Origin: Tabrizicola sp.
GTDB lineage: Bacteria > Pseudomonadota > Alphaproteobacteria > Rhodobacterales > Rhodobacteraceae
Length of the DNA stretch: 44,800 nt
Assembly: GCA_016792685.1 (NCBI GenBank)
Contig: JAEULQ010000127.1
Coordinates: 1 to 44,800, forward strand
Direction of reading: 5' to 3'
The position numbers and the translations under genes are program-made. This document shows, one piece after another, positions 1-44,800 of this stretch. Under the pieces are notes generated by a model. That model worked only from the letters and a program-made list of their open reading frames with translations. It was not told where the DNA came from and did no database searches. Numbering within the stretch: the stretch's first letter is position 1; each line of letters starts with the position of its first letter.

Positions 1-921
1 TGTCCCGAACGCCCGATCTTCGCAGCGATGAAGCTGGTGGAACGGGAGCTTGGCAAGCACCAGATCGCCGCAGATATCGGCTGCCATCTCTTTGCCAGCC
101 TGCCGCCTTTCGAGATCGGCGGGGCCACGATGGGTTATGGCCTTGGGCCGGCCGCGAACGGGGCGTTTGATGGGGGCGGAGAAAAGCGGCCCGTGGCGAT
201 CATCGGGGACGGCGGATTCTGGCACAATGGGCTGAGTTCTTCGTTCACCAACATGGCCTTCAACAAGTCGGATGGCGTGGCGATCGTGGTCGACAACTAC
301 TATTCGGCCGCGACGGGCGGGCAGGATGTGATGTCCTCGCGTGCCGACAATGCCACCAAGGCCACGAAGAACCCGATTTCCAAGGCCCTGAACGGCATCG
401 GCATCACCTGGGTCCGCCAGATCGACCGGACCTATGATGTGGCGAAGATGCGCGACACGATCCGCGAGGCGCTGACCACGACCGAGAAGGGACCGAAGGT
501 CATTGTCGCCTCGTCGGAATGCATGCTGAACAAGCAGCGGCGGGAAAAGCCTCTGGTGCAACAGGCAATCCGCGAAGGTCGCCGGGTCGAGGCGCCACGC
601 TTTGGCGTGGATGAGGCGATCTGCACGGGCGATCACGCCTGCATCCGACTTTCGGGCTGTCCGTCGCTGTCGCTTAAGAAGCTGGACGATCCCTTGCGGG
701 ACGATCCGGTGGCTTCCATCGACCAAAGCTGCGTCGGCTGCGGCAACTGCGGCGAGGTGGCGGATGCGGCCGTGCTGTGCCCCTCGTTCTATCGCGCCGA
801 CGTCATCCATAACCCGGGCCGGTTCGAGCGGCGCTGGGCAGGTTTCCGCGCCCGAGTGATCGGCTGGCTGCAACGCCGCCGCGATGCCGGGCGGCTTGTC
901 TTCGAGGGAGGCGGCGAATGA
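1..921 (+). CDS. iorA: Indolepyruvate ferredoxin oxidoreductase, alpha subunit (C-terminal part)
   Basis: The frame is open from the first base, so the N-terminus lies outside the window; 306 codons remain. The visible part begins in the C-terminal TPP-binding domain: GDGGFWHNG followed by VVDNYY fits the GDG...N thiamine diphosphate motif. Two ferredoxin-type clusters follow, with cysteines in CTGDHACIRLSGCP and CVGCGNCGEVADAAVLCP. The family oxidatively decarboxylates arylpyruvates such as indolepyruvate to the acyl-CoA, reducing ferredoxin, in aromatic amino acid catabolism. The stop overlaps the start of the next gene (ATGA), so the two subunits are probably translationally coupled. Family assignment is firm; the exact substrate is inferred. 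Confidence 0.9.
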   Translation, partial: CPERPIFAAMKLVERELGKHQIAADIGCHLFASLPPFEIGGATMGYGLGPAANGAFDGGGEKRPVAIIGDGGFWHNGLSSSFTNMAFNKSDGVAIVVDNYYSAATGGQDVMSSRADNATKATKNPISKALNGIGITWVRQIDRTYDVAKMRDTIREALTTTEKGPKVIVASSECMLNKQRREKPLVQQAIREGRRVEAPRFGVDEAICTGDHACIRLSGCPSLSLKKLDDPLRDDPVASIDQSCVGCGNCGEVADAAVLCPSFYRADVIHNPGRFERRWAGFRARVIGWLQRRRDAGRLVFEGGGE

Positions 922-2468
922 CGCTGCATGAGGCGCTTGACCCCCGCCCGCAGGATCCACGGCTGGGTGGCATCATCAAGCTGGCGCTTCTGGCTGTCGG
1001 CGGCCAAGGCGGCGGGGTCCTGACCGGCTGGATCGAGGCGCTGGCCCGGGCCAACGGTTATGCGGCACAGGCGACCTCGGTCGCGGGGGTGGCGCAGCGC
1101 ACCGGGGCGACCGTCTACTATGTCGAGATGGCGCCGGCCGGAGCAGGCAACCCGGTCTTTTCGCTGATGCCGGCGGCGGGGGACGTCGATGTCATGATCA
1201 CCGCCGAGATGATGGAGGCGGGCCGCGCCATCATCCGGGGCTTCGTGACACCGGATCGGACCACGCTCATCACATCGACCCACCGGGCGCTGGCAGTGTC
1301 GGAAAAGATGGTGCCGGGCGACGGAATCGCCAGTTCCGAAGAAGTCATGGCTGCTGCGGAAATCGCGGCCCGGCGGCTGATCGCAGCTGATTTCGAGGCG
1401 CTCGCCTTGGGGGCGGGGTCGGTGATTTCGGCCAGCCTCTTTGGCGCACTGGCCGGGGCCGAAGTCCTGCCCTTCCCGCGTGAGGCCTTTGAGGCGGCGA
1501 TCCGGGCGGGCGGCAAGGGGGTGGAACCCTCGCTGCGCGCCTTTGAGGCGGGTTTCCGAGCTGCGCAGGCTGGGATTGCAAAAGCGCCGCAGGAGCCGGC
1601 GCGTCCGGCCGCCGCCCGAGCGCCCCGCGGCCCGGCCCGCCTGCTGGTCGGCTGGGAAGAGCTTGTCGCGCGGGCGGACCTGCTTCCGGGCGATGCGGCG
1701 GGAATAGCCCGGGCAGGCTTGCAGAAGGTCGTGACCTTCCAGGACCTGGCCTACGGCAGGGCCTACCTCGACCGGGTGGAGGCGCTGGCGGCCATGGACC
1801 GCGCGCCGCACGATCTGACCCGCGAGGCCGCCAAGTATATCGCCAATGCCATGGCCTATGACGACATCATCCGGGTGGCGGATGAAAAGACCCGCACGGG
1901 GCGAAATGGCCGGATTGCCCGCGAGATGGGGGCTTCCGGCGACAAGGTCATGCAGGTGACCGAATTCCTCCACCCCCGCGCAGAAGAGATCGTGTCGCTG
2001 CTGCCCGCCCGGATGGGCGCAGCCTGGGCGGCAAACCCGGCCCGGATGGCCCGGATTGACCGTTGGTTCAACAAGGGGCGGAGGCTTCGGACTGACAGCC
2101 TGCGCGGCTTCCTGATGCTTTATGTTCTGGGCGGGCTGAAAGGCTGGCGGCTGAATACGCTGCGCCACGCCGAGGAAATGGCTCATCTGGACCGCTGGCT
2201 TGGCATTGCCACGGGATACCTGCCCGCCAACTACGATCTGGCGGTCGAAGTGCTGCGCTGCCGCCGCCTGGTGAAGGGCTATTCCGACACCCATGCCCGG
2301 GGCCTGTCGAAGTTCGACCGCGTGTTGGCGGCAGTCGCGCTGGTGAAGGATCGACCCGACGCGGCCGACTGGGCCCGACGCCTGCGCGAAGCGGCGCTGA
2401 AGGATGAAGCGGGTACTGCCTTGGACGGCGCGATCCGCACCATCGAAAGCTTTGCAGGCGAAGGGTAA
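918..2468 (+). CDS. iorB: Indolepyruvate oxidoreductase subunit beta (gamma-type domain plus C-terminal extension)
   Basis: 516 aa. Residues ~15-200 form the pyruvate-ferredoxin-oxidoreductase gamma-type domain, with GGQGGGVLTGW near the start and SVAGVAQRTGATVYY after it, the pattern of IorB. The remaining ~300 residues match the long C-terminal extension (DUF6537 type) of proteobacterial IorB, which short archaeal beta subunits lack. An Ala/Pro/Arg-rich linker (~residues 220-240) separates the two halves. The ATG overlaps the stop of the alpha subunit by 4 bp, so the pair forms one operon. Expected role: partner of the TPP/Fe-S subunit in arylpyruvate oxidation in the cytoplasm. Confidence 0.88.
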   Translation: MTLHEALDPRPQDPRLGGIIKLALLAVGGQGGGVLTGWIEALARANGYAAQATSVAGVAQRTGATVYYVEMAPAGAGNPVFSLMPAAGDVDVMITAEMMEAGRAIIRGFVTPDRTTLITSTHRALAVSEKMVPGDGIASSEEVMAAAEIAARRLIAADFEALALGAGSVISASLFGALAGAEVLPFPREAFEAAIRAGGKGVEPSLRAFEAGFRAAQAGIAKAPQEPARPAAARAPRGPARLLVGWEELVARADLLPGDAAGIARAGLQKVVTFQDLAYGRAYLDRVEALAAMDRAPHDLTREAAKYIANAMAYDDIIRVADEKTRTGRNGRIAREMGASGDKVMQVTEFLHPRAEEIVSLLPARMGAAWAANPARMARIDRWFNKGRRLRTDSLRGFLMLYVLGGLKGWRLNTLRHAEEMAHLDRWLGIATGYLPANYDLAVEVLRCRRLVKGYSDTHARGLSKFDRVLAAVALVKDRPDAADWARRLREAALKDEAGTALDGAIRTIESFAGEG

Positions 2469-2489
2469 GAAGGCCTGGCCGGGAGGGGG

Positions 2490-3194
2490 CTACCGAACCC
2501 GGCGGATGCCTTCGGGGATGATCTGCTGGGCGATACCGGCAAGTACAAGGTAAAGCGAGCTTAAGACCAGCAGCCATTTTGCAACCGGCCCTTCCTGAAA
2601 GTCCCACCAGGCCGCCCATCCGGCCAGTGCGATCCAGGCTATGCAGACGGCCAGCGAGATTTCGTACCAGCGGCTGGTACGGACCGGGTGGATGAACTTG
2701 AGATTGGTGAACATCGTGACGGTGAGCAGGATCACGACCAGAAGGATCACTGTCTGGTTCGGCTGGGTCGCGAACAGGACGAGGACGACCATGTTCCAGC
2801 AGGCCGGAAAGCCGGCAAAGCTCTTGTCCTTGGTCTTCATCCGTGTATCGGCGAAATAGACGACCGACCCGTAGCAGATCACGATGATCGCCAGCCAGCC
2901 GGTCCAGCCGGACAGAAGCCCGGACTTGAACAGCGCAAAGGCCGGAATGAAGACATAGGTCAGATAGTCGACGATCAGGTCCATCAGGACCCCGTCATAG
3001 GTTGGCCAGTTCTTCTGCACATCGAACCGTCGGGCAAGCGGACCGTCGACCCCGTCGACGATCAGCGCCACGACGAGCCAGAGAAACATCAGGCTCCAGT
3101 TTTCTTCGACGGCGGCCAGCATGGCGAACATCGATAGGACCGCCCCGGAGGCGGTGAGGAGATGGACGGACAGAGCTTTCAGGCGTGGGGTCAT
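2490..3194 (-). CDS. pcs: Phosphatidylcholine synthase (CDP-alcohol phosphotransferase family)
   Basis: 234 aa from ATG at 3194; an in-frame TTG at 3212 would add six residues but has no clear ribosome site. The protein is almost entirely hydrophobic helices, as expected for an inner-membrane enzyme. The active-site motif starts at VDGVDGPLARR and fits DGx2ARx12Gx3Dx3D exactly; the 12-residue spacing after AR is the hallmark of Pcs, since most CDP-alcohol transferases have x8. Pcs condenses choline with CDP-diacylglycerol to phosphatidylcholine, using external choline, in Rhizobiales and Rhodobacterales. It lies after xerC on the same strand but beyond a terminator-like hairpin, so it probably has its own promoter. 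Confidence 0.92.
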   Translation of the reverse strand: MTPRLKALSVHLLTASGAVLSMFAMLAAVEENWSLMFLWLVVALIVDGVDGPLARRFDVQKNWPTYDGVLMDLIVDYLTYVFIPAFALFKSGLLSGWTGWLAIIVICYGSVVYFADTRMKTKDKSFAGFPACWNMVVLVLFATQPNQTVILLVVILLTVTMFTNLKFIHPVRTSRWYEISLAVCIAWIALAGWAAWWDFQEGPVAKWLLVLSSLYLVLAGIAQQIIPEGIRRVR

Positions 3195-3230
3195 GCCGAT
3201 TTGATGGCCCAAATTCCGGCAGGGTGCAAC

Positions 3231-3258
3231 AAAAAGCCCGCGTCAAGTCAGGCGCGGG
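3231..3258 (-). terminator. Rho-independent terminator overlapping the xerC stop codon
   Basis: Read on the minus strand, CCCGCG, a 10-base loop and CGCGGG are followed by CTTTTTG. The stem and the run of T give a canonical intrinsic terminator. The xerC stop codon sits in its loop, and the hairpin separates xerC from pcs. Confidence 0.65.
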
Positions 3259-4186
3259 GATGGGCTTTCTCGTAGACCTCCATCAAGCGCGCGGCGTCCA
3301 CCGCCGTATAGGCCTGGGTAGTGGACAGCGAGGCATGGCCCAGAAGCTCCTGAATGGCGCGGAGGTCACCACCGGCGGAAAGGAGATGCGTTGCGAAACT
3401 GTGGCGCAGCGCATGGGGCGTGGCGGTCGCGGGGAGACCGAGGCGATGGCGCGCCCGCTCCATCGCGGACTGGATCAGACGCGCGTTCAACGCTCCACCG
3501 CGCGCGCCGCGAAACAGGGGGTCGGCAGGGCCGAGATCGAAGGGGCAGAGCGCGACGTAGGCGGCGACCGCCTCGGCCGCCGCAGGGATCACCGGAACGG
3601 GGCGGGTCTTGCCGCCCTTGCCGGTGATGCGCAGGGTCGAGGGCAGGGGATGATCCGCGCCGGTCAGCGACAGGGCCTCGGATATCCGCAGGCCAAGTCC
3701 GTAAAGCAGCGTGGCGATCGCCGTATCGCGAGCCCGGATCCAGTCTTCCCGGGCGTCCTCGCCGATCTCGCCCAGAATCGCGGCGGCCCCGTCCTCGGAA
3801 AGCGGTCTTGGCAACTTGCGGCGGAACTTGGGGCCACGGGCGGACAGGACGGTGGTGGCGTCGGTGCCGGTCCGGTCCGCTGCCCAGGCGGTGAACCCCT
3901 TTACCGCAGAAAGTGCACGGGCCAAGGAGCGCGCCGAAAGACCCCGGCTCCGCTCATCTGCCATCCAGGCGCGGAGGTCGGACTGGTTGGTGGCGGCGAC
4001 CGAGGCAATGCCGTCGGCCCCACCGCGATGATTTGCCAGGAATTTCAGATAGCGCGCGACATCACGGCGATAGGCCTCGACTGTATTCGCCGCCGCTCCC
4101 TCCAGAGCCGCAAGCTGGGCCAGCCATTGCGACAGGGCAGCGCCGAGAGCCGGCGCCAGGAACGGATCGTCCGTCAGCCCAGCCAC
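3248..4186 (-). CDS. xerC: Tyrosine recombinase XerC
   Basis: 312 aa, normal length for XerC/XerD. The N-terminal SAM-like core-binding domain covers ~residues 15-105 and the catalytic domain ~130-305. Catalytic residues are visible: Arg167 (GLGLRISEAL), a Lys in ITGKGGK (~190), His258 and Arg261 (PHALRHSFATHLL), His284 (LLGHASLSTTQ) and Tyr293 (QAYT). XerC with XerD resolves chromosome dimers at dif during division. Its start overlaps the end of the upstream DUF484 gene by 13 bp, the same DUF484-xerC pairing as in Escherichia coli. XerC rather than XerD is inferred from this neighbourhood. Confidence 0.92.
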   Translation of the reverse strand: MAGLTDDPFLAPALGAALSQWLAQLAALEGAAANTVEAYRRDVARYLKFLANHRGGADGIASVAATNQSDLRAWMADERSRGLSARSLARALSAVKGFTAWAADRTGTDATTVLSARGPKFRRKLPRPLSEDGAAAILGEIGEDAREDWIRARDTAIATLLYGLGLRISEALSLTGADHPLPSTLRITGKGGKTRPVPVIPAAAEAVAAYVALCPFDLGPADPLFRGARGGALNARLIQSAMERARHRLGLPATATPHALRHSFATHLLSAGGDLRAIQELLGHASLSTTQAYTAVDAARLMEVYEKAHPRA

Positions 4187-4899
4187 CGGCGCATCGTCCG
4201 CTCGAAGGTGCCCGCAAAGAAGGCGAGCAGGTCAGTGCCATGCGTGGACTTGAACTGGCTTGGGTCTTCCGAGGCAAAGACCAGCATGCCCGGAAGACGG
4301 CCCGGACCAAGGTCGAGCTTCATGAGCGCCTCGGACTGGAAGTCGGTGGCGCGTTCGCCGTAGAGCGTGGGGGCGAGCGAAGTGATGGCGCGGAGGACGA
4401 CGGCGCGGCCGGGGCCATTGCGGCCGTTGGTCAGATAGTTGCCGACAAAGCCGCGGGGGGCGACTTGCAGCACCTCACCCAGGCGGCGGAGGGTTGGGTC
4501 GTTGTCGCCATCCTCCTGCACGGTTTCCAGCACCAGACGGACAAGATCGACCCGCAGGATCTGGGCGACGTCATCAGTCAAAGCCTTGATAAAGGCCTCG
4601 AAATTCGTGGGTTCCAGCAGCTGCAGCACGGCCCGGTGGATCTGGTTGGTCCCGGCCAGGTTCTCATAGGCCGCCGCGATGACGGAGCGGTGAGTGTCTT
4701 CCAGCCGGTCGAGACGGGTTTCGAGGCGTTTCATCGCAACACCCCGCAAATCGACGATATTCTGTCCCAGGGCCCGTTCGTTCGCAGCAACCAGCGCGTT
4801 CATCACGTCGCGGTCTTCCAAGATCCGTTCCGGCTCGGCAAGGATCCGGTCGCGCAGGTCAGGTTCGATCATCTGTGCCTTGGCTGTTTTGGTCAGCAT
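4174..4899 (-). CDS. DUF484 family protein
   Basis: 241 aa with a GAF-like fold expected from the family. The N-terminus (LRDRILAEPERILEDRDVMNALV) and the mid part predicted as coiled coil (residues ~35-85) match DUF484 proteins, which occur next to xerC in many proteobacteria. Function is not established. It overlaps xerC by 13 bp and is almost certainly co-transcribed and translationally coupled with it. Upstream lies a TATAGT hexamer (4908-4913, minus strand) only about 10 bases from the ATG and then a 22-bp palindrome. If that hexamer is the -10 box, the messenger would be nearly leaderless. Start chosen at the first ATG. Confidence 0.8.
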   Translation of the reverse strand: MLTKTAKAQMIEPDLRDRILAEPERILEDRDVMNALVAANERALGQNIVDLRGVAMKRLETRLDRLEDTHRSVIAAAYENLAGTNQIHRAVLQLLEPTNFEAFIKALTDDVAQILRVDLVRLVLETVQEDGDNDPTLRRLGEVLQVAPRGFVGNYLTNGRNGPGRAVVLRAITSLAPTLYGERATDFQSEALMKLDLGPGRLPGMLVFASEDPSQFKSTHGTDLLAFFAGTFERTMRRWLG

Positions 4900-4929
4900 T
4901 TCCGGGGACTATATGCCGAAGCTCATCCG

Positions 4930-4951
4930 TTTGGCGACAGGTTTCGCCAAA
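4930..4951. promoter_or_regulatory. 22-bp palindrome upstream of the DUF484-xerC operon
   Basis: TTTGGCGA and TCGCCAAA are perfect 8-base inverted arms separated by six bases. No run of T follows, so an operator is more likely than a terminator. It lies about 17 bases upstream of a TATAGT hexamer that precedes DUF484. The binding protein is unknown. Confidence 0.4.
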
Positions 4952-5130
4952 AGGCTGGCTCCGATGGCCTTCCTGCAACAGCGCCCCCCAGCACCCCCGG
5001 CCCGCAAGCTTGACGCAGGCCTGGTCCGGCCTGGAGCCGTGCCTTCGCTTGATCTTCATTCGGTCGCCACGCCCGTTGGCGTCCGACAAGGCTGTGGAAG
5101 CCGTGCAACCTTGAGCGAGGTTGGAGGCAG

Positions 5131-5345
5131 TCAAGTAGAGGGCGAGATGGGTCCGACCTTGATCGGCCGGTCGACGCCGACGGCCAAGCAAAGCTTACCC
5201 ACTGCGGTCCGCACCTCGGCGACGTCGATATCGAAGACGCCGATGGGGTAGCGATTGAAGTTCTGACGCCTGGGTTTGTCGCCTTCAATATCCGGCAATA
5301 CGGTCATGTTCTCGCGTTGAAGATCAATGAGCCTGCAGCCTGGCC
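5131..5345 (-). pseudogene. IS481-family transposase relic (internal fragment)
   Basis: The 452-base gap between DUF484 and the LysR gene holds no intact gene. On the minus strand one frame, ending at a TGA at 5131, reads LPDIEGDKPRRQNFNRY and then PIGVFDIDVAEVRTAVGKL and LAVGVDRP. This matches the middle of IS481-type DDE transposases around the first catalytic Asp (typical form EGDKPKRQKF...HIDIAEV...AIDRTSKF). The N-terminal helix-turn-helix part and everything after DRP-like sequence are missing, and no terminal inverted repeats were found. The fragment starts right beside the stop of the LysR gene. I read it as the scar of an old insertion. Family call is from memory of the motif, without alignment. 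Confidence 0.6.
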
Positions 5346-5351
5346 CGACGC

Positions 5352-6311
5352 CTACTGCTCGGGTCGGGCCCGCTCGATGACCCTGATACCAAGCAAGGAA
5401 AGCTCATCCAGAATTGTGGACTGGTAGGCCTGAACCGCCGTTCGCAACCAGTGTTCAAAGCGGCGGGCAGCTTTGCTTCGCTCGGGGATGAGCGGCGAGA
5501 AAAGTGAATAGGTTTGCGCGCTCAACAGCCCGACCTTGAAGGGGATGGTCAACTGCTTCTGCCGGATCAGGGGCATGTTCAGGAAACTGTCGCCAATCGC
5601 GATTCCGCCGCCAGAGGCCGCTGCAGACATGCAAAGGTTGGTCTCATTGAACAAGGTCCGCTGCCGTGTCGGACCGGGGTCAAGCCCGGCATTGGCGCAG
5701 AAATCCTCCCAGATGTCGTAGTTGGCGTCCACCAACTGCGGAGCTTCGGTCAAGTCCAGTCCAGTGCGAAGGTAGCGGTCGACCAGATCTGGCGCACAGA
5801 CCGGCAGGTCTACCCAGCGGCACAATTCGGACTGGCCAAGGCCAGGCGGCACCATGGGGTTTTCAGGCCCGTAGAAAATGCGGAAGTCAAAGGTCTCTTC
5901 CAGCCGGAAATTGCCGTTCCGCTCGGCGGTGATCTCTACCGAGATGCCGGGATTGCCCACAAGAAACGCGCCTACCTGCCCGGCCAGCCAACTGGTGGCA
6001 AAGTCGCGGCAGACCAGGACGCGGACCCTTTCGCCCTGAGCTGCACGCCGTGCCACGCTTTCTACCGATGCCGAGATCAGGTCGAAGGCCTGCCGCAGCC
6101 CTGCGTGCAGCTCACTACCAGCCGCCGTAAGGGAAATGCGGTTGCCGTCGCGGTACAGAAGCGGGCAAGCCAGATCGCGCTCCAGCAAGGCGACTTGTTT
6201 GCTGATCGCAGGGCGAGTGACGTTCAGTTCGGCCGCCGCAACAGACACGCTTCCATGGCGTGCGACGGCCTCGAAGGCGCGCAGAGCCGTCAAGGATCGC
6301 CACCGTCGCAT
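5352..6311 (-). CDS. LysR-family transcriptional regulator (GcvA-like)
   Basis: 319 aa from ATG at 6311; an in-frame TTG lies one codon upstream. Residues ~5-65 form the winged helix-turn-helix (LRAFEAVARHGSVSVAAAELNVTRPAISKQV), followed by a periplasmic-binding-protein-like effector domain from ~90 to 300. It is divergent from the binding-protein gene at 6425 with a 113-base spacer, the classic arrangement of a LysR activator and its target operon. It probably controls the cluster 6425-11723 in response to its substrate or an intermediate. The 3' end abuts a transposase relic, and the C-terminal tail (after ~residue 300) may have been altered by that event. Confidence 0.9.
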   Translation of the reverse strand: MRRWRSLTALRAFEAVARHGSVSVAAAELNVTRPAISKQVALLERDLACPLLYRDGNRISLTAAGSELHAGLRQAFDLISASVESVARRAAQGERVRVLVCRDFATSWLAGQVGAFLVGNPGISVEITAERNGNFRLEETFDFRIFYGPENPMVPPGLGQSELCRWVDLPVCAPDLVDRYLRTGLDLTEAPQLVDANYDIWEDFCANAGLDPGPTRQRTLFNETNLCMSAAASGGGIAIGDSFLNMPLIRQKQLTIPFKVGLLSAQTYSLFSPLIPERSKAARRFEHWLRTAVQAYQSTILDELSLLGIRVIERARPEQ

Positions 6312-6350
6312 CAATTGCCTTCCGTATCCTCAGGTGACGGTAACGGAATA

Positions 6351-6374
6351 AAAGCCACTTGTCACTTGGGCTTT
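6351..6374. promoter_or_regulatory. Candidate LysR operator in the divergent promoter region
   Basis: AAAGCC and GGCTTT are inverted arms with a 12-base spacer, located between the LysR start and the binding-protein start. The size and the T/A-ended dyad fit LysR binding sites loosely. It is the only clear dyad in this spacer. Assignment is by position and symmetry only. Confidence 0.35.
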
Positions 6375-6424
6375 GGTGCGACCAACATCCTGTTTTATGC
6401 AATTGTTCACTTGCGGGGCAGGAA

Positions 6425-7525
6425 ATGAAGTTAACCAGACGCGCGACCTTGAGCGGCTTGGCCGGCGGCCTTGCCCTGCCTTTTGTTCGTCCTTCCTACG
6501 CTCAAGCCAAGACGGTGAACATCTACAGTTGGGCCGAGTACATCGGCGAAACGACCCTGGCCGATTTCGAAGCCGCCACAGGCATTGCTCCGGTCTACGA
6601 CACCTATTCGACCTATGAAGAGGGCGAAGCAAAGCTTCTGGCGGGGCAGACCGGCTATGATGTGGTCGATGTCGCGGGCCGGTCCATGCCGATGCTGCTG
6701 GCAGTGGGTGTCTTCGACGAACTTGACCGCAGCCAACTGCCACTTTGGAGCAATCTTGACCCCGAGCTTCTGAAGATCCTCGAGCCCTGGGATCCAGGCC
6801 TGAAACACTCGGCACCCTATATGTGGGGTTCGGTTGGGTTTTCCTTCAACGCCGACATGGTGAAGGAGCGCATCCCGGATGCAGATTTTGCGGACCTTGG
6901 CCTGATCTTCAAGCCCGAGAACGCCGCCCTTTTGGCTGACTGCGGCCTGTCCATCCATGACAGCCCGCGCGACATTGTGCCCATGTTGTTGAAATACCTG
7001 GGCGAAGACCCGGACACGACCGACATCTCGAAGTACCAGATGGTGGTCGACCTTTTCAAACCGATCCGGGAACACATCGTCGCTTTCGACAACGAACAGT
7101 ACCTGACCCTGCTGCCCAATGAGGAGATCTGTGTCGCAAACACCTGGTCCGGGGATTATGCCGTCGCCAAGGCACGTGCGGCAGAGGCCGGTCTGGACCT
7201 GAACCTCGTCTATGCTGTGCCAAAGACCGGCGCACCCCTGTGGTTTGACGTGATGTGCATTCCCAAGGATGCGCCGAACAAGGCCAATGCGCATGCGTTC
7301 CTGAACTTCCTGATGCAGCCCGAAGTGATTGCGGCCTGTACCAATTTCATCGGCTATGCCAATGCCAACAAGGCGGCGAATGCCTTTGTCGATCCGGCGG
7401 TTCTTGCTGACCCTGCGATCTATCCCGACGCCGAGACGATCGGGCGGCTTTGGGCCCCGAAGGCCCTTACCCCCGAGCAAGAACGTGCGCTGACCCGTGT
7501 CTTCCAAGAGATCAAGTCTGGTTGA
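6425..7525 (+). CDS. Extracellular substrate-binding protein, PotD/PotF (polyamine) type, Tat-exported
   Basis: 366 aa from ATG at 6425, preceded by GGGGCAGGAA. The N-terminus KLTRRATLSGLAGGLALP is a twin-arginine signal, with likely cleavage after the SYAQA region. The mature protein starts VNIYSWAEYIGETTLADFEAATG, the usual opening of spermidine/putrescine-type binding proteins, and includes YDVVDVAGR and NTWSGDYAVAKA. It should capture a small cationic or amine compound in the periplasm for an ABC importer. No permease or ATPase gene is nearby, so it must use components encoded elsewhere or act as a sensor. It heads a run of co-oriented catabolic genes. The ligand is not known. Confidence 0.87.
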   Translation: MKLTRRATLSGLAGGLALPFVRPSYAQAKTVNIYSWAEYIGETTLADFEAATGIAPVYDTYSTYEEGEAKLLAGQTGYDVVDVAGRSMPMLLAVGVFDELDRSQLPLWSNLDPELLKILEPWDPGLKHSAPYMWGSVGFSFNADMVKERIPDADFADLGLIFKPENAALLADCGLSIHDSPRDIVPMLLKYLGEDPDTTDISKYQMVVDLFKPIREHIVAFDNEQYLTLLPNEEICVANTWSGDYAVAKARAAEAGLDLNLVYAVPKTGAPLWFDVMCIPKDAPNKANAHAFLNFLMQPEVIAACTNFIGYANANKAANAFVDPAVLADPAIYPDAETIGRLWAPKALTPEQERALTRVFQEIKSG

Positions 7526-7607
7526 TCCCAAGCGGCAGGCGCCCATTTGCCATTCGGCCTGCCACGCGGGTCGAATGGCCGTTTCAACCTCAGCAAGGCC
7601 TTCCAAA

Positions 7608-7967
7608 ATGCCCGATCCGATCACCTTTTCCGCCACCGGCCCCGGTGACTTTCTCAGCGCACCGTCCCTCCCCCTGCCGACCGCCAAGCTGATCGAGGGG
7701 CAGCCCCTTGGCCTGGACCACGCCTATTTCACCCGCCCCGAGGCCAAATTGAAGGTCGGCATCTGGCGGTCGTCTGCCTATACAGAATGGTACGACAGCT
7801 ATCCCTGCGATGAATTCATGGTGGTTCTGGAAGGCGAAGTCACCGTTGAAAATGACAGTTTTTCCGCTACTTACGGGCCGGGCTCAGCCTTTCTCATTCC
7901 AAAAGGGTTTCAAGGATACTGGCGTCAACCGGTGGCGATGCTGAAATACTACGCCATCATCGAGTAA
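7608..7967 (+). CDS. Cupin-domain protein (DUF861 / ureidoglycine aminohydrolase-like)
   Basis: 119 aa if started at ATG 7608 (MPDPITFSATG); a start at 7575 would add 11 residues. A single cupin barrel is seen in YDSYPCDEFMVVLEGEVTVE and GPGSAFLIPKGFQGYW, matching the cupin_3 (DUF861) type. The metal ligands of the canonical motif are incomplete, since the usual first HxH is replaced by YDSYPCDE, so catalysis is uncertain. It follows the binding-protein gene by 82 bp and is joined to the GMC oxidoreductase with its stop directly before the next start. It probably belongs to the same catabolic operon, as an accessory enzyme or a binding protein. Confidence 0.8.
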   Translation: MPDPITFSATGPGDFLSAPSLPLPTAKLIEGQPLGLDHAYFTRPEAKLKVGIWRSSAYTEWYDSYPCDEFMVVLEGEVTVENDSFSATYGPGSAFLIPKGFQGYWRQPVAMLKYYAIIE

Positions 7968-9692
7968 GTGATGCGCGACGAAGGCAGCTACGACTACATC
8001 ATTGTCGGCGCCGGCTCGGCCGGGTCGGTGCTGGCCTATCGGCTGGGCGAAGACCCAAGGTTGCGCATCCTGGTGCTGGAGGCGGGTGGCGATGACCGGG
8101 CGGTGATCGTCCAGATGCCCTCGGCCTTGACGATCCCCATGAACACCAAGCGGTTCAACTGGGGGATGGAGACGGAACCAGAACCGGGCCTCGACGGTCG
8201 CCGCGTGAACCTGCCGCGCGGCAAGGGGCTGGGCGGGTCGTCCTCGATCAACGGCATGTGCTGGGTGCGTGGCAATCCAATGGATTACGAGCTCTGGGAG
8301 GCCTTGGGCGCCGAAGGCTGGCGCTGGTCAAACGTTCTGCCCTACTTCCAGCGGTTGGAGGCCGTGCGTGAAGGCGGGCCTTTGCGTGGCACCGATGGCC
8401 CCGTCCGGGTTACGCGGGGACCGGAAAAGAACCCGCTTTATCATGCGTTTGTGCAGGCGGCGGTACAGGCGGGATATGCCCGCAGCCCCAACATGAACCA
8501 ACGCCAGCACGAGGGCTTCGGCCCGATGGAGATGAATGTCGGCGAGGGCCGGCGGTGGTCCGCCTCGGTGGCCTATCTGCGCCCGGCCATGGCACGGGGC
8601 AATGTGCGCGTGCAGACCGGGGCGCTGGTGGAGAAGGTGTTGACCGACGGAAGGCGCACGACAGGCGTGCGGTTCCGGGTGAAGGGCGAAGTCCGTGAGG
8701 CAGTGGCGGGTCGCGAGGTGATCTTGTCGGCGGGGTCCATCATGTCGCCGGTGATTCTGAAACGATCGGGCATCGGGCCCGAGGCCGAACTGCGCGAACA
8801 TGGGATCGACGTGGTCCACCATGCGTCGCAGGTCGGCGAAAACCTGATGGATCACATGGAGCTGTATGTTCAGCAGGAATGCTCCCAACCAGTCAGCCTA
8901 TACCCGAACGTCAGCCTGTTCGGGAAAGCGAAGATCGGGGTCGAGTGGCTTCTGACCCACAAGGGCCTGGGCGCTACCAACCATTTCGAGAGCGGCGGCC
9001 ATATCCGCAGTCGGGCGGGTATCGTATATCCCGATATCCAGTACCATTTCCTGCCGCTGGCCATTTCCTATGATGGCAAGACGCTCGCCTCGGGTCATGG
9101 CTACCAGGTGCATGTGGGCACCAAGCGGTCGAAAAGCCGCGGCTGGGTGCGGCTGCGCGACGGCGACCCCGCAAGCCTGCCGCGCGTGCGCTTCAACTAC
9201 ATGACTCACGATGATGACTGGCTGGAATTCCGCGCCTGCATTGCTCATACGCGCGAAATCTTTGGCCAGGCCGCCCTTGCGCCCTATCGTGGGCGGGAAC
9301 TGGCCCCCGGTGACGCGGAGATCGACGATTTCCTGAAGCGCAAACTGGAAAGCGCCTATCACCCATGTGGAACCTGCCGGATGGGCACGGATGAAGCCGC
9401 CGTCACCAGGCCCGATGGCCGGGTGCGCGGGGTGGACGGGTTGCGTGTGATCGACGCCTCGGTCATGCCGCAGGCCACGGCGGGCGATCTGAACGCACCG
9501 ACGCTGGCCATGGCCGAGCGGATGGCTGACCTGGTGCGGGGGAAACACTTGCCCGAAGCAGTGGATGCCCCCCTGCTGGCCGATGCCGAATGGGCAACCC
9601 GACAGCGCAGCCCCAGCATCACCCGCGACTACGCCACGGACCGGTCAGCGCTGCGCGAGGCGCTTTTGGCCAATGCGCGCGGCACAGCCTAG
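7968..9692 (+). CDS. GMC-family FAD oxidoreductase (choline dehydrogenase-like)
   Basis: 574 aa from GTG 7968 (573 from ATG 7971). The Rossmann motif YIIVGAGSAGSVLAYRL occupies residues 10-26. The GMC signature RGKGLGGSSSINGMCWVRG lies near residue 90, and HPCGTCRMG and DASVMPQATAGDLNAP mark the C-terminal signature region. Length and motifs fit choline dehydrogenase and other alcohol dehydrogenases of this family. The usual GNxNAP is GDLNAP here. The start follows the cupin stop with no gap. With the amine-type binding protein upstream and the trimethylamine-dehydrogenase-like enzyme downstream, oxidation of an amino alcohol or quaternary amine is a reasonable inference; a true BetA assignment is not proven. 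Confidence 0.87.
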   Translation: MMRDEGSYDYIIVGAGSAGSVLAYRLGEDPRLRILVLEAGGDDRAVIVQMPSALTIPMNTKRFNWGMETEPEPGLDGRRVNLPRGKGLGGSSSINGMCWVRGNPMDYELWEALGAEGWRWSNVLPYFQRLEAVREGGPLRGTDGPVRVTRGPEKNPLYHAFVQAAVQAGYARSPNMNQRQHEGFGPMEMNVGEGRRWSASVAYLRPAMARGNVRVQTGALVEKVLTDGRRTTGVRFRVKGEVREAVAGREVILSAGSIMSPVILKRSGIGPEAELREHGIDVVHHASQVGENLMDHMELYVQQECSQPVSLYPNVSLFGKAKIGVEWLLTHKGLGATNHFESGGHIRSRAGIVYPDIQYHFLPLAISYDGKTLASGHGYQVHVGTKRSKSRGWVRLRDGDPASLPRVRFNYMTHDDDWLEFRACIAHTREIFGQAALAPYRGRELAPGDAEIDDFLKRKLESAYHPCGTCRMGTDEAAVTRPDGRVRGVDGLRVIDASVMPQATAGDLNAPTLAMAERMADLVRGKHLPEAVDAPLLADAEWATRQRSPSITRDYATDRSALREALLANARGTA

Positions 9693-9701
9693 GCGGTCCG
9701 C

Positions 9702-11723
9702 ATGACCGCACAGCTCACACCGCAAACCGACCCGCGCCACGCCCTGCTGTTCCAGCCCCTTCGGATTGGCCCGGTCACGGCCCCCAACCGCTTTTACCAG
9801 GTGCCGCATTGCACCGGCGTCGCCGACCGAGCCCCCGAAGATGTTGCGGCGATGCGCGAGATGAAGGCGATGGGCGGCTGGGGGGTGGTCTGTACCGAGA
9901 ATATCGAGATCTCGGCCGATGCCGACATCTCGCCTTATCCCGCCTTGCGCTTTGCCGCCGACAGCGACATCGCTCGTCAGGCCCGGATGGCCGATCTTGT
10001 CCACCGCCACGGAGCCCTGGCCGGGGCGGAGTTGGCGCATATGGGCCTATACTCTGCCAATCGCACCTCGCGCCGCACCAGCATCGGACCCTCATCGCGC
10101 ATGCTGATCGAGGCGGTCGAACCCGTGCAGGCCCGCGCCATGGACAAGGCCGACATCCGAGCCCTGCGACTTGACCACAAGGCCGCCGCCCGGCGCGCTA
10201 GAGCGGCGGGGTTCGACATTGTCTATGTCTATGCCAGCCACAATCTTTCCATCGCAACACACTTCCTGTCCCGCCGTTTCAACGACCGGGGCGATGAATA
10301 CGGCGGCAGTCTGGAAAACCGCGCGCGACTGTTGCGAGAGTTGCTGCAAGACACGCACGAGGCAGTGGGCGACCGCTGCGCCGTGGCATTGCGCTTTGCG
10401 GTTGAGGAGTTCCTTGGCCCGGACGGGCTGACCCATGACGGCGAGGGCCGTGATGTGGTGGAATTGCTGAAAGACCTGCCCGATCTGTGGGATGTCAACC
10501 TGTCGGACTGGTCGAACGACAGCCAGACCGCGCGGTTTTCACAGGAAGCCTTTCAGGAACCCTATGTCCGCTTCGTCAAGACCGTCACCGGCAAGCCAGT
10601 TGTCGGGGTGGGCCGCTTTACCTCGCCCGACACTATGGCCGACCAGATCAAGCGCGGCGTCCTTGATCTGATCGGTGCGGCGCGACCATCGATCGCCGAC
10701 CCGTTCCTGCCGCGGAAGATCGCCGAAGGACGCAGCGACGACATCCGCGAATGCATAGGGTGCAATATCTGCCTGTCGTGCGAAAACAGTTTCGTTCCGA
10801 TCCGCTGCACCCAGAACCCCACCATGATGGAGGAGGGACGCAAGCTCTGGCACCCCGAGGTCATCCCTGCCCGCAGCAGCGACGACAGCGTCCTGATCGT
10901 CGGTGGCGGCCCGGCGGGGCTTGAAGCCGCGCTGTCGCTGGGTCGGCGCGGCCACTTCGTGACCTTGGCCGAAGCCGATGACAGTTTCGGCGGCCGTGTC
11001 AGCCGCGAGGCGCGCCTGCCGGGTCTTTCGGCCTGGGCGCGGGTGCGCGACTATCGCTTGGGGCAATTGGCCAAGTTGCCAAACGTCAGCCTGTTTCCCG
11101 CCAGCCGGATGCAATGCGACGACGTTCTGGGCTTTGGTGCTGCGCGTCTGGTCATCGCGACCGGAGCCCGCTGGCGTCGCGAACCGCTTGGCCGTGGCGG
11201 GCGGACGGCCGCCGCATTGCAGGCGCCGGTCCTGACCCCTGATGACATCATGGCGGGTCACTTGCCCCGCGGGCAGGTCTTGGTTCACGACACCGAAGGC
11301 GGCTATATCGGTGGCCTGGTCGCCGAGGCCTTGCAGGCCAACGGGGCCAAGGTCACCTTCTCGACGCCTGCGCTCAGCCATTGTGGCTTCCTTAGCCTGA
11401 CCCTGGAACAGCACCGAGCCCTGACACGGTTGGTGACGTTGGGGGTCACCTTGATTTCGTCCCATGATCTCATCGCGTTTGAGCCCGGGCTGGCCCGTTT
11501 GGCGCCGATATATGGCGCAGGGGCGCGAGAAATCCCGGCAGATCATCTGGTGCTGGTGGCGGACCGGATCCCCGATGACCGACTGGCGTTGGAGCTTCTG
11601 TCATCCCCGCAGCGGCTTCATTCTTCGGGGGTCCGCACGGTCGATCGTATCGGCGATTGCCTGGCCCCAGGCCTGATTGCCAATGCGGTCTATTCCGGCC
11701 ACCTGCTAGCGAGGGCGTTCTAG
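9702..11723 (+). CDS. Trimethylamine dehydrogenase-like Fe-S flavoprotein (OYE-family N-demethylase)
   Basis: 673 aa with three parts. Residues ~12-340 are an old-yellow-enzyme TIM barrel that binds FMN (RIGPVTAPNRFYQVPH; YGGSLENRARLLREL). Cys351, Cys354, Cys357 and Cys369 give the Cx2Cx2Cx11C pattern of the single [4Fe-4S] cluster of trimethylamine dehydrogenase. From ~390 an ADP/FAD-binding domain starts with VLIVGGGPAGLEAALSLG. Relatives demethylate tri- and dimethylamine, dimethylglycine or N-methylproline betaines, releasing formaldehyde. It lies 9 bp behind the GMC gene and is probably the last gene of the operon. The substrate cannot be read from the sequence; a methylated amine fits the cluster. 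Confidence 0.87.
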   Translation: MTAQLTPQTDPRHALLFQPLRIGPVTAPNRFYQVPHCTGVADRAPEDVAAMREMKAMGGWGVVCTENIEISADADISPYPALRFAADSDIARQARMADLVHRHGALAGAELAHMGLYSANRTSRRTSIGPSSRMLIEAVEPVQARAMDKADIRALRLDHKAAARRARAAGFDIVYVYASHNLSIATHFLSRRFNDRGDEYGGSLENRARLLRELLQDTHEAVGDRCAVALRFAVEEFLGPDGLTHDGEGRDVVELLKDLPDLWDVNLSDWSNDSQTARFSQEAFQEPYVRFVKTVTGKPVVGVGRFTSPDTMADQIKRGVLDLIGAARPSIADPFLPRKIAEGRSDDIRECIGCNICLSCENSFVPIRCTQNPTMMEEGRKLWHPEVIPARSSDDSVLIVGGGPAGLEAALSLGRRGHFVTLAEADDSFGGRVSREARLPGLSAWARVRDYRLGQLAKLPNVSLFPASRMQCDDVLGFGAARLVIATGARWRREPLGRGGRTAAALQAPVLTPDDIMAGHLPRGQVLVHDTEGGYIGGLVAEALQANGAKVTFSTPALSHCGFLSLTLEQHRALTRLVTLGVTLISSHDLIAFEPGLARLAPIYGAGAREIPADHLVLVADRIPDDRLALELLSSPQRLHSSGVRTVDRIGDCLAPGLIANAVYSGHLLARAF

Positions 11724-12014
11724 AGGGACGGTCAGGGCATCATCGCAGTCCGGCATCACAGGTGGCTTGGGAACTACCGTTGATGCGGATGCCGGTTTTG
11801 GCCCCGGAGTGGCTTCCACACAGGACGCGCCATGCGTATTGGTGCACATGACCAGAAACGCCTCGGGCTGCGCAGTCGCAGCCTTGCGCACCATTACTCA
11901 TCTTCCACGAACCGAAGCCTTGGCAAAAGGGATGGCAAGGACGCGCTGAAGGCCGATCTCGTCAAGACATCCGGAGTAGAGCGTACCGAACCGGGCCATC
12001 ACGACTGGTTCGAG
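11724..12014 (-). pseudogene. Possible decayed Asp/Glu/hydantoin racemase-superfamily gene
   Basis: Three consecutive minus-strand stretches in different frames or split by stops read like one broken gene. The first has EPVVMARFGTLYSGCLDEIG and QRVLAIPFAKA, ending at a TGA. The second has QPEAFLVMCTNTHGASCVEA, where CTNT resembles the second catalytic cysteine motif of PLP-independent racemases and maleate isomerases. The third, after a frame change, has TGIRINGSSQATCDAGLR, like the IN..QAT...ALR region that follows in such proteins. Frame breaks and a stop exclude a working gene. The family call is tentative because it rests on short motifs. Confidence 0.33.
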
Positions 12015-12041
12015 GGCTCTGCGTGAAATGGTTGACCAAGA

Positions 12042-12263
12042 ATGACCGATGCTTGAGGGGAGGCGGACGCGATCGTTGCCACGATCGAGGCGCGGATCCC
12101 GAGTGGGGTCGCCCGGCCCGGTACCTGCCAGGTCGAACGCAGGGTGGCTGAAGGATGCGGCGTCTCAGGTACGCCGGTCCGAGCTGCTCTTCTGCATCTG
12201 ATCGCCAAGGGGCTGACCAGTGAGAATGGCAGGGGTAGCGCCATGGTGCGGCAGCCTCCTGTA
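12042..12263 (+). pseudogene. GntR-family regulator relic (winged-helix part, nonsense mutated)
   Basis: ATG at 12042 opens MTDA and meets a TGA at 12054. Directly after the stop the same frame continues as EADAIVATIEARIPSG, RPG, ERRVAEGCGVSGTPVRAALL and AKGL, ending GRGSAMV, which follows the GntR winged helix-turn-helix step by step (GVSxTPVRxAL is the diagnostic part). The frame stays open to 12566, but the sequence beyond ~12263 does not resemble the FCD or UTRA effector domains, so that part looks scrambled. With the racemase-like relic on the other strand it makes up most of the 11724-12562 gap, which otherwise shows no intact gene. Confidence 0.55.
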
Positions 12264-12562
12264 TCGGCGGCACCAGACTGGCTTCTGGCGACGCAACCGA
12301 CATCCGCACAGGTGTTCATCCCTCCCGATCAGCAATTCGTCACGCGGATTCCCTTATGCATGCGGGGGGCGGTCAATGAACACACCGCAATGGCTGCAAG
12401 GGCGGTTGGCACACTGGACATTAGCCCGTCGGGTGCAAGCCCCAGTGCAACCATCGAGTTTCTGCAACACTCCGGGGTTCTTGGCAAAACTCTGCGGCAA
12501 TCCCCTTCCACGCTGCAATCCCCGCTGATAGCCTTTTGCGAAGCTAGAGTTCAGAGGGCGAC

Positions 12563-12889
12563 ATGAGAGACTTGAAAGCATCAACCGCAATGCTTGCGAT
12601 CCTTTTGGCGACGCCCTCCTTTGCCGAGCCGACCGTTGCGCTTGGTCTTTCGGTCAGCTTTGGCGGCGGCTCCCCCGCCCGGACCGGGATTTCGGCGCGA
12701 CTGCTGTCAGACAATCAGTCGGACCAGATGGTTGCGACCGGAGGCGTGACCTATTTCTTTGGCGGCGGCGGTTTTGGTGCCGACCTTGGCCTTGCCTACA
12801 ATCTCCGCAACGGGATCTCGGCGGGCCTGAGCTACGAATTCATCAGCAAACGCCCGCTCTTCAGCCTGAGCGCTGCCAATATCTGCTGA
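12563..12889 (+). CDS. Small exported protein, outer-membrane-like
   Basis: 108 aa; ATG at 12563 follows AGAGGGCGAC, a plausible ribosome site. Residues 1-21 (STAMLAILLATPSFA) form a Sec signal peptide with cleavage after SFA. The mature ~87 residues are rich in Gly, Ser and aromatic residues, with alternating patterns such as VALGLSVSFGGG, GGVTYFFGGGGFG and GISAGLSYEFISK, like short beta strands of an outer-membrane or periplasmic protein. No family is recognised. It stands alone between the decayed region and the large glycan-gene pair, on the same strand as the downstream gene, 36 bp ahead of it. Confidence 0.68.
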   Translation: MRDLKASTAMLAILLATPSFAEPTVALGLSVSFGGGSPARTGISARLLSDNQSDQMVATGGVTYFFGGGGFGADLGLAYNLRNGISAGLSYEFISKRPLFSLSAANIC

Positions 12890-12925
12890 TCCTGCGGCTT
12901 GGCCCGGTACGGGCGTTGACCGCAA

Positions 12926-15232
12926 ATGATCACCTGCTCTGCCTTCACCTGGTATCATCTGCCCCGCAGCGGTGGAACCGCGACAGCGCACTGGTGGCGC
13001 AGGGTTGTGTCCATGCATGGCCTGGAGATGATGATCGACCCCGATCACCTCGCCGCCAAGCATGACAACCACGCCACCCGACGCATTCGGGACCAGAGCT
13101 TCAAGACCGGCGGACGAATTTCATTGATGAATTTCAGGCGGCTACCGGCCTGGCTTGAAAGCAATTACCGGTTCGCTCGCGCTCAGGGCCTGGATGTCCC
13201 GGCAGAGCGCTATATTGGGGGCGAGTTCTTCAGCCTTCGGATGGGCCAATGGTGCCCCGCCGACTGGTGGCTTGACTATTTCAAGGCCAACCGGATGGAT
13301 CGGCTGCTGCCGGTTGAGCGGCTGGAGGATGCTTTGCGCGGTCTGCTGCTAAGCGAATTCGGGTTGACGGTTCCCGATGACCTGACACTTCACCGACTGA
13401 ACAGCAAGGACGCCAATACCCCACTCGCAGAGCCCTGGACGGACTGCGACTGGTCTGCTGCATTCCAGAAGAACCCGGTCTGGGCGACGATCGAACGCCA
13501 ACTTTATGACGAGACCGATGCCCGGCACGGTGGTCAAGATGCATCTCCGCCTAACGAACCATCAGGCGAGGCCATCATGACGGCCCAAAGAGCTTTGCGG
13601 CGCCCCGAACCTGTGGCGAGCACTGCGGACCCGATTGTCGGGCTGCTGAGCGAGGGCCACTTCACCAAGGCGCTTGCCTTGGCCATGCGGCGCATGCAGG
13701 ACGAGGGCGAAAGCCTGCAGGGTCACATCCAGATTGCCAACATCGAGATGCTCCTGGGTTTCCAGCCGCGGGCGCAACGAAGCTGGCGCAGAGCGTTGCA
13801 GCTGGAAGACGTTGCCGAGGCGCGACTGGGCCTGGGCATCTGCCTGTTCCAGGCGGGTCAGCTTGGCGAAGCTCTCGGACAGTTCCGGCAGGGCCTGGCG
13901 CTGGACGAAGACAGCCTTCCTCTTTTGACCTCTGCCAGCATTGCCAGCACGATGCTGGGCGATTTCGCCGCAGCCGCCCGATTTGCCGCACGGGCGCTGG
14001 TGATCGACCCGGACAACCCGGAGGCAATGCTGTGCAGCACCAGGGCCGAACAGGCGCTGGGCAATCTCTCGCGGGTCAGAAGGTTGATCCGCCAGCTCGA
14101 CCATCAGGGCTACAAGCCGGATGAAGTGGCCTTGCTGAAGGTCGCGCTCCACAGTGCCGACGATGACCATGCGACCGCATTGGCCACAGCGGCGGAGCTT
14201 TGCGAGGCGCATCCGGCGTCTCAGTCCTCGCTTGCGGCGTTCCGGACGGCTTTCCGGACGTTCAAGACCAATGCAGCGAGCTATGAGTTCGAGGAGCTTG
14301 CCGAAAGCCTGCTGCACCCGCCGGCCCAGGATTGCGTCTTGTCTCGCCCCGCGATGCCCGCAGGGTCAAGCAGCCCGGTGGATGTCATTGTTCCGGTCCA
14401 CAATGCATTGGAGGTGACCCTCCGGGCGATCAAGGCGGTCCTCGATCACGCAAGCCCGAGCCTCGGGCGGCTCATCCTGGTCGATGATGGAAGCAACGCG
14501 GACACGGCAAAAGCGCTTTCCAAAGTGGCAGCAATGTACCCGCAAGTGGTCCTGGTCGCTTGTCCCGTTCGGCAAGGCTTTACCAATGCCATCCGCGAAG
14601 GGCTGAAGCACAGTGACAGCGCCGCCTTTCTGGCCCTGAACAGCGATACGATCGTGACCGGTGGCTGGCTTGAGAAGATGAATGCCGGTCTGCATGCGGC
14701 TGCTGACATCGCCATGATCGGTCCCTTGTCGAACAATGCCGCCTGGCAGAATTACGGCCCGGTCTTCGATGAGACGGGCGAATACCGCTCGGACCCGATC
14801 CCCGATGACGAAGCCCAGGCCGAAGTCGTGGCCCATATCGAGGCTCTTGGATCAGGACGCCTCGCCGAAACTGCGATGGTGCATGGCTTTTGCGCCCTTG
14901 TTGACCGCAAGAAATACGAAGCCGTTGGCGGGCTTGATGAGACGGCCTTTCCCGAGGGCTATGGCGAGTTTCAGGACCTTTCCTATCGGCTGCGCGCCAA
15001 CGGGAACCGCCTTTTCGTCACGCTCGACACGGTTGTCTTCCACGAACAGGGGGCAAGCCTTGCACCTGTGGTTCGCGCCGCGCTGTCGCTGTCGGGGCGA
15101 AAGATGCTTTATGAACGATACTCGGCCTTCAACTATCTCTTTGTGGAGGCCGCCTGCGCCGAGCACCGCGATACGGGTGCGCTGCGCAAGGCGCTGGGGC
15201 GCCGCCTCGTGCGCAGCACGGTGAGCGGCTAA
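12926..15232 (+). CDS. Sulfotransferase-like / TPR / GT2 glycosyltransferase fusion protein
   Basis: 768 aa. Residues ~8-140 resemble a small sulfotransferase-fold domain: HLPRSGGTATAHWW is like the PAPS 5'-phosphosulfate loop, and DRLLPVERLEDALRGLL is like the C-terminal part of such domains. Residues ~235-460 are TPR-like helical repeats (e.g. EARLGLGICLFQAGQLGEAL). Residues ~485-745 are a GT2 glycosyltransferase with VDVIVPVHNALEVT, LVDDGS (519-523) and LNSDT (571-575) as the metal/nucleotide motif. ATG 12926 is the first start after a stop but lacks a good ribosome site, so the start is uncertain. It converges on the 1415-aa gene with a 23-bp gap. Likely role: transfer of a sugar, and perhaps sulfate, in surface glycan synthesis. 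Confidence 0.78.
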   Translation: MITCSAFTWYHLPRSGGTATAHWWRRVVSMHGLEMMIDPDHLAAKHDNHATRRIRDQSFKTGGRISLMNFRRLPAWLESNYRFARAQGLDVPAERYIGGEFFSLRMGQWCPADWWLDYFKANRMDRLLPVERLEDALRGLLLSEFGLTVPDDLTLHRLNSKDANTPLAEPWTDCDWSAAFQKNPVWATIERQLYDETDARHGGQDASPPNEPSGEAIMTAQRALRRPEPVASTADPIVGLLSEGHFTKALALAMRRMQDEGESLQGHIQIANIEMLLGFQPRAQRSWRRALQLEDVAEARLGLGICLFQAGQLGEALGQFRQGLALDEDSLPLLTSASIASTMLGDFAAAARFAARALVIDPDNPEAMLCSTRAEQALGNLSRVRRLIRQLDHQGYKPDEVALLKVALHSADDDHATALATAAELCEAHPASQSSLAAFRTAFRTFKTNAASYEFEELAESLLHPPAQDCVLSRPAMPAGSSSPVDVIVPVHNALEVTLRAIKAVLDHASPSLGRLILVDDGSNADTAKALSKVAAMYPQVVLVACPVRQGFTNAIREGLKHSDSAAFLALNSDTIVTGGWLEKMNAGLHAAADIAMIGPLSNNAAWQNYGPVFDETGEYRSDPIPDDEAQAEVVAHIEALGSGRLAETAMVHGFCALVDRKKYEAVGGLDETAFPEGYGEFQDLSYRLRANGNRLFVTLDTVVFHEQGASLAPVVRAALSLSGRKMLYERYSAFNYLFVEAACAEHRDTGALRKALGRRLVRSTVSG

Positions 15233-15255
15233 GTCTGGCCCTTTGCGGCAATCAC

Positions 15256-18200
15256 TCAGTTTGCTGGCGACTGGAACAGACCTTCCTCGACCACGTCTAT
15301 GGAGCTGTTGACCTTCTGTGCGCCCAGCCGCGCGGGGGGCTGGGGCCCTTTCCGGATGCAGATCATCTGGTCAGAGAACTCGATCGACCGAATGCTGCGC
15401 AACAGGCTTTCCGGAAAAGCCACGCCGAACCTACCGGCGAAGGCTGCAAGCCGTTCGGCCACGCCGGTCCCGTTGCGCCAGTGTTCGTGATTGAACAGAT
15501 CGGTCAGAGTGCGGAAGAAGGCCAATGAGGAAAGCGTCGCGTCGAGCCCGCCTTCATGTTCCTCCAAGTAGCTGGGGTGCAGGTCTTCCACGATATAGAG
15601 ACCATCGTCTGCGAGCAGCGGGAACAGGACACTGAAACCGCGAATGATGTCGCGCGAGCGACGGGAGCCATCGTCGATCACCAGATCAAGTGCTGAACAC
15701 CGCTGCGCGATCTTCAGGACCAAGATTGGCGAAGCTGCGTCACAGACCAAGACGACGATACGCGGGTCGTCAAAGGTCAGCCTGGCACAGCCCGGATCAA
15801 TATCGCAGCCGACGAAGATGCGGCCGTTTTGGAAGTACTTCGACCAATGCTCAAGCGAACCGCCCTGCGCTACGCCTACTTCCAGCATTCGGACGGGCTG
15901 GTTTCGAAGGTCAGCAAGCAGTCGATCATAAGTCCCGAGGTTTCCGCGCCACCTGTCCGAGCCCCGCCCGTCTTGCCCCTTTTGCAAGGCGATCAGCGCC
16001 GTTCCAGGTTCCGGCTCTTCTTGGGCCAGATCGACAGGTGCCAAGTCTTGATAGACTGTCTCCCAGTCCATGGCGCCTATCAATTCCTGGGCGGGGGCAA
16101 TGGCCGCACGCCTGTCCCACAGCATCACCTGCTTTCCATGCTGGGCCGCCAAGAGACCAAACGCCCGTTCGACCACATGTTCCGGCTGTCCGTCGCCGTC
16201 CTGATGCGGCACAAAGATTTCCTGGGGGTATAGCTCGCCTAGACCCGCAAAGAACCGGGGGCGACACCAGAACATCGTGCCGGCAAAGAAGCCCCAGGTT
16301 TCAGGTGCAGGGCCATGCAGGAGGTGAAGCGCCGAATGGCACTGCATTTCATGCATGGGCCCGTCGAGATAAAACCTGCGCGGACCGGCAAGGACCAGAT
16401 CCGGGGCTGAAGCGAAAGCGCTTAGGTAGGCGGCGACGGTTTCGGAGTTACCGAGCAGCCCCTCCAGGCTCAGGCGGCGCCAAGCATCGTGTCGACCATC
16501 ACTTCGCTTGCTGTGCAGTTTGCAGACAAGATCAAAGTGCTTGAGCTCCTCCAGCAGCGCAAGAAACGGCGCCACGTCGCGCCCGACATTGGGAAGGTTG
16601 CGGATGACAGCCGTCGGAAAGCGGGCCTTTATCCGGGGGCCGAAGTTGCTTTCCGGAGCGAGAGTGACAAACAGGCTGAAGGGCTGTGGCACGCCGGACA
16701 GGGTACGTTCAAATTCGGGCCACTGGTGTTCGTGGAAGAGGTGAAGTGCGACGGCAAGGCTCTGGCTCGGTTTGCCGGCGGCCTCGGAACCGATGCCGGT
16801 CCACGATGCCGGTCTCAGGCAGTGACGTGCTTCAATGCGCTCCAGCCAGAGACGGGGATGGCCTTCAAACCGTGTCGCCAGTTCTGCCGTCTGCCCGCGC
16901 CAGCGATGCGAAAGCTGCTCCCTGATCCCTGCAAGATCGGGCGGTGTCATGCCGGGGTGATCATTCTGGGCAAGCCCGGCCAGCAGCGCGGGGGTCACCT
17001 CCATGGCCGCCAGCCCAAGAAAGTTCCTGACCTTCCCGATCACTTCGGCGGGTTCATTCACGATTTCGTCGTGGAAGAGGACAAGCATCTGTTCCGGGGG
17101 AATGTGCTTCGCCCAGGTCCGTAGGGTCTGCAGATAGTCGGTTCTGGCAAGGTTATCCGCCGACACACAGCAGGCGGCCACCTGAGGTTCGGTGGGCTGC
17201 GTGATGCCCTGCATCTGCAATTCGTGCAGTGCGCCCGAGATTGCGCGATCGACAGGATCCCGAAGGATGAAGATCACCTTGACCTTGGGCATCACGCGAT
17301 GGATTTCGGCGACCGCCCTGTCATCCAGCGTCGCGTAGGCCGGAGTGAAATCGCAGACGATCTTTTCTTCAGGGGCGCCTTCCAGCGTCGCGGCATAATT
17401 CTCCCAAGACTGGACGGGCGGAAAGGCATGCCGAAGCAGCATGCGGACCCGACCGCTTCGGACTTCCGCGTCCGCCTCGCGCACATAGTCAGTCTGCAGG
17501 ACCGAAAGGGCCTGGTGCTGGCGGAAGAACCCGGCGCTTTCGGTCTGATCGAACTGGTGGAACTCTTTGATCGGGCTGGGCCAGACATCGGAAAATCTTT
17601 GAAGCGCCGCATGAAGCCAGGTCGTGCCGCCCCGCTGCGCCCCGATGCAGAGAAGGTCGGGAAGCCTGGTCTGCCGTTTGAACTGCTCCAAGTGATCGAT
17701 GCAGTCGGTCAGACGGGTAACGGTGAAGTCAGGCCGGGGTATCTCTGCACCCCCATCGGCGGGCAGGACGTCCAGTCCATCGATCCCGGTTGGTGCGTTG
17801 ATCAGGATCGACACACGACCTTGATCAAGATCGAACGGCACAACATCATCGGTTGGCCCTGCAGACTGGCAATGCGACCGCAGGAGGGCAATGCCGCCAG
17901 CCCCGTCGGGCAACTGAGGCGGCGAAAACTCCACCAGATAAAGTCCCGGTCGCAGCGACGGCTGCGACTTGCCGGACAGGATCACAGGTTCAAGACCTGC
18001 AAGCACGCCGTCGTCCACCAAGCGGCGAACGGCGCGCATCTGACCGAAGAACGCAGGCGGCGACCCGGCGCTGGGCCAGGATCGCACCCAGTTCCGGAAC
18101 CGGAAATGATCACTCCCCGCCAGGGAATTCGGCGCAAGATCCCCCGCGCTGCGATGGTGCCAGAAGGCAAGCTCTTCAGGATGGACCGGAATCGGTCCCA

Positions 18201-19503
18201 GTTCCGCAGCGCGTCGATTGAAATGCCAGTCCCCCAAAGCAGGAAGGCCCTCGTGGAACGCTCCGATCTGGTCGAAGAGCTCTCTCCGGAAAAGAAAGGA
18301 AATCGGCGGAAACTGATTGGAGGTTTCGAGATCTTCCGGGCCAATCAGATCGAGTGCAGGCATCGGATCGTCTTCCCGCACCGTCACATAGCCCGAACCG
18401 TCCCAGGTCTCATGCAGGATCCGGCTTTTGCAGACGGCTGCATTTGCCCCGGTCTCATGCAGGAGTTCGGTCATTCGGGTCAGAAAGTCCGGAGACCAGC
18501 TGTCGTCATCGTCGTGGATGACGACGAAAGCGCTGTCCTTGCGCGCAATGGCAAGGTTCGAGGCCGCTTCCATCCCGCACTGCCGGGTATTGTGGTTGAT
18601 TTCGATGCGATCGCGAAAGAGGTGGCGGTAGGGCGCGACTTCGGCCTCGACGAGATGCGGCGGGCCACCATCGTTCACCAATTGCAGGGCCCAATTCGTG
18701 TAGGTCTGTGACAGGACGCTGCGCAAGGCTCGGGCGAGCAGGTGGTGGCGCCACCTCGTCCGCATCACGACCAGCACAAGACCCCGGTCGGTCGGTGGCG
18801 GTTTCCCCGGTCCCGCAGGCTGCTCCTGCTGGCCTTCGTTTCGATGGTGCCAGAGCGCCGGATCGACGAGTGCTGCAGCATCCACTGCACGGTGCTGTCC
18901 TTCCGCCAGGCCACAGAAATCGCCGATCCGGCCGAAGGTCAGCACCGGATCACGCATCAGATCGGCATGCCGAACCGTAAGCATCGGCAAATCACCGGCG
19001 TCACGTTCGATCGCGCGCTGATGTTCCTCCCAGATTGCTTCAGCCAGCGGTCCGGGCATCTGGTTGCGACTGGCCAATGACTGCATAACGTCACCGCGGC
19101 CGCGCAGCAGTCTGACAATGCGCAGCGGCGTCTGTCCGGCTGCGGCGACGGCCTTCCAAAGCGGGATCAGCAGGCTGGACCGCGGATCCTTGACGACCCA
19201 ATGGCCCTTTGCGGCGATTTCGGCGATGGCGATCTTGCTGAATCTGTCGATGCAGCTTTGCGTTTCGGGCCACAAGATCCAATCGGGGGGCAGTGGTCCC
19301 GCCGTCCTGTGCCAGGTACGTCCGAACTGAGCCAAGAGCCGTTCCTGGGATTGCCAAACCTCTGCATGTTCCCAATGACCGTGCGGGTTGCCTGTCTCGG
19401 GCTTGCGGTCGACGTTCTCGCCAAGGTTTGCGCCCATCATATGGAGCCCCCTCGCCACCAGCGAGGTGCCAGATCGGTGCATTCCCACAACGAGTATGAT
19501 CAT
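15256..19503 (-). CDS. Five-module glycan enzyme: sulfotransferase - GT2 - sulfotransferase - RgpF-like - methyltransferase
   Basis: 1415 aa in one uninterrupted frame. Module 1 (1-220): sulfotransferase with GMHRSGTSLVARGL and KDPRSSLL. Module 2 (241-460): GT2 glycosyltransferase with RALRSVLSQTY, VNDGG and the acidic HDDDDSW at 330-336. A linker of ~150 residues follows. Module 3 (615-890): second sulfotransferase with IGAQRGGTTWLHAAL and FILRDPVDRAISGALHE. Module 4 (915-1130): rhamnan-synthesis-F-like domain with NVGRDVAPFLALL, VCKLHSKRS and GTMFWCRP. Module 5 (1185-1385): class I SAM methyltransferase with LEVGVAQGGSLEHW, CDIDP and VIDDGSRRSRD, like cephalosporin-hydroxylase-type methyltransferases. 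No signal or membrane segment is seen, so it should act in the cytoplasm. It probably extends and then sulfates and methylates a polysaccharide or glycan. Confidence 0.85.
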   Translation of the reverse strand: MIILVVGMHRSGTSLVARGLHMMGANLGENVDRKPETGNPHGHWEHAEVWQSQERLLAQFGRTWHRTAGPLPPDWILWPETQSCIDRFSKIAIAEIAAKGHWVVKDPRSSLLIPLWKAVAAAGQTPLRIVRLLRGRGDVMQSLASRNQMPGPLAEAIWEEHQRAIERDAGDLPMLTVRHADLMRDPVLTFGRIGDFCGLAEGQHRAVDAAALVDPALWHHRNEGQQEQPAGPGKPPPTDRGLVLVVMRTRWRHHLLARALRSVLSQTYTNWALQLVNDGGPPHLVEAEVAPYRHLFRDRIEINHNTRQCGMEAASNLAIARKDSAFVVIHDDDDSWSPDFLTRMTELLHETGANAAVCKSRILHETWDGSGYVTVREDDPMPALDLIGPEDLETSNQFPPISFLFRRELFDQIGAFHEGLPALGDWHFNRRAAELGPIPVHPEELAFWHHRSAGDLAPNSLAGSDHFRFRNWVRSWPSAGSPPAFFGQMRAVRRLVDDGVLAGLEPVILSGKSQPSLRPGLYLVEFSPPQLPDGAGGIALLRSHCQSAGPTDDVVPFDLDQGRVSILINAPTGIDGLDVLPADGGAEIPRPDFTVTRLTDCIDHLEQFKRQTRLPDLLCIGAQRGGTTWLHAALQRFSDVWPSPIKEFHQFDQTESAGFFRQHQALSVLQTDYVREADAEVRSGRVRMLLRHAFPPVQSWENYAATLEGAPEEKIVCDFTPAYATLDDRAVAEIHRVMPKVKVIFILRDPVDRAISGALHELQMQGITQPTEPQVAACCVSADNLARTDYLQTLRTWAKHIPPEQMLVLFHDEIVNEPAEVIGKVRNFLGLAAMEVTPALLAGLAQNDHPGMTPPDLAGIREQLSHRWRGQTAELATRFEGHPRLWLERIEARHCLRPASWTGIGSEAAGKPSQSLAVALHLFHEHQWPEFERTLSGVPQPFSLFVTLAPESNFGPRIKARFPTAVIRNLPNVGRDVAPFLALLEELKHFDLVCKLHSKRSDGRHDAWRRLSLEGLLGNSETVAAYLSAFASAPDLVLAGPRRFYLDGPMHEMQCHSALHLLHGPAPETWGFFAGTMFWCRPRFFAGLGELYPQEIFVPHQDGDGQPEHVVERAFGLLAAQHGKQVMLWDRRAAIAPAQELIGAMDWETVYQDLAPVDLAQEEPEPGTALIALQKGQDGRGSDRWRGNLGTYDRLLADLRNQPVRMLEVGVAQGGSLEHWSKYFQNGRIFVGCDIDPGCARLTFDDPRIVVLVCDAASPILVLKIAQRCSALDLVIDDGSRRSRDIIRGFSVLFPLLADDGLYIVEDLHPSYLEEHEGGLDATLSSLAFFRTLTDLFNHEHWRNGTGVAERLAAFAGRFGVAFPESLLRSIRSIEFSDQMICIRKGPQPPARLGAQKVNSSIDVVEEGLFQSPAN

Positions 19504-20044
19504 TCCGGCGGTAAACTCGACTTCCCAGGCCGCACAACAAGAAAGACAAAACCTGTCCGGTTCAAGCCTTGTCGCAGCGCAATTGCTTGATGAGCCTCAT
19601 CCTCGCCGCCTTCTGGTGTCGCGCCGGGTTTTCTTTGTGGCCGCACGGCAGAGCACGGCTGCTGATCCTGATCGACCCCGAGATGCAGTGACCGGCGCAG
19701 CCTGCAGGCACGATGGGCGTGCCAGCGGTCTTCTGCTCAACGGCCATCCGCAGTGCCATTCGGATAAGGTCTTGTTCCAGTCGCTGCAGTGTCGGGCGAG
19801 AAGCCGCAGCTCGGGGATGTGGCGAAGGCGATGGGTGGGGAGTGGGAGGATGTGGGGCCGGGGGTGGTGGAGGCGGTTCGGGTGAGGGTGCAGGAGGCCG
19901 CGCAGAAGGCGGTGGCGGAGGGGGAGGAGCGGGTGTTTGGCGGGCCGTTGGTGAGGTGAGGGCTTCTCTGAAACGTGCTGTTTCCAGCACAGACTTCAGG
20001 CGATATGATGGAAGCATGAGATCAATCAATATGGGAAACGAACC
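19504..20044. other. Gap with gene debris and no intact gene
   Basis: This 541-base stretch contains the upstream region of the 1415-aa gene (minus strand) and a short plus-strand open frame from about 19771 to a TGA at 19958-19960. That frame reads GEKPQLGDVAKAMGGEWEDV then EAVRVRVQEAAQKAVAEGEE and ends FGGPLVR. It has the strong G/C third-position bias of a real gene of this genome but no start, so it looks like a 3' gene remnant; a solute-binding-protein tail is a weak possibility. A small hairpin (GTGCTG, TTTC, CAGCAC at 19975-19990) follows. The Pro- and Gly-rich open frames here are shadows of this remnant. Confidence 0.35.
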
Positions 20045-20269
20045 TTGAGAAAGTCGGAAGTTCGTGGAGCGTTCCCTTCACTCTTAGAGGCATGGATAGT
20101 TGAGACCAACCAAGATCGAGACCAACTTGGCGACTTAAGGTTCGGCACATTCTATGCTTGGCTTCGTGATCGCTATCCACACTACACACGATTTCGGTCA
20201 ACTATGGGTGCCGATGAAGACCTAGAACTTTGGTTTGATGAAGAGACTGGCCAGCTTTGGAGGAGATGA
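20045..20269 (+). CDS. Small hypothetical protein (AT-richer islet)
   Basis: 74 aa starting at TTG 20045; no ATG exists in frame after the preceding stop until deep in the gene, and the TTG overlaps a four-base run ending an upstream five-codon ATG frame. Residues such as LRFGTFYAWLRDRYPHYTRF are rich in aromatic and charged residues and look like a folded small protein; the end is DEDLELWFDEETGQLWRR. No family is recognised. Base composition is clearly more AT-rich than the surrounding genes, like the convergent gene that ends 20 bp away. Likely recent acquisition. Confidence 0.55.
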   Translation: MRKSEVRGAFPSLLEAWIVETNQDRDQLGDLRFGTFYAWLRDRYPHYTRFRSTMGADEDLELWFDEETGQLWRR

Positions 20270-20288
20270 AACCGATGACGTTGTTGCT

Positions 20289-20999
20289 TTACTTTTTCTT
20301 GGGCTTCTGATCGGTTGGCAGTCTCTCAAAAAGTGCTACCTGGACGTCGCCTGTAGCATCCGTTTGCATCAGTACGGCAAACACAATTTCCTCATCAATC
20401 TTCACCCAGTGACTGCTTAGTAGCTTAGTCAGTTTTGACAGCCAGTCACCTATTTCCTTGAACAATCGATCATGGTCGTTCAAGAGAGTTCTATCTCTTG
20501 ATGCGTGCAAGTATTTCCCGCACACACGGTCATAGAGTACGCCAAATTCTTCCTTGGTAAGGGCTCCATCTACCTCAACCATAACCCATGCGTCCTCGAC
20601 TTTTTCATTGCTTCGTGACAAAGCCTTCGGAAAGAATTCAGGGTTCACTCGACCTAGAAACTTCATGATCGTCGTAGCGTTCCATGCGTTCTGAACCAAT
20701 TTATTCTGCAGCTCGATTCCTCTGTGATAATGAGCAGTAATCGATGCAAGCATTACTAACTCAAAGCACTTTCTAAGCTGCAAAAGGCAGAGTTCGATAT
20801 CACTCTCGCGATAGCCTGTTAAAGATGAAGCGTTCGCGTGTTTTTCGAGTGCGCGAGAAATGACGTTCACGCGTTCCTTGATTTCCTGCATGAAGCTGGA
20901 ATAGACCTCCAGTGCTCTCTCAGGTGACTTCGTCATATTGAAACATCCTTTCGCCAATAACGTGTGAACTGGTTCTAGGGAGTCACTTTTCGCATTCAT
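20289..20999 (-). CDS. Hypothetical protein of the AT-richer islet
   Basis: 236 aa from ATG at 20999. Mostly helical, charged sequence with many Lys, Asn and Ser residues and codons ending in A or T, unlike every neighbour. Segments such as ALEVYSSFMQEIKERVNVIS, SDIELCLLQLRKCFELVML and LNDHDRLFKEIGDWLSKLT suggest an all-alpha protein. It has no signal peptide or membrane span and ends in a basic tail (PTDQKPKKK). No known domain is recognised. It converges on the 74-aa gene. The foreign base composition and isolated position suggest horizontal transfer; a defence or plasmid-type accessory role is possible but there is no motif to support it. Confidence 0.68.
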   Translation of the reverse strand: MNAKSDSLEPVHTLLAKGCFNMTKSPERALEVYSSFMQEIKERVNVISRALEKHANASSLTGYRESDIELCLLQLRKCFELVMLASITAHYHRGIELQNKLVQNAWNATTIMKFLGRVNPEFFPKALSRSNEKVEDAWVMVEVDGALTKEEFGVLYDRVCGKYLHASRDRTLLNDHDRLFKEIGDWLSKLTKLLSSHWVKIDEEIVFAVLMQTDATGDVQVALFERLPTDQKPKKK

Positions 21000-21427
21000 G
21001 GTTTAGGTCACAGCTGCGCGCCTTGATATACTGGAGCAGACCGGGCCGCCACTCTTCTAATAGGAAGGCAGATGGAAGCGTGTCGGCAGTTGGGCGCTCT
21101 AGGGCACCAGACCATGATTTCGGCTAGGCACCCAATATTCGACAGTGCCCCTTGGCCCGGAATCAAGGCGCTTGCGCCGCCGGGCCGCGCCCTCCCCACT
21201 GCCCGGCCACGGGCCGGGCGTTCTTCGCGGAAACCCTCCACTGGAGGGTTTCTGATCGCTCATCACCCCCCCGGGAGGGCGCTCTTGACGCGTCTCGGGC
21301 AGAACTGCAGTGGGAGGGGTGGCACCATAAAGTGCCTCGATCGACCGTGGCTGCGCCCGCCCGAGGGAGGGCGCGGCCCTCGTGTTCGGCAGGGGGAGTC
21401 GGGCTGAAGCCCGACCTACGGGGCGCG
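21000..21427. repeat. Intergenic repeat cluster, copy A (inverted partner at 24983-25154)
   Basis: No gene is seen in this 428-base gap. From ~21156 (CCCGGAATCAAGGCGC) to ~21391 it matches, in reverse orientation, the sequence at 24983-25154, sharing blocks such as the CCCCCGGGAGGGCGC and GTGGGAGGGG segments. Copy A also carries extra palindromes absent from B: GCCCGGCC/GGCCGGGC (21201-21219) and a perfect 10-bp stem GAAACCCTCC/GGAGGGTTTC (21230-21252). A REP-like hairpin GTCGGGCT-GA-AGCCCGAC followed by CTACG closes the cluster at 21398-21420. Confidence 0.65.
21398..21420 (+). repeat. REP-like hairpin with CTACG tag
   Basis: GTCGGGCT and AGCCCGAC form an 8-bp stem around GA (21398-21415) followed by CTACG. 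The same architecture with a different stem sequence occurs at 24930-24952. It sits just beyond the 3' end of tal (minus strand). Confidence 0.5.
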
Positions 21428-22081
21428 TTACAGGATCTTCTGACCGGTCTTGGCCCAGTCCTTCATGAACTGCTCGAGGCCTTTGTCGGTCAGCACATGG
21501 CTCGCAAGGGCCTTGATCACGTTCGGGGGGGCGGTCACGACATCGGCGCCGATCATCGCGCAGTCCTTGACGTGGTTGGCGCTGCGGATCGAGGCGGCGA
21601 GGATCTGGGTCTGGAAGTCGTAATTGTCATAGATCGTGCGGATGTCGCCGATGAGGTCGAGGCCGTCGAGGTTGATGTCATCAAGCCGCCCGATGAAGGG
21701 GGAGATGAAGGTCGCCCCCGCCTTGGCGGCAATCAGCGCCTGGTTGGCCGAGAAGCAGAGGGTGACGTTGACCATGAAGCCCTCGCCCGTCAGGACCTTG
21801 CAGGTCTTGAGGCCGTCCCAGGTCAGCGGCACTTTCACCGCGATGTTCGGGGCGATGGCGGCCAGCTTGCGGCCCTCGGCGATCATCTCGTCGGCGGTGA
21901 GGGCGACGACTTCGGCCGAGACGGGGCCTTTGACGAAGGAGCAGATTTCCTTGGTGACCTCGATGATATCGCGGCCGGATTTCAGGATGAGCGAGGGGTT
22001 GGTCGTGACCCCGTCCACCATGCCGAGGTCATGAAGCTCGCGGATGGCATCCACATCGGCGGTGTCGACAAAGAATTTCAT
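21428..22081 (-). CDS. tal: Transaldolase (small, fructose-6-phosphate aldolase-like subfamily)
   Basis: 217 aa, the length of the short TalC/MipB-type transaldolases. It starts [15 protein letters not shown] and has GVTTNPSLI, the phosphate-site region, and the Schiff-base lysine in [13 protein letters not shown] (near residue 86), as well as [19 protein letters not shown] and SPFIGRLDD. It moves a dihydroxyacetone unit between sugar phosphates in the non-oxidative pentose phosphate pathway. It is divergent from priA with a 79-base spacer, an arrangement I recall in related genomes. Transaldolase versus fructose-6-phosphate aldolase activity cannot be decided from the motifs alone. Confidence 0.92.
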
Positions 22082-22160
22082 GGGCCTGGTCCTTCGCGGC
22101 GGGTTGTAAGGGGTCGGGCTGGGGTTTACCCCAAACGGGCGTGAAGGGAAAGGCGGGAAG

Positions 22161-24353
22161 GTGGCGGAGCGGGTCTATCAGGCGGGGGATCTGGTGGGGG
22201 TTCTCACGACCGAGCCTTTGGGGCGGGTCCTCGACTATCGCGCGCCGGAGGGGGGGTGCGGCGACGGGGATTTCGTCGAGGTGCCGCTGGGGCCGCGGCG
22301 GGTCATGGGCGTGGTCTGGGGGCCGGGGGCGGGGAAGTTCGATCCGGCGAAGATCCGTCCGGTGGGGCGGGTGCTGGAGGCGCGGCCGATGCGGTTGGAG
22401 CTGCGGGCGTTCCTGGCGCGGGCGGCGGAATATACGCTGACGCCGCTGCCGGCGATGCTGCGGTTGGCGACGAGGGCTCCTGGCCTGGGAGAGCCGGCAT
22501 CGGTGCGGCGGGTGTACCGGTTGGCGGGGGCTGTTCCGAACCAGCTGACGGATGCGCGGCATCGGGTGGTGGAGGCCCTGCGGGAGTTCGGGGGAGCTCC
22601 GGTCACATTGGGCGAGCTCGTCGAGGCGGCGGGCTGCGGGGCTTCGGTGGTGAAGGGGCTGGTGAAGCTGGGGGTGGTGGCGGAGGAGGATGCGCCACGG
22701 GATACGCCATACCCGCGGCTGAAGGCCGATCTGAGGGTGCGGCTGGAGGGCGATCAGGTCGCGGCGGGGGATGCGCTCGTGGCGATGGTCGCGCAAGGGG
22801 GCTATGCGGCGACGCTGCTCAAAGGTGTGACGGGGTCGGGGAAGACCGAGGTTTACTTGGAGGCGGTGGCGGAATGTCTGCGGGCGGGTCGGCAGGCCTT
22901 GGTGCTGTTGCCGGAGATTGCCCTGACGGCGGAGTTCCTGACGCGGGTCGAGGCGCGGTTTGGGGCAAAGCCGGCGGAGTGGCATTCGGGTGTCACGATG
23001 ACCGAGCGGCGGCGGCTGTGGCGCATGGTGTCGGAGGGTGAGGCAGGGCTGGTCGTGGGCGCGCGGTCGGCGCTGTTCCTGCCGTTCCAGGACCTTGGCC
23101 TTATCGTCGTCGATGAGGAGCACGACAGCTCCTACAAGCAGGGCGACGGCGTCCTTTATCACGCCCGCGACATGGCGGTGCTGCGGGCGGCGATTGCGGG
23201 GTGCCCGGTGGTGCTGGCCTCGGCCACGCCGTCGCTGGAGTCATGGGCGAATGTGGAGGCCGGGAAGTATCAGCGGCTGGAGCTTGGCTCTCGCTTCGGG
23301 GCGGCCGAATTGCCGGAGATGGGGGCGATCGACATGCGGGCCGAGCGGTTGCCGGGGGACCGATGGATCTCCCAGCGGCTGGCGGCGAAGGTCGAAGCAG
23401 TCGTCGGGAAGGGCGAGCAGGCGCTGTTGTTCCTGAACCGGAGGGGGTTTGCTCCGGTGACCCTTTGCCGGGCCTGCGGGCATCAGGTGGGCTGCGACCA
23501 GTGCGATGCGCGGATGGTGGAGCATCGGTTCCAAAAGCGCCTCGTCTGCCACCAGTGCGGGGCAACGAAGCCGGTGCCTGCGGCCTGTCCGTCCTGTGGG
23601 GTGGAGGGCCGGATGGCTGCCGTCGGGCCGGGGGTCGAACGGCTGGCCGAGGAGGTGGCGGCGCGGTTCCCTGAGGTGCGGGTGGCGGTGCTGTCGTCGG
23701 ACCTGTTCGGGTCAGCCCGCGCCTTGAAGGAGAAGATCGCCGAGATATCGGCGGGCGGGGCGGATATCATCATCGGGACGCAGATCGTCGCCAAGGGGCA
23801 CAACTTTCCCCTCTTGACGCTGGTCGGCGTGATCGACGCGGACCTTGGACTGCAGGGGTCGGACCTGCGGGCAGCGGAGAAGACCTTTCAGCTGATGCGG
23901 CAGGTGGCGGGCCGGGCGGGGCGGACCTCGGAGCGGAAGGGTGAGGCCTGGCTGCAGACCCACCAGCCCGACCATCCGGTCATCCGGGCCATTCTGGGGG
24001 GTGACGAAGAGGCCTTCTGGGCCGCCGAAGCGGCAGAGCGGCGCGCCTCGGGCGTGCCGCCTTACGGGCGGATGGCGGGGATCATCCTGTCCTCGACGGA
24101 CGTGGCGCAAGTGTTTGATTTTGGCGGGGAGTTGGCCCGGCGGATCGAGCCTTTGCGGCGGATCGGAGCGGAGGTCTGGGGGCCTGCTCCGGCCCCCATC
24201 GCCCGGGTCCGGGGGCGGCACCGGGTGCGGCTTTTGGTGAAGGCGGAGAAGGGGGCTCCGTTGCAGGCCGCGCTGGCGGAGTGGCTTGCGCAGTTCAAGC
24301 TGCCGAGGGATTTACGGCTGGCGGTGGATATTGATCCGCAGAGTTTTTTGTGA
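22161..24353 (+). CDS. priA: Primosomal protein N' (replication restart helicase PriA)
   Basis: 730 aa from GTG 22161, with GGCGGGAAG just upstream. The N-terminal 3'-DNA-binding domain ([22 protein letters not shown]) and winged-helix part fill ~1-190. Walker A is [14 protein letters not shown] and the DEAH-type box is [12 protein letters not shown]. Eight cysteines ([24 protein letters not shown]) form the two zinc sites inserted between helicase lobes. The second lobe has [12 protein letters not shown] and QVAGRAGR. PriA reloads the replisome at collapsed forks. The gene is extremely GC-rich even for this genome, which makes long antisense frames across it. Confidence 0.95.
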
Positions 24354-24365
24354 GTTCCGTTGGTC

Positions 24366-24438
24366 TGAACGCTTCTTGACTCATTTGTAACAATCGATGC
24401 ATCGTTGAAGTTACCTTATTATCTTGAACGCTTCTTGA
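24366..24438 (+). repeat. 14-bp direct repeat pair upstream of a lipoprotein gene
   Basis: TGAACGCTTCTTGA occurs at 24366-24379 and again at 24425-24438. Between them lies a palindromic core CGATGCATCG (~24395-24404). The pair lies in the 99-base spacer between priA and the lipoprotein start and could be regulator half-sites or a scar of insertion. Confidence 0.5.
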
Positions 24439-24452
24439 AAGCAGGGCTTCAC

Positions 24453-24902
24453 ATGCAAACTTCAATGCATTTACTTCTGATATTGGCAGTGGCGGGGTGT
24501 GTAGAGACGACAACCTCAAGGCTTTCGCAAAACGCAATAAGGATTGACGCAAGTGCAGCGCCCGCCTGCGGAAAAGCTGGAGCGGTGAAGCTTGTGAACA
24601 AGATGGCGGCAGTTGAGACTATCCGACTTGGATACGACAGATACATCATCGCAGATAGTTCGTTCCAAGATAACGTCGGTGTTGTTGGGTATAACACGCA
24701 AACAGTCGGAACGTACGGCTATGGTGGTTTCAATGCGAACACCTATACAACACCGATCATAGGCGGTTCGCGCGATGCCGCGGTTATCGTTTACATGTTC
24801 AAGTCGAACGATCCGCAAGGGCGCCAAGCCATTGATGCTAGGCAATCACTTGGCGTAGATTGGCAAGAAATTGTCACAGAGGGTGCGCCAGCAACGTGCT
24901 AG
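24453..24902 (+). CDS. Predicted lipoprotein of unknown function
   Basis: 149 aa from ATG 24453. The N-terminus has a short hydrophobic stretch ending in a lipobox (LLLILAVAGC), so the mature protein should start at the lipid-modified Cys of residue 16. The body contains VETIRLGYDRYIIADSSFQD and a Gly/Tyr/Asn-rich middle (VGTYGYGGFNANTY), then AVIVYMFKSNDPQGRQAIDA; a GYDRxxI segment followed by a Tyr/Thr/Gly-rich stretch recalls small envelope proteins of unknown function. Base composition is more AT-rich than that of priA before it. It stands alone between priA and the repeat cluster copy B. Confidence 0.7.
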   Translation: MQTSMHLLLILAVAGCVETTTSRLSQNAIRIDASAAPACGKAGAVKLVNKMAAVETIRLGYDRYIIADSSFQDNVGVVGYNTQTVGTYGYGGFNANTYTTPIIGGSRDAAVIVYMFKSNDPQGRQAIDARQSLGVDWQEIVTEGAPATC

Positions 24903-24929
24903 GCTCATAGCTTTCTGAGACGTGCCCAT

Positions 24930-24952
24930 GGTGCGCTGTAGCGCACCCTACG
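24930..24952 (+). repeat. REP-like hairpin with CTACG tag
   Basis: GGTGCGCT and AGCGCACC form an 8-bp stem around GT (24930-24947), followed by CTACG. Compared with 21398-21420, stem bases differ on both sides so that pairing is kept. Confidence 0.5.
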
Positions 24953-24982
24953 ATGTTTGGGCCGCGCGCGAATATCCCACCA

Positions 24983-25154
24983 TGCCGCAACACAGGGCTG
25001 CGCCCGACCTCGGGTGGGCGCAGCAACGCTGGTTCTAGGCGCTTTATCTCTCAGCCCCTCCCACCGAAGTTCTGCGGGCTGCCGTTGCAAACGCGCCCTC
25101 CCGGGGGGAGGTCGGGCGCTGCCCGGCGGCGCATTCGCGCCTTGATTCCGGGCG
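24983..25154. repeat. Intergenic repeat, copy B (inverted relative to 21156-21391)
   Basis: The reverse complement of this stretch aligns by eye with copy A: CCCGGAATCAAGGCGC, TGCGCCGCCGGGC, CCCCCGGGAGGGCGC, GCAGAACT, GTGGGAGGGG, ATAAAG and TGGCTGCGCCC-like blocks in the same order. Copy B is shorter and lacks the nested palindromes of copy A. It occupies most of the 276-base gap between the lipoprotein gene and the 96-aa gene. Confidence 0.6.
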
Positions 25155-25178
25155 AAGGAAGGGACGAGGCAGGGTTGG

Positions 25179-25469
25179 TCAGGCTTTCCACAACCGCACT
25201 GGCGATTTCGGGGCGCGTTTCAGTACCCCTTTCGCCTCCAGATCAAGCTGGACGCACTTGACCCACCAGCCTGCGGTCTCGCCTCCGGGGAAGAGGGTTT
25301 CGGAGAGGTGGGGTTTCACTTGCTGGATGAGGTCGGCGACCAACATTCCGGGGGGCTCGCTGGGCAGGACCTTTTCCACGGCCGCGCGCATCTCGGCATA
25401 TTTGGCGGCGTCGGCGCGGTAGGTCTTGCCGGGCTGGCCGACGTTCTGGACTTCGATCGTCTTGGACAT
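25179..25469 (-). CDS. Small conserved protein, DUF6958-like
   Basis: 96 aa from ATG 25469 (MSKTIEVQNVGQPGKTYRAD); an upstream in-frame start would add 34 residues of poor quality and overlap the spacer. The sequence DAAKYAEMRAAVEKVLP, LVADLIQQVKPHL and GWWVKCVQLDLEAKGVLKR looks like a small winged-helix fold; the family name is from memory. The ending PKSPVRLW is typical of these proteins. Function unknown. It is divergent from the MFS transporter gene with a 100-base spacer. Confidence 0.7.
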   Translation of the reverse strand: MSKTIEVQNVGQPGKTYRADAAKYAEMRAAVEKVLPSEPPGMLVADLIQQVKPHLSETLFPGGETAGWWVKCVQLDLEAKGVLKRAPKSPVRLWKA

Positions 25470-25569
25470 GGGTTTCGCCTCTGCTTTGCTTGGGCCATGA
25501 TGCGGCCAAGCTTGTGTCTGGTACAAGCTTTCGCTTTCGGTCCCCGCGGGGCGGGTGTATCGCAGCGCC

Positions 25570-26805
25570 ATGTCCCGGCCACTGGTTCCGCTTTCCGCCG
25601 CTGCCCAGCTGCCCTCCTGGCGGCGGCCGGAGGCGCTCCTTTACCTCATGGCGGCGGCGATGCCGCTGAGTTTCGCGACCTGGTCGGCGCTTCTGAACAA
25701 CTTCGTCATCGAGGTGGCGAGTTTCACGGGCAAGGAGATCGGCTGGCTGCATACGGTGCGGGAGATCCCGGGGTTCCTAGCGGTGGGCGTGATCCTGATC
25801 CTTTGGGTCGTGCGCGAGCAGGTGCTGGCGCTGGTGGCGCTGGCGCTTCTGGGTGCGGCGACGGCGGTGACGGGGTGGTTCACCAGTTTCTCGGGCCTTC
25901 TGGTGATGACGCTGCTGTCCTCGATCGGGTTTCACTATTTCGAGACGGTGAACCAGTCGCTGCAGCTGCAATGGATCGACATGGCGCGGGCGCCAGTGGT
26001 GCTGGGGCGGATCGTGGCCGTGGGGGCGGGGGCGTCGCTGGCGGCCTATGGTGCGATTGTCGCGCTCTGGGACGCGCTGGAGCTGGACTATAACACTGTC
26101 TATCTGGCGTCCGGCGGGCTGACGCTGCTGATCGTGCTTTTCGCGGCATTTGCCTATCCGCAGTTCCAGAGCCCGCATCTGCAGCACCGGCATATGGTGC
26201 TTCGCCGACGCTACTGGCTTTACTATGCGCTTCAGTTCATGGCCGGCGCGCGGCGGCAGATCTTCGTGGTCTTCGCAGGCTTCATGATGGTCGAGCGCTT
26301 CGGGATGAAGGTCAGCGAGATGACCATGCTCCTTTTGTTCAACTACCTGGTCAACATGGTGGTGGCCCCTGCGATGGGCCGGGCGCTTGGGCGTTATGGC
26401 GAGCGCAATGTGATGGGGTTCGAGTATATCGGGCTGACGCTGGTGTTTCTGGCCTATGGCGGGCTTTACTGGTTCGGCTGGGGGATCGTGATTGCCGGAG
26501 GGCTTTATGTCCTGGACCAGCTGTTCTTTGCGCTGTCCTTCAGCCTGAAGACCTATTTCCAGAAGATCGCCGACCCGCGCGACATTGCGCCGACGGCGGC
26601 GGTGGCCTTCACCATCAACCATATCGCTGCGGTCTTCCTGCCGGCGTCGCTGGGATACCTGTGGGCGCGCTCGCCGGACTATGTCTTCCTGCTGGGGGCC
26701 GGGATGGCGCTCTTTGCCTTTGGCCTGATCTGCCTGATCCCGCGGCACCCCGAGCCGGGGCAAGAGACGGTGTTCTCGCGCCGGGTGGTGCAACCGGCGG
26801 AGTAA
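25570..26805 (+). CDS. MFS-type membrane transporter
   Basis: 411 aa from ATG 25570 (GTG 25555 would add five residues). About 11-12 hydrophobic segments are visible, e.g. FLAVGVILILWVV, LVALALLGAATAVTGWF, LTLLIVLFAAFAY, IVIAGGLYVLDQLFFAL and FLLGAGMALFAFGLICLI, with the long basic loop near the middle (HRHMVLRRRYWLYY) usual for the major facilitator superfamily. No substrate-specific signature was recognised. The gene is followed after 81 bases by msrA. It is likely a single-gene unit, with its promoter in the spacer shared with the minus-strand small gene. Confidence 0.8.
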   Translation: MSRPLVPLSAAAQLPSWRRPEALLYLMAAAMPLSFATWSALLNNFVIEVASFTGKEIGWLHTVREIPGFLAVGVILILWVVREQVLALVALALLGAATAVTGWFTSFSGLLVMTLLSSIGFHYFETVNQSLQLQWIDMARAPVVLGRIVAVGAGASLAAYGAIVALWDALELDYNTVYLASGGLTLLIVLFAAFAYPQFQSPHLQHRHMVLRRRYWLYYALQFMAGARRQIFVVFAGFMMVERFGMKVSEMTMLLLFNYLVNMVVAPAMGRALGRYGERNVMGFEYIGLTLVFLAYGGLYWFGWGIVIAGGLYVLDQLFFALSFSLKTYFQKIADPRDIAPTAAVAFTINHIAAVFLPASLGYLWARSPDYVFLLGAGMALFAFGLICLIPRHPEPGQETVFSRRVVQPAE

Positions 26806-26886
26806 AGCCGGGGTGATGCGGCTGTAACCAGCGTTGGGTTTCCGGCGCGGCGAGCTATATAGAGCCGTTGAAACGGAGGTCCCCAG

Positions 26887-27540
26887 ATGTTCTTTACCCG
26901 CAAGTCGATGGAAATGGTCCGCCCCGAGGATGCCCTGCCGGGCCGCAGTGAGCCCTTGCCGACAGCGGAGGTGCATTTCCTGTCGGGCCTGCCCCTGAAG
27001 TCGCCGGTGCCCGCGGGCATGGAAGAGGCGATGTTCGGGATGGGCTGCTTCTGGGGGGTAGAGCGCAAGTTCTGGCAGATGCCGGGGGTCTGGCTGACCA
27101 TGGTCGGCTATGCGGCGGGCTATACGCCGAACCCGACCTACAAGGAGACCTGCACGCAGCTGACTGGGCACAATGAGGTCGTGCGTGTGATCTATGACCC
27201 GAAGGTCGTGTCCTATGAAGCGCTCTTGAAGCTGTTCTGGGAGAACCACGACCCGACGCAGGGGATGCGCCAGGGCAATGACGTGGGCTCGACCTATCGG
27301 TCGGGGATCTACACCTATACGGCGGCGCAGTCGGAGGCGGCCAGGGCCTCGATGGCGGTCTATGCAGAGGCGCTGCGGGCGGCGGGGCGGGGGGCAATCA
27401 CGACGGAAATCCTGCCCGCGCCGGTCTTCTATTTTGCCGAGGACTACCACCAGCAGTATCTGGCGAAAAATCCGGGCGGCTATTGCGGGATCGGGGGGAC
27501 AGGGGTGACCTGTCCGATCGGGACCGGCGTCTCGGCTTGA
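26887..27540 (+). CDS. msrA: Peptide-methionine (S)-S-oxide reductase MsrA
   Basis: 217 aa. The catalytic motif [15 protein letters not shown] lies near residue 53, and the conserved segments [15 protein letters not shown] and [12 protein letters not shown] follow. [20 protein letters not shown] carries the C-terminal resolving cysteine, with a further Cys in VTCP, so a thioredoxin-recycled three-cysteine mechanism is likely. It reduces methionine-S-sulfoxide in oxidised proteins. The start follows a GGAGG-containing ribosome site (AAACGGAGGTCCCCAG). prmA begins 53 bases downstream on the same strand. Confidence 0.95.
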
Positions 27541-27592
27541 CCCGGGGCGCGGGGTAGGGTCTATCCGGCCCTGAACGCCCGGAGAGAGCCCC

Positions 27593-28471
27593 ATGCCAAC
27601 CTATTCCGCCCTGACCACCCTGCCTGGTGAAGAGGCCGCCCAAGCACTGGCCGCCGCGATGGAGCGGATGGACCCTGAGCCGACCGGTGTCGGTGTCTTC
27701 GAGATCGAGGACGGTTCCGGCCTTTGGGAAGTGGGTGGCTATTTCCTTGAGCCGCCGGATCAGGTGATCCTGGAAGTGCTGGCAGCGGCCTTCGGGGCCA
27801 AGGCCTTTGCCCTGTCGGAACTGCCGGAGATCGACTGGGTCGCCAAGGTGCGGCGCGAGTTGTCCCCGGTCGAGGCAGGCAGGTTCTTCGTCTATGGCAG
27901 CCACGATGCCGACAAGGTTCCGCAGGACGCGGGGCGCGTGCCGTTGCAGATCGAGGCGACCGTGGCTTTCGGGACCGGGCATCATGGCACGACGCTTGGC
28001 TGTCTCTTGGCCTTCGACAAGCTCTTGACGGACGGCTGGCGTCCGGGGCGCGTGGCCGATATCGGCTGCGGCACGGCGGTCCTTGCGATGGCCGCCGCCG
28101 CCACCCTGCCCGATGCGCTGGTCATCGCAAGCGACATCGACCAGGTCGCCGTGGATGTGGCCGAAGCCAATGTGGCGATCAATGGTCTTGCCGGCCGGAT
28201 CGAATGCCTGGAAGCGGCGGGGCTGGATCATGCCCGAATCCGGGCGGCGGCACCCTATGACCTGATCTTCGCCAACATTCTGAAGGGGCCGTTGATCGAG
28301 CTTGCGCCAGCGATCGCGACTCACCTTGCAACCGGGGGGAGAGCTATCCTGTCCGGTTTACTCGCTGTGCAAGCAGATTCGGTGACGGCCGCTTACGTGG
28401 CGTCAGGGCTTTGTTTGCAAAGTCGCGACGATATCGGGGAATGGTCGACACTAGTTCTACAAAGGTCTTGA
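27593..28471 (+). CDS. prmA: Ribosomal protein L11 methyltransferase
   Basis: 292 aa; ATG 27593 preceded by CGGAGAGAGCC. The N-terminal substrate domain is short and divergent. The C-terminal class I methyltransferase has FGTGHHGTTLGCLLA (the PrmA signature), VADIGCGTAVLAMAAA (SAM motif I), ASDIDQVAVDVAEAN and LIFANILKGPLIELAP, where the NPP-like NIL motif is typical of PrmA. It trimethylates L11 in the ribosome stalk base. It follows msrA on the same strand and may be co-transcribed. The 120 bases after it contain TGCCGCA/TGCGGCA inverted arms (28524-28552) of unknown role. Confidence 0.92.
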   Translation: MPTYSALTTLPGEEAAQALAAAMERMDPEPTGVGVFEIEDGSGLWEVGGYFLEPPDQVILEVLAAAFGAKAFALSELPEIDWVAKVRRELSPVEAGRFFVYGSHDADKVPQDAGRVPLQIEATVAFGTGHHGTTLGCLLAFDKLLTDGWRPGRVADIGCGTAVLAMAAAATLPDALVIASDIDQVAVDVAEANVAINGLAGRIECLEAAGLDHARIRAAAPYDLIFANILKGPLIELAPAIATHLATGGRAILSGLLAVQADSVTAAYVASGLCLQSRDDIGEWSTLVLQRS

Positions 28472-28590
28472 TTTCGTGGACAATCATTGACCGCAGGCCC
28501 GGGTGTTGGCAGGTTGGAAAACGTGCCGCAATTTCGCCATAAGAGTGCGGCAAAAATAAATTATCAGAGCTGCTACTCTGGGTGGAGATT

Positions 28591-28938
28591 ATGTGGGTTG
28601 ATCCAAACTTGAACGACTTCTACAGCCGCGTCTCGCGCATCGAGAAGTCTCATGCCAAGGGATATGGTTTCGAAGCTGCGGGCACATTGGGCCGCAAGTC
28701 CGCGACACGCAGCGGACGACGGTTGCTCAAGGTGGCCAAGCCCCTGGTGCTTGCCCTTGCGATGGGCCTCTGCCTCAAGGGCATCATACACTACTATGTC
28801 GGTGCGCAGACCTATGAAGTCCGGGTCAGCGCTCTGGCCGCCGGGCAGGGTTTTGACCCCGTAGGTGCCTGGCTCATGCATGCAGACCCGGCGACGCTTT
28901 GGATCTCCGGCCAGCTGCAGTCCCTGCTTCCGCGTTGA
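28591..28938 (+). CDS. Small single-span membrane protein, unknown
   Basis: 115 aa from ATG 28591, just after GGTGGAG; an in-frame GTG at 28582 would add three residues. A basic N-terminal half (ATRSGRRLLKVAKP) is followed by one hydrophobic span, LVLALAMGLCLKGIIHYYVG (residues ~52-71), and a ~45-residue C-terminal part containing GFDPVGAWLMHADPATLWIS. Probably N-in/C-out in the inner membrane. No family is recognised. A strong hairpin follows the stop and probably terminates its transcript. Confidence 0.68.
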   Translation: MWVDPNLNDFYSRVSRIEKSHAKGYGFEAAGTLGRKSATRSGRRLLKVAKPLVLALAMGLCLKGIIHYYVGAQTYEVRVSALAAGQGFDPVGAWLMHADPATLWISGQLQSLLPR

Positions 28939-28959
28939 CAAGAGATCATTGAATGACGA

Positions 28960-28985
28960 AGGGCCGCACCCTCAGGTGCGGCCCT
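28960..28985. terminator. Bidirectional terminator-like hairpin
   Basis: AGGGCCGCACC, loop CTCA, GGTGCGGCCCT: a perfect 11-bp stem between two convergent genes. The flanking T run is weak on both strands (ATTCTGCGTTT on plus, TCGTCATT on minus). Confidence 0.65.
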
Positions 28986-29043
28986 ATTCTGCGTTTCGGC
29001 TTGACCGGGGCCCCGAGGTCTTGGTCCTGGGGGCGCCGACCGA

Positions 29044-29247
29044 TCAGCGACCGATGAATTCGATGTCACCGCGGCACAGGCCGATATCATCAAGCTCACG
29101 ATCGGACAGCTTGTTCAGGGCCTTGCGGGTAACGCGTGCATCGTTCCACGACGAGAAGGCCAGAGCGGCTTTCGACATCGCGTTGATGGCACGGTAGGTG
29201 GTGATGGCGCCAAAGGGCGCCGGGCGGGTCGTCTCGACAGCGGCCAT
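29044..29247 (-). CDS. DUF1127 family protein
   Basis: 67 aa from ATG 29247, chosen because AAGGA lies 8 bases upstream; an ATG at 29256 would add three residues but has no room for a ribosome site. The C-terminus LNKLSDRELDDIGLCRGDIEFI is the DUF1127 (YjiS-like) motif, an arginine-rich helix-turn-helix-like element. In Rhodobacter a DUF1127 protein is known as an RNA-binding factor linked to stress-induced small RNAs, but no CUCCUCC-repeat sRNA genes are visible downstream here. The TTRPAPFGAITTYR N-terminus is typical of Rhodobacterales members. Confidence 0.88.
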   Translation of the reverse strand: MAAVETTRPAPFGAITTYRAINAMSKAALAFSSWNDARVTRKALNKLSDRELDDIGLCRGDIEFIGR

Positions 29248-29256
29248 GGCTTTCAT

Positions 29257-29585
29257 CCTTGCTCTCTTACAGTACAGATCGGAGGCCTATTCCTCCATGC
29301 GCTGGGAGATAGTCTTGCTGCAGGTGCAAAGCAAGCGACGCCAAAGCAAGGCCGCCATGCAGCCATTGCATGACGTGTGGCAAAATTTAGGCAGCTTTTT
29401 CAGTCGTTTCTGAGGCAAGCCTGTCGCTGTGTCGGTTTTCTGACCCAGGCCGTCGGATTCTGCAAGCGCAAAATGACGATGCCGCGAGCGCGGTGGGCGC
29501 GGAAAGAGATTGGCGGATGTTCGCTTTTCGTGCTAATCCCTGTGCAAGAGCAAGAGCAAGAGCAAGAGCAAGAACAGGGGCAGGA
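29257..29585. other. Divergent spacer between DUF1127 and ruvC
   Basis: No gene is seen in these 329 bases. They hold a GGAGG/CCTCC dyad (~29281-29296), a CATGCA-GCCAT-TGCATG dyad (~29357-29373), and, just before ruvC, a hexamer array: CAAGAG four times (29545-29568) plus CAAGAA. The ribosome site AGGGGCAGGA of ruvC follows directly. Promoters could not be assigned with confidence. Confidence 0.45.
29545..29574 (+). repeat. CAAGAG hexamer tandem repeat in the ruvC leader
   Basis: Four perfect copies of CAAGAG and a fifth changed to CAAGAA lie 11 bases before the ruvC ATG. Slippage would change leader length by six bases. Confidence 0.75.
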
Positions 29586-30095
29586 ATGCGTGTCATCGGG
29601 ATTGATCCGGGCTTGCGGAACCTGGGCTGGGGGGTGATCGACGTCGCGGGGTCCCGCCTGACCCATGTCGCGAACGGCATTTGCCATTCGGACGGAGAGG
29701 ACGGCGATCTTGCCCAGCGGCTCTTGTCCCTGCATGGCCAGTTGACCGAGGTCTTCCGGGCATGGACCCCCGAGGCGGCGGCGGTCGAACATACGTTCGT
29801 CAACAAGGATGCGGTGGCGACGCTGAAGCTTGGCCAGGCGCGGGGGATCGCGCTGCTGGTGCCCGCTCAGTTCGGGTTGGCGGTCGGGGAATATGCGCCG
29901 AATGCGGTGAAGAAGACGGTGGTGGGCGTGGGCCATGCCGCCAAGGTTCAGGTCGATCACATGGTGAAGCTGCATCTGCCGGGGGTGAAGATCGTGGGGG
30001 CCGATGCGGCGGACGCTTTGGCCGTGGCAATCTGTCATGCGCATCATCTGCAGTCGTCGGGCCGGTTGGCGGCAGCGCTGAGGGCGGCGGAATGA
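29586..30095 (+). CDS. ruvC: Crossover junction endodeoxyribonuclease RuvC
   Basis: 169 aa from ATG 29586, preceded by AGGGGCAGGA; an upstream in-frame ATG at 29493 would translate the hexamer repeat into an Ala-Arg string and is rejected. The RNase H-like fold shows catalytic acids in [11 protein letters not shown] (Asp7), [12 protein letters not shown] (Glu) and [11 protein letters not shown] (two Asp near the end). RuvC cuts Holliday junctions after RuvAB branch migration. Its stop overlaps the ruvA start (ATGA). Confidence 0.95.
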
Positions 30096-30766
30096 TCGGC
30101 CGCATTTCCGGGCGGCTGGACTGGCGCGGATCGGACCACGTGCTGATCGACGTGCGCGGGGTCGGCTATATCGTCCATGTCAGCGAGCGGACCCTGGCCG
30201 GTCTGCCGGGTCTGGGCGAGGCGGTGTCCCTGTATACCGACCTTCTGGTGCGCGAGGACCTGCTGCAGCTTTTCGGTTTCCCGACCATGCTGGAGAAGGA
30301 GTGGCACAAGCTGCTGATGACGGTGCAGGGGGTCGGGGCCAAGGCCTCGATGGCGATCCTGGGGACTTTGGGGGCGGAAGGCGTCGGTCGGGCGATCACC
30401 TTGGGCGATGCGCGGGCGGTGCAGGCAGCTCCGGGGGTGGGGCCGAAACTGGCGCAGCGGATCATCCTGGAGCTGAAAGCCAAGGCGCCGGGCGTGATGG
30501 CTGCCGGGGTTGGGCTGTCGGTGAAGGCCGAGGCGGAGGATCTGGTGGTCGAGGCTGCTCCGGCCCCGCGCAAGGCCGCGAAGGTGGACGAGGGGGCCGC
30601 GAGGCGAGCGGGGGCTACGGCAGATGCGCTCTCGGCGCTTCTGAACCTGGGCTATGGCCAGTCTGATGCAGCCCAGGCGGTGGCGACGGTCGCAGGGGAT
30701 CAACCCGAGGCGGATACGGCGGGCCTGATCCGGGCGGCGCTGAAATTGTTGGCGCCGAAATCGTGA
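30092..30766 (+). CDS. ruvA: Holliday junction branch-migration protein RuvA
   Basis: 224 aa from ATG 30092, overlapping the ruvC stop by four bases. N-terminal OB fold ([23 protein letters not shown]), tandem helix-hairpin-helix motifs ([14 protein letters not shown] and [13 protein letters not shown]), a flexible acidic/Ala-rich linker (~145-175) and the C-terminal RuvB-binding domain ([21 protein letters not shown]). RuvA tetramers bind the four-way junction and load RuvB. It is translationally coupled to ruvC and, by an overlap at its own stop, to the following membrane-protein gene. Confidence 0.95.
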
Positions 30767-31314
30767 TGCGCTCTGGCTCCATTCATGGAATGCGTTTTTC
30801 CATTGAAGCGGATGGGGAGGCGGAAAGGCTGGTCGTCCCCGCCGATCAAAGCGATATCGCCACCATGTTCCTGTCACTTTGGTTTTTCGGTTGGACGCTT
30901 GCAGGGTTCTCCGCGATTTCCCGGCTTGCTCAAGTCAATGTTCTGTCCGATCTGGTCTGGCCCATTGGCTGGGCGGTGGCCTGGTGTGCAATAGCCCTGC
31001 TCCTGGCCTGGATGCTTACGGGGCGCGAAATTCTGAGGTTTATTGGCGACGATCTCGAAGTGACCCGCGAGATCTTGGGCCGCGCGCGCCGACGGCTTTA
31101 CGCGGGTGGCGAGGTGGAGAGAATTTCGGTACGGGTCCCGTTCAGATTTCCCGGCAGCGCATTTTTCCCTTCCCCGATCGACCTTCGCGGCAACAGCGGA
31201 TCGGTCCACTTTATCTACCGTGGCCGGAGTGAATGCCTTGCTTATGGTATGAACAAGCATGAGGCAAACGCCATTGCCGACTGGCTGCGCAATCGGTTGC
31301 CACACGCGCAATAA
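30763..31314 (+). CDS. Membrane protein of unknown function inserted between ruvA and ruvB
   Basis: 183 aa from GTG 30763, which overlaps the ruvA stop; ATG 30766 and ATG 30790 are alternatives. Two hydrophobic segments ([16 protein letters not shown] and [14 protein letters not shown]) are followed by a ~110-residue soluble part with [20 protein letters not shown] and [17 protein letters not shown], like the small beta-rich PH-type domains that follow two-helix hairpins in bacterial membrane proteins. Its stop overlaps the ruvB start, so it is embedded in the ruv operon. Third positions are less GC-biased than in its neighbours. Function unknown; context alone suggests co-regulation, not a role in recombination. 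Confidence 0.72.
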
Positions 31315-32363
31315 TGGAGACTATGGCACCCGACATGACCTCTGACCCCACCTTGCGCCCCGAGAAGCTGCCCGAGGATCTGGACCGGGCGCTGCGTCCC
31401 CAGATGCTGACCGAGTTCATCGGGCAGGCGGAGGCGCGGGCCAATCTGGCGGTGTTTATTGAGAGCGCCCGTATGCGGGGCGAGGCGATGGATCATACGC
31501 TGTTCCATGGGCCTCCCGGTCTGGGCAAGACCACGCTGGCGCAGATCATGGCGCGGGAGTTGGGGGTGGGTTTCCGGATGACCTCGGGTCCCGTGCTGGC
31601 CAAGCCCGGCGATCTGGCGGCGATCCTGACGAACCTCGAACCCCGCGATGTTCTCTTTATCGACGAAATCCACCGCCTGTCCCCGGTGGTCGAAGAGGTG
31701 CTCTACCCGGCCCTCGAAGACTTCGCGCTGGACCTGGTGATCGGCGAGGGGCCCGCGGCGCGGACAGTGCGGATTGATTTGCAACCCTTCACGCTGGTCG
31801 GGGCGACGACGCGGCTGGGGCTTCTAACCACGCCATTGCGCGACCGGTTCGGGATTCCGACGCGGCTGGAGTTCTATTCGGAGGCGGAGCTTTACGAGAT
31901 CGTCGCCCGAGGCGCGCGGCTGATGGGTCTGGAGGCGGACCCGGAGGGGTGCCGGGAGATCGCACGTCGGGCACGGGGCACACCACGGATCGCGGGGCGG
32001 CTGCTCAGGCGGGTGGCGGATTTTGCGCTGGTCGAGGCGGGGGGCAAGATCAGCCGGGCGCTGGCGGACCGGGCGCTGACCCGGTTGCAGGTGGACAATC
32101 TGGGCCTGGATGGGGCCGACCGGCGGTATCTGACCCTTCTGGCCGAGAATTATGGCGGCGGGCCAGTCGGGGTGGAGACCATTGCGGCGGCGCTGTCGGA
32201 GCCACGCGACGCCATTGAAGAGGTGATCGAGCCATATCTTCTGCAGCAGGGCCTGATCCTGCGCACCCCCCGGGGCCGGATGCTGGGGGCCAAGGCCTGG
32301 CGGCATCTGGGGCTGGAAGCACCCAAGGTGCCGGGGCAGGCGGACCTGTTCGGCGGCAAATAG
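31314..32363 (+). CDS. ruvB: Holliday junction DNA helicase RuvB
   Basis: 349 aa, full length. AAA+ features: [19 protein letters not shown], Walker [14 protein letters not shown], Walker [13 protein letters not shown], sensor 1 LVGATTRLG and arginine finger region PLRDRFG. The C-terminal winged helix ends [17 protein letters not shown]. RuvB is the hexameric motor that drives branch migration with RuvA. The ATG at 31314 overlaps the previous stop; starts at internal Met codons (MAPDMTS) are possible. Confidence 0.95.
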
Positions 32364-32427
32364 GCGGAGCGCTGTCGCGCAAGTCTTTCCCCTCGTCGTC
32401 GGGCCTTCGCCCTCCTCCTCAGTCGAT

Positions 32428-32473
32428 GGGGGTTTCACCCCCAAACCCCCGAGGATATTTGGGCAAAGATGAA
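32428..32473 (+). repeat. Hairpin-tag intergenic element, copy 1
   Basis: GGGGGT-TTC-ACCCCC hairpin (32428-32442) followed by the tag GGATATTTGGGCAAAGATGAA ending at 32473 (20 of these bases recur at 44698-44719 with one change). The tag ends in an ATG (32469) that opens the frame of the next gene, but the true start is probably 24 bases later. Confidence 0.7.
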
Positions 32474-32492
32474 AGGTTTTGCTGGAGGGATC

Positions 32493-33125
32493 ATGGGACC
32501 GGGCGAGATAGAGGCTTTGTTCACGCGGGGCGATGGGGCCTATCTGTTCGCGCGCTGGGGGCGGCCGATCGTGCCTGTGGTCTTCGGCGTGAACGATGCA
32601 AGCCTTGCGGTCTTCAAGGGGGCATTCGAAGCGGTGGTCGCCTTGGCTGGCCACAGGATGGCCGAGACCGATCCGGAACTGGGCGCGAACCTGATGGTCT
32701 TCTGCTTCCGGGACTGGCAGGAGCTTCTGGCGGTGCCCGACCTTGGCCGACTGGTGCCGGAGCTGGAGGGGCTGGTTGCGCGTCTCGCGGCTGCGGGCGC
32801 GAACCAGTACCGCATCTTCCGTTTTGAAGCTGGGGGCGCGATCAGGGCTGCCTTTGTCTTCTTGCGGATGGACGAAGCACTTGCTGCCATGCCGGCCGAG
32901 ACCCTGGCGCTGGCGCAGGCGGTGCAGACGGTTGTGCTCTGGTCGGATCGGGCCTTCGACGGCACCTCGCCCCTGGCGCGGATCGGCGAAAGGGTCATCC
33001 TGCGGCCGGATATCGGCGCTGTCATCCGGGCGGGCTATGATCGGGTGATGCCGGAGGTTGCGCGGGATGCGAGCCATGCGCTGCGCCTTGCCGCACGGAT
33101 TGCGGTGGCCGGACAGGCCTCATAG
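32493..33125 (+). CDS. Conserved hypothetical protein upstream of ybgC
   Basis: 210 aa from ATG 32493 (MGPGEIEALFTRGDGAYLF), preceded by GGAGGGATC; an ATG at 32469 lies inside the repeat element and would add eight residues. The sequence has FARWGRPIVPVVFGVND, MVFCFRDWQELL and RIGERVILRPDIGAVIRAGYDRVMPEVA and looks like a soluble cytoplasmic protein. No domain is recognised. I recall similar proteins next to ybgC/tol genes in Rhodobacterales, which suggests a conserved but unnamed family. The next gene starts 25 bases after its stop. Confidence 0.75.
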   Translation: MGPGEIEALFTRGDGAYLFARWGRPIVPVVFGVNDASLAVFKGAFEAVVALAGHRMAETDPELGANLMVFCFRDWQELLAVPDLGRLVPELEGLVARLAAAGANQYRIFRFEAGGAIRAAFVFLRMDEALAAMPAETLALAQAVQTVVLWSDRAFDGTSPLARIGERVILRPDIGAVIRAGYDRVMPEVARDASHALRLAARIAVAGQAS

Positions 33126-33150
33126 GCTGGTGTGAAGCCAGGAGCCCGTC

Positions 33151-33552
33151 ATGCCGCATCGCTTCCAGACCCGTGTCTATTACGAGGACACCGATCTTGC
33201 CGGGATCGTCTATTACGCGAATTATCTGAAATTCATCGAGCGCGCCCGCAGCGAATGGGTGGCTTCGCTGGGCGTAGACCAGATGGCGCTGAAGGCGGCG
33301 GAGGGGATCGTCTTTGCCGTGCGGCGGGTGGAGGCGGATTTCCTGCGGCCAGCGAAGTTCGGCGATGATCTGGTGGTGGAGACCACGCTGCAGACTGCAG
33401 GCGGCGCGCGGCTGGTTCTGGAGCAAGTGGTGCAGCGGGGCGGGGAGCGGCTGTTCGTCGCCATCGTGACGCTTGTCTGCCTGACCGAGGATGGCCACGC
33501 AGCGCGCTTGCCGGCGGGATTGCGGGCGCGGCTGGCGGGGCCGCTGCACTGA
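33151..33552 (+). CDS. ybgC: Tol-Pal system-associated acyl-CoA thioesterase YbgC
   Basis: 133 aa hotdog-fold protein. The family motif YYEDTDLAGIVYYANYLKFIERARSEW (shown here in two parts as YYEDTDLAGIVYYANY and LKFIERARSEW) includes the catalytic Asp. It hydrolyses short-chain or phospholipid-linked acyl thioesters and is usually the first gene of the tol-pal operon, as here. ATG 33151 is preceded by AGGAGCCCGTC. A strong hairpin follows the gene before tolQ. Confidence 0.92.
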   Translation: MPHRFQTRVYYEDTDLAGIVYYANYLKFIERARSEWVASLGVDQMALKAAEGIVFAVRRVEADFLRPAKFGDDLVVETTLQTAGGARLVLEQVVQRGGERLFVAIVTLVCLTEDGHAARLPAGLRARLAGPLH

Positions 33553-33563
33553 GGCAGGACGAG

Positions 33564-33598
33564 GCCGCCCAAGATGACATCTTCCGTCATCGGGCGGC
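33564..33598 (+). terminator. Strong hairpin between ybgC and tolQ
   Basis: GCCGCCC, a two-base bulge AA, GATGAC, loop ATCTTCC, GTCATC, GGGCGGC gives a 13-bp stem. No real T run follows, so it may be an attenuator or processing site, not a full terminator. Confidence 0.5.
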
Positions 33599-33701
33599 GA
33601 ACCGCCCTTTCGCGCAGAGTTGTGTTGGCATTCCCCAGTCAATCTTGATAGAATCGCCAGCAACGGAGCCCGAACGCGGCCCGATCAACAAGAGCAGGCG
33701 T

Positions 33702-34397
33702 ATGGAAACGGACACCCTTGCGATGGCGCAGGAGATTGATTTCTCCATGTTCGCCCTTTTTGCACGCGCAACCCTGACAGTTAAGATCGTCATGATCATG
33801 CTGTTCGTGATGTCGTTCTGGAGTTGGGCGATCATCGTCCAGAAACACATCATGCTGCGCAAGGCGCGCGGCGAGGCGAGCATCTTCGACCGGGCCTTCT
33901 GGTCGGGCGAGCCGCTGGACGAGCTTTACGAGAAGATCGGGCCGGACCCGCAGGGCCAGTCGGAAAAGATCTTCGCGGCCGGGATGCTGGAGTGGCGGCG
34001 CAGTCACAAGCAGGACGGCGGGCTGATCGCGGGCGCGCAAAGCCGGATCGACCGGGCGATGAATGTGGCCATCGCGCGGGAGAGCGAGGTTCTGAACAGG
34101 GGCCTGAGTTTTCTGGCCACCACGGGGTCTACCGCAACCTTCATCGGGCTTTTCGGCACGGTCTGGGGGATCAAGCATTCCTTCGAGCAGATCGCGATCA
34201 GCCAGAACACCAGCCTTGCCGTGGTGGCCCCCGGCATTGCCGAGGCCCTGCTTGCAACGGGCGTGGGCCTTGTCGCGGCAATCCCGGCGGCGGTCTTCTA
34301 CAACAAGCTGTCCGCCGACATCGACCGGGTTCTGGGCGGCTACGAAGCTTTTGCCGACGAATTCGCGACCATCCTGTCGCGCCAGCTGGATTCCTGA
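33702..34397 (+). CDS. tolQ: TolQ, proton-channel subunit of the Tol-Pal system
   Basis: 231 aa from ATG 33702, preceded by AGAGCAGG; in-frame upstream codons are spacer. Three membrane spans: TVKIVMIMLFVMSFWSWAII near the N-terminus, and two in the conserved MotA/ExbB block (ATFIGLFGTVWGIKHSF and VVAPGIAEALLATGVGLVAAIPAAV). It forms the stator-like proton channel with TolR. First of the tolQRAB-pal run; tolR starts three bases after its stop. Confidence 0.94.
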   Translation: METDTLAMAQEIDFSMFALFARATLTVKIVMIMLFVMSFWSWAIIVQKHIMLRKARGEASIFDRAFWSGEPLDELYEKIGPDPQGQSEKIFAAGMLEWRRSHKQDGGLIAGAQSRIDRAMNVAIARESEVLNRGLSFLATTGSTATFIGLFGTVWGIKHSFEQIAISQNTSLAVVAPGIAEALLATGVGLVAAIPAAVFYNKLSADIDRVLGGYEAFADEFATILSRQLDS

Positions 34398-34400
34398 GCC

Positions 34401-34892
34401 ATGGGCGCGGGTGTGGTGAAATCGGGCGGCGGCGGTAGACGTGGCCGTCGCGGCGGTCGCTCGGCGGCGATGCATGAGATCAACATCACGCCGATGGTCG
34501 ACGTGATGCTGGTGCTGCTGATCATCTTCATGGTGGCCGCACCGATGTTGACCGTAGGCGTGCCGGTCAAGCTGCCCGAGACAGCAGCGGCCGCCTTGCC
34601 GACTGAACAGGAAGAGCCCCTGACCGTCACCATCACGGCGGACGGGCGGCTGGCGATCCAGACGACGGAAGTGGCCGATGCCGAGATGATCCCGAAACTG
34701 ACGGCGATCGCGGCGGAGCGGACCTCGAAGAAGATTTTCCTGCGGGCGGATGGCGCCATTCCCTATGAACGGGTTGCCCAGGTCATGGGGGCGCTGAATG
34801 CGGGCGGGTTCAACGAGATCGGGCTTGTGACCGATGCCGAGGGACCAAGCTTTGGCGCTGGGGAAGCGTCTCAGGCTGAAACGGACGGTTGA
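34401..34892 (+). CDS. tolR: TolR, ExbD-like subunit of the Tol-Pal system
   Basis: 163 aa. A Gly/Arg-rich N-terminus ([13 protein letters not shown]) precedes the signature [24 protein letters not shown] with the essential membrane Asp in MVDVMLVLL. The periplasmic domain ([18 protein letters not shown] and [21 protein letters not shown]) is typical of TolR/ExbD. It couples proton flow to TolA. Starts three bases after tolQ and slightly overlaps the tolA coding region. Confidence 0.94.
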
Positions 34893-34897
34893 GGCGG

Positions 34898-36100
34898 ATG
34901 CAGACGCGGTTCCAGACCGGGACAGTCGTATCGGCGATCGGGCATGCAGGGTTGGTCCTGTGGGTGCTGGTCGGCGACTGGCTGTTTGCACAGGAGCCGC
35001 CCGAGGACATCATAGTCACCTCGGTCTCGATGATCAGTTCAGAGGAGTTCGACGCGCTGCAGGCAGCGGCGACGGCCGTTCCGGCTGAAGAGCCCGCCCC
35101 GCAGCGACCCGAGCCGCGGCCCGAACCTGAACCTGTTGCCGAGCCAGAACCTGCTCCGGAACCGGAACCCTTGCCTGAACCGGAGCCAGAGCCCTTGCCG
35201 GAACCTGAGCCGGAACCCGAGCCGGTGCCTGAACCCGAGCCAGTCCCGGAGCCGCCTCCAAGCGAGGCTCCTCAGGCCGAGGAAGAGCAGGCGATCCAGT
35301 CGGACTCGACCGAAATCCAGCCCGCGCCCGAGGCCGAGGAAATCATCGCCCCCGATCCGGTGCAGCCGGAGACGGAGGCCGAGACCTCGGACACGCCGGA
35401 GCCTGCGGTGAGCGAGGACCCTGCTGCGGAAGAGGTGATCGAGCAGGAGCCGACGGAAGAAACCGTGGCCGAGGATACCGGGGACGTGACCCAGACCGAG
35501 GCCAACGAAGAGCAGGATGCCGAGACCGGAATGACGACCTCGGTCCGCCCGAAGTCGCGGCCGGAACGGGCGGCGCCGGAGCCGGAGCCGGAGCCCGAAG
35601 CCGAGCCGGAAGTCGCAGCGGCTGAGCCGACAGAGGAACCCCCAGCCGAGGAACCGGCCGAGGAGCAGCCGGTCGATGACCAGTCGACCGAAGATGCGAT
35701 CGCCGCTCTTCTGGGCGAGGCGAGCGAGGAACCGGTCGAAGAAGCCAGCGAGACCGGCGGGCAAGACCTGCCGCAAGGCCCGCCGCTGACCGGCGGGGAG
35801 ATGGGCGACATTTCCAGCGCGATTGCGCGGCGGTGGAACCTGGGCGCGGCCTCGACTGACGTGATGAGCACGATGGTCGTGATCCGCGTCTCGTTCGCGC
35901 AGGACGGCAAACCGGTCAGTTTCGAGCTTCTGGAAGCGGACGGGCCGACCCAGGCTGCGATCGACAACCTGTTCTCGATCGCCAAGCGGGCGGTCAACCG
36001 GACACATACGGAAGGCGGAATTCCGCTGCCTCCGGACAAATTTGACACCTGGCGCGTGCTTGATCTGGTCTTCGATGCCAATGGAATGAGGGTGCGATGA
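34898..36100 (+). CDS. tolA: TolA-like energy-transducing protein with Pro-Glu repeat linker
   Basis: 400 aa from ATG 34898 (a TTG at 34889 would add three residues). One N-terminal membrane span ([21 protein letters not shown]), then a long acidic spacer: residues ~60-125 are repeated P-E-P-E units and the rest up to ~290 is Glu/Ala/Pro-rich. The C-terminal domain ([49 protein letters not shown]) matches TolA/TonB domain III in position and fold type. Enterobacterial TolA has a helical Ala/Lys-rich spacer; here it is Pro-Glu-rich and probably extended. It should reach across the periplasm from TolQR to Pal/TolB. Function is inferred from operon position. Confidence 0.9.
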
Positions 36101-36182
36101 GCAGGCGCTTGTGGAAAAACTGCGAAGAATTCCCCTTCTCTCCCGCGGGGTGCGCGGGCAAGGAAAAACAAAAGAACGGAGC

Positions 36183-37532
36183 ATGAGGCCGATGACCAGA
36201 CCCATGAAAGAGACCTTCCAGACGCTTCTTGCGCTGACCCTGGCGGTTGGCACATGGGTGACGTCCCCGGCCCTGGCCCTGGACCCGCCGCGGATCGTGA
36301 TCGGATCGCCGGTGATCGAGCCGATGCCCGTTGCCGTGCCGACTTTCATCGACGAGGGCGGCGCGGGGGATTATGCGCGCGAAATCAGCAATGTAGTGAT
36401 CTCGGACCTGGAAGGGACGGGCTTCTTCCGCAACATCGGGGAAGAGGCGCATATCAGCCGGATCACCAGCTTTGATGGCGGCGTGGCCTTCGAGGACTGG
36501 AAGGCGATCAACGCTCAGGTGCTGGTGACGGGGGCGGTCAGCGTGGCAGGCGACCGGATCACGGTGAAGTTCCGGGCCTATGACGTCTTCAACGGCAATA
36601 CGCTGGAAGGTGCGGCCCTGCAGTTTGCCGGCACGACCGACGGCTGGCGGCGGATGGCGCACAAGGTCGCGGATGTGATCTATTCCAAGATCACTGGCGA
36701 AAGCGGCTATTTCGACAGCCGGGTGGTCTTTGTCGCCGAGTCGGGTCCGAAGAACCAGCGGCTGAAGCGGCTGGCGGTGATGGATTATGATGGGGCGAAT
36801 GTGGCCTATCTGACCGACAGCTCCTCGATCGTGATTGCGCCGCGCTTTTCGCCTGCCGGGGACCGCATTCTTTACACGAGCTACGAGACCGGCTTTCCCC
36901 GCATCACGCTGATGGATGTGGGCAGCCTGGACCGCCGGACGCTGGACGAACAGCCCGGCACGATGACCTTCGCGCCGCGCTTCTCGCCCGATGGCGGGAC
37001 GGTGGTCTTCAGCCTGGAACGCGGCGGCAACACCGACATCTCTACGCTTTCGCTTGGGTCGGGGCAGCTTTCGCACCTGACCAATGCGCCGTCCATCGAG
37101 ACTGCGCCGAGCTTCAGCCCCGACGGCAGCCAGATCGTCTTTGAAAGCGACCGCTCTGGCACGCCGCAGATCTATGTGATGCCGGCAGGCGGCGGCGAGG
37201 GCACGCGGATTTCCGGTGGCAAGGGGCGCTATGGCACCCCGGTCTGGTCGCCCCGGGGCGACTATATCGCCTTCACCAAGCAGAACGAGGGCCGCTTCCA
37301 CATCGGCGTGATGCGGACGGACGGCACCGAGGAGCGGCTGTTGACGGCAAGCTTCCTGGACGAGGGCCCGACCTGGGCGCCGAACGGGCGCGTGCTGATG
37401 TTCACCCGCGAGACCAGCGGTAGCGGCGGGCAGGCAAGCCTGTGGTCGGTGGATATCACCGGGCGGAACCTGAAGCAGATCCCGACGGAAGGCCCGGCCT
37501 CGGACCCCGCCTGGTCGCCGCTTTTGCCCTGA
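36183..37532 (+). CDS. tolB: TolB, periplasmic beta-propeller of the Tol-Pal system
   Basis: 449 aa from ATG 36183, after ACGGAGC. Signal peptide ([22 protein letters not shown]) cleaved before LDPPRI. Residues ~30-170 form the alpha/beta domain ([24 protein letters not shown]), and ~190-449 a six-bladed propeller made of WD40-like PD40 repeats, seen as repeated [19 protein letters not shown] and [12 protein letters not shown]. TolB binds Pal and hands it to TolA. The preceding 82 bases after tolA contain no gene. Confidence 0.95.
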
Positions 37533-37540
37533 AATGTGAC

Positions 37541-37565
37541 GCGCCGCCGATTCCCTCGGCGGCGC
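37541..37565 (+). terminator. Hairpin between tolB and pal
   Basis: GCGCCGCCGA, loop TTCCC, TCGGCGGCGC: perfect 10-bp stem beginning 8 bases after the tolB stop. The following bases (AAAGCTGTTAATG) lack a T run. It may act as a partial terminator or protect the 3' end of upstream messenger, letting pal be expressed at a different level. Confidence 0.5.
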
Positions 37566-37615
37566 AAAGCTGTTAATGTCCTGGCAATCGAGCCAACAAG
37601 AAGGATGCCAACCCC

Positions 37616-38149
37616 ATGAGCATTGCTGCGAAGTCGCTTCTCCTGATCGCCGTCCTGGGCCTTGCGGCCTGTAACAACCCTGACCGTTACGGCGCCGGTG
37701 GCGCGGGTGCGGGCGGTGCCGGTGGTGCCGGCGGCATGGGCGGGATCGACACGACGGGTCTGGGCGATCCGAACAATCCGACCTCGATCGCCTACTTCAA
37801 CCAGACGGTTGGCGACCGGGTGCTGTTCGCGGTGGACCAGTCGACGCTGTCTCCGGAAGCGCGTGGTATCCTGACCGCCCAGGCCAACTGGCTGAACCAG
37901 AACCCGGGCTATGCCGCGATCATTGAAGGCCATGCCGACGAACAGGGCACGCGGGAATACAACCTTGCGCTGGGCGCGCGCCGGGCAGCGGCGGTGCAGA
38001 ACTTCCTGGTCAGCCAAGGCGTTGCGGCGAACCGGCTGCGGACCACGAGTTATGGCAAGGAGAAACCTTTGGAGGTCTGCTCTGAAGAGGTCTGCTATGC
38101 AAAGAATCGCCGCGCGGAAACAAAGCTACTTGCGGGCGCTGGGGCCTGA
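37616..38149 (+). CDS. pal: Peptidoglycan-associated lipoprotein Pal
   Basis: 177 aa. Signal with lipobox LLLIAVLGLAAC (Cys20), a short Gly/Ala-rich tether ([18 protein letters not shown]), then the OmpA-C domain (VLFAVDQSTLSPEARGIL, EGHADEQGTREYNLALGARRA, TTSYGKEKPL) that binds diaminopimelate in peptidoglycan. The two cysteines in EVCSEEVCYAKNRRAE are common in alphaproteobacterial Pal. ATG 37616 is preceded by AAGAAGGATGCC. It anchors the outer membrane to the wall and interacts with TolB. Confidence 0.95.
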   Translation: MSIAAKSLLLIAVLGLAACNNPDRYGAGGAGAGGAGGAGGMGGIDTTGLGDPNNPTSIAYFNQTVGDRVLFAVDQSTLSPEARGILTAQANWLNQNPGYAAIIEGHADEQGTREYNLALGARRAAAVQNFLVSQGVAANRLRTTSYGKEKPLEVCSEEVCYAKNRRAETKLLAGAGA

Positions 38150-38153
38150 CACA

Positions 38154-38993
38154 ATGCGGCTTAGCATTGTCCTGCTCCTTATTCTGCTTCCGGCACTCGG
38201 CCATGCCCAGGACCGGGCGCAGACGCTGGCCGACATCCGCGCCGAGCTGTCCGCTTTGGCCGCCGAGTTCAACGCGCTGAAGGCCGAGCTGGTCTCGACC
38301 GGGGCGGCGACCAGCGGGGCGGCGGGGGCGGATGCGCTGACCCGGATGGACACGATCGAGGCGACGCTGGCGCGACTGACGGCGCGGACCGAAGAGGTCG
38401 AGCTGAAGCTGAACCGGGTTGTCAGCGACGGCACCAACCGGATCGGCGACATCGAGTACCGCCTGTGCGAAGTGACCGAGGGCTGCGACCCGGCCAACCT
38501 TGGCGCCACGGCGACCTTGGGCGAGGCCGGGGGCGGCGTCGCGGTTGAGCCGGTCGCAACGGAGACCGGTGCCGGGACCGCGACCGACACGACGGGCGGG
38601 GCAGAGCTTGCTGTAAGTGAGCAGGAGGATTTTGACCGGGCCAAGGAGGTGCTCGGTCAGAGTGACTTTCCCCGAGCTGCAGAGCTCTTTGCGACCTATG
38701 CCCAATCCTATCCTGGCGGACCGCTAGTTCCCGAGGCGCATTTCCTGCGGGGAGAGGCGCTGTCGAAACTGGGTGACACCGGCAATGCGGCGCGCGCCTA
38801 TCTGGATGCCTTCTCGGCCGCTCCGGACGGGCCGATCGCGCCGGACGCGCTTTTGAAACTGGGCGAGGGCCTGGGGGCTCTGGGCCAGGTGCCCGAGGCT
38901 TGTGTGACACTGGCCGAGGTCGGCACGCGGTTCCCCGCCAGTCTGGCTGCGACGCAATCGACTGTGGCGATGCAGGGACTGGGGTGCCAGTAA
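38154..38993 (+). CDS. cpoB: CpoB/YbgF-type Tol-Pal accessory protein
   Basis: 279 aa from ATG 38154, five bases after the pal stop. Signal peptide LSIVLLLILLPALGHA. Then a coiled-coil region (residues ~20-90: LADIRAELSALAAEFNALKAE, RLTARTEEVELKLNRVV), a Thr/Ala/Gly linker (~105-150) and TPR repeats (ARDFDRAKEV-like start at EDFDRAKEVLGQSDFPRAAEL, then FLRGEALSKLGDTGNAARAY). CpoB coordinates wall synthesis with Tol-driven outer-membrane constriction. Its end overlaps the tilS start. Confidence 0.9.
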   Translation: MRLSIVLLLILLPALGHAQDRAQTLADIRAELSALAAEFNALKAELVSTGAATSGAAGADALTRMDTIEATLARLTARTEEVELKLNRVVSDGTNRIGDIEYRLCEVTEGCDPANLGATATLGEAGGGVAVEPVATETGAGTATDTTGGAELAVSEQEDFDRAKEVLGQSDFPRAAELFATYAQSYPGGPLVPEAHFLRGEALSKLGDTGNAARAYLDAFSAAPDGPIAPDALLKLGEGLGALGQVPEACVTLAEVGTRFPASLAATQSTVAMQGLGCQ

Positions 38994-40186
38994 GCCTTGG
39001 GGAGCGTCTGATCGGGCTAATCCGGACTGGCCTGCCCGCAGACCAGACCATCGGTGTGGCGCTTTCGGGCGGTGGGGATTCCACCGCCCTTTTGCATCTT
39101 TGCCTGGCGGTGGGCCTGCGGGTCGAGGCGGTGACTGTCGATCATGGCCTGCGGCCGGAAAGCGCGGCCGAGGCGGCGGGCGTGGCAGCGGATTGCGCGG
39201 CCCTTGGGGTCGGGCACGAGACGCGGCTTTGGCGGCACGGCCCGCTTGGCGGCAATCTGATGGATGCGGCACGGCGGGCGCGGCTGGGTCTGATCGCCGA
39301 CTGGGCCCGGTCGCGGGGAATTGGCGTGGTGGCCCTGGGCCATACCCGGGATGACCAGGCCGAAACGGTGCTGATGGGTCTGGCGCGGGCTGCGGGGCTG
39401 GCGGGACTGTCGGGAATGCGGCCGGAGTGGCACGAGGCGGAGCTCCGGTTCTGTCGCCCGCTTCTGCAGGCGGGTCGCGAGGAGTTGCGCCAGTGGCTGC
39501 GGTCACGGGGCGTTCGCTGGATCGACGATCCGACGAACGAGAATGACCGTTATGCACGGGTGCGGGCGCGCAAGGCCCTTGAAACGCTTGCGCCGCTGGG
39601 CATCACCGCTGAACGGCTGGCCCAGGTGGCGGGGCATTTGGCGCAGGTCCAGTCTGCGCTTGCCGTTCAGGTATCCGAGGCGGCCAGGCAGTTCGTGACC
39701 GAGGTTTCGGGGGCCCTGCGGCTGGATGCCGGGCTCTGCGATGCGCCACAGGAAATCCGGCGACAGGTGATGAGCGCTGCCCTGGTCTGGCTGGCGGGGA
39801 CGGACTATGCCCCGCGCGCTCCAGGGATCGAGCGGATGCTGGCGGCCCTGGCAACGGGGGGTGACGCGACGCTTGCCGGGTGCCGGCTGCGGCGGGGCTG
39901 GCTGGTCCGCGAACCCAGGGCGCTTGGCGGGGCGGTGCCGGTCGGCGCGCTTTGGGATCGCCGCTGGCGGGTCATCGGACCCGAAGGTGAAGTGCGCGCG
40001 CTGGGGCCCGAAGGATTGCGGCAGGTGCCGGACTGGCGCGCGCAGGGCCTGCCACGCGAGGTTCTGGCGGTCACGCCCGGAGTCTGGCACGGGTCAACGC
40101 TGCTTTCGGCCCCGCTGGCGGACCATTCCGCGGGCTGGCAGGCGGAATTGGTGCAGCCCTTTCACCTTTTCGGGTTGGTGGATTGA
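38984..40186 (+). CDS. tilS: tRNA(Ile)-lysidine synthetase TilS
   Basis: 400 aa if started at GTG 38984 (VPVSLGERLIGL), which overlaps the end of cpoB by 10 bases and follows AGGGA; longer in-frame starts would lie deep inside cpoB. The PP-loop motif VALSGGGDSTALLHL, then VDHGLRPESAAEA, LGHTRDDQAETVLMGLAR and the WIDDPTNENDRYAR motif identify TilS. It modifies C34 of the tRNA-Ile with CAU anticodon to lysidine so that it reads AUA. The C-terminal part is shortened relative to gammaproteobacterial TilS. The ftsH gene follows, as in many bacteria. Confidence 0.92.
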   Translation: MPVSLGERLIGLIRTGLPADQTIGVALSGGGDSTALLHLCLAVGLRVEAVTVDHGLRPESAAEAAGVAADCAALGVGHETRLWRHGPLGGNLMDAARRARLGLIADWARSRGIGVVALGHTRDDQAETVLMGLARAAGLAGLSGMRPEWHEAELRFCRPLLQAGREELRQWLRSRGVRWIDDPTNENDRYARVRARKALETLAPLGITAERLAQVAGHLAQVQSALAVQVSEAARQFVTEVSGALRLDAGLCDAPQEIRRQVMSAALVWLAGTDYAPRAPGIERMLAALATGGDATLAGCRLRRGWLVREPRALGGAVPVGALWDRRWRVIGPEGEVRALGPEGLRQVPDWRAQGLPREVLAVTPGVWHGSTLLSAPLADHSAGWQAELVQPFHLFGLVD

Positions 40187-40267
40187 ACCTGAGGCCCAAA
40201 GGTTTATCTTAAGCGCAAAGCCGCGTCGGCCTCATGGCGGGCCGCGGGTCAATTGGGAGTTCCCGTT

Positions 40268-42193
<1,926 letters not shown>

Positions 42194-42202
42194 TCAGATG
42201 AG

Positions 42203-42226
42203 AGGCCCCGCAGCGCGGGGCCTTTT
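42203..42226 (+). terminator. Rho-independent terminator of ftsH
   Basis: GGCCCCGC, loop AGC, GCGGGGCC followed directly by TTTT (42223-42226). Canonical intrinsic terminator 10 bases after the ftsH stop. Confidence 0.85.
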
Positions 42227-42279
42227 GCTTTCCGAGGCCTGCGGCTACCGTGACCCGGCGCAAGGCTTGGAGGCGGCAG

Positions 42280-43257
42280 ATGATTTCGGCATTCGCAATG
42301 CGGGGCAACCGGCTGCAGCGGCTGGACCTGTCCGGTGATCACCTGAAAGATGCCGTGTGGATCGATCTCGACTGTCCGACGGAAGCCGAGGAAGACGCGG
42401 TCGAGGCGGCATTGGGGATCGACATCCCCACCCACGACGACATGCAGGAAATCGAGGTCTCGTCCCGTATCTACCGTGAAGCGGGGGCGCTGTTCCTGAC
42501 CGCTCAGGTGGTTGCCAGCCCCGAGATGCGCGAAACCGAGATCGGACCGGTGACCTTTGTGGTCCTGCCACATCGGCTGGTCACGGTGCATTATCACCAT
42601 CCCGGCTCGCTGAGGCATTTCGCCGACTGGGCAGCGCGGCACGACACGACGGTCGAAAGCGGGCTGGATGCGCTATTGGCCATGCTGGAAGCGGTGGTGG
42701 ATCGACTGGCTGATATCCTCGAGGGTGAGGCGCGCAAGCACGACGCCTTGACCAAGGCAATCTTTGCGGCCCATCGGCCCGCGGGCAAGAGCGAGACCCT
42801 GGCGGTCGTGCTGCAGCGTATCGGGCGGGCGGAGGATCTGAACGGAAAGGTCAGCGAAAGTCTGGGCACTCTGCAGCGGCTGTTGGGCTACCTGACTGTG
42901 ACCTCGGAACATCCGGACGGGCTGACGCTGAGCGCGGGCGAAAAGCCGGTGGCGCGGACGCTGCTGCAGGACGTCCGGTCGCTGCGCGATGCGGCGCAGG
43001 CGCAATCCGAGAAGGTCCGCTTCCTGCTGGACGCGACTTTGGGGGTGATCAACATCCGACAGTCGGATGTGATCAAGATCTTCTCGGTCGTGGCCTTCGT
43101 CTTCCTGCCGCCGACCCTGATCGCAAGCATCTATGGCATGAATTTCACGCATATGCCGGAACTCGCCTGGCCCTGGGGCTATCCGATGGCGCTGGGGCTG
43201 ATGGTGATATCGGCCCTGGTGCCATGGCTGGTCTTCCGCTGGAAGAAGTGGCTGTGA
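42280..43257 (+). CDS. CorA-family divalent metal transporter (ZntB-like)
   Basis: 325 aa from ATG 42280, preceded by GGAGGCGGC; an in-frame start 30 bases upstream is poorer. The large cytoplasmic N-terminal domain and long helix (SLRDAAQAQSEKVRFLLDATLG) precede two C-terminal membrane spans, IFSVVAFVFLPPTLIASIYG and PMALGLMVISALVPWLVF, joined by the family motif YGMNF. The sequence after GMN (THMPELAWPWGYP) fits the CorA/ZntB family. Substrate Mg2+, Co2+ or Zn2+ cannot be decided; a ZntB-like Zn2+ role is possible. Its stop overlaps the next start (GTGA). Confidence 0.88.
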   Translation: MISAFAMRGNRLQRLDLSGDHLKDAVWIDLDCPTEAEEDAVEAALGIDIPTHDDMQEIEVSSRIYREAGALFLTAQVVASPEMRETEIGPVTFVVLPHRLVTVHYHHPGSLRHFADWAARHDTTVESGLDALLAMLEAVVDRLADILEGEARKHDALTKAIFAAHRPAGKSETLAVVLQRIGRAEDLNGKVSESLGTLQRLLGYLTVTSEHPDGLTLSAGEKPVARTLLQDVRSLRDAAQAQSEKVRFLLDATLGVINIRQSDVIKIFSVVAFVFLPPTLIASIYGMNFTHMPELAWPWGYPMALGLMVISALVPWLVFRWKKWL

Positions 43258-44042
43258 AGGACTGGGACCCCGCGCGATACGGGGCGTTCCGTGACTTGCG
43301 GCTGCGCCCGGCGCTGGACCTGCTGGCGCAGGTGCCGGAGTTGCCAAATGGCGACGTGATCGACCTGGGCTGCGGCGACGGCGTGGTGGGTCCGGCACTG
43401 GCGGCACGCTTCAGGCCGGATCATTATCTGATCGGCGTCGATGCCTCGGCTTCCATGCTGGGAAGAGCGGCTGAACGGCTGACGCGGCAGGGCAATCGGC
43501 TTTATGGCGGACTGACCGAGGCTGACATTGCGCTGTGGGCCGCCCACACTCCGCCCGCGCTGATCTTCTCCAACGCCGCGCTGAACTGGTTGCCGGATCA
43601 TGCAACGCTGATGCCCAGGTTGGCAGCCATGCTGGCGCGGGGTGGCGTGCTGGCGGTGCAGATGCCGCGGCAGGGGGATGCGCCGTCGCATCGGTTGCTG
43701 CGCGAGGTGGCGGAAGGGCTGTTTCCGGGGCGCGCCTTGCCACCACCGTCGCCAGTGTTGCAGGCGGAAGATTACGCCCAGATGCTGCTGCCCCTGGGTG
43801 AGGTGCGGGCCTGGACCACGGATTACATCCAGATGCTCGACCCCGTGGCCGAGGGTCACCCGGTCCGCGCCTTCACTGAAAGCACCGCGATGAGGCCCTA
43901 TGTGGCCGGGATGACACCCGACGAGGTTCGCGCTTATCTTGCGACCTATGACGCGTCTTTGGCCGAGGTCTATCCGGCCTTGCCAGACGGCCGTGTCATT
44001 TTTCCCTTCACCCGCGTCTTCTTCATCCTGGAGCGACACTGA
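43254..44042 (+). CDS. tam: Trans-aconitate 2-methyltransferase-like SAM methyltransferase
   Basis: 262 aa from GTG 43254 (VKDWDPARYGAFRDLRLRP), overlapping the CorA stop by four bases. The opening DWDPxxYxxFxxxRxRPAxDLLAxVP and motif I VIDLGCGDGVVGPALAARF match Tam, as do the later SNAALNWLPDH and VQMPRQGDAPSH segments. Tam methylates trans-aconitate, which otherwise inhibits the TCA enzyme aconitase. Length is normal. It is followed without gap by the MOSC gene. BioC-type methyltransferases are a less likely alternative. Confidence 0.8.
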   Translation: MKDWDPARYGAFRDLRLRPALDLLAQVPELPNGDVIDLGCGDGVVGPALAARFRPDHYLIGVDASASMLGRAAERLTRQGNRLYGGLTEADIALWAAHTPPALIFSNAALNWLPDHATLMPRLAAMLARGGVLAVQMPRQGDAPSHRLLREVAEGLFPGRALPPPSPVLQAEDYAQMLLPLGEVRAWTTDYIQMLDPVAEGHPVRAFTESTAMRPYVAGMTPDEVRAYLATYDASLAEVYPALPDGRVIFPFTRVFFILERH

Positions 44043-44644
44043 TGCCTGCGCTGATCCCGACCGACTATACTGCCCGCGTCGTCTGGCTGGGATACCAGCC
44101 GGTGCCGGTGGAGAAGCTGGTCATAACCTCCCGGCCGCTGGAGGCAATGCCGCTGAGCTTTGCCGGGTTTGAAGGCGAGATTCATGCCGGGCAGACCCGG
44201 CCCTCCTGCAGCCGGGTGGTAAAGCAGCATCCGAAGGGCACCGAGATCCGCAACGTACGCCAGCTTTGCGTGGTGAGCGCCGAGGAAATGGCAGAAGTCG
44301 CCAAGACGATGGGACTTGCGGCGCTGGATTATGCCTGGGTCGGGGCCTCGCTGGTGTTGGAGGGGATCCCTGACCTGACGCACCTGCCGCCCTCCAGCCG
44401 GTTGCAGGGGCCGGACGGGGTGACGCTGGTGGTCGACATGGAAAACCTGCCCTGTCAGGAGCCGGCGATGACGATCGACAAGGCGTTGCCGGGCCAGGGC
44501 AAGGGGTTCAAGCCGGCGGCCGAGGGCAAGCGCGGTGTGACCGCCTGGGTCGAGCGCGAGGGCGTACTGCGGTTGGGCGACGAGATGCGGCTGCATGTCC
44601 CCGCGCAAAGGCCTTGGGCGGCTGTTGCGCGGAAAGGGGCCTGA
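44042..44644 (+). CDS. MOSC-domain protein
   Basis: 200 aa from ATG 44042, overlapping the tam stop. The MOSC (molybdenum cofactor sulfurase C-terminal) type is recognised from FEGEIHAGQTRPSC, IRNVRQLCVVSAEEMAEVA, GASLVLEGIPDLTHLPPSSRL and LPCQEPAMTI, in which the conserved Cys (PSC / LPC) could carry a sulfur or bind cofactor. The order beta-barrel then LDYAWVGASLVLEGIPDL fits this family. Role unknown in detail; MOSC proteins act on molybdenum cofactor or sulfur transfer. It overlaps the upstream genes and is probably the last gene of the corA-tam-MOSC unit. Confidence 0.82.
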   Translation: MPALIPTDYTARVVWLGYQPVPVEKLVITSRPLEAMPLSFAGFEGEIHAGQTRPSCSRVVKQHPKGTEIRNVRQLCVVSAEEMAEVAKTMGLAALDYAWVGASLVLEGIPDLTHLPPSSRLQGPDGVTLVVDMENLPCQEPAMTIDKALPGQGKGFKPAAEGKRGVTAWVEREGVLRLGDEMRLHVPAQRPWAAVARKGA

Positions 44645-44665
44645 GGGCGCGTCTTCCGGCTGGCC

Positions 44666-44719
44666 CCGGAGGGTTTCACACCCTCCGGACCTCCCGTGGG
44701 ATATTTGGACAAAGATGAA
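44666..44719 (+). repeat. Hairpin-tag intergenic element, copy 2
   Basis: CCGGAGGGT, loop TTCAC, ACCCTCCGG is a 9-bp stem (44666-44688), followed by GGGATATTTGGACAAAGATGAA (44698-44719). Same layout as 32428-32473. The ATG in the tag (44715) opens a 28-codon frame that runs off the window; whether that is a gene cannot be judged. No other gene is seen after 44644. Confidence 0.7.
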
Positions 44720-44800
44720 CGCAAATCTTAGTCAAATTGGCGGGATCGGCCGGTTCAGGGTGGTGAGTTTCCCATCGGAAACCGTCGCTGGCGAATTTTG

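Follow-up and report, generated by a model that had tools for sequence, protein, structure and literature searches.

A five-module chain in Tabrizicola sp. that combines two cassettes of glycan-modifying domains

The 44,800-nucleotide stretch of Tabrizicola sp. DNA analysed here (the window) encodes a protein in which a sulfotransferase-like domain (ST1), a GT2 glycosyltransferase, a second sulfotransferase (ST2), half of an RgpF-like domain and a methyltransferase fold follow one another in a single chain. As judged from sequence comparison, this chain is a composite of two older cassettes that are found apart elsewhere, namely, ST1-GT2-beta-ST2 (aa 1–893) and RgpF half-methyltransferase (aa 906–1407). 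With moderate confidence, we propose that the protein is an acquired composite and a probably cytosolic enzyme that would assemble and sulfate a short surface glycan, the role of the methyltransferase being doubtful.

Results

Integrity of the gene

The gene is one ATG-initiated frame of 1415 codons that runs from 19503 to 15256 of the window on the minus strand (Table 1); the plus-strand frame across the same positions contains stops. The coordinates and the single continuous frame given in an earlier note on this DNA are correct, and the minus-strand orientation and the beta-rich segment at aa 476–609 were absent from it. The ATG at 19503 matches the N-termini of two relatives (L004 and L005). 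GC3 is 0.60–0.73 by segment, the lowest value being that of a 30-residue linker, and 0.62–0.77 in 100-codon blocks; given the open frame and the fairly even GC3, a pseudogene or a frameshift join was dismissed. It also seems highly improbable that an assembly error joined two genes between ST2 and the RgpF half: the assembly is fragmented (136 contigs, 88.9% complete) and the same junction was not found in a second genome, but the join is in frame and located at a domain boundary, GC3 is alike on either side of it, direct or inverted repeats of at least 22 bp are absent from 4800–21500, and L004 and L006 have additional modules fused near the same point. The five-module fusion looks real and rare.

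Table 1 Coordinates of the gene, its modules and adjoining features in the window.
Feature	Positions	Strand	Basis or remark
Whole gene	15256..19503	minus	1415 aa, ATG at 19503, stop at 15256
Module 1, aa 1–225, sulfotransferase-like	18829..19503	minus	PF13469, 28.5 bits, cut-off 27
Module 2, aa 241–475, GT2 glycosyltransferase	18079..18783	minus	PF00535, 57 bits; Foldseek
Beta-rich segment, aa 476–609	17677..18078	minus	predicted model; no Pfam match
Module 3, aa 610–895, heparan-sulfate 3-O/N type sulfotransferase	16819..17676	minus	PF13469, phmmer, Foldseek
Module 4, aa 905–1140, RgpF-like, PF05045 C-terminal half only	16084..16791	minus	60.1 bits
Module 5, aa 1171–1400, MycE-type SAM/metal sugar O-methyltransferase fold	15304..15993	minus	Arg1281 replaces His
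Convergent neighbour, TPR-GT2 protein, 768 aa	12926..15232	plus	43% identity to G202 homologue
3' remnant, BrnA-antitoxin-like gene	19793..19961	plus	longer in L137–L140; Pfam on L137 copy

The two sulfotransferases and the glycosyltransferase

The five modules and their order, as proposed in the earlier note, are borne out by Pfam, the six-frame search and fold comparison, with the qualification that RgpF is represented by its C-terminal half only and the methyltransferase falls below the Pfam cut-off. The diagnostic residues are retained in both sulfotransferases and in GT2; in the methyltransferase, Arg1281 stands in place of MycE His278. Retention of such residues throughout the five modules, which the note had named as support for an active megaenzyme, therefore breaks down at the methyltransferase.

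In the six-frame search, ST1 scores 28.5 bits against Sulfotransfer_3 (PF13469; cut-off 27) and carries the hallmarks of a PAPS-dependent sulfotransferase, that is, the PAPS loop GMHRSGTS (7–14) with the PSB Arg (R10), KDPR (105–108), and, at the 3'-phosphate site, R134 together with S142, the latter being the PB Ser. All of these are invariant across the four proteins that share the aa 1–893 core (see below). When two stand-alone relatives are included, KDPR, R134 and S142 are constant in all six sequences and R10 in five, with Asn in L013; E45, a candidate for the base, is invariant in the six sequences. That ST1 is a degenerate or regulatory domain devoid of sulfotransferase activity, so that ST2 alone sulfates, strikes us as unlikely. 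Its score barely exceeds the cut-off, no catalytic base is assigned, the single PDB sequence match touching it is weak (4gox, E 0.003) and straddles its end, and the loop Arg is replaced in one of the two stand-alone relatives; against this stand the constancy of the PAPS loop, KDPR, R134 and S142 over the four core proteins and the retention of all these residues except R10 in the stand-alone relatives.

The GT2 module is matched by Glycos_transf_2 (PF00535) at aa 246–411 (57 bits, cut-off 23.3) and combines this GT-A profile with DxD-type aspartates: DDDD (331–334) and GDW (424–426), of which DDDD and D425 are invariant in the four core proteins. Its best Foldseek matches are SpsA structures (1h7l/1qg8). 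The segment that follows, aa 476–609, has no Pfam match and is present, with weak conservation, in the alignment of the four core proteins; strands are predicted between residues 507 and 599 (block pLDDT 55–72 over 501–600) in a model of residues 1–900 that is of modest quality (pLDDT 65.9, pTM 0.40, four sequences).

ST2 is module 3 of the chain. The PF13469 profile matches two stretches of the protein, the better one at aa 617–832 (91.3 bits, cut-off 27), within module 3; over the whole protein, PF13469 and PF00685 score 91.3 and 65.3 bits, respectively. The motifs comprise GAQRGGTTW (621), KE (646–647), R748 and S756, and R624, K646-E647, R748 and S756 are invariant in the four core proteins. 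Module 3 is similar to heparan sulfate 3-O-sulfotransferases and NDST in sequence (E 2.2e-8 to 3-OST-3, 1t8t, in phmmer), in fold (Foldseek matches 1t8t, 1vkj, 1nst and 8ccy), in the KE motif and in the PAPS sites. NDST is itself a fused enzyme with two activities, whereas module 3 is bacterial and is fused to GT2 and to a second sulfotransferase. Along with its profile match, module 3 possesses the residues expected of a PAPS-dependent polysaccharide sulfotransferase, namely, a PSB Arg/Lys, a PB Ser and, as the base, Glu. The features described for such enzymes are PSB Arg/Lys, PB Ser and a Glu/His base (PMC11625862), and the conserved sulfotransferase residues of the four core proteins (PSB Arg/Lys, PB Ser, Glu base) agree with them.

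The RgpF half and the methyltransferase fold

The RgpF profile (PF05045; 60.1 bits, cut-off 25) matches aa 911–1123 through its positions 267–502 of 503 only, so that the domain is not full-length; module 4 is 51% identical to its counterpart in L084. The closest solved structures to module 5 in both sequence and fold are MycE and SpnK (PDB 3ssm, 8ia9), with which it has the metal ligands in common. It retains the SAM loop (1207–1216) and the Asp/Glu metal ligands of MycE-type enzymes (D1278, E1306, D1307), but Arg1281 (codon CGT, 15661–15663) occupies the position of the catalytic His278 of MycE, and the module is fused to four further ones. Among the 18 of 21 rows that could be compared in this column (the query and 17 relatives, the three RgpF-only rows having no letter there), Arg is found in the query alone and His in 17 of 17 relatives. 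Methyltransf_24 matches aa 1207–1307 with 19.2 bits, below the cut-off of 26.3, as against 37.6 for the closest relative. In MycE, H278 is described as involved in deprotonating the 2-OH of the acceptor (PMC10117803). Because the base is replaced by Arg1281, the fold probably no longer methylates via the MycE mechanism; it may be inactive or altered, or may retain a sugar- or SAM-binding role. The hydropathy profile of the protein has one peak above 1.6, reaching 1.91 at residues 1249–1267, within the methyltransferase core.

Two cassettes that occur apart

Of 138 relatives, 80 loci were kept, the further 58 being outside the counts given here. The ST-GT2-beta-ST core (aa 1–893) forms one chain in three of the 80 (L004, L005 and L006), all of them MAGs labelled as different groups; in these proteins, the first ~893 residues have the same order as in the query, at 38–50% identity. 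Beyond this point they differ from the query, lacking both RgpF and the MycE-type fold: the L005 protein stops soon past residue 893, and those of L004 and L006 continue into another methyltransferase family, Methyltransf_25/11. One of the ten scanned neighbours of these three loci is a sugar gene (a UDP-sugar dehydrogenase near L005), the others including ribosomal protein S2, KARI and CoA transferase, a context that counts against the reading proposed here. The second cassette (906–1407) is found, at 49% identity and with the RgpF half preceding the methyltransferase as in the query, in another genome of the family, G202 (L084/P0002), next to a TPR-GT2 gene; unlike the query, the G202 protein has no sulfotransferase domain, has its own C-terminal GT2 and possesses the catalytic His.

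The five-module order was found in none of the 80 kept loci, none of 31 other genomes of the genus (all candidates scored), and none of 294 other genomes of the family (with no more than two candidates scored in each, among the matches listed); none of the 142 plasmid records that gave matches covered 80% of the query. Nor did searches of the accessible literature on fused or clustered glycan enzymes bring up a protein of this domain order, which is weak evidence of its absence; within this scope, a described precedent for the order was not found.

The earlier note had also taken the fusion to imply 'processive, assembly-line-like' building of a sulfated and methylated glycan, which is not supported: the chain consists of two cassettes that occur apart, and ST1-like and GT2-like domains are separate adjoining frames in four of the 80 loci (L013, L016, L018 and L040; both frames are Pfam-supported in L016, and the ST1-like frame of L013 is below the cut-off, 22.0 vs 27 bits). 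A line in which all five modules are active and the glycan is made in sequence is, in our estimation, quite unlikely. All five folds are recognisable, the SAM loop and metal ligands are retained, and fused transfer and methylation do exist, as in the three-domain A064R protein of chlorovirus PBCV-1, described as combining two rhamnosyltransferases with an O-2 methyltransferase that acts on the sugar just added (PMC7826918); conversely, the change from His to Arg is unique among the 18 aligned methyltransferase rows, the Methyltransf_24 score lies below the cut-off whereas the closest relative reaches 37.6, and RgpF is half a domain. The likeness to A064R is one of described architecture, and that protein is viral and 638 aa long, with a methyltransferase described as functional and no sulfotransferase domain described (PMC7826918). 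Because the chain is made of two older cassettes and a key methyltransferase residue has seemingly been lost, it probably falls short of a complete assembly line.

Genomic context and PAPS supply

The gene is part of a ~15-kb segment that was not found at this site in the eight genus genomes compared (the PriA match being present in 27 of 32). At the corresponding site, the DUF484 and transaldolase genes adjoin in two genomes (L141, L144), about 2 kb of different DNA is present in four (L137–L140), and the arrangement differs in two (L142, L143). We take the BrnA-like remnant to mark where the acquired segment ends on the right. An RNA gene at this conserved 170-bp stretch (19.79–19.96 kb) was rejected, the stretch being the 3' end of the BrnA-like gene; Rfam gave two sub-threshold matches over 4800–22000, none on the stretch. 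Phage origin was likewise rejected (seven weak records of 50,697).

Over an alignment of 522 columns, the convergent TPR-GT2 neighbour shares 43% identity with its counterpart next to the RgpF-MT-GT2 gene in G202. The idea that the N-terminal 225 aa of this neighbour form a sulfotransferase domain was rejected (hhalign probability 0.2%). A defence role was rejected as well, PADLOC having given nothing beyond a weak TPR match, in the neighbour. The surroundings in G202 include a 1964-aa cadherin-like/Ig protein, HlyD-type proteins and a SecA-like gene, and on a Cereibacter plasmid an RgpF-GT2 gene is located near flagellin, as is a weak match to a sulfotransferase; the ST-GT2-ST core was not seen in G202 (at most two candidates scored) or in that plasmid.

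A search of this 88.9% complete assembly, run without a built-in positive control, found no APS kinase, which is present in 30 of 32 genus genomes. Contig C88 starts inside the syntenic block, and the expected place of the gene falls off the contig end. True loss was dropped as the contig end explains the absence, although this is not proven, one relative (G703) also being without the gene. PAPS supply in the cell is likely.

Discussion

Under the reading that we prefer, the GT2 module would add one sugar from a nucleotide sugar through its DxD aspartates, and a second one, perhaps a deoxyhexose, may be attached by the RgpF-like half or with its help. ST2, and probably ST1 as well, would pass sulfate from PAPS onto hydroxyls of the new sugars, on an acceptor that the TPR-GT2 partner would supply or prime. 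Simple hydropathy suggests that the enzyme is probably cytosolic. The fusion would hold the steps together, and a processive line is not implied.

Candidates for the acceptor are a lipid-linked polysaccharide and a surface protein that is exported (adhesin or flagellin). A surface protein may be the target, as suggested by one genome (G202) and one plasmid. That the product is instead part of a capsule, O-antigen or exopolysaccharide is a tangible possibility, if not the favoured one: an Enterobacteriaceae plasmid has separate genes for RgpF, a similar methyltransferase and GT2, with genes for dTDP-rhamnose synthesis and ABC permeases alongside, and the description of a marine Vibrio includes a sulfated capsule together with RgpF, sulfotransferases and PAPS genes (PMC11641403), but Wzx/Wzy, Kps and nucleotide-sugar gene products are lacking among the 20 window proteins scanned, and the TPR-GT2 homologue in G202 adjoins an adhesin/export cluster. 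A more specific scenario, which we consider distinctly improbable, is that of a machine for sulfating bacterial glycoproteins, in which the GT2 flanked by two sulfotransferases decorates a large adhesin or flagellin before export, together with TPR-GT2, and the methyltransferase fold, once a catalyst, now serves to bind sugar or SAM and so to position the glycan.

The core is present in four genomes of differently labelled groups, and its joins show possible shuffling of cassettes at variable genome sites. Sulfotransferases for bacterial polysaccharides are described as poorly known (PMC11641403). Two sulfotransferases tied to a glycosyltransferase suggest that the acceptor is a sugar made by the same chain, and specificity could therefore be tested with one expressed protein.

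Domain architecture of the fused protein

The protein P0001 (1415 aa) is encoded by a single minus-strand frame, confirming the continuous frame described in the earlier note; the plus-strand frame over the same interval contains stops. Third-position GC is 0.69 in the first sulfotransferase-like module (ST1), 0.71 in GT2, 0.73 in the second sulfotransferase (ST2), 0.69 in the RgpF-like part and 0.72 in the methyltransferase (MT). The five modules appear in Pfam in the order that the note had proposed (Sulfotransfer, Glycos_transf_2, Sulfotransfer, RgpF, Methyltransf_24), with the Methyltransf_24 match below the cut-off (19.2 vs 26.3 bits) and the RgpF match spanning only the C-terminal half of the profile. 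The AlphaFold model of residues 1-900 reveals a sixth piece of the protein, a beta-rich segment (about 507-599), but domain placement is unreliable given the mean pLDDT of 65.9, pTM of 0.40 and four sequences; in a second model, of residues 890-1415, the mean pLDDT is 77.9. The 50 top-ranked Foldseek matches listed include SpsA, other GT2-like enzymes, 3-O-sulfotransferases and NDST for the first half of P0001; for the second half, the list is headed by SpnK and MycE, a sugar O-methyltransferase of solved structure. The RgpF part had no credible match to any solved structure.

Features of the window and of compared loci
Feature	Location	Strand	Description
P0001	15256-19503	-	ATG 19503, stop 15256
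Arg1281 codon	15661-15663	-	CGT
Rfam gabT match	17417-17476	-	Inside P0001 frame; below threshold (34.3 vs 45 bits), likely chance
DUF484 gene match	to 4,873 and 4,944		Left flank
Putative inserted segment	4950-19790		~15 kb: LysR, solute-binding protein, cupin, GMC oxidoreductase, FMN oxidoreductase, TPR-GT2, P0001
BrnA-antitoxin-like remnant	19793-19961		Last ~170 bp of the gene
236-aa frame	20289-20999	-	Adjoins inserted segment; no Pfam or PADLOC match; low GC (20001-21000, 46%)
Intergenic stretch	21149-21423, 24986-25167		Common to relatives, resembling another stretch inverted; perhaps a dispersed repeat
Transaldolase match	from ~21,430		Right flank
G202 cluster (L108, contig C3)	25-18117		SecA-like protein, two HlyD-type proteins, 1964-aa protein, RgpF-MT-GT2, TPR-GT2
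Cereibacter sphaeroides KD131 plasmid (L162)	4834-12920		Flagellin, flaF, flbT, DUF1217 gene, then RgpF-GT2 gene

Two cassettes in a rare fusion

A scan of genome contigs, from which 80 of 138 relatives were kept, yielded three loci where ST1, GT2 and ST2 share one frame. In a Comamonadaceae MAG (L005, 46% identity), the frame stops shortly past this core, and in a MAG labelled Kuenenia (label as given; L004, 50%) and a Pseudomonadota MAG (L006, 38%), the core is followed by Methyltransf_25/11, a methyltransferase family different from that of module 5 of P0001. The ST1 and GT2 relatives at four loci (L013, L016, L018 and L040) are encoded in separate frames that neighbour each other. Of 398 genomes in the phylum, a core profile (E 1e-60; at most two candidates per genome) matches one, the window's own. 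The family search covered 295 genomes, with no more than two candidates scored per genome; beyond the window's genome, its best match is an 836-aa RgpF-MT24-GT2 frame of genome G202, which aligns with residues 906-1407 at 49% identity. Given that the core and the RgpF-MT part are seen apart, P0001 consists of two cassettes joined near residue 895-905. Within the genus (E 1e-15), 22 of the 31 other genomes match P0001 in the methyltransferase part only, except for one ST1-like match in G683. The fusion is rare within the genomes searched.

Catalytic residues

Across the four core proteins, R10, S11, K105, D106, R108, R134 and S142 of ST1, D278, D331-D334 and D425 of GT2, and R624, K646, E647, R748 and S756 of ST2 are invariant; of two stand-alone ST1 relatives, one retains the Arg of R10 and the other carries Asn at this position. 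The ST1 and ST2 residues fit the features described in part of a review (PMC11625862), namely, PAPS-loop Arg/Lys, a phosphate-site Ser and a Glu base for the NST/3-OST kind. These three modules keep their diagnostic residues, and MT keeps the SAM loop, D1278, E1306 and D1307, but the retention in all five modules that the earlier note set as a test fails at the MT His: position 1281 is Arg in P0001 vs His in all 17 aligned relatives, among them two copies elsewhere in the window's own genome. Arg1281 aligns with the His of the MycE DDGSH motif, three residues past the second Asp, which we take to be D275, so that this His would be H278. MycE H278 takes part in 2-OH deprotonation according to a figure legend (PMC10117803), and the active site is given in a passage of another paper as Tyr208, Asp275, His278 and Asp304 (PMC9275233). 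Because of Arg1281 and the sub-cut-off score, module 5 is probably impaired for known methyltransferase chemistry; the Methyltransf_24 score of its close relative in G202 is 37.6 bits.

Sulfate donor

The window's genome contains two Sulfotransfer_3 matches, both in P0001. APS kinase was not found in its assembly (88.9% complete); 30 of the 32 genus genomes carry the gene, as do the genomes of L004, L005 and L006. A syntenic block of G706 matches contig C88 of the window's assembly from its first base, ~5 kb off the expected kinase position, and since C88 begins inside this block, the absence is most simply explained by an assembly gap. True loss is also conceivable, the relative G703 likewise being without the gene; its PriA is 93% identical to that of the window.

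Genomic site

The site was compared in eight genus genomes (L137-L144). The DUF484 and transaldolase matches are less than 200 bp apart in L141 and L144 and ~2 kb apart in L137-L140, and the arrangement differs in L142 and L143; the site is variable within the genus. In L137-L139, DUF484 is followed by a frame of 180 aa whose L137 copy is BrnA-antitoxin-like according to Pfam; L140 carries a frame of 215 aa that shares this end. The retention of only the end of this gene in the window suggests that the segment carrying P0001, which starts 290 bp from its right edge, was inserted here, replacing the front of the BrnA-antitoxin-like gene.

Neighbours and possible biological role

The TPR-GT2 gene adjoins P0001 in convergent orientation and shares 43% identity, over 522 alignment columns, with the TPR-GT2 gene adjoining RgpF-MT-GT2 of G202. 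In the G202 cluster, one HlyD-type protein has a GAF match and the other a peptidase M50 match below the cut-off, and the 1964-aa protein contains Big_9/cadherin-like/PKD domains; the cluster looks like giant-adhesin export plus glycosylation. In G273, a methyltransferase relative (assigned by its match to the methyltransferase, Pfam giving GT2 families only) lies within an MT-GT2-GT2 frame adjoining an ABC exporter gene. On the KD131 plasmid, a second gene after the flagellin cluster matches Sulfotransfer_3 below threshold (21.4 vs 27 bits) and possibly forms a flagellin-modifying pair with RgpF-GT2. An Enterobacteriaceae plasmid carries RgpF, methyltransferase and GT2 as individual genes adjoining those for dTDP-rhamnose synthesis. 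By analogy, the context of the relatives suggests a surface glycan, which in the case of P0001 might be carried by an exported protein and might include rhamnose-like sugars.

The processive, assembly-line synthesis of a sulfated, methylated glycan put forward in the earlier note is unproven. Fused glycan enzymes are already known as a kind, and PBCV-1 A064R, as described in part of PMC7826918, is of the same kind as P0001; P0001 differs in its two-sulfotransferase core and in the new join of this core to the RgpF-MT cassette.
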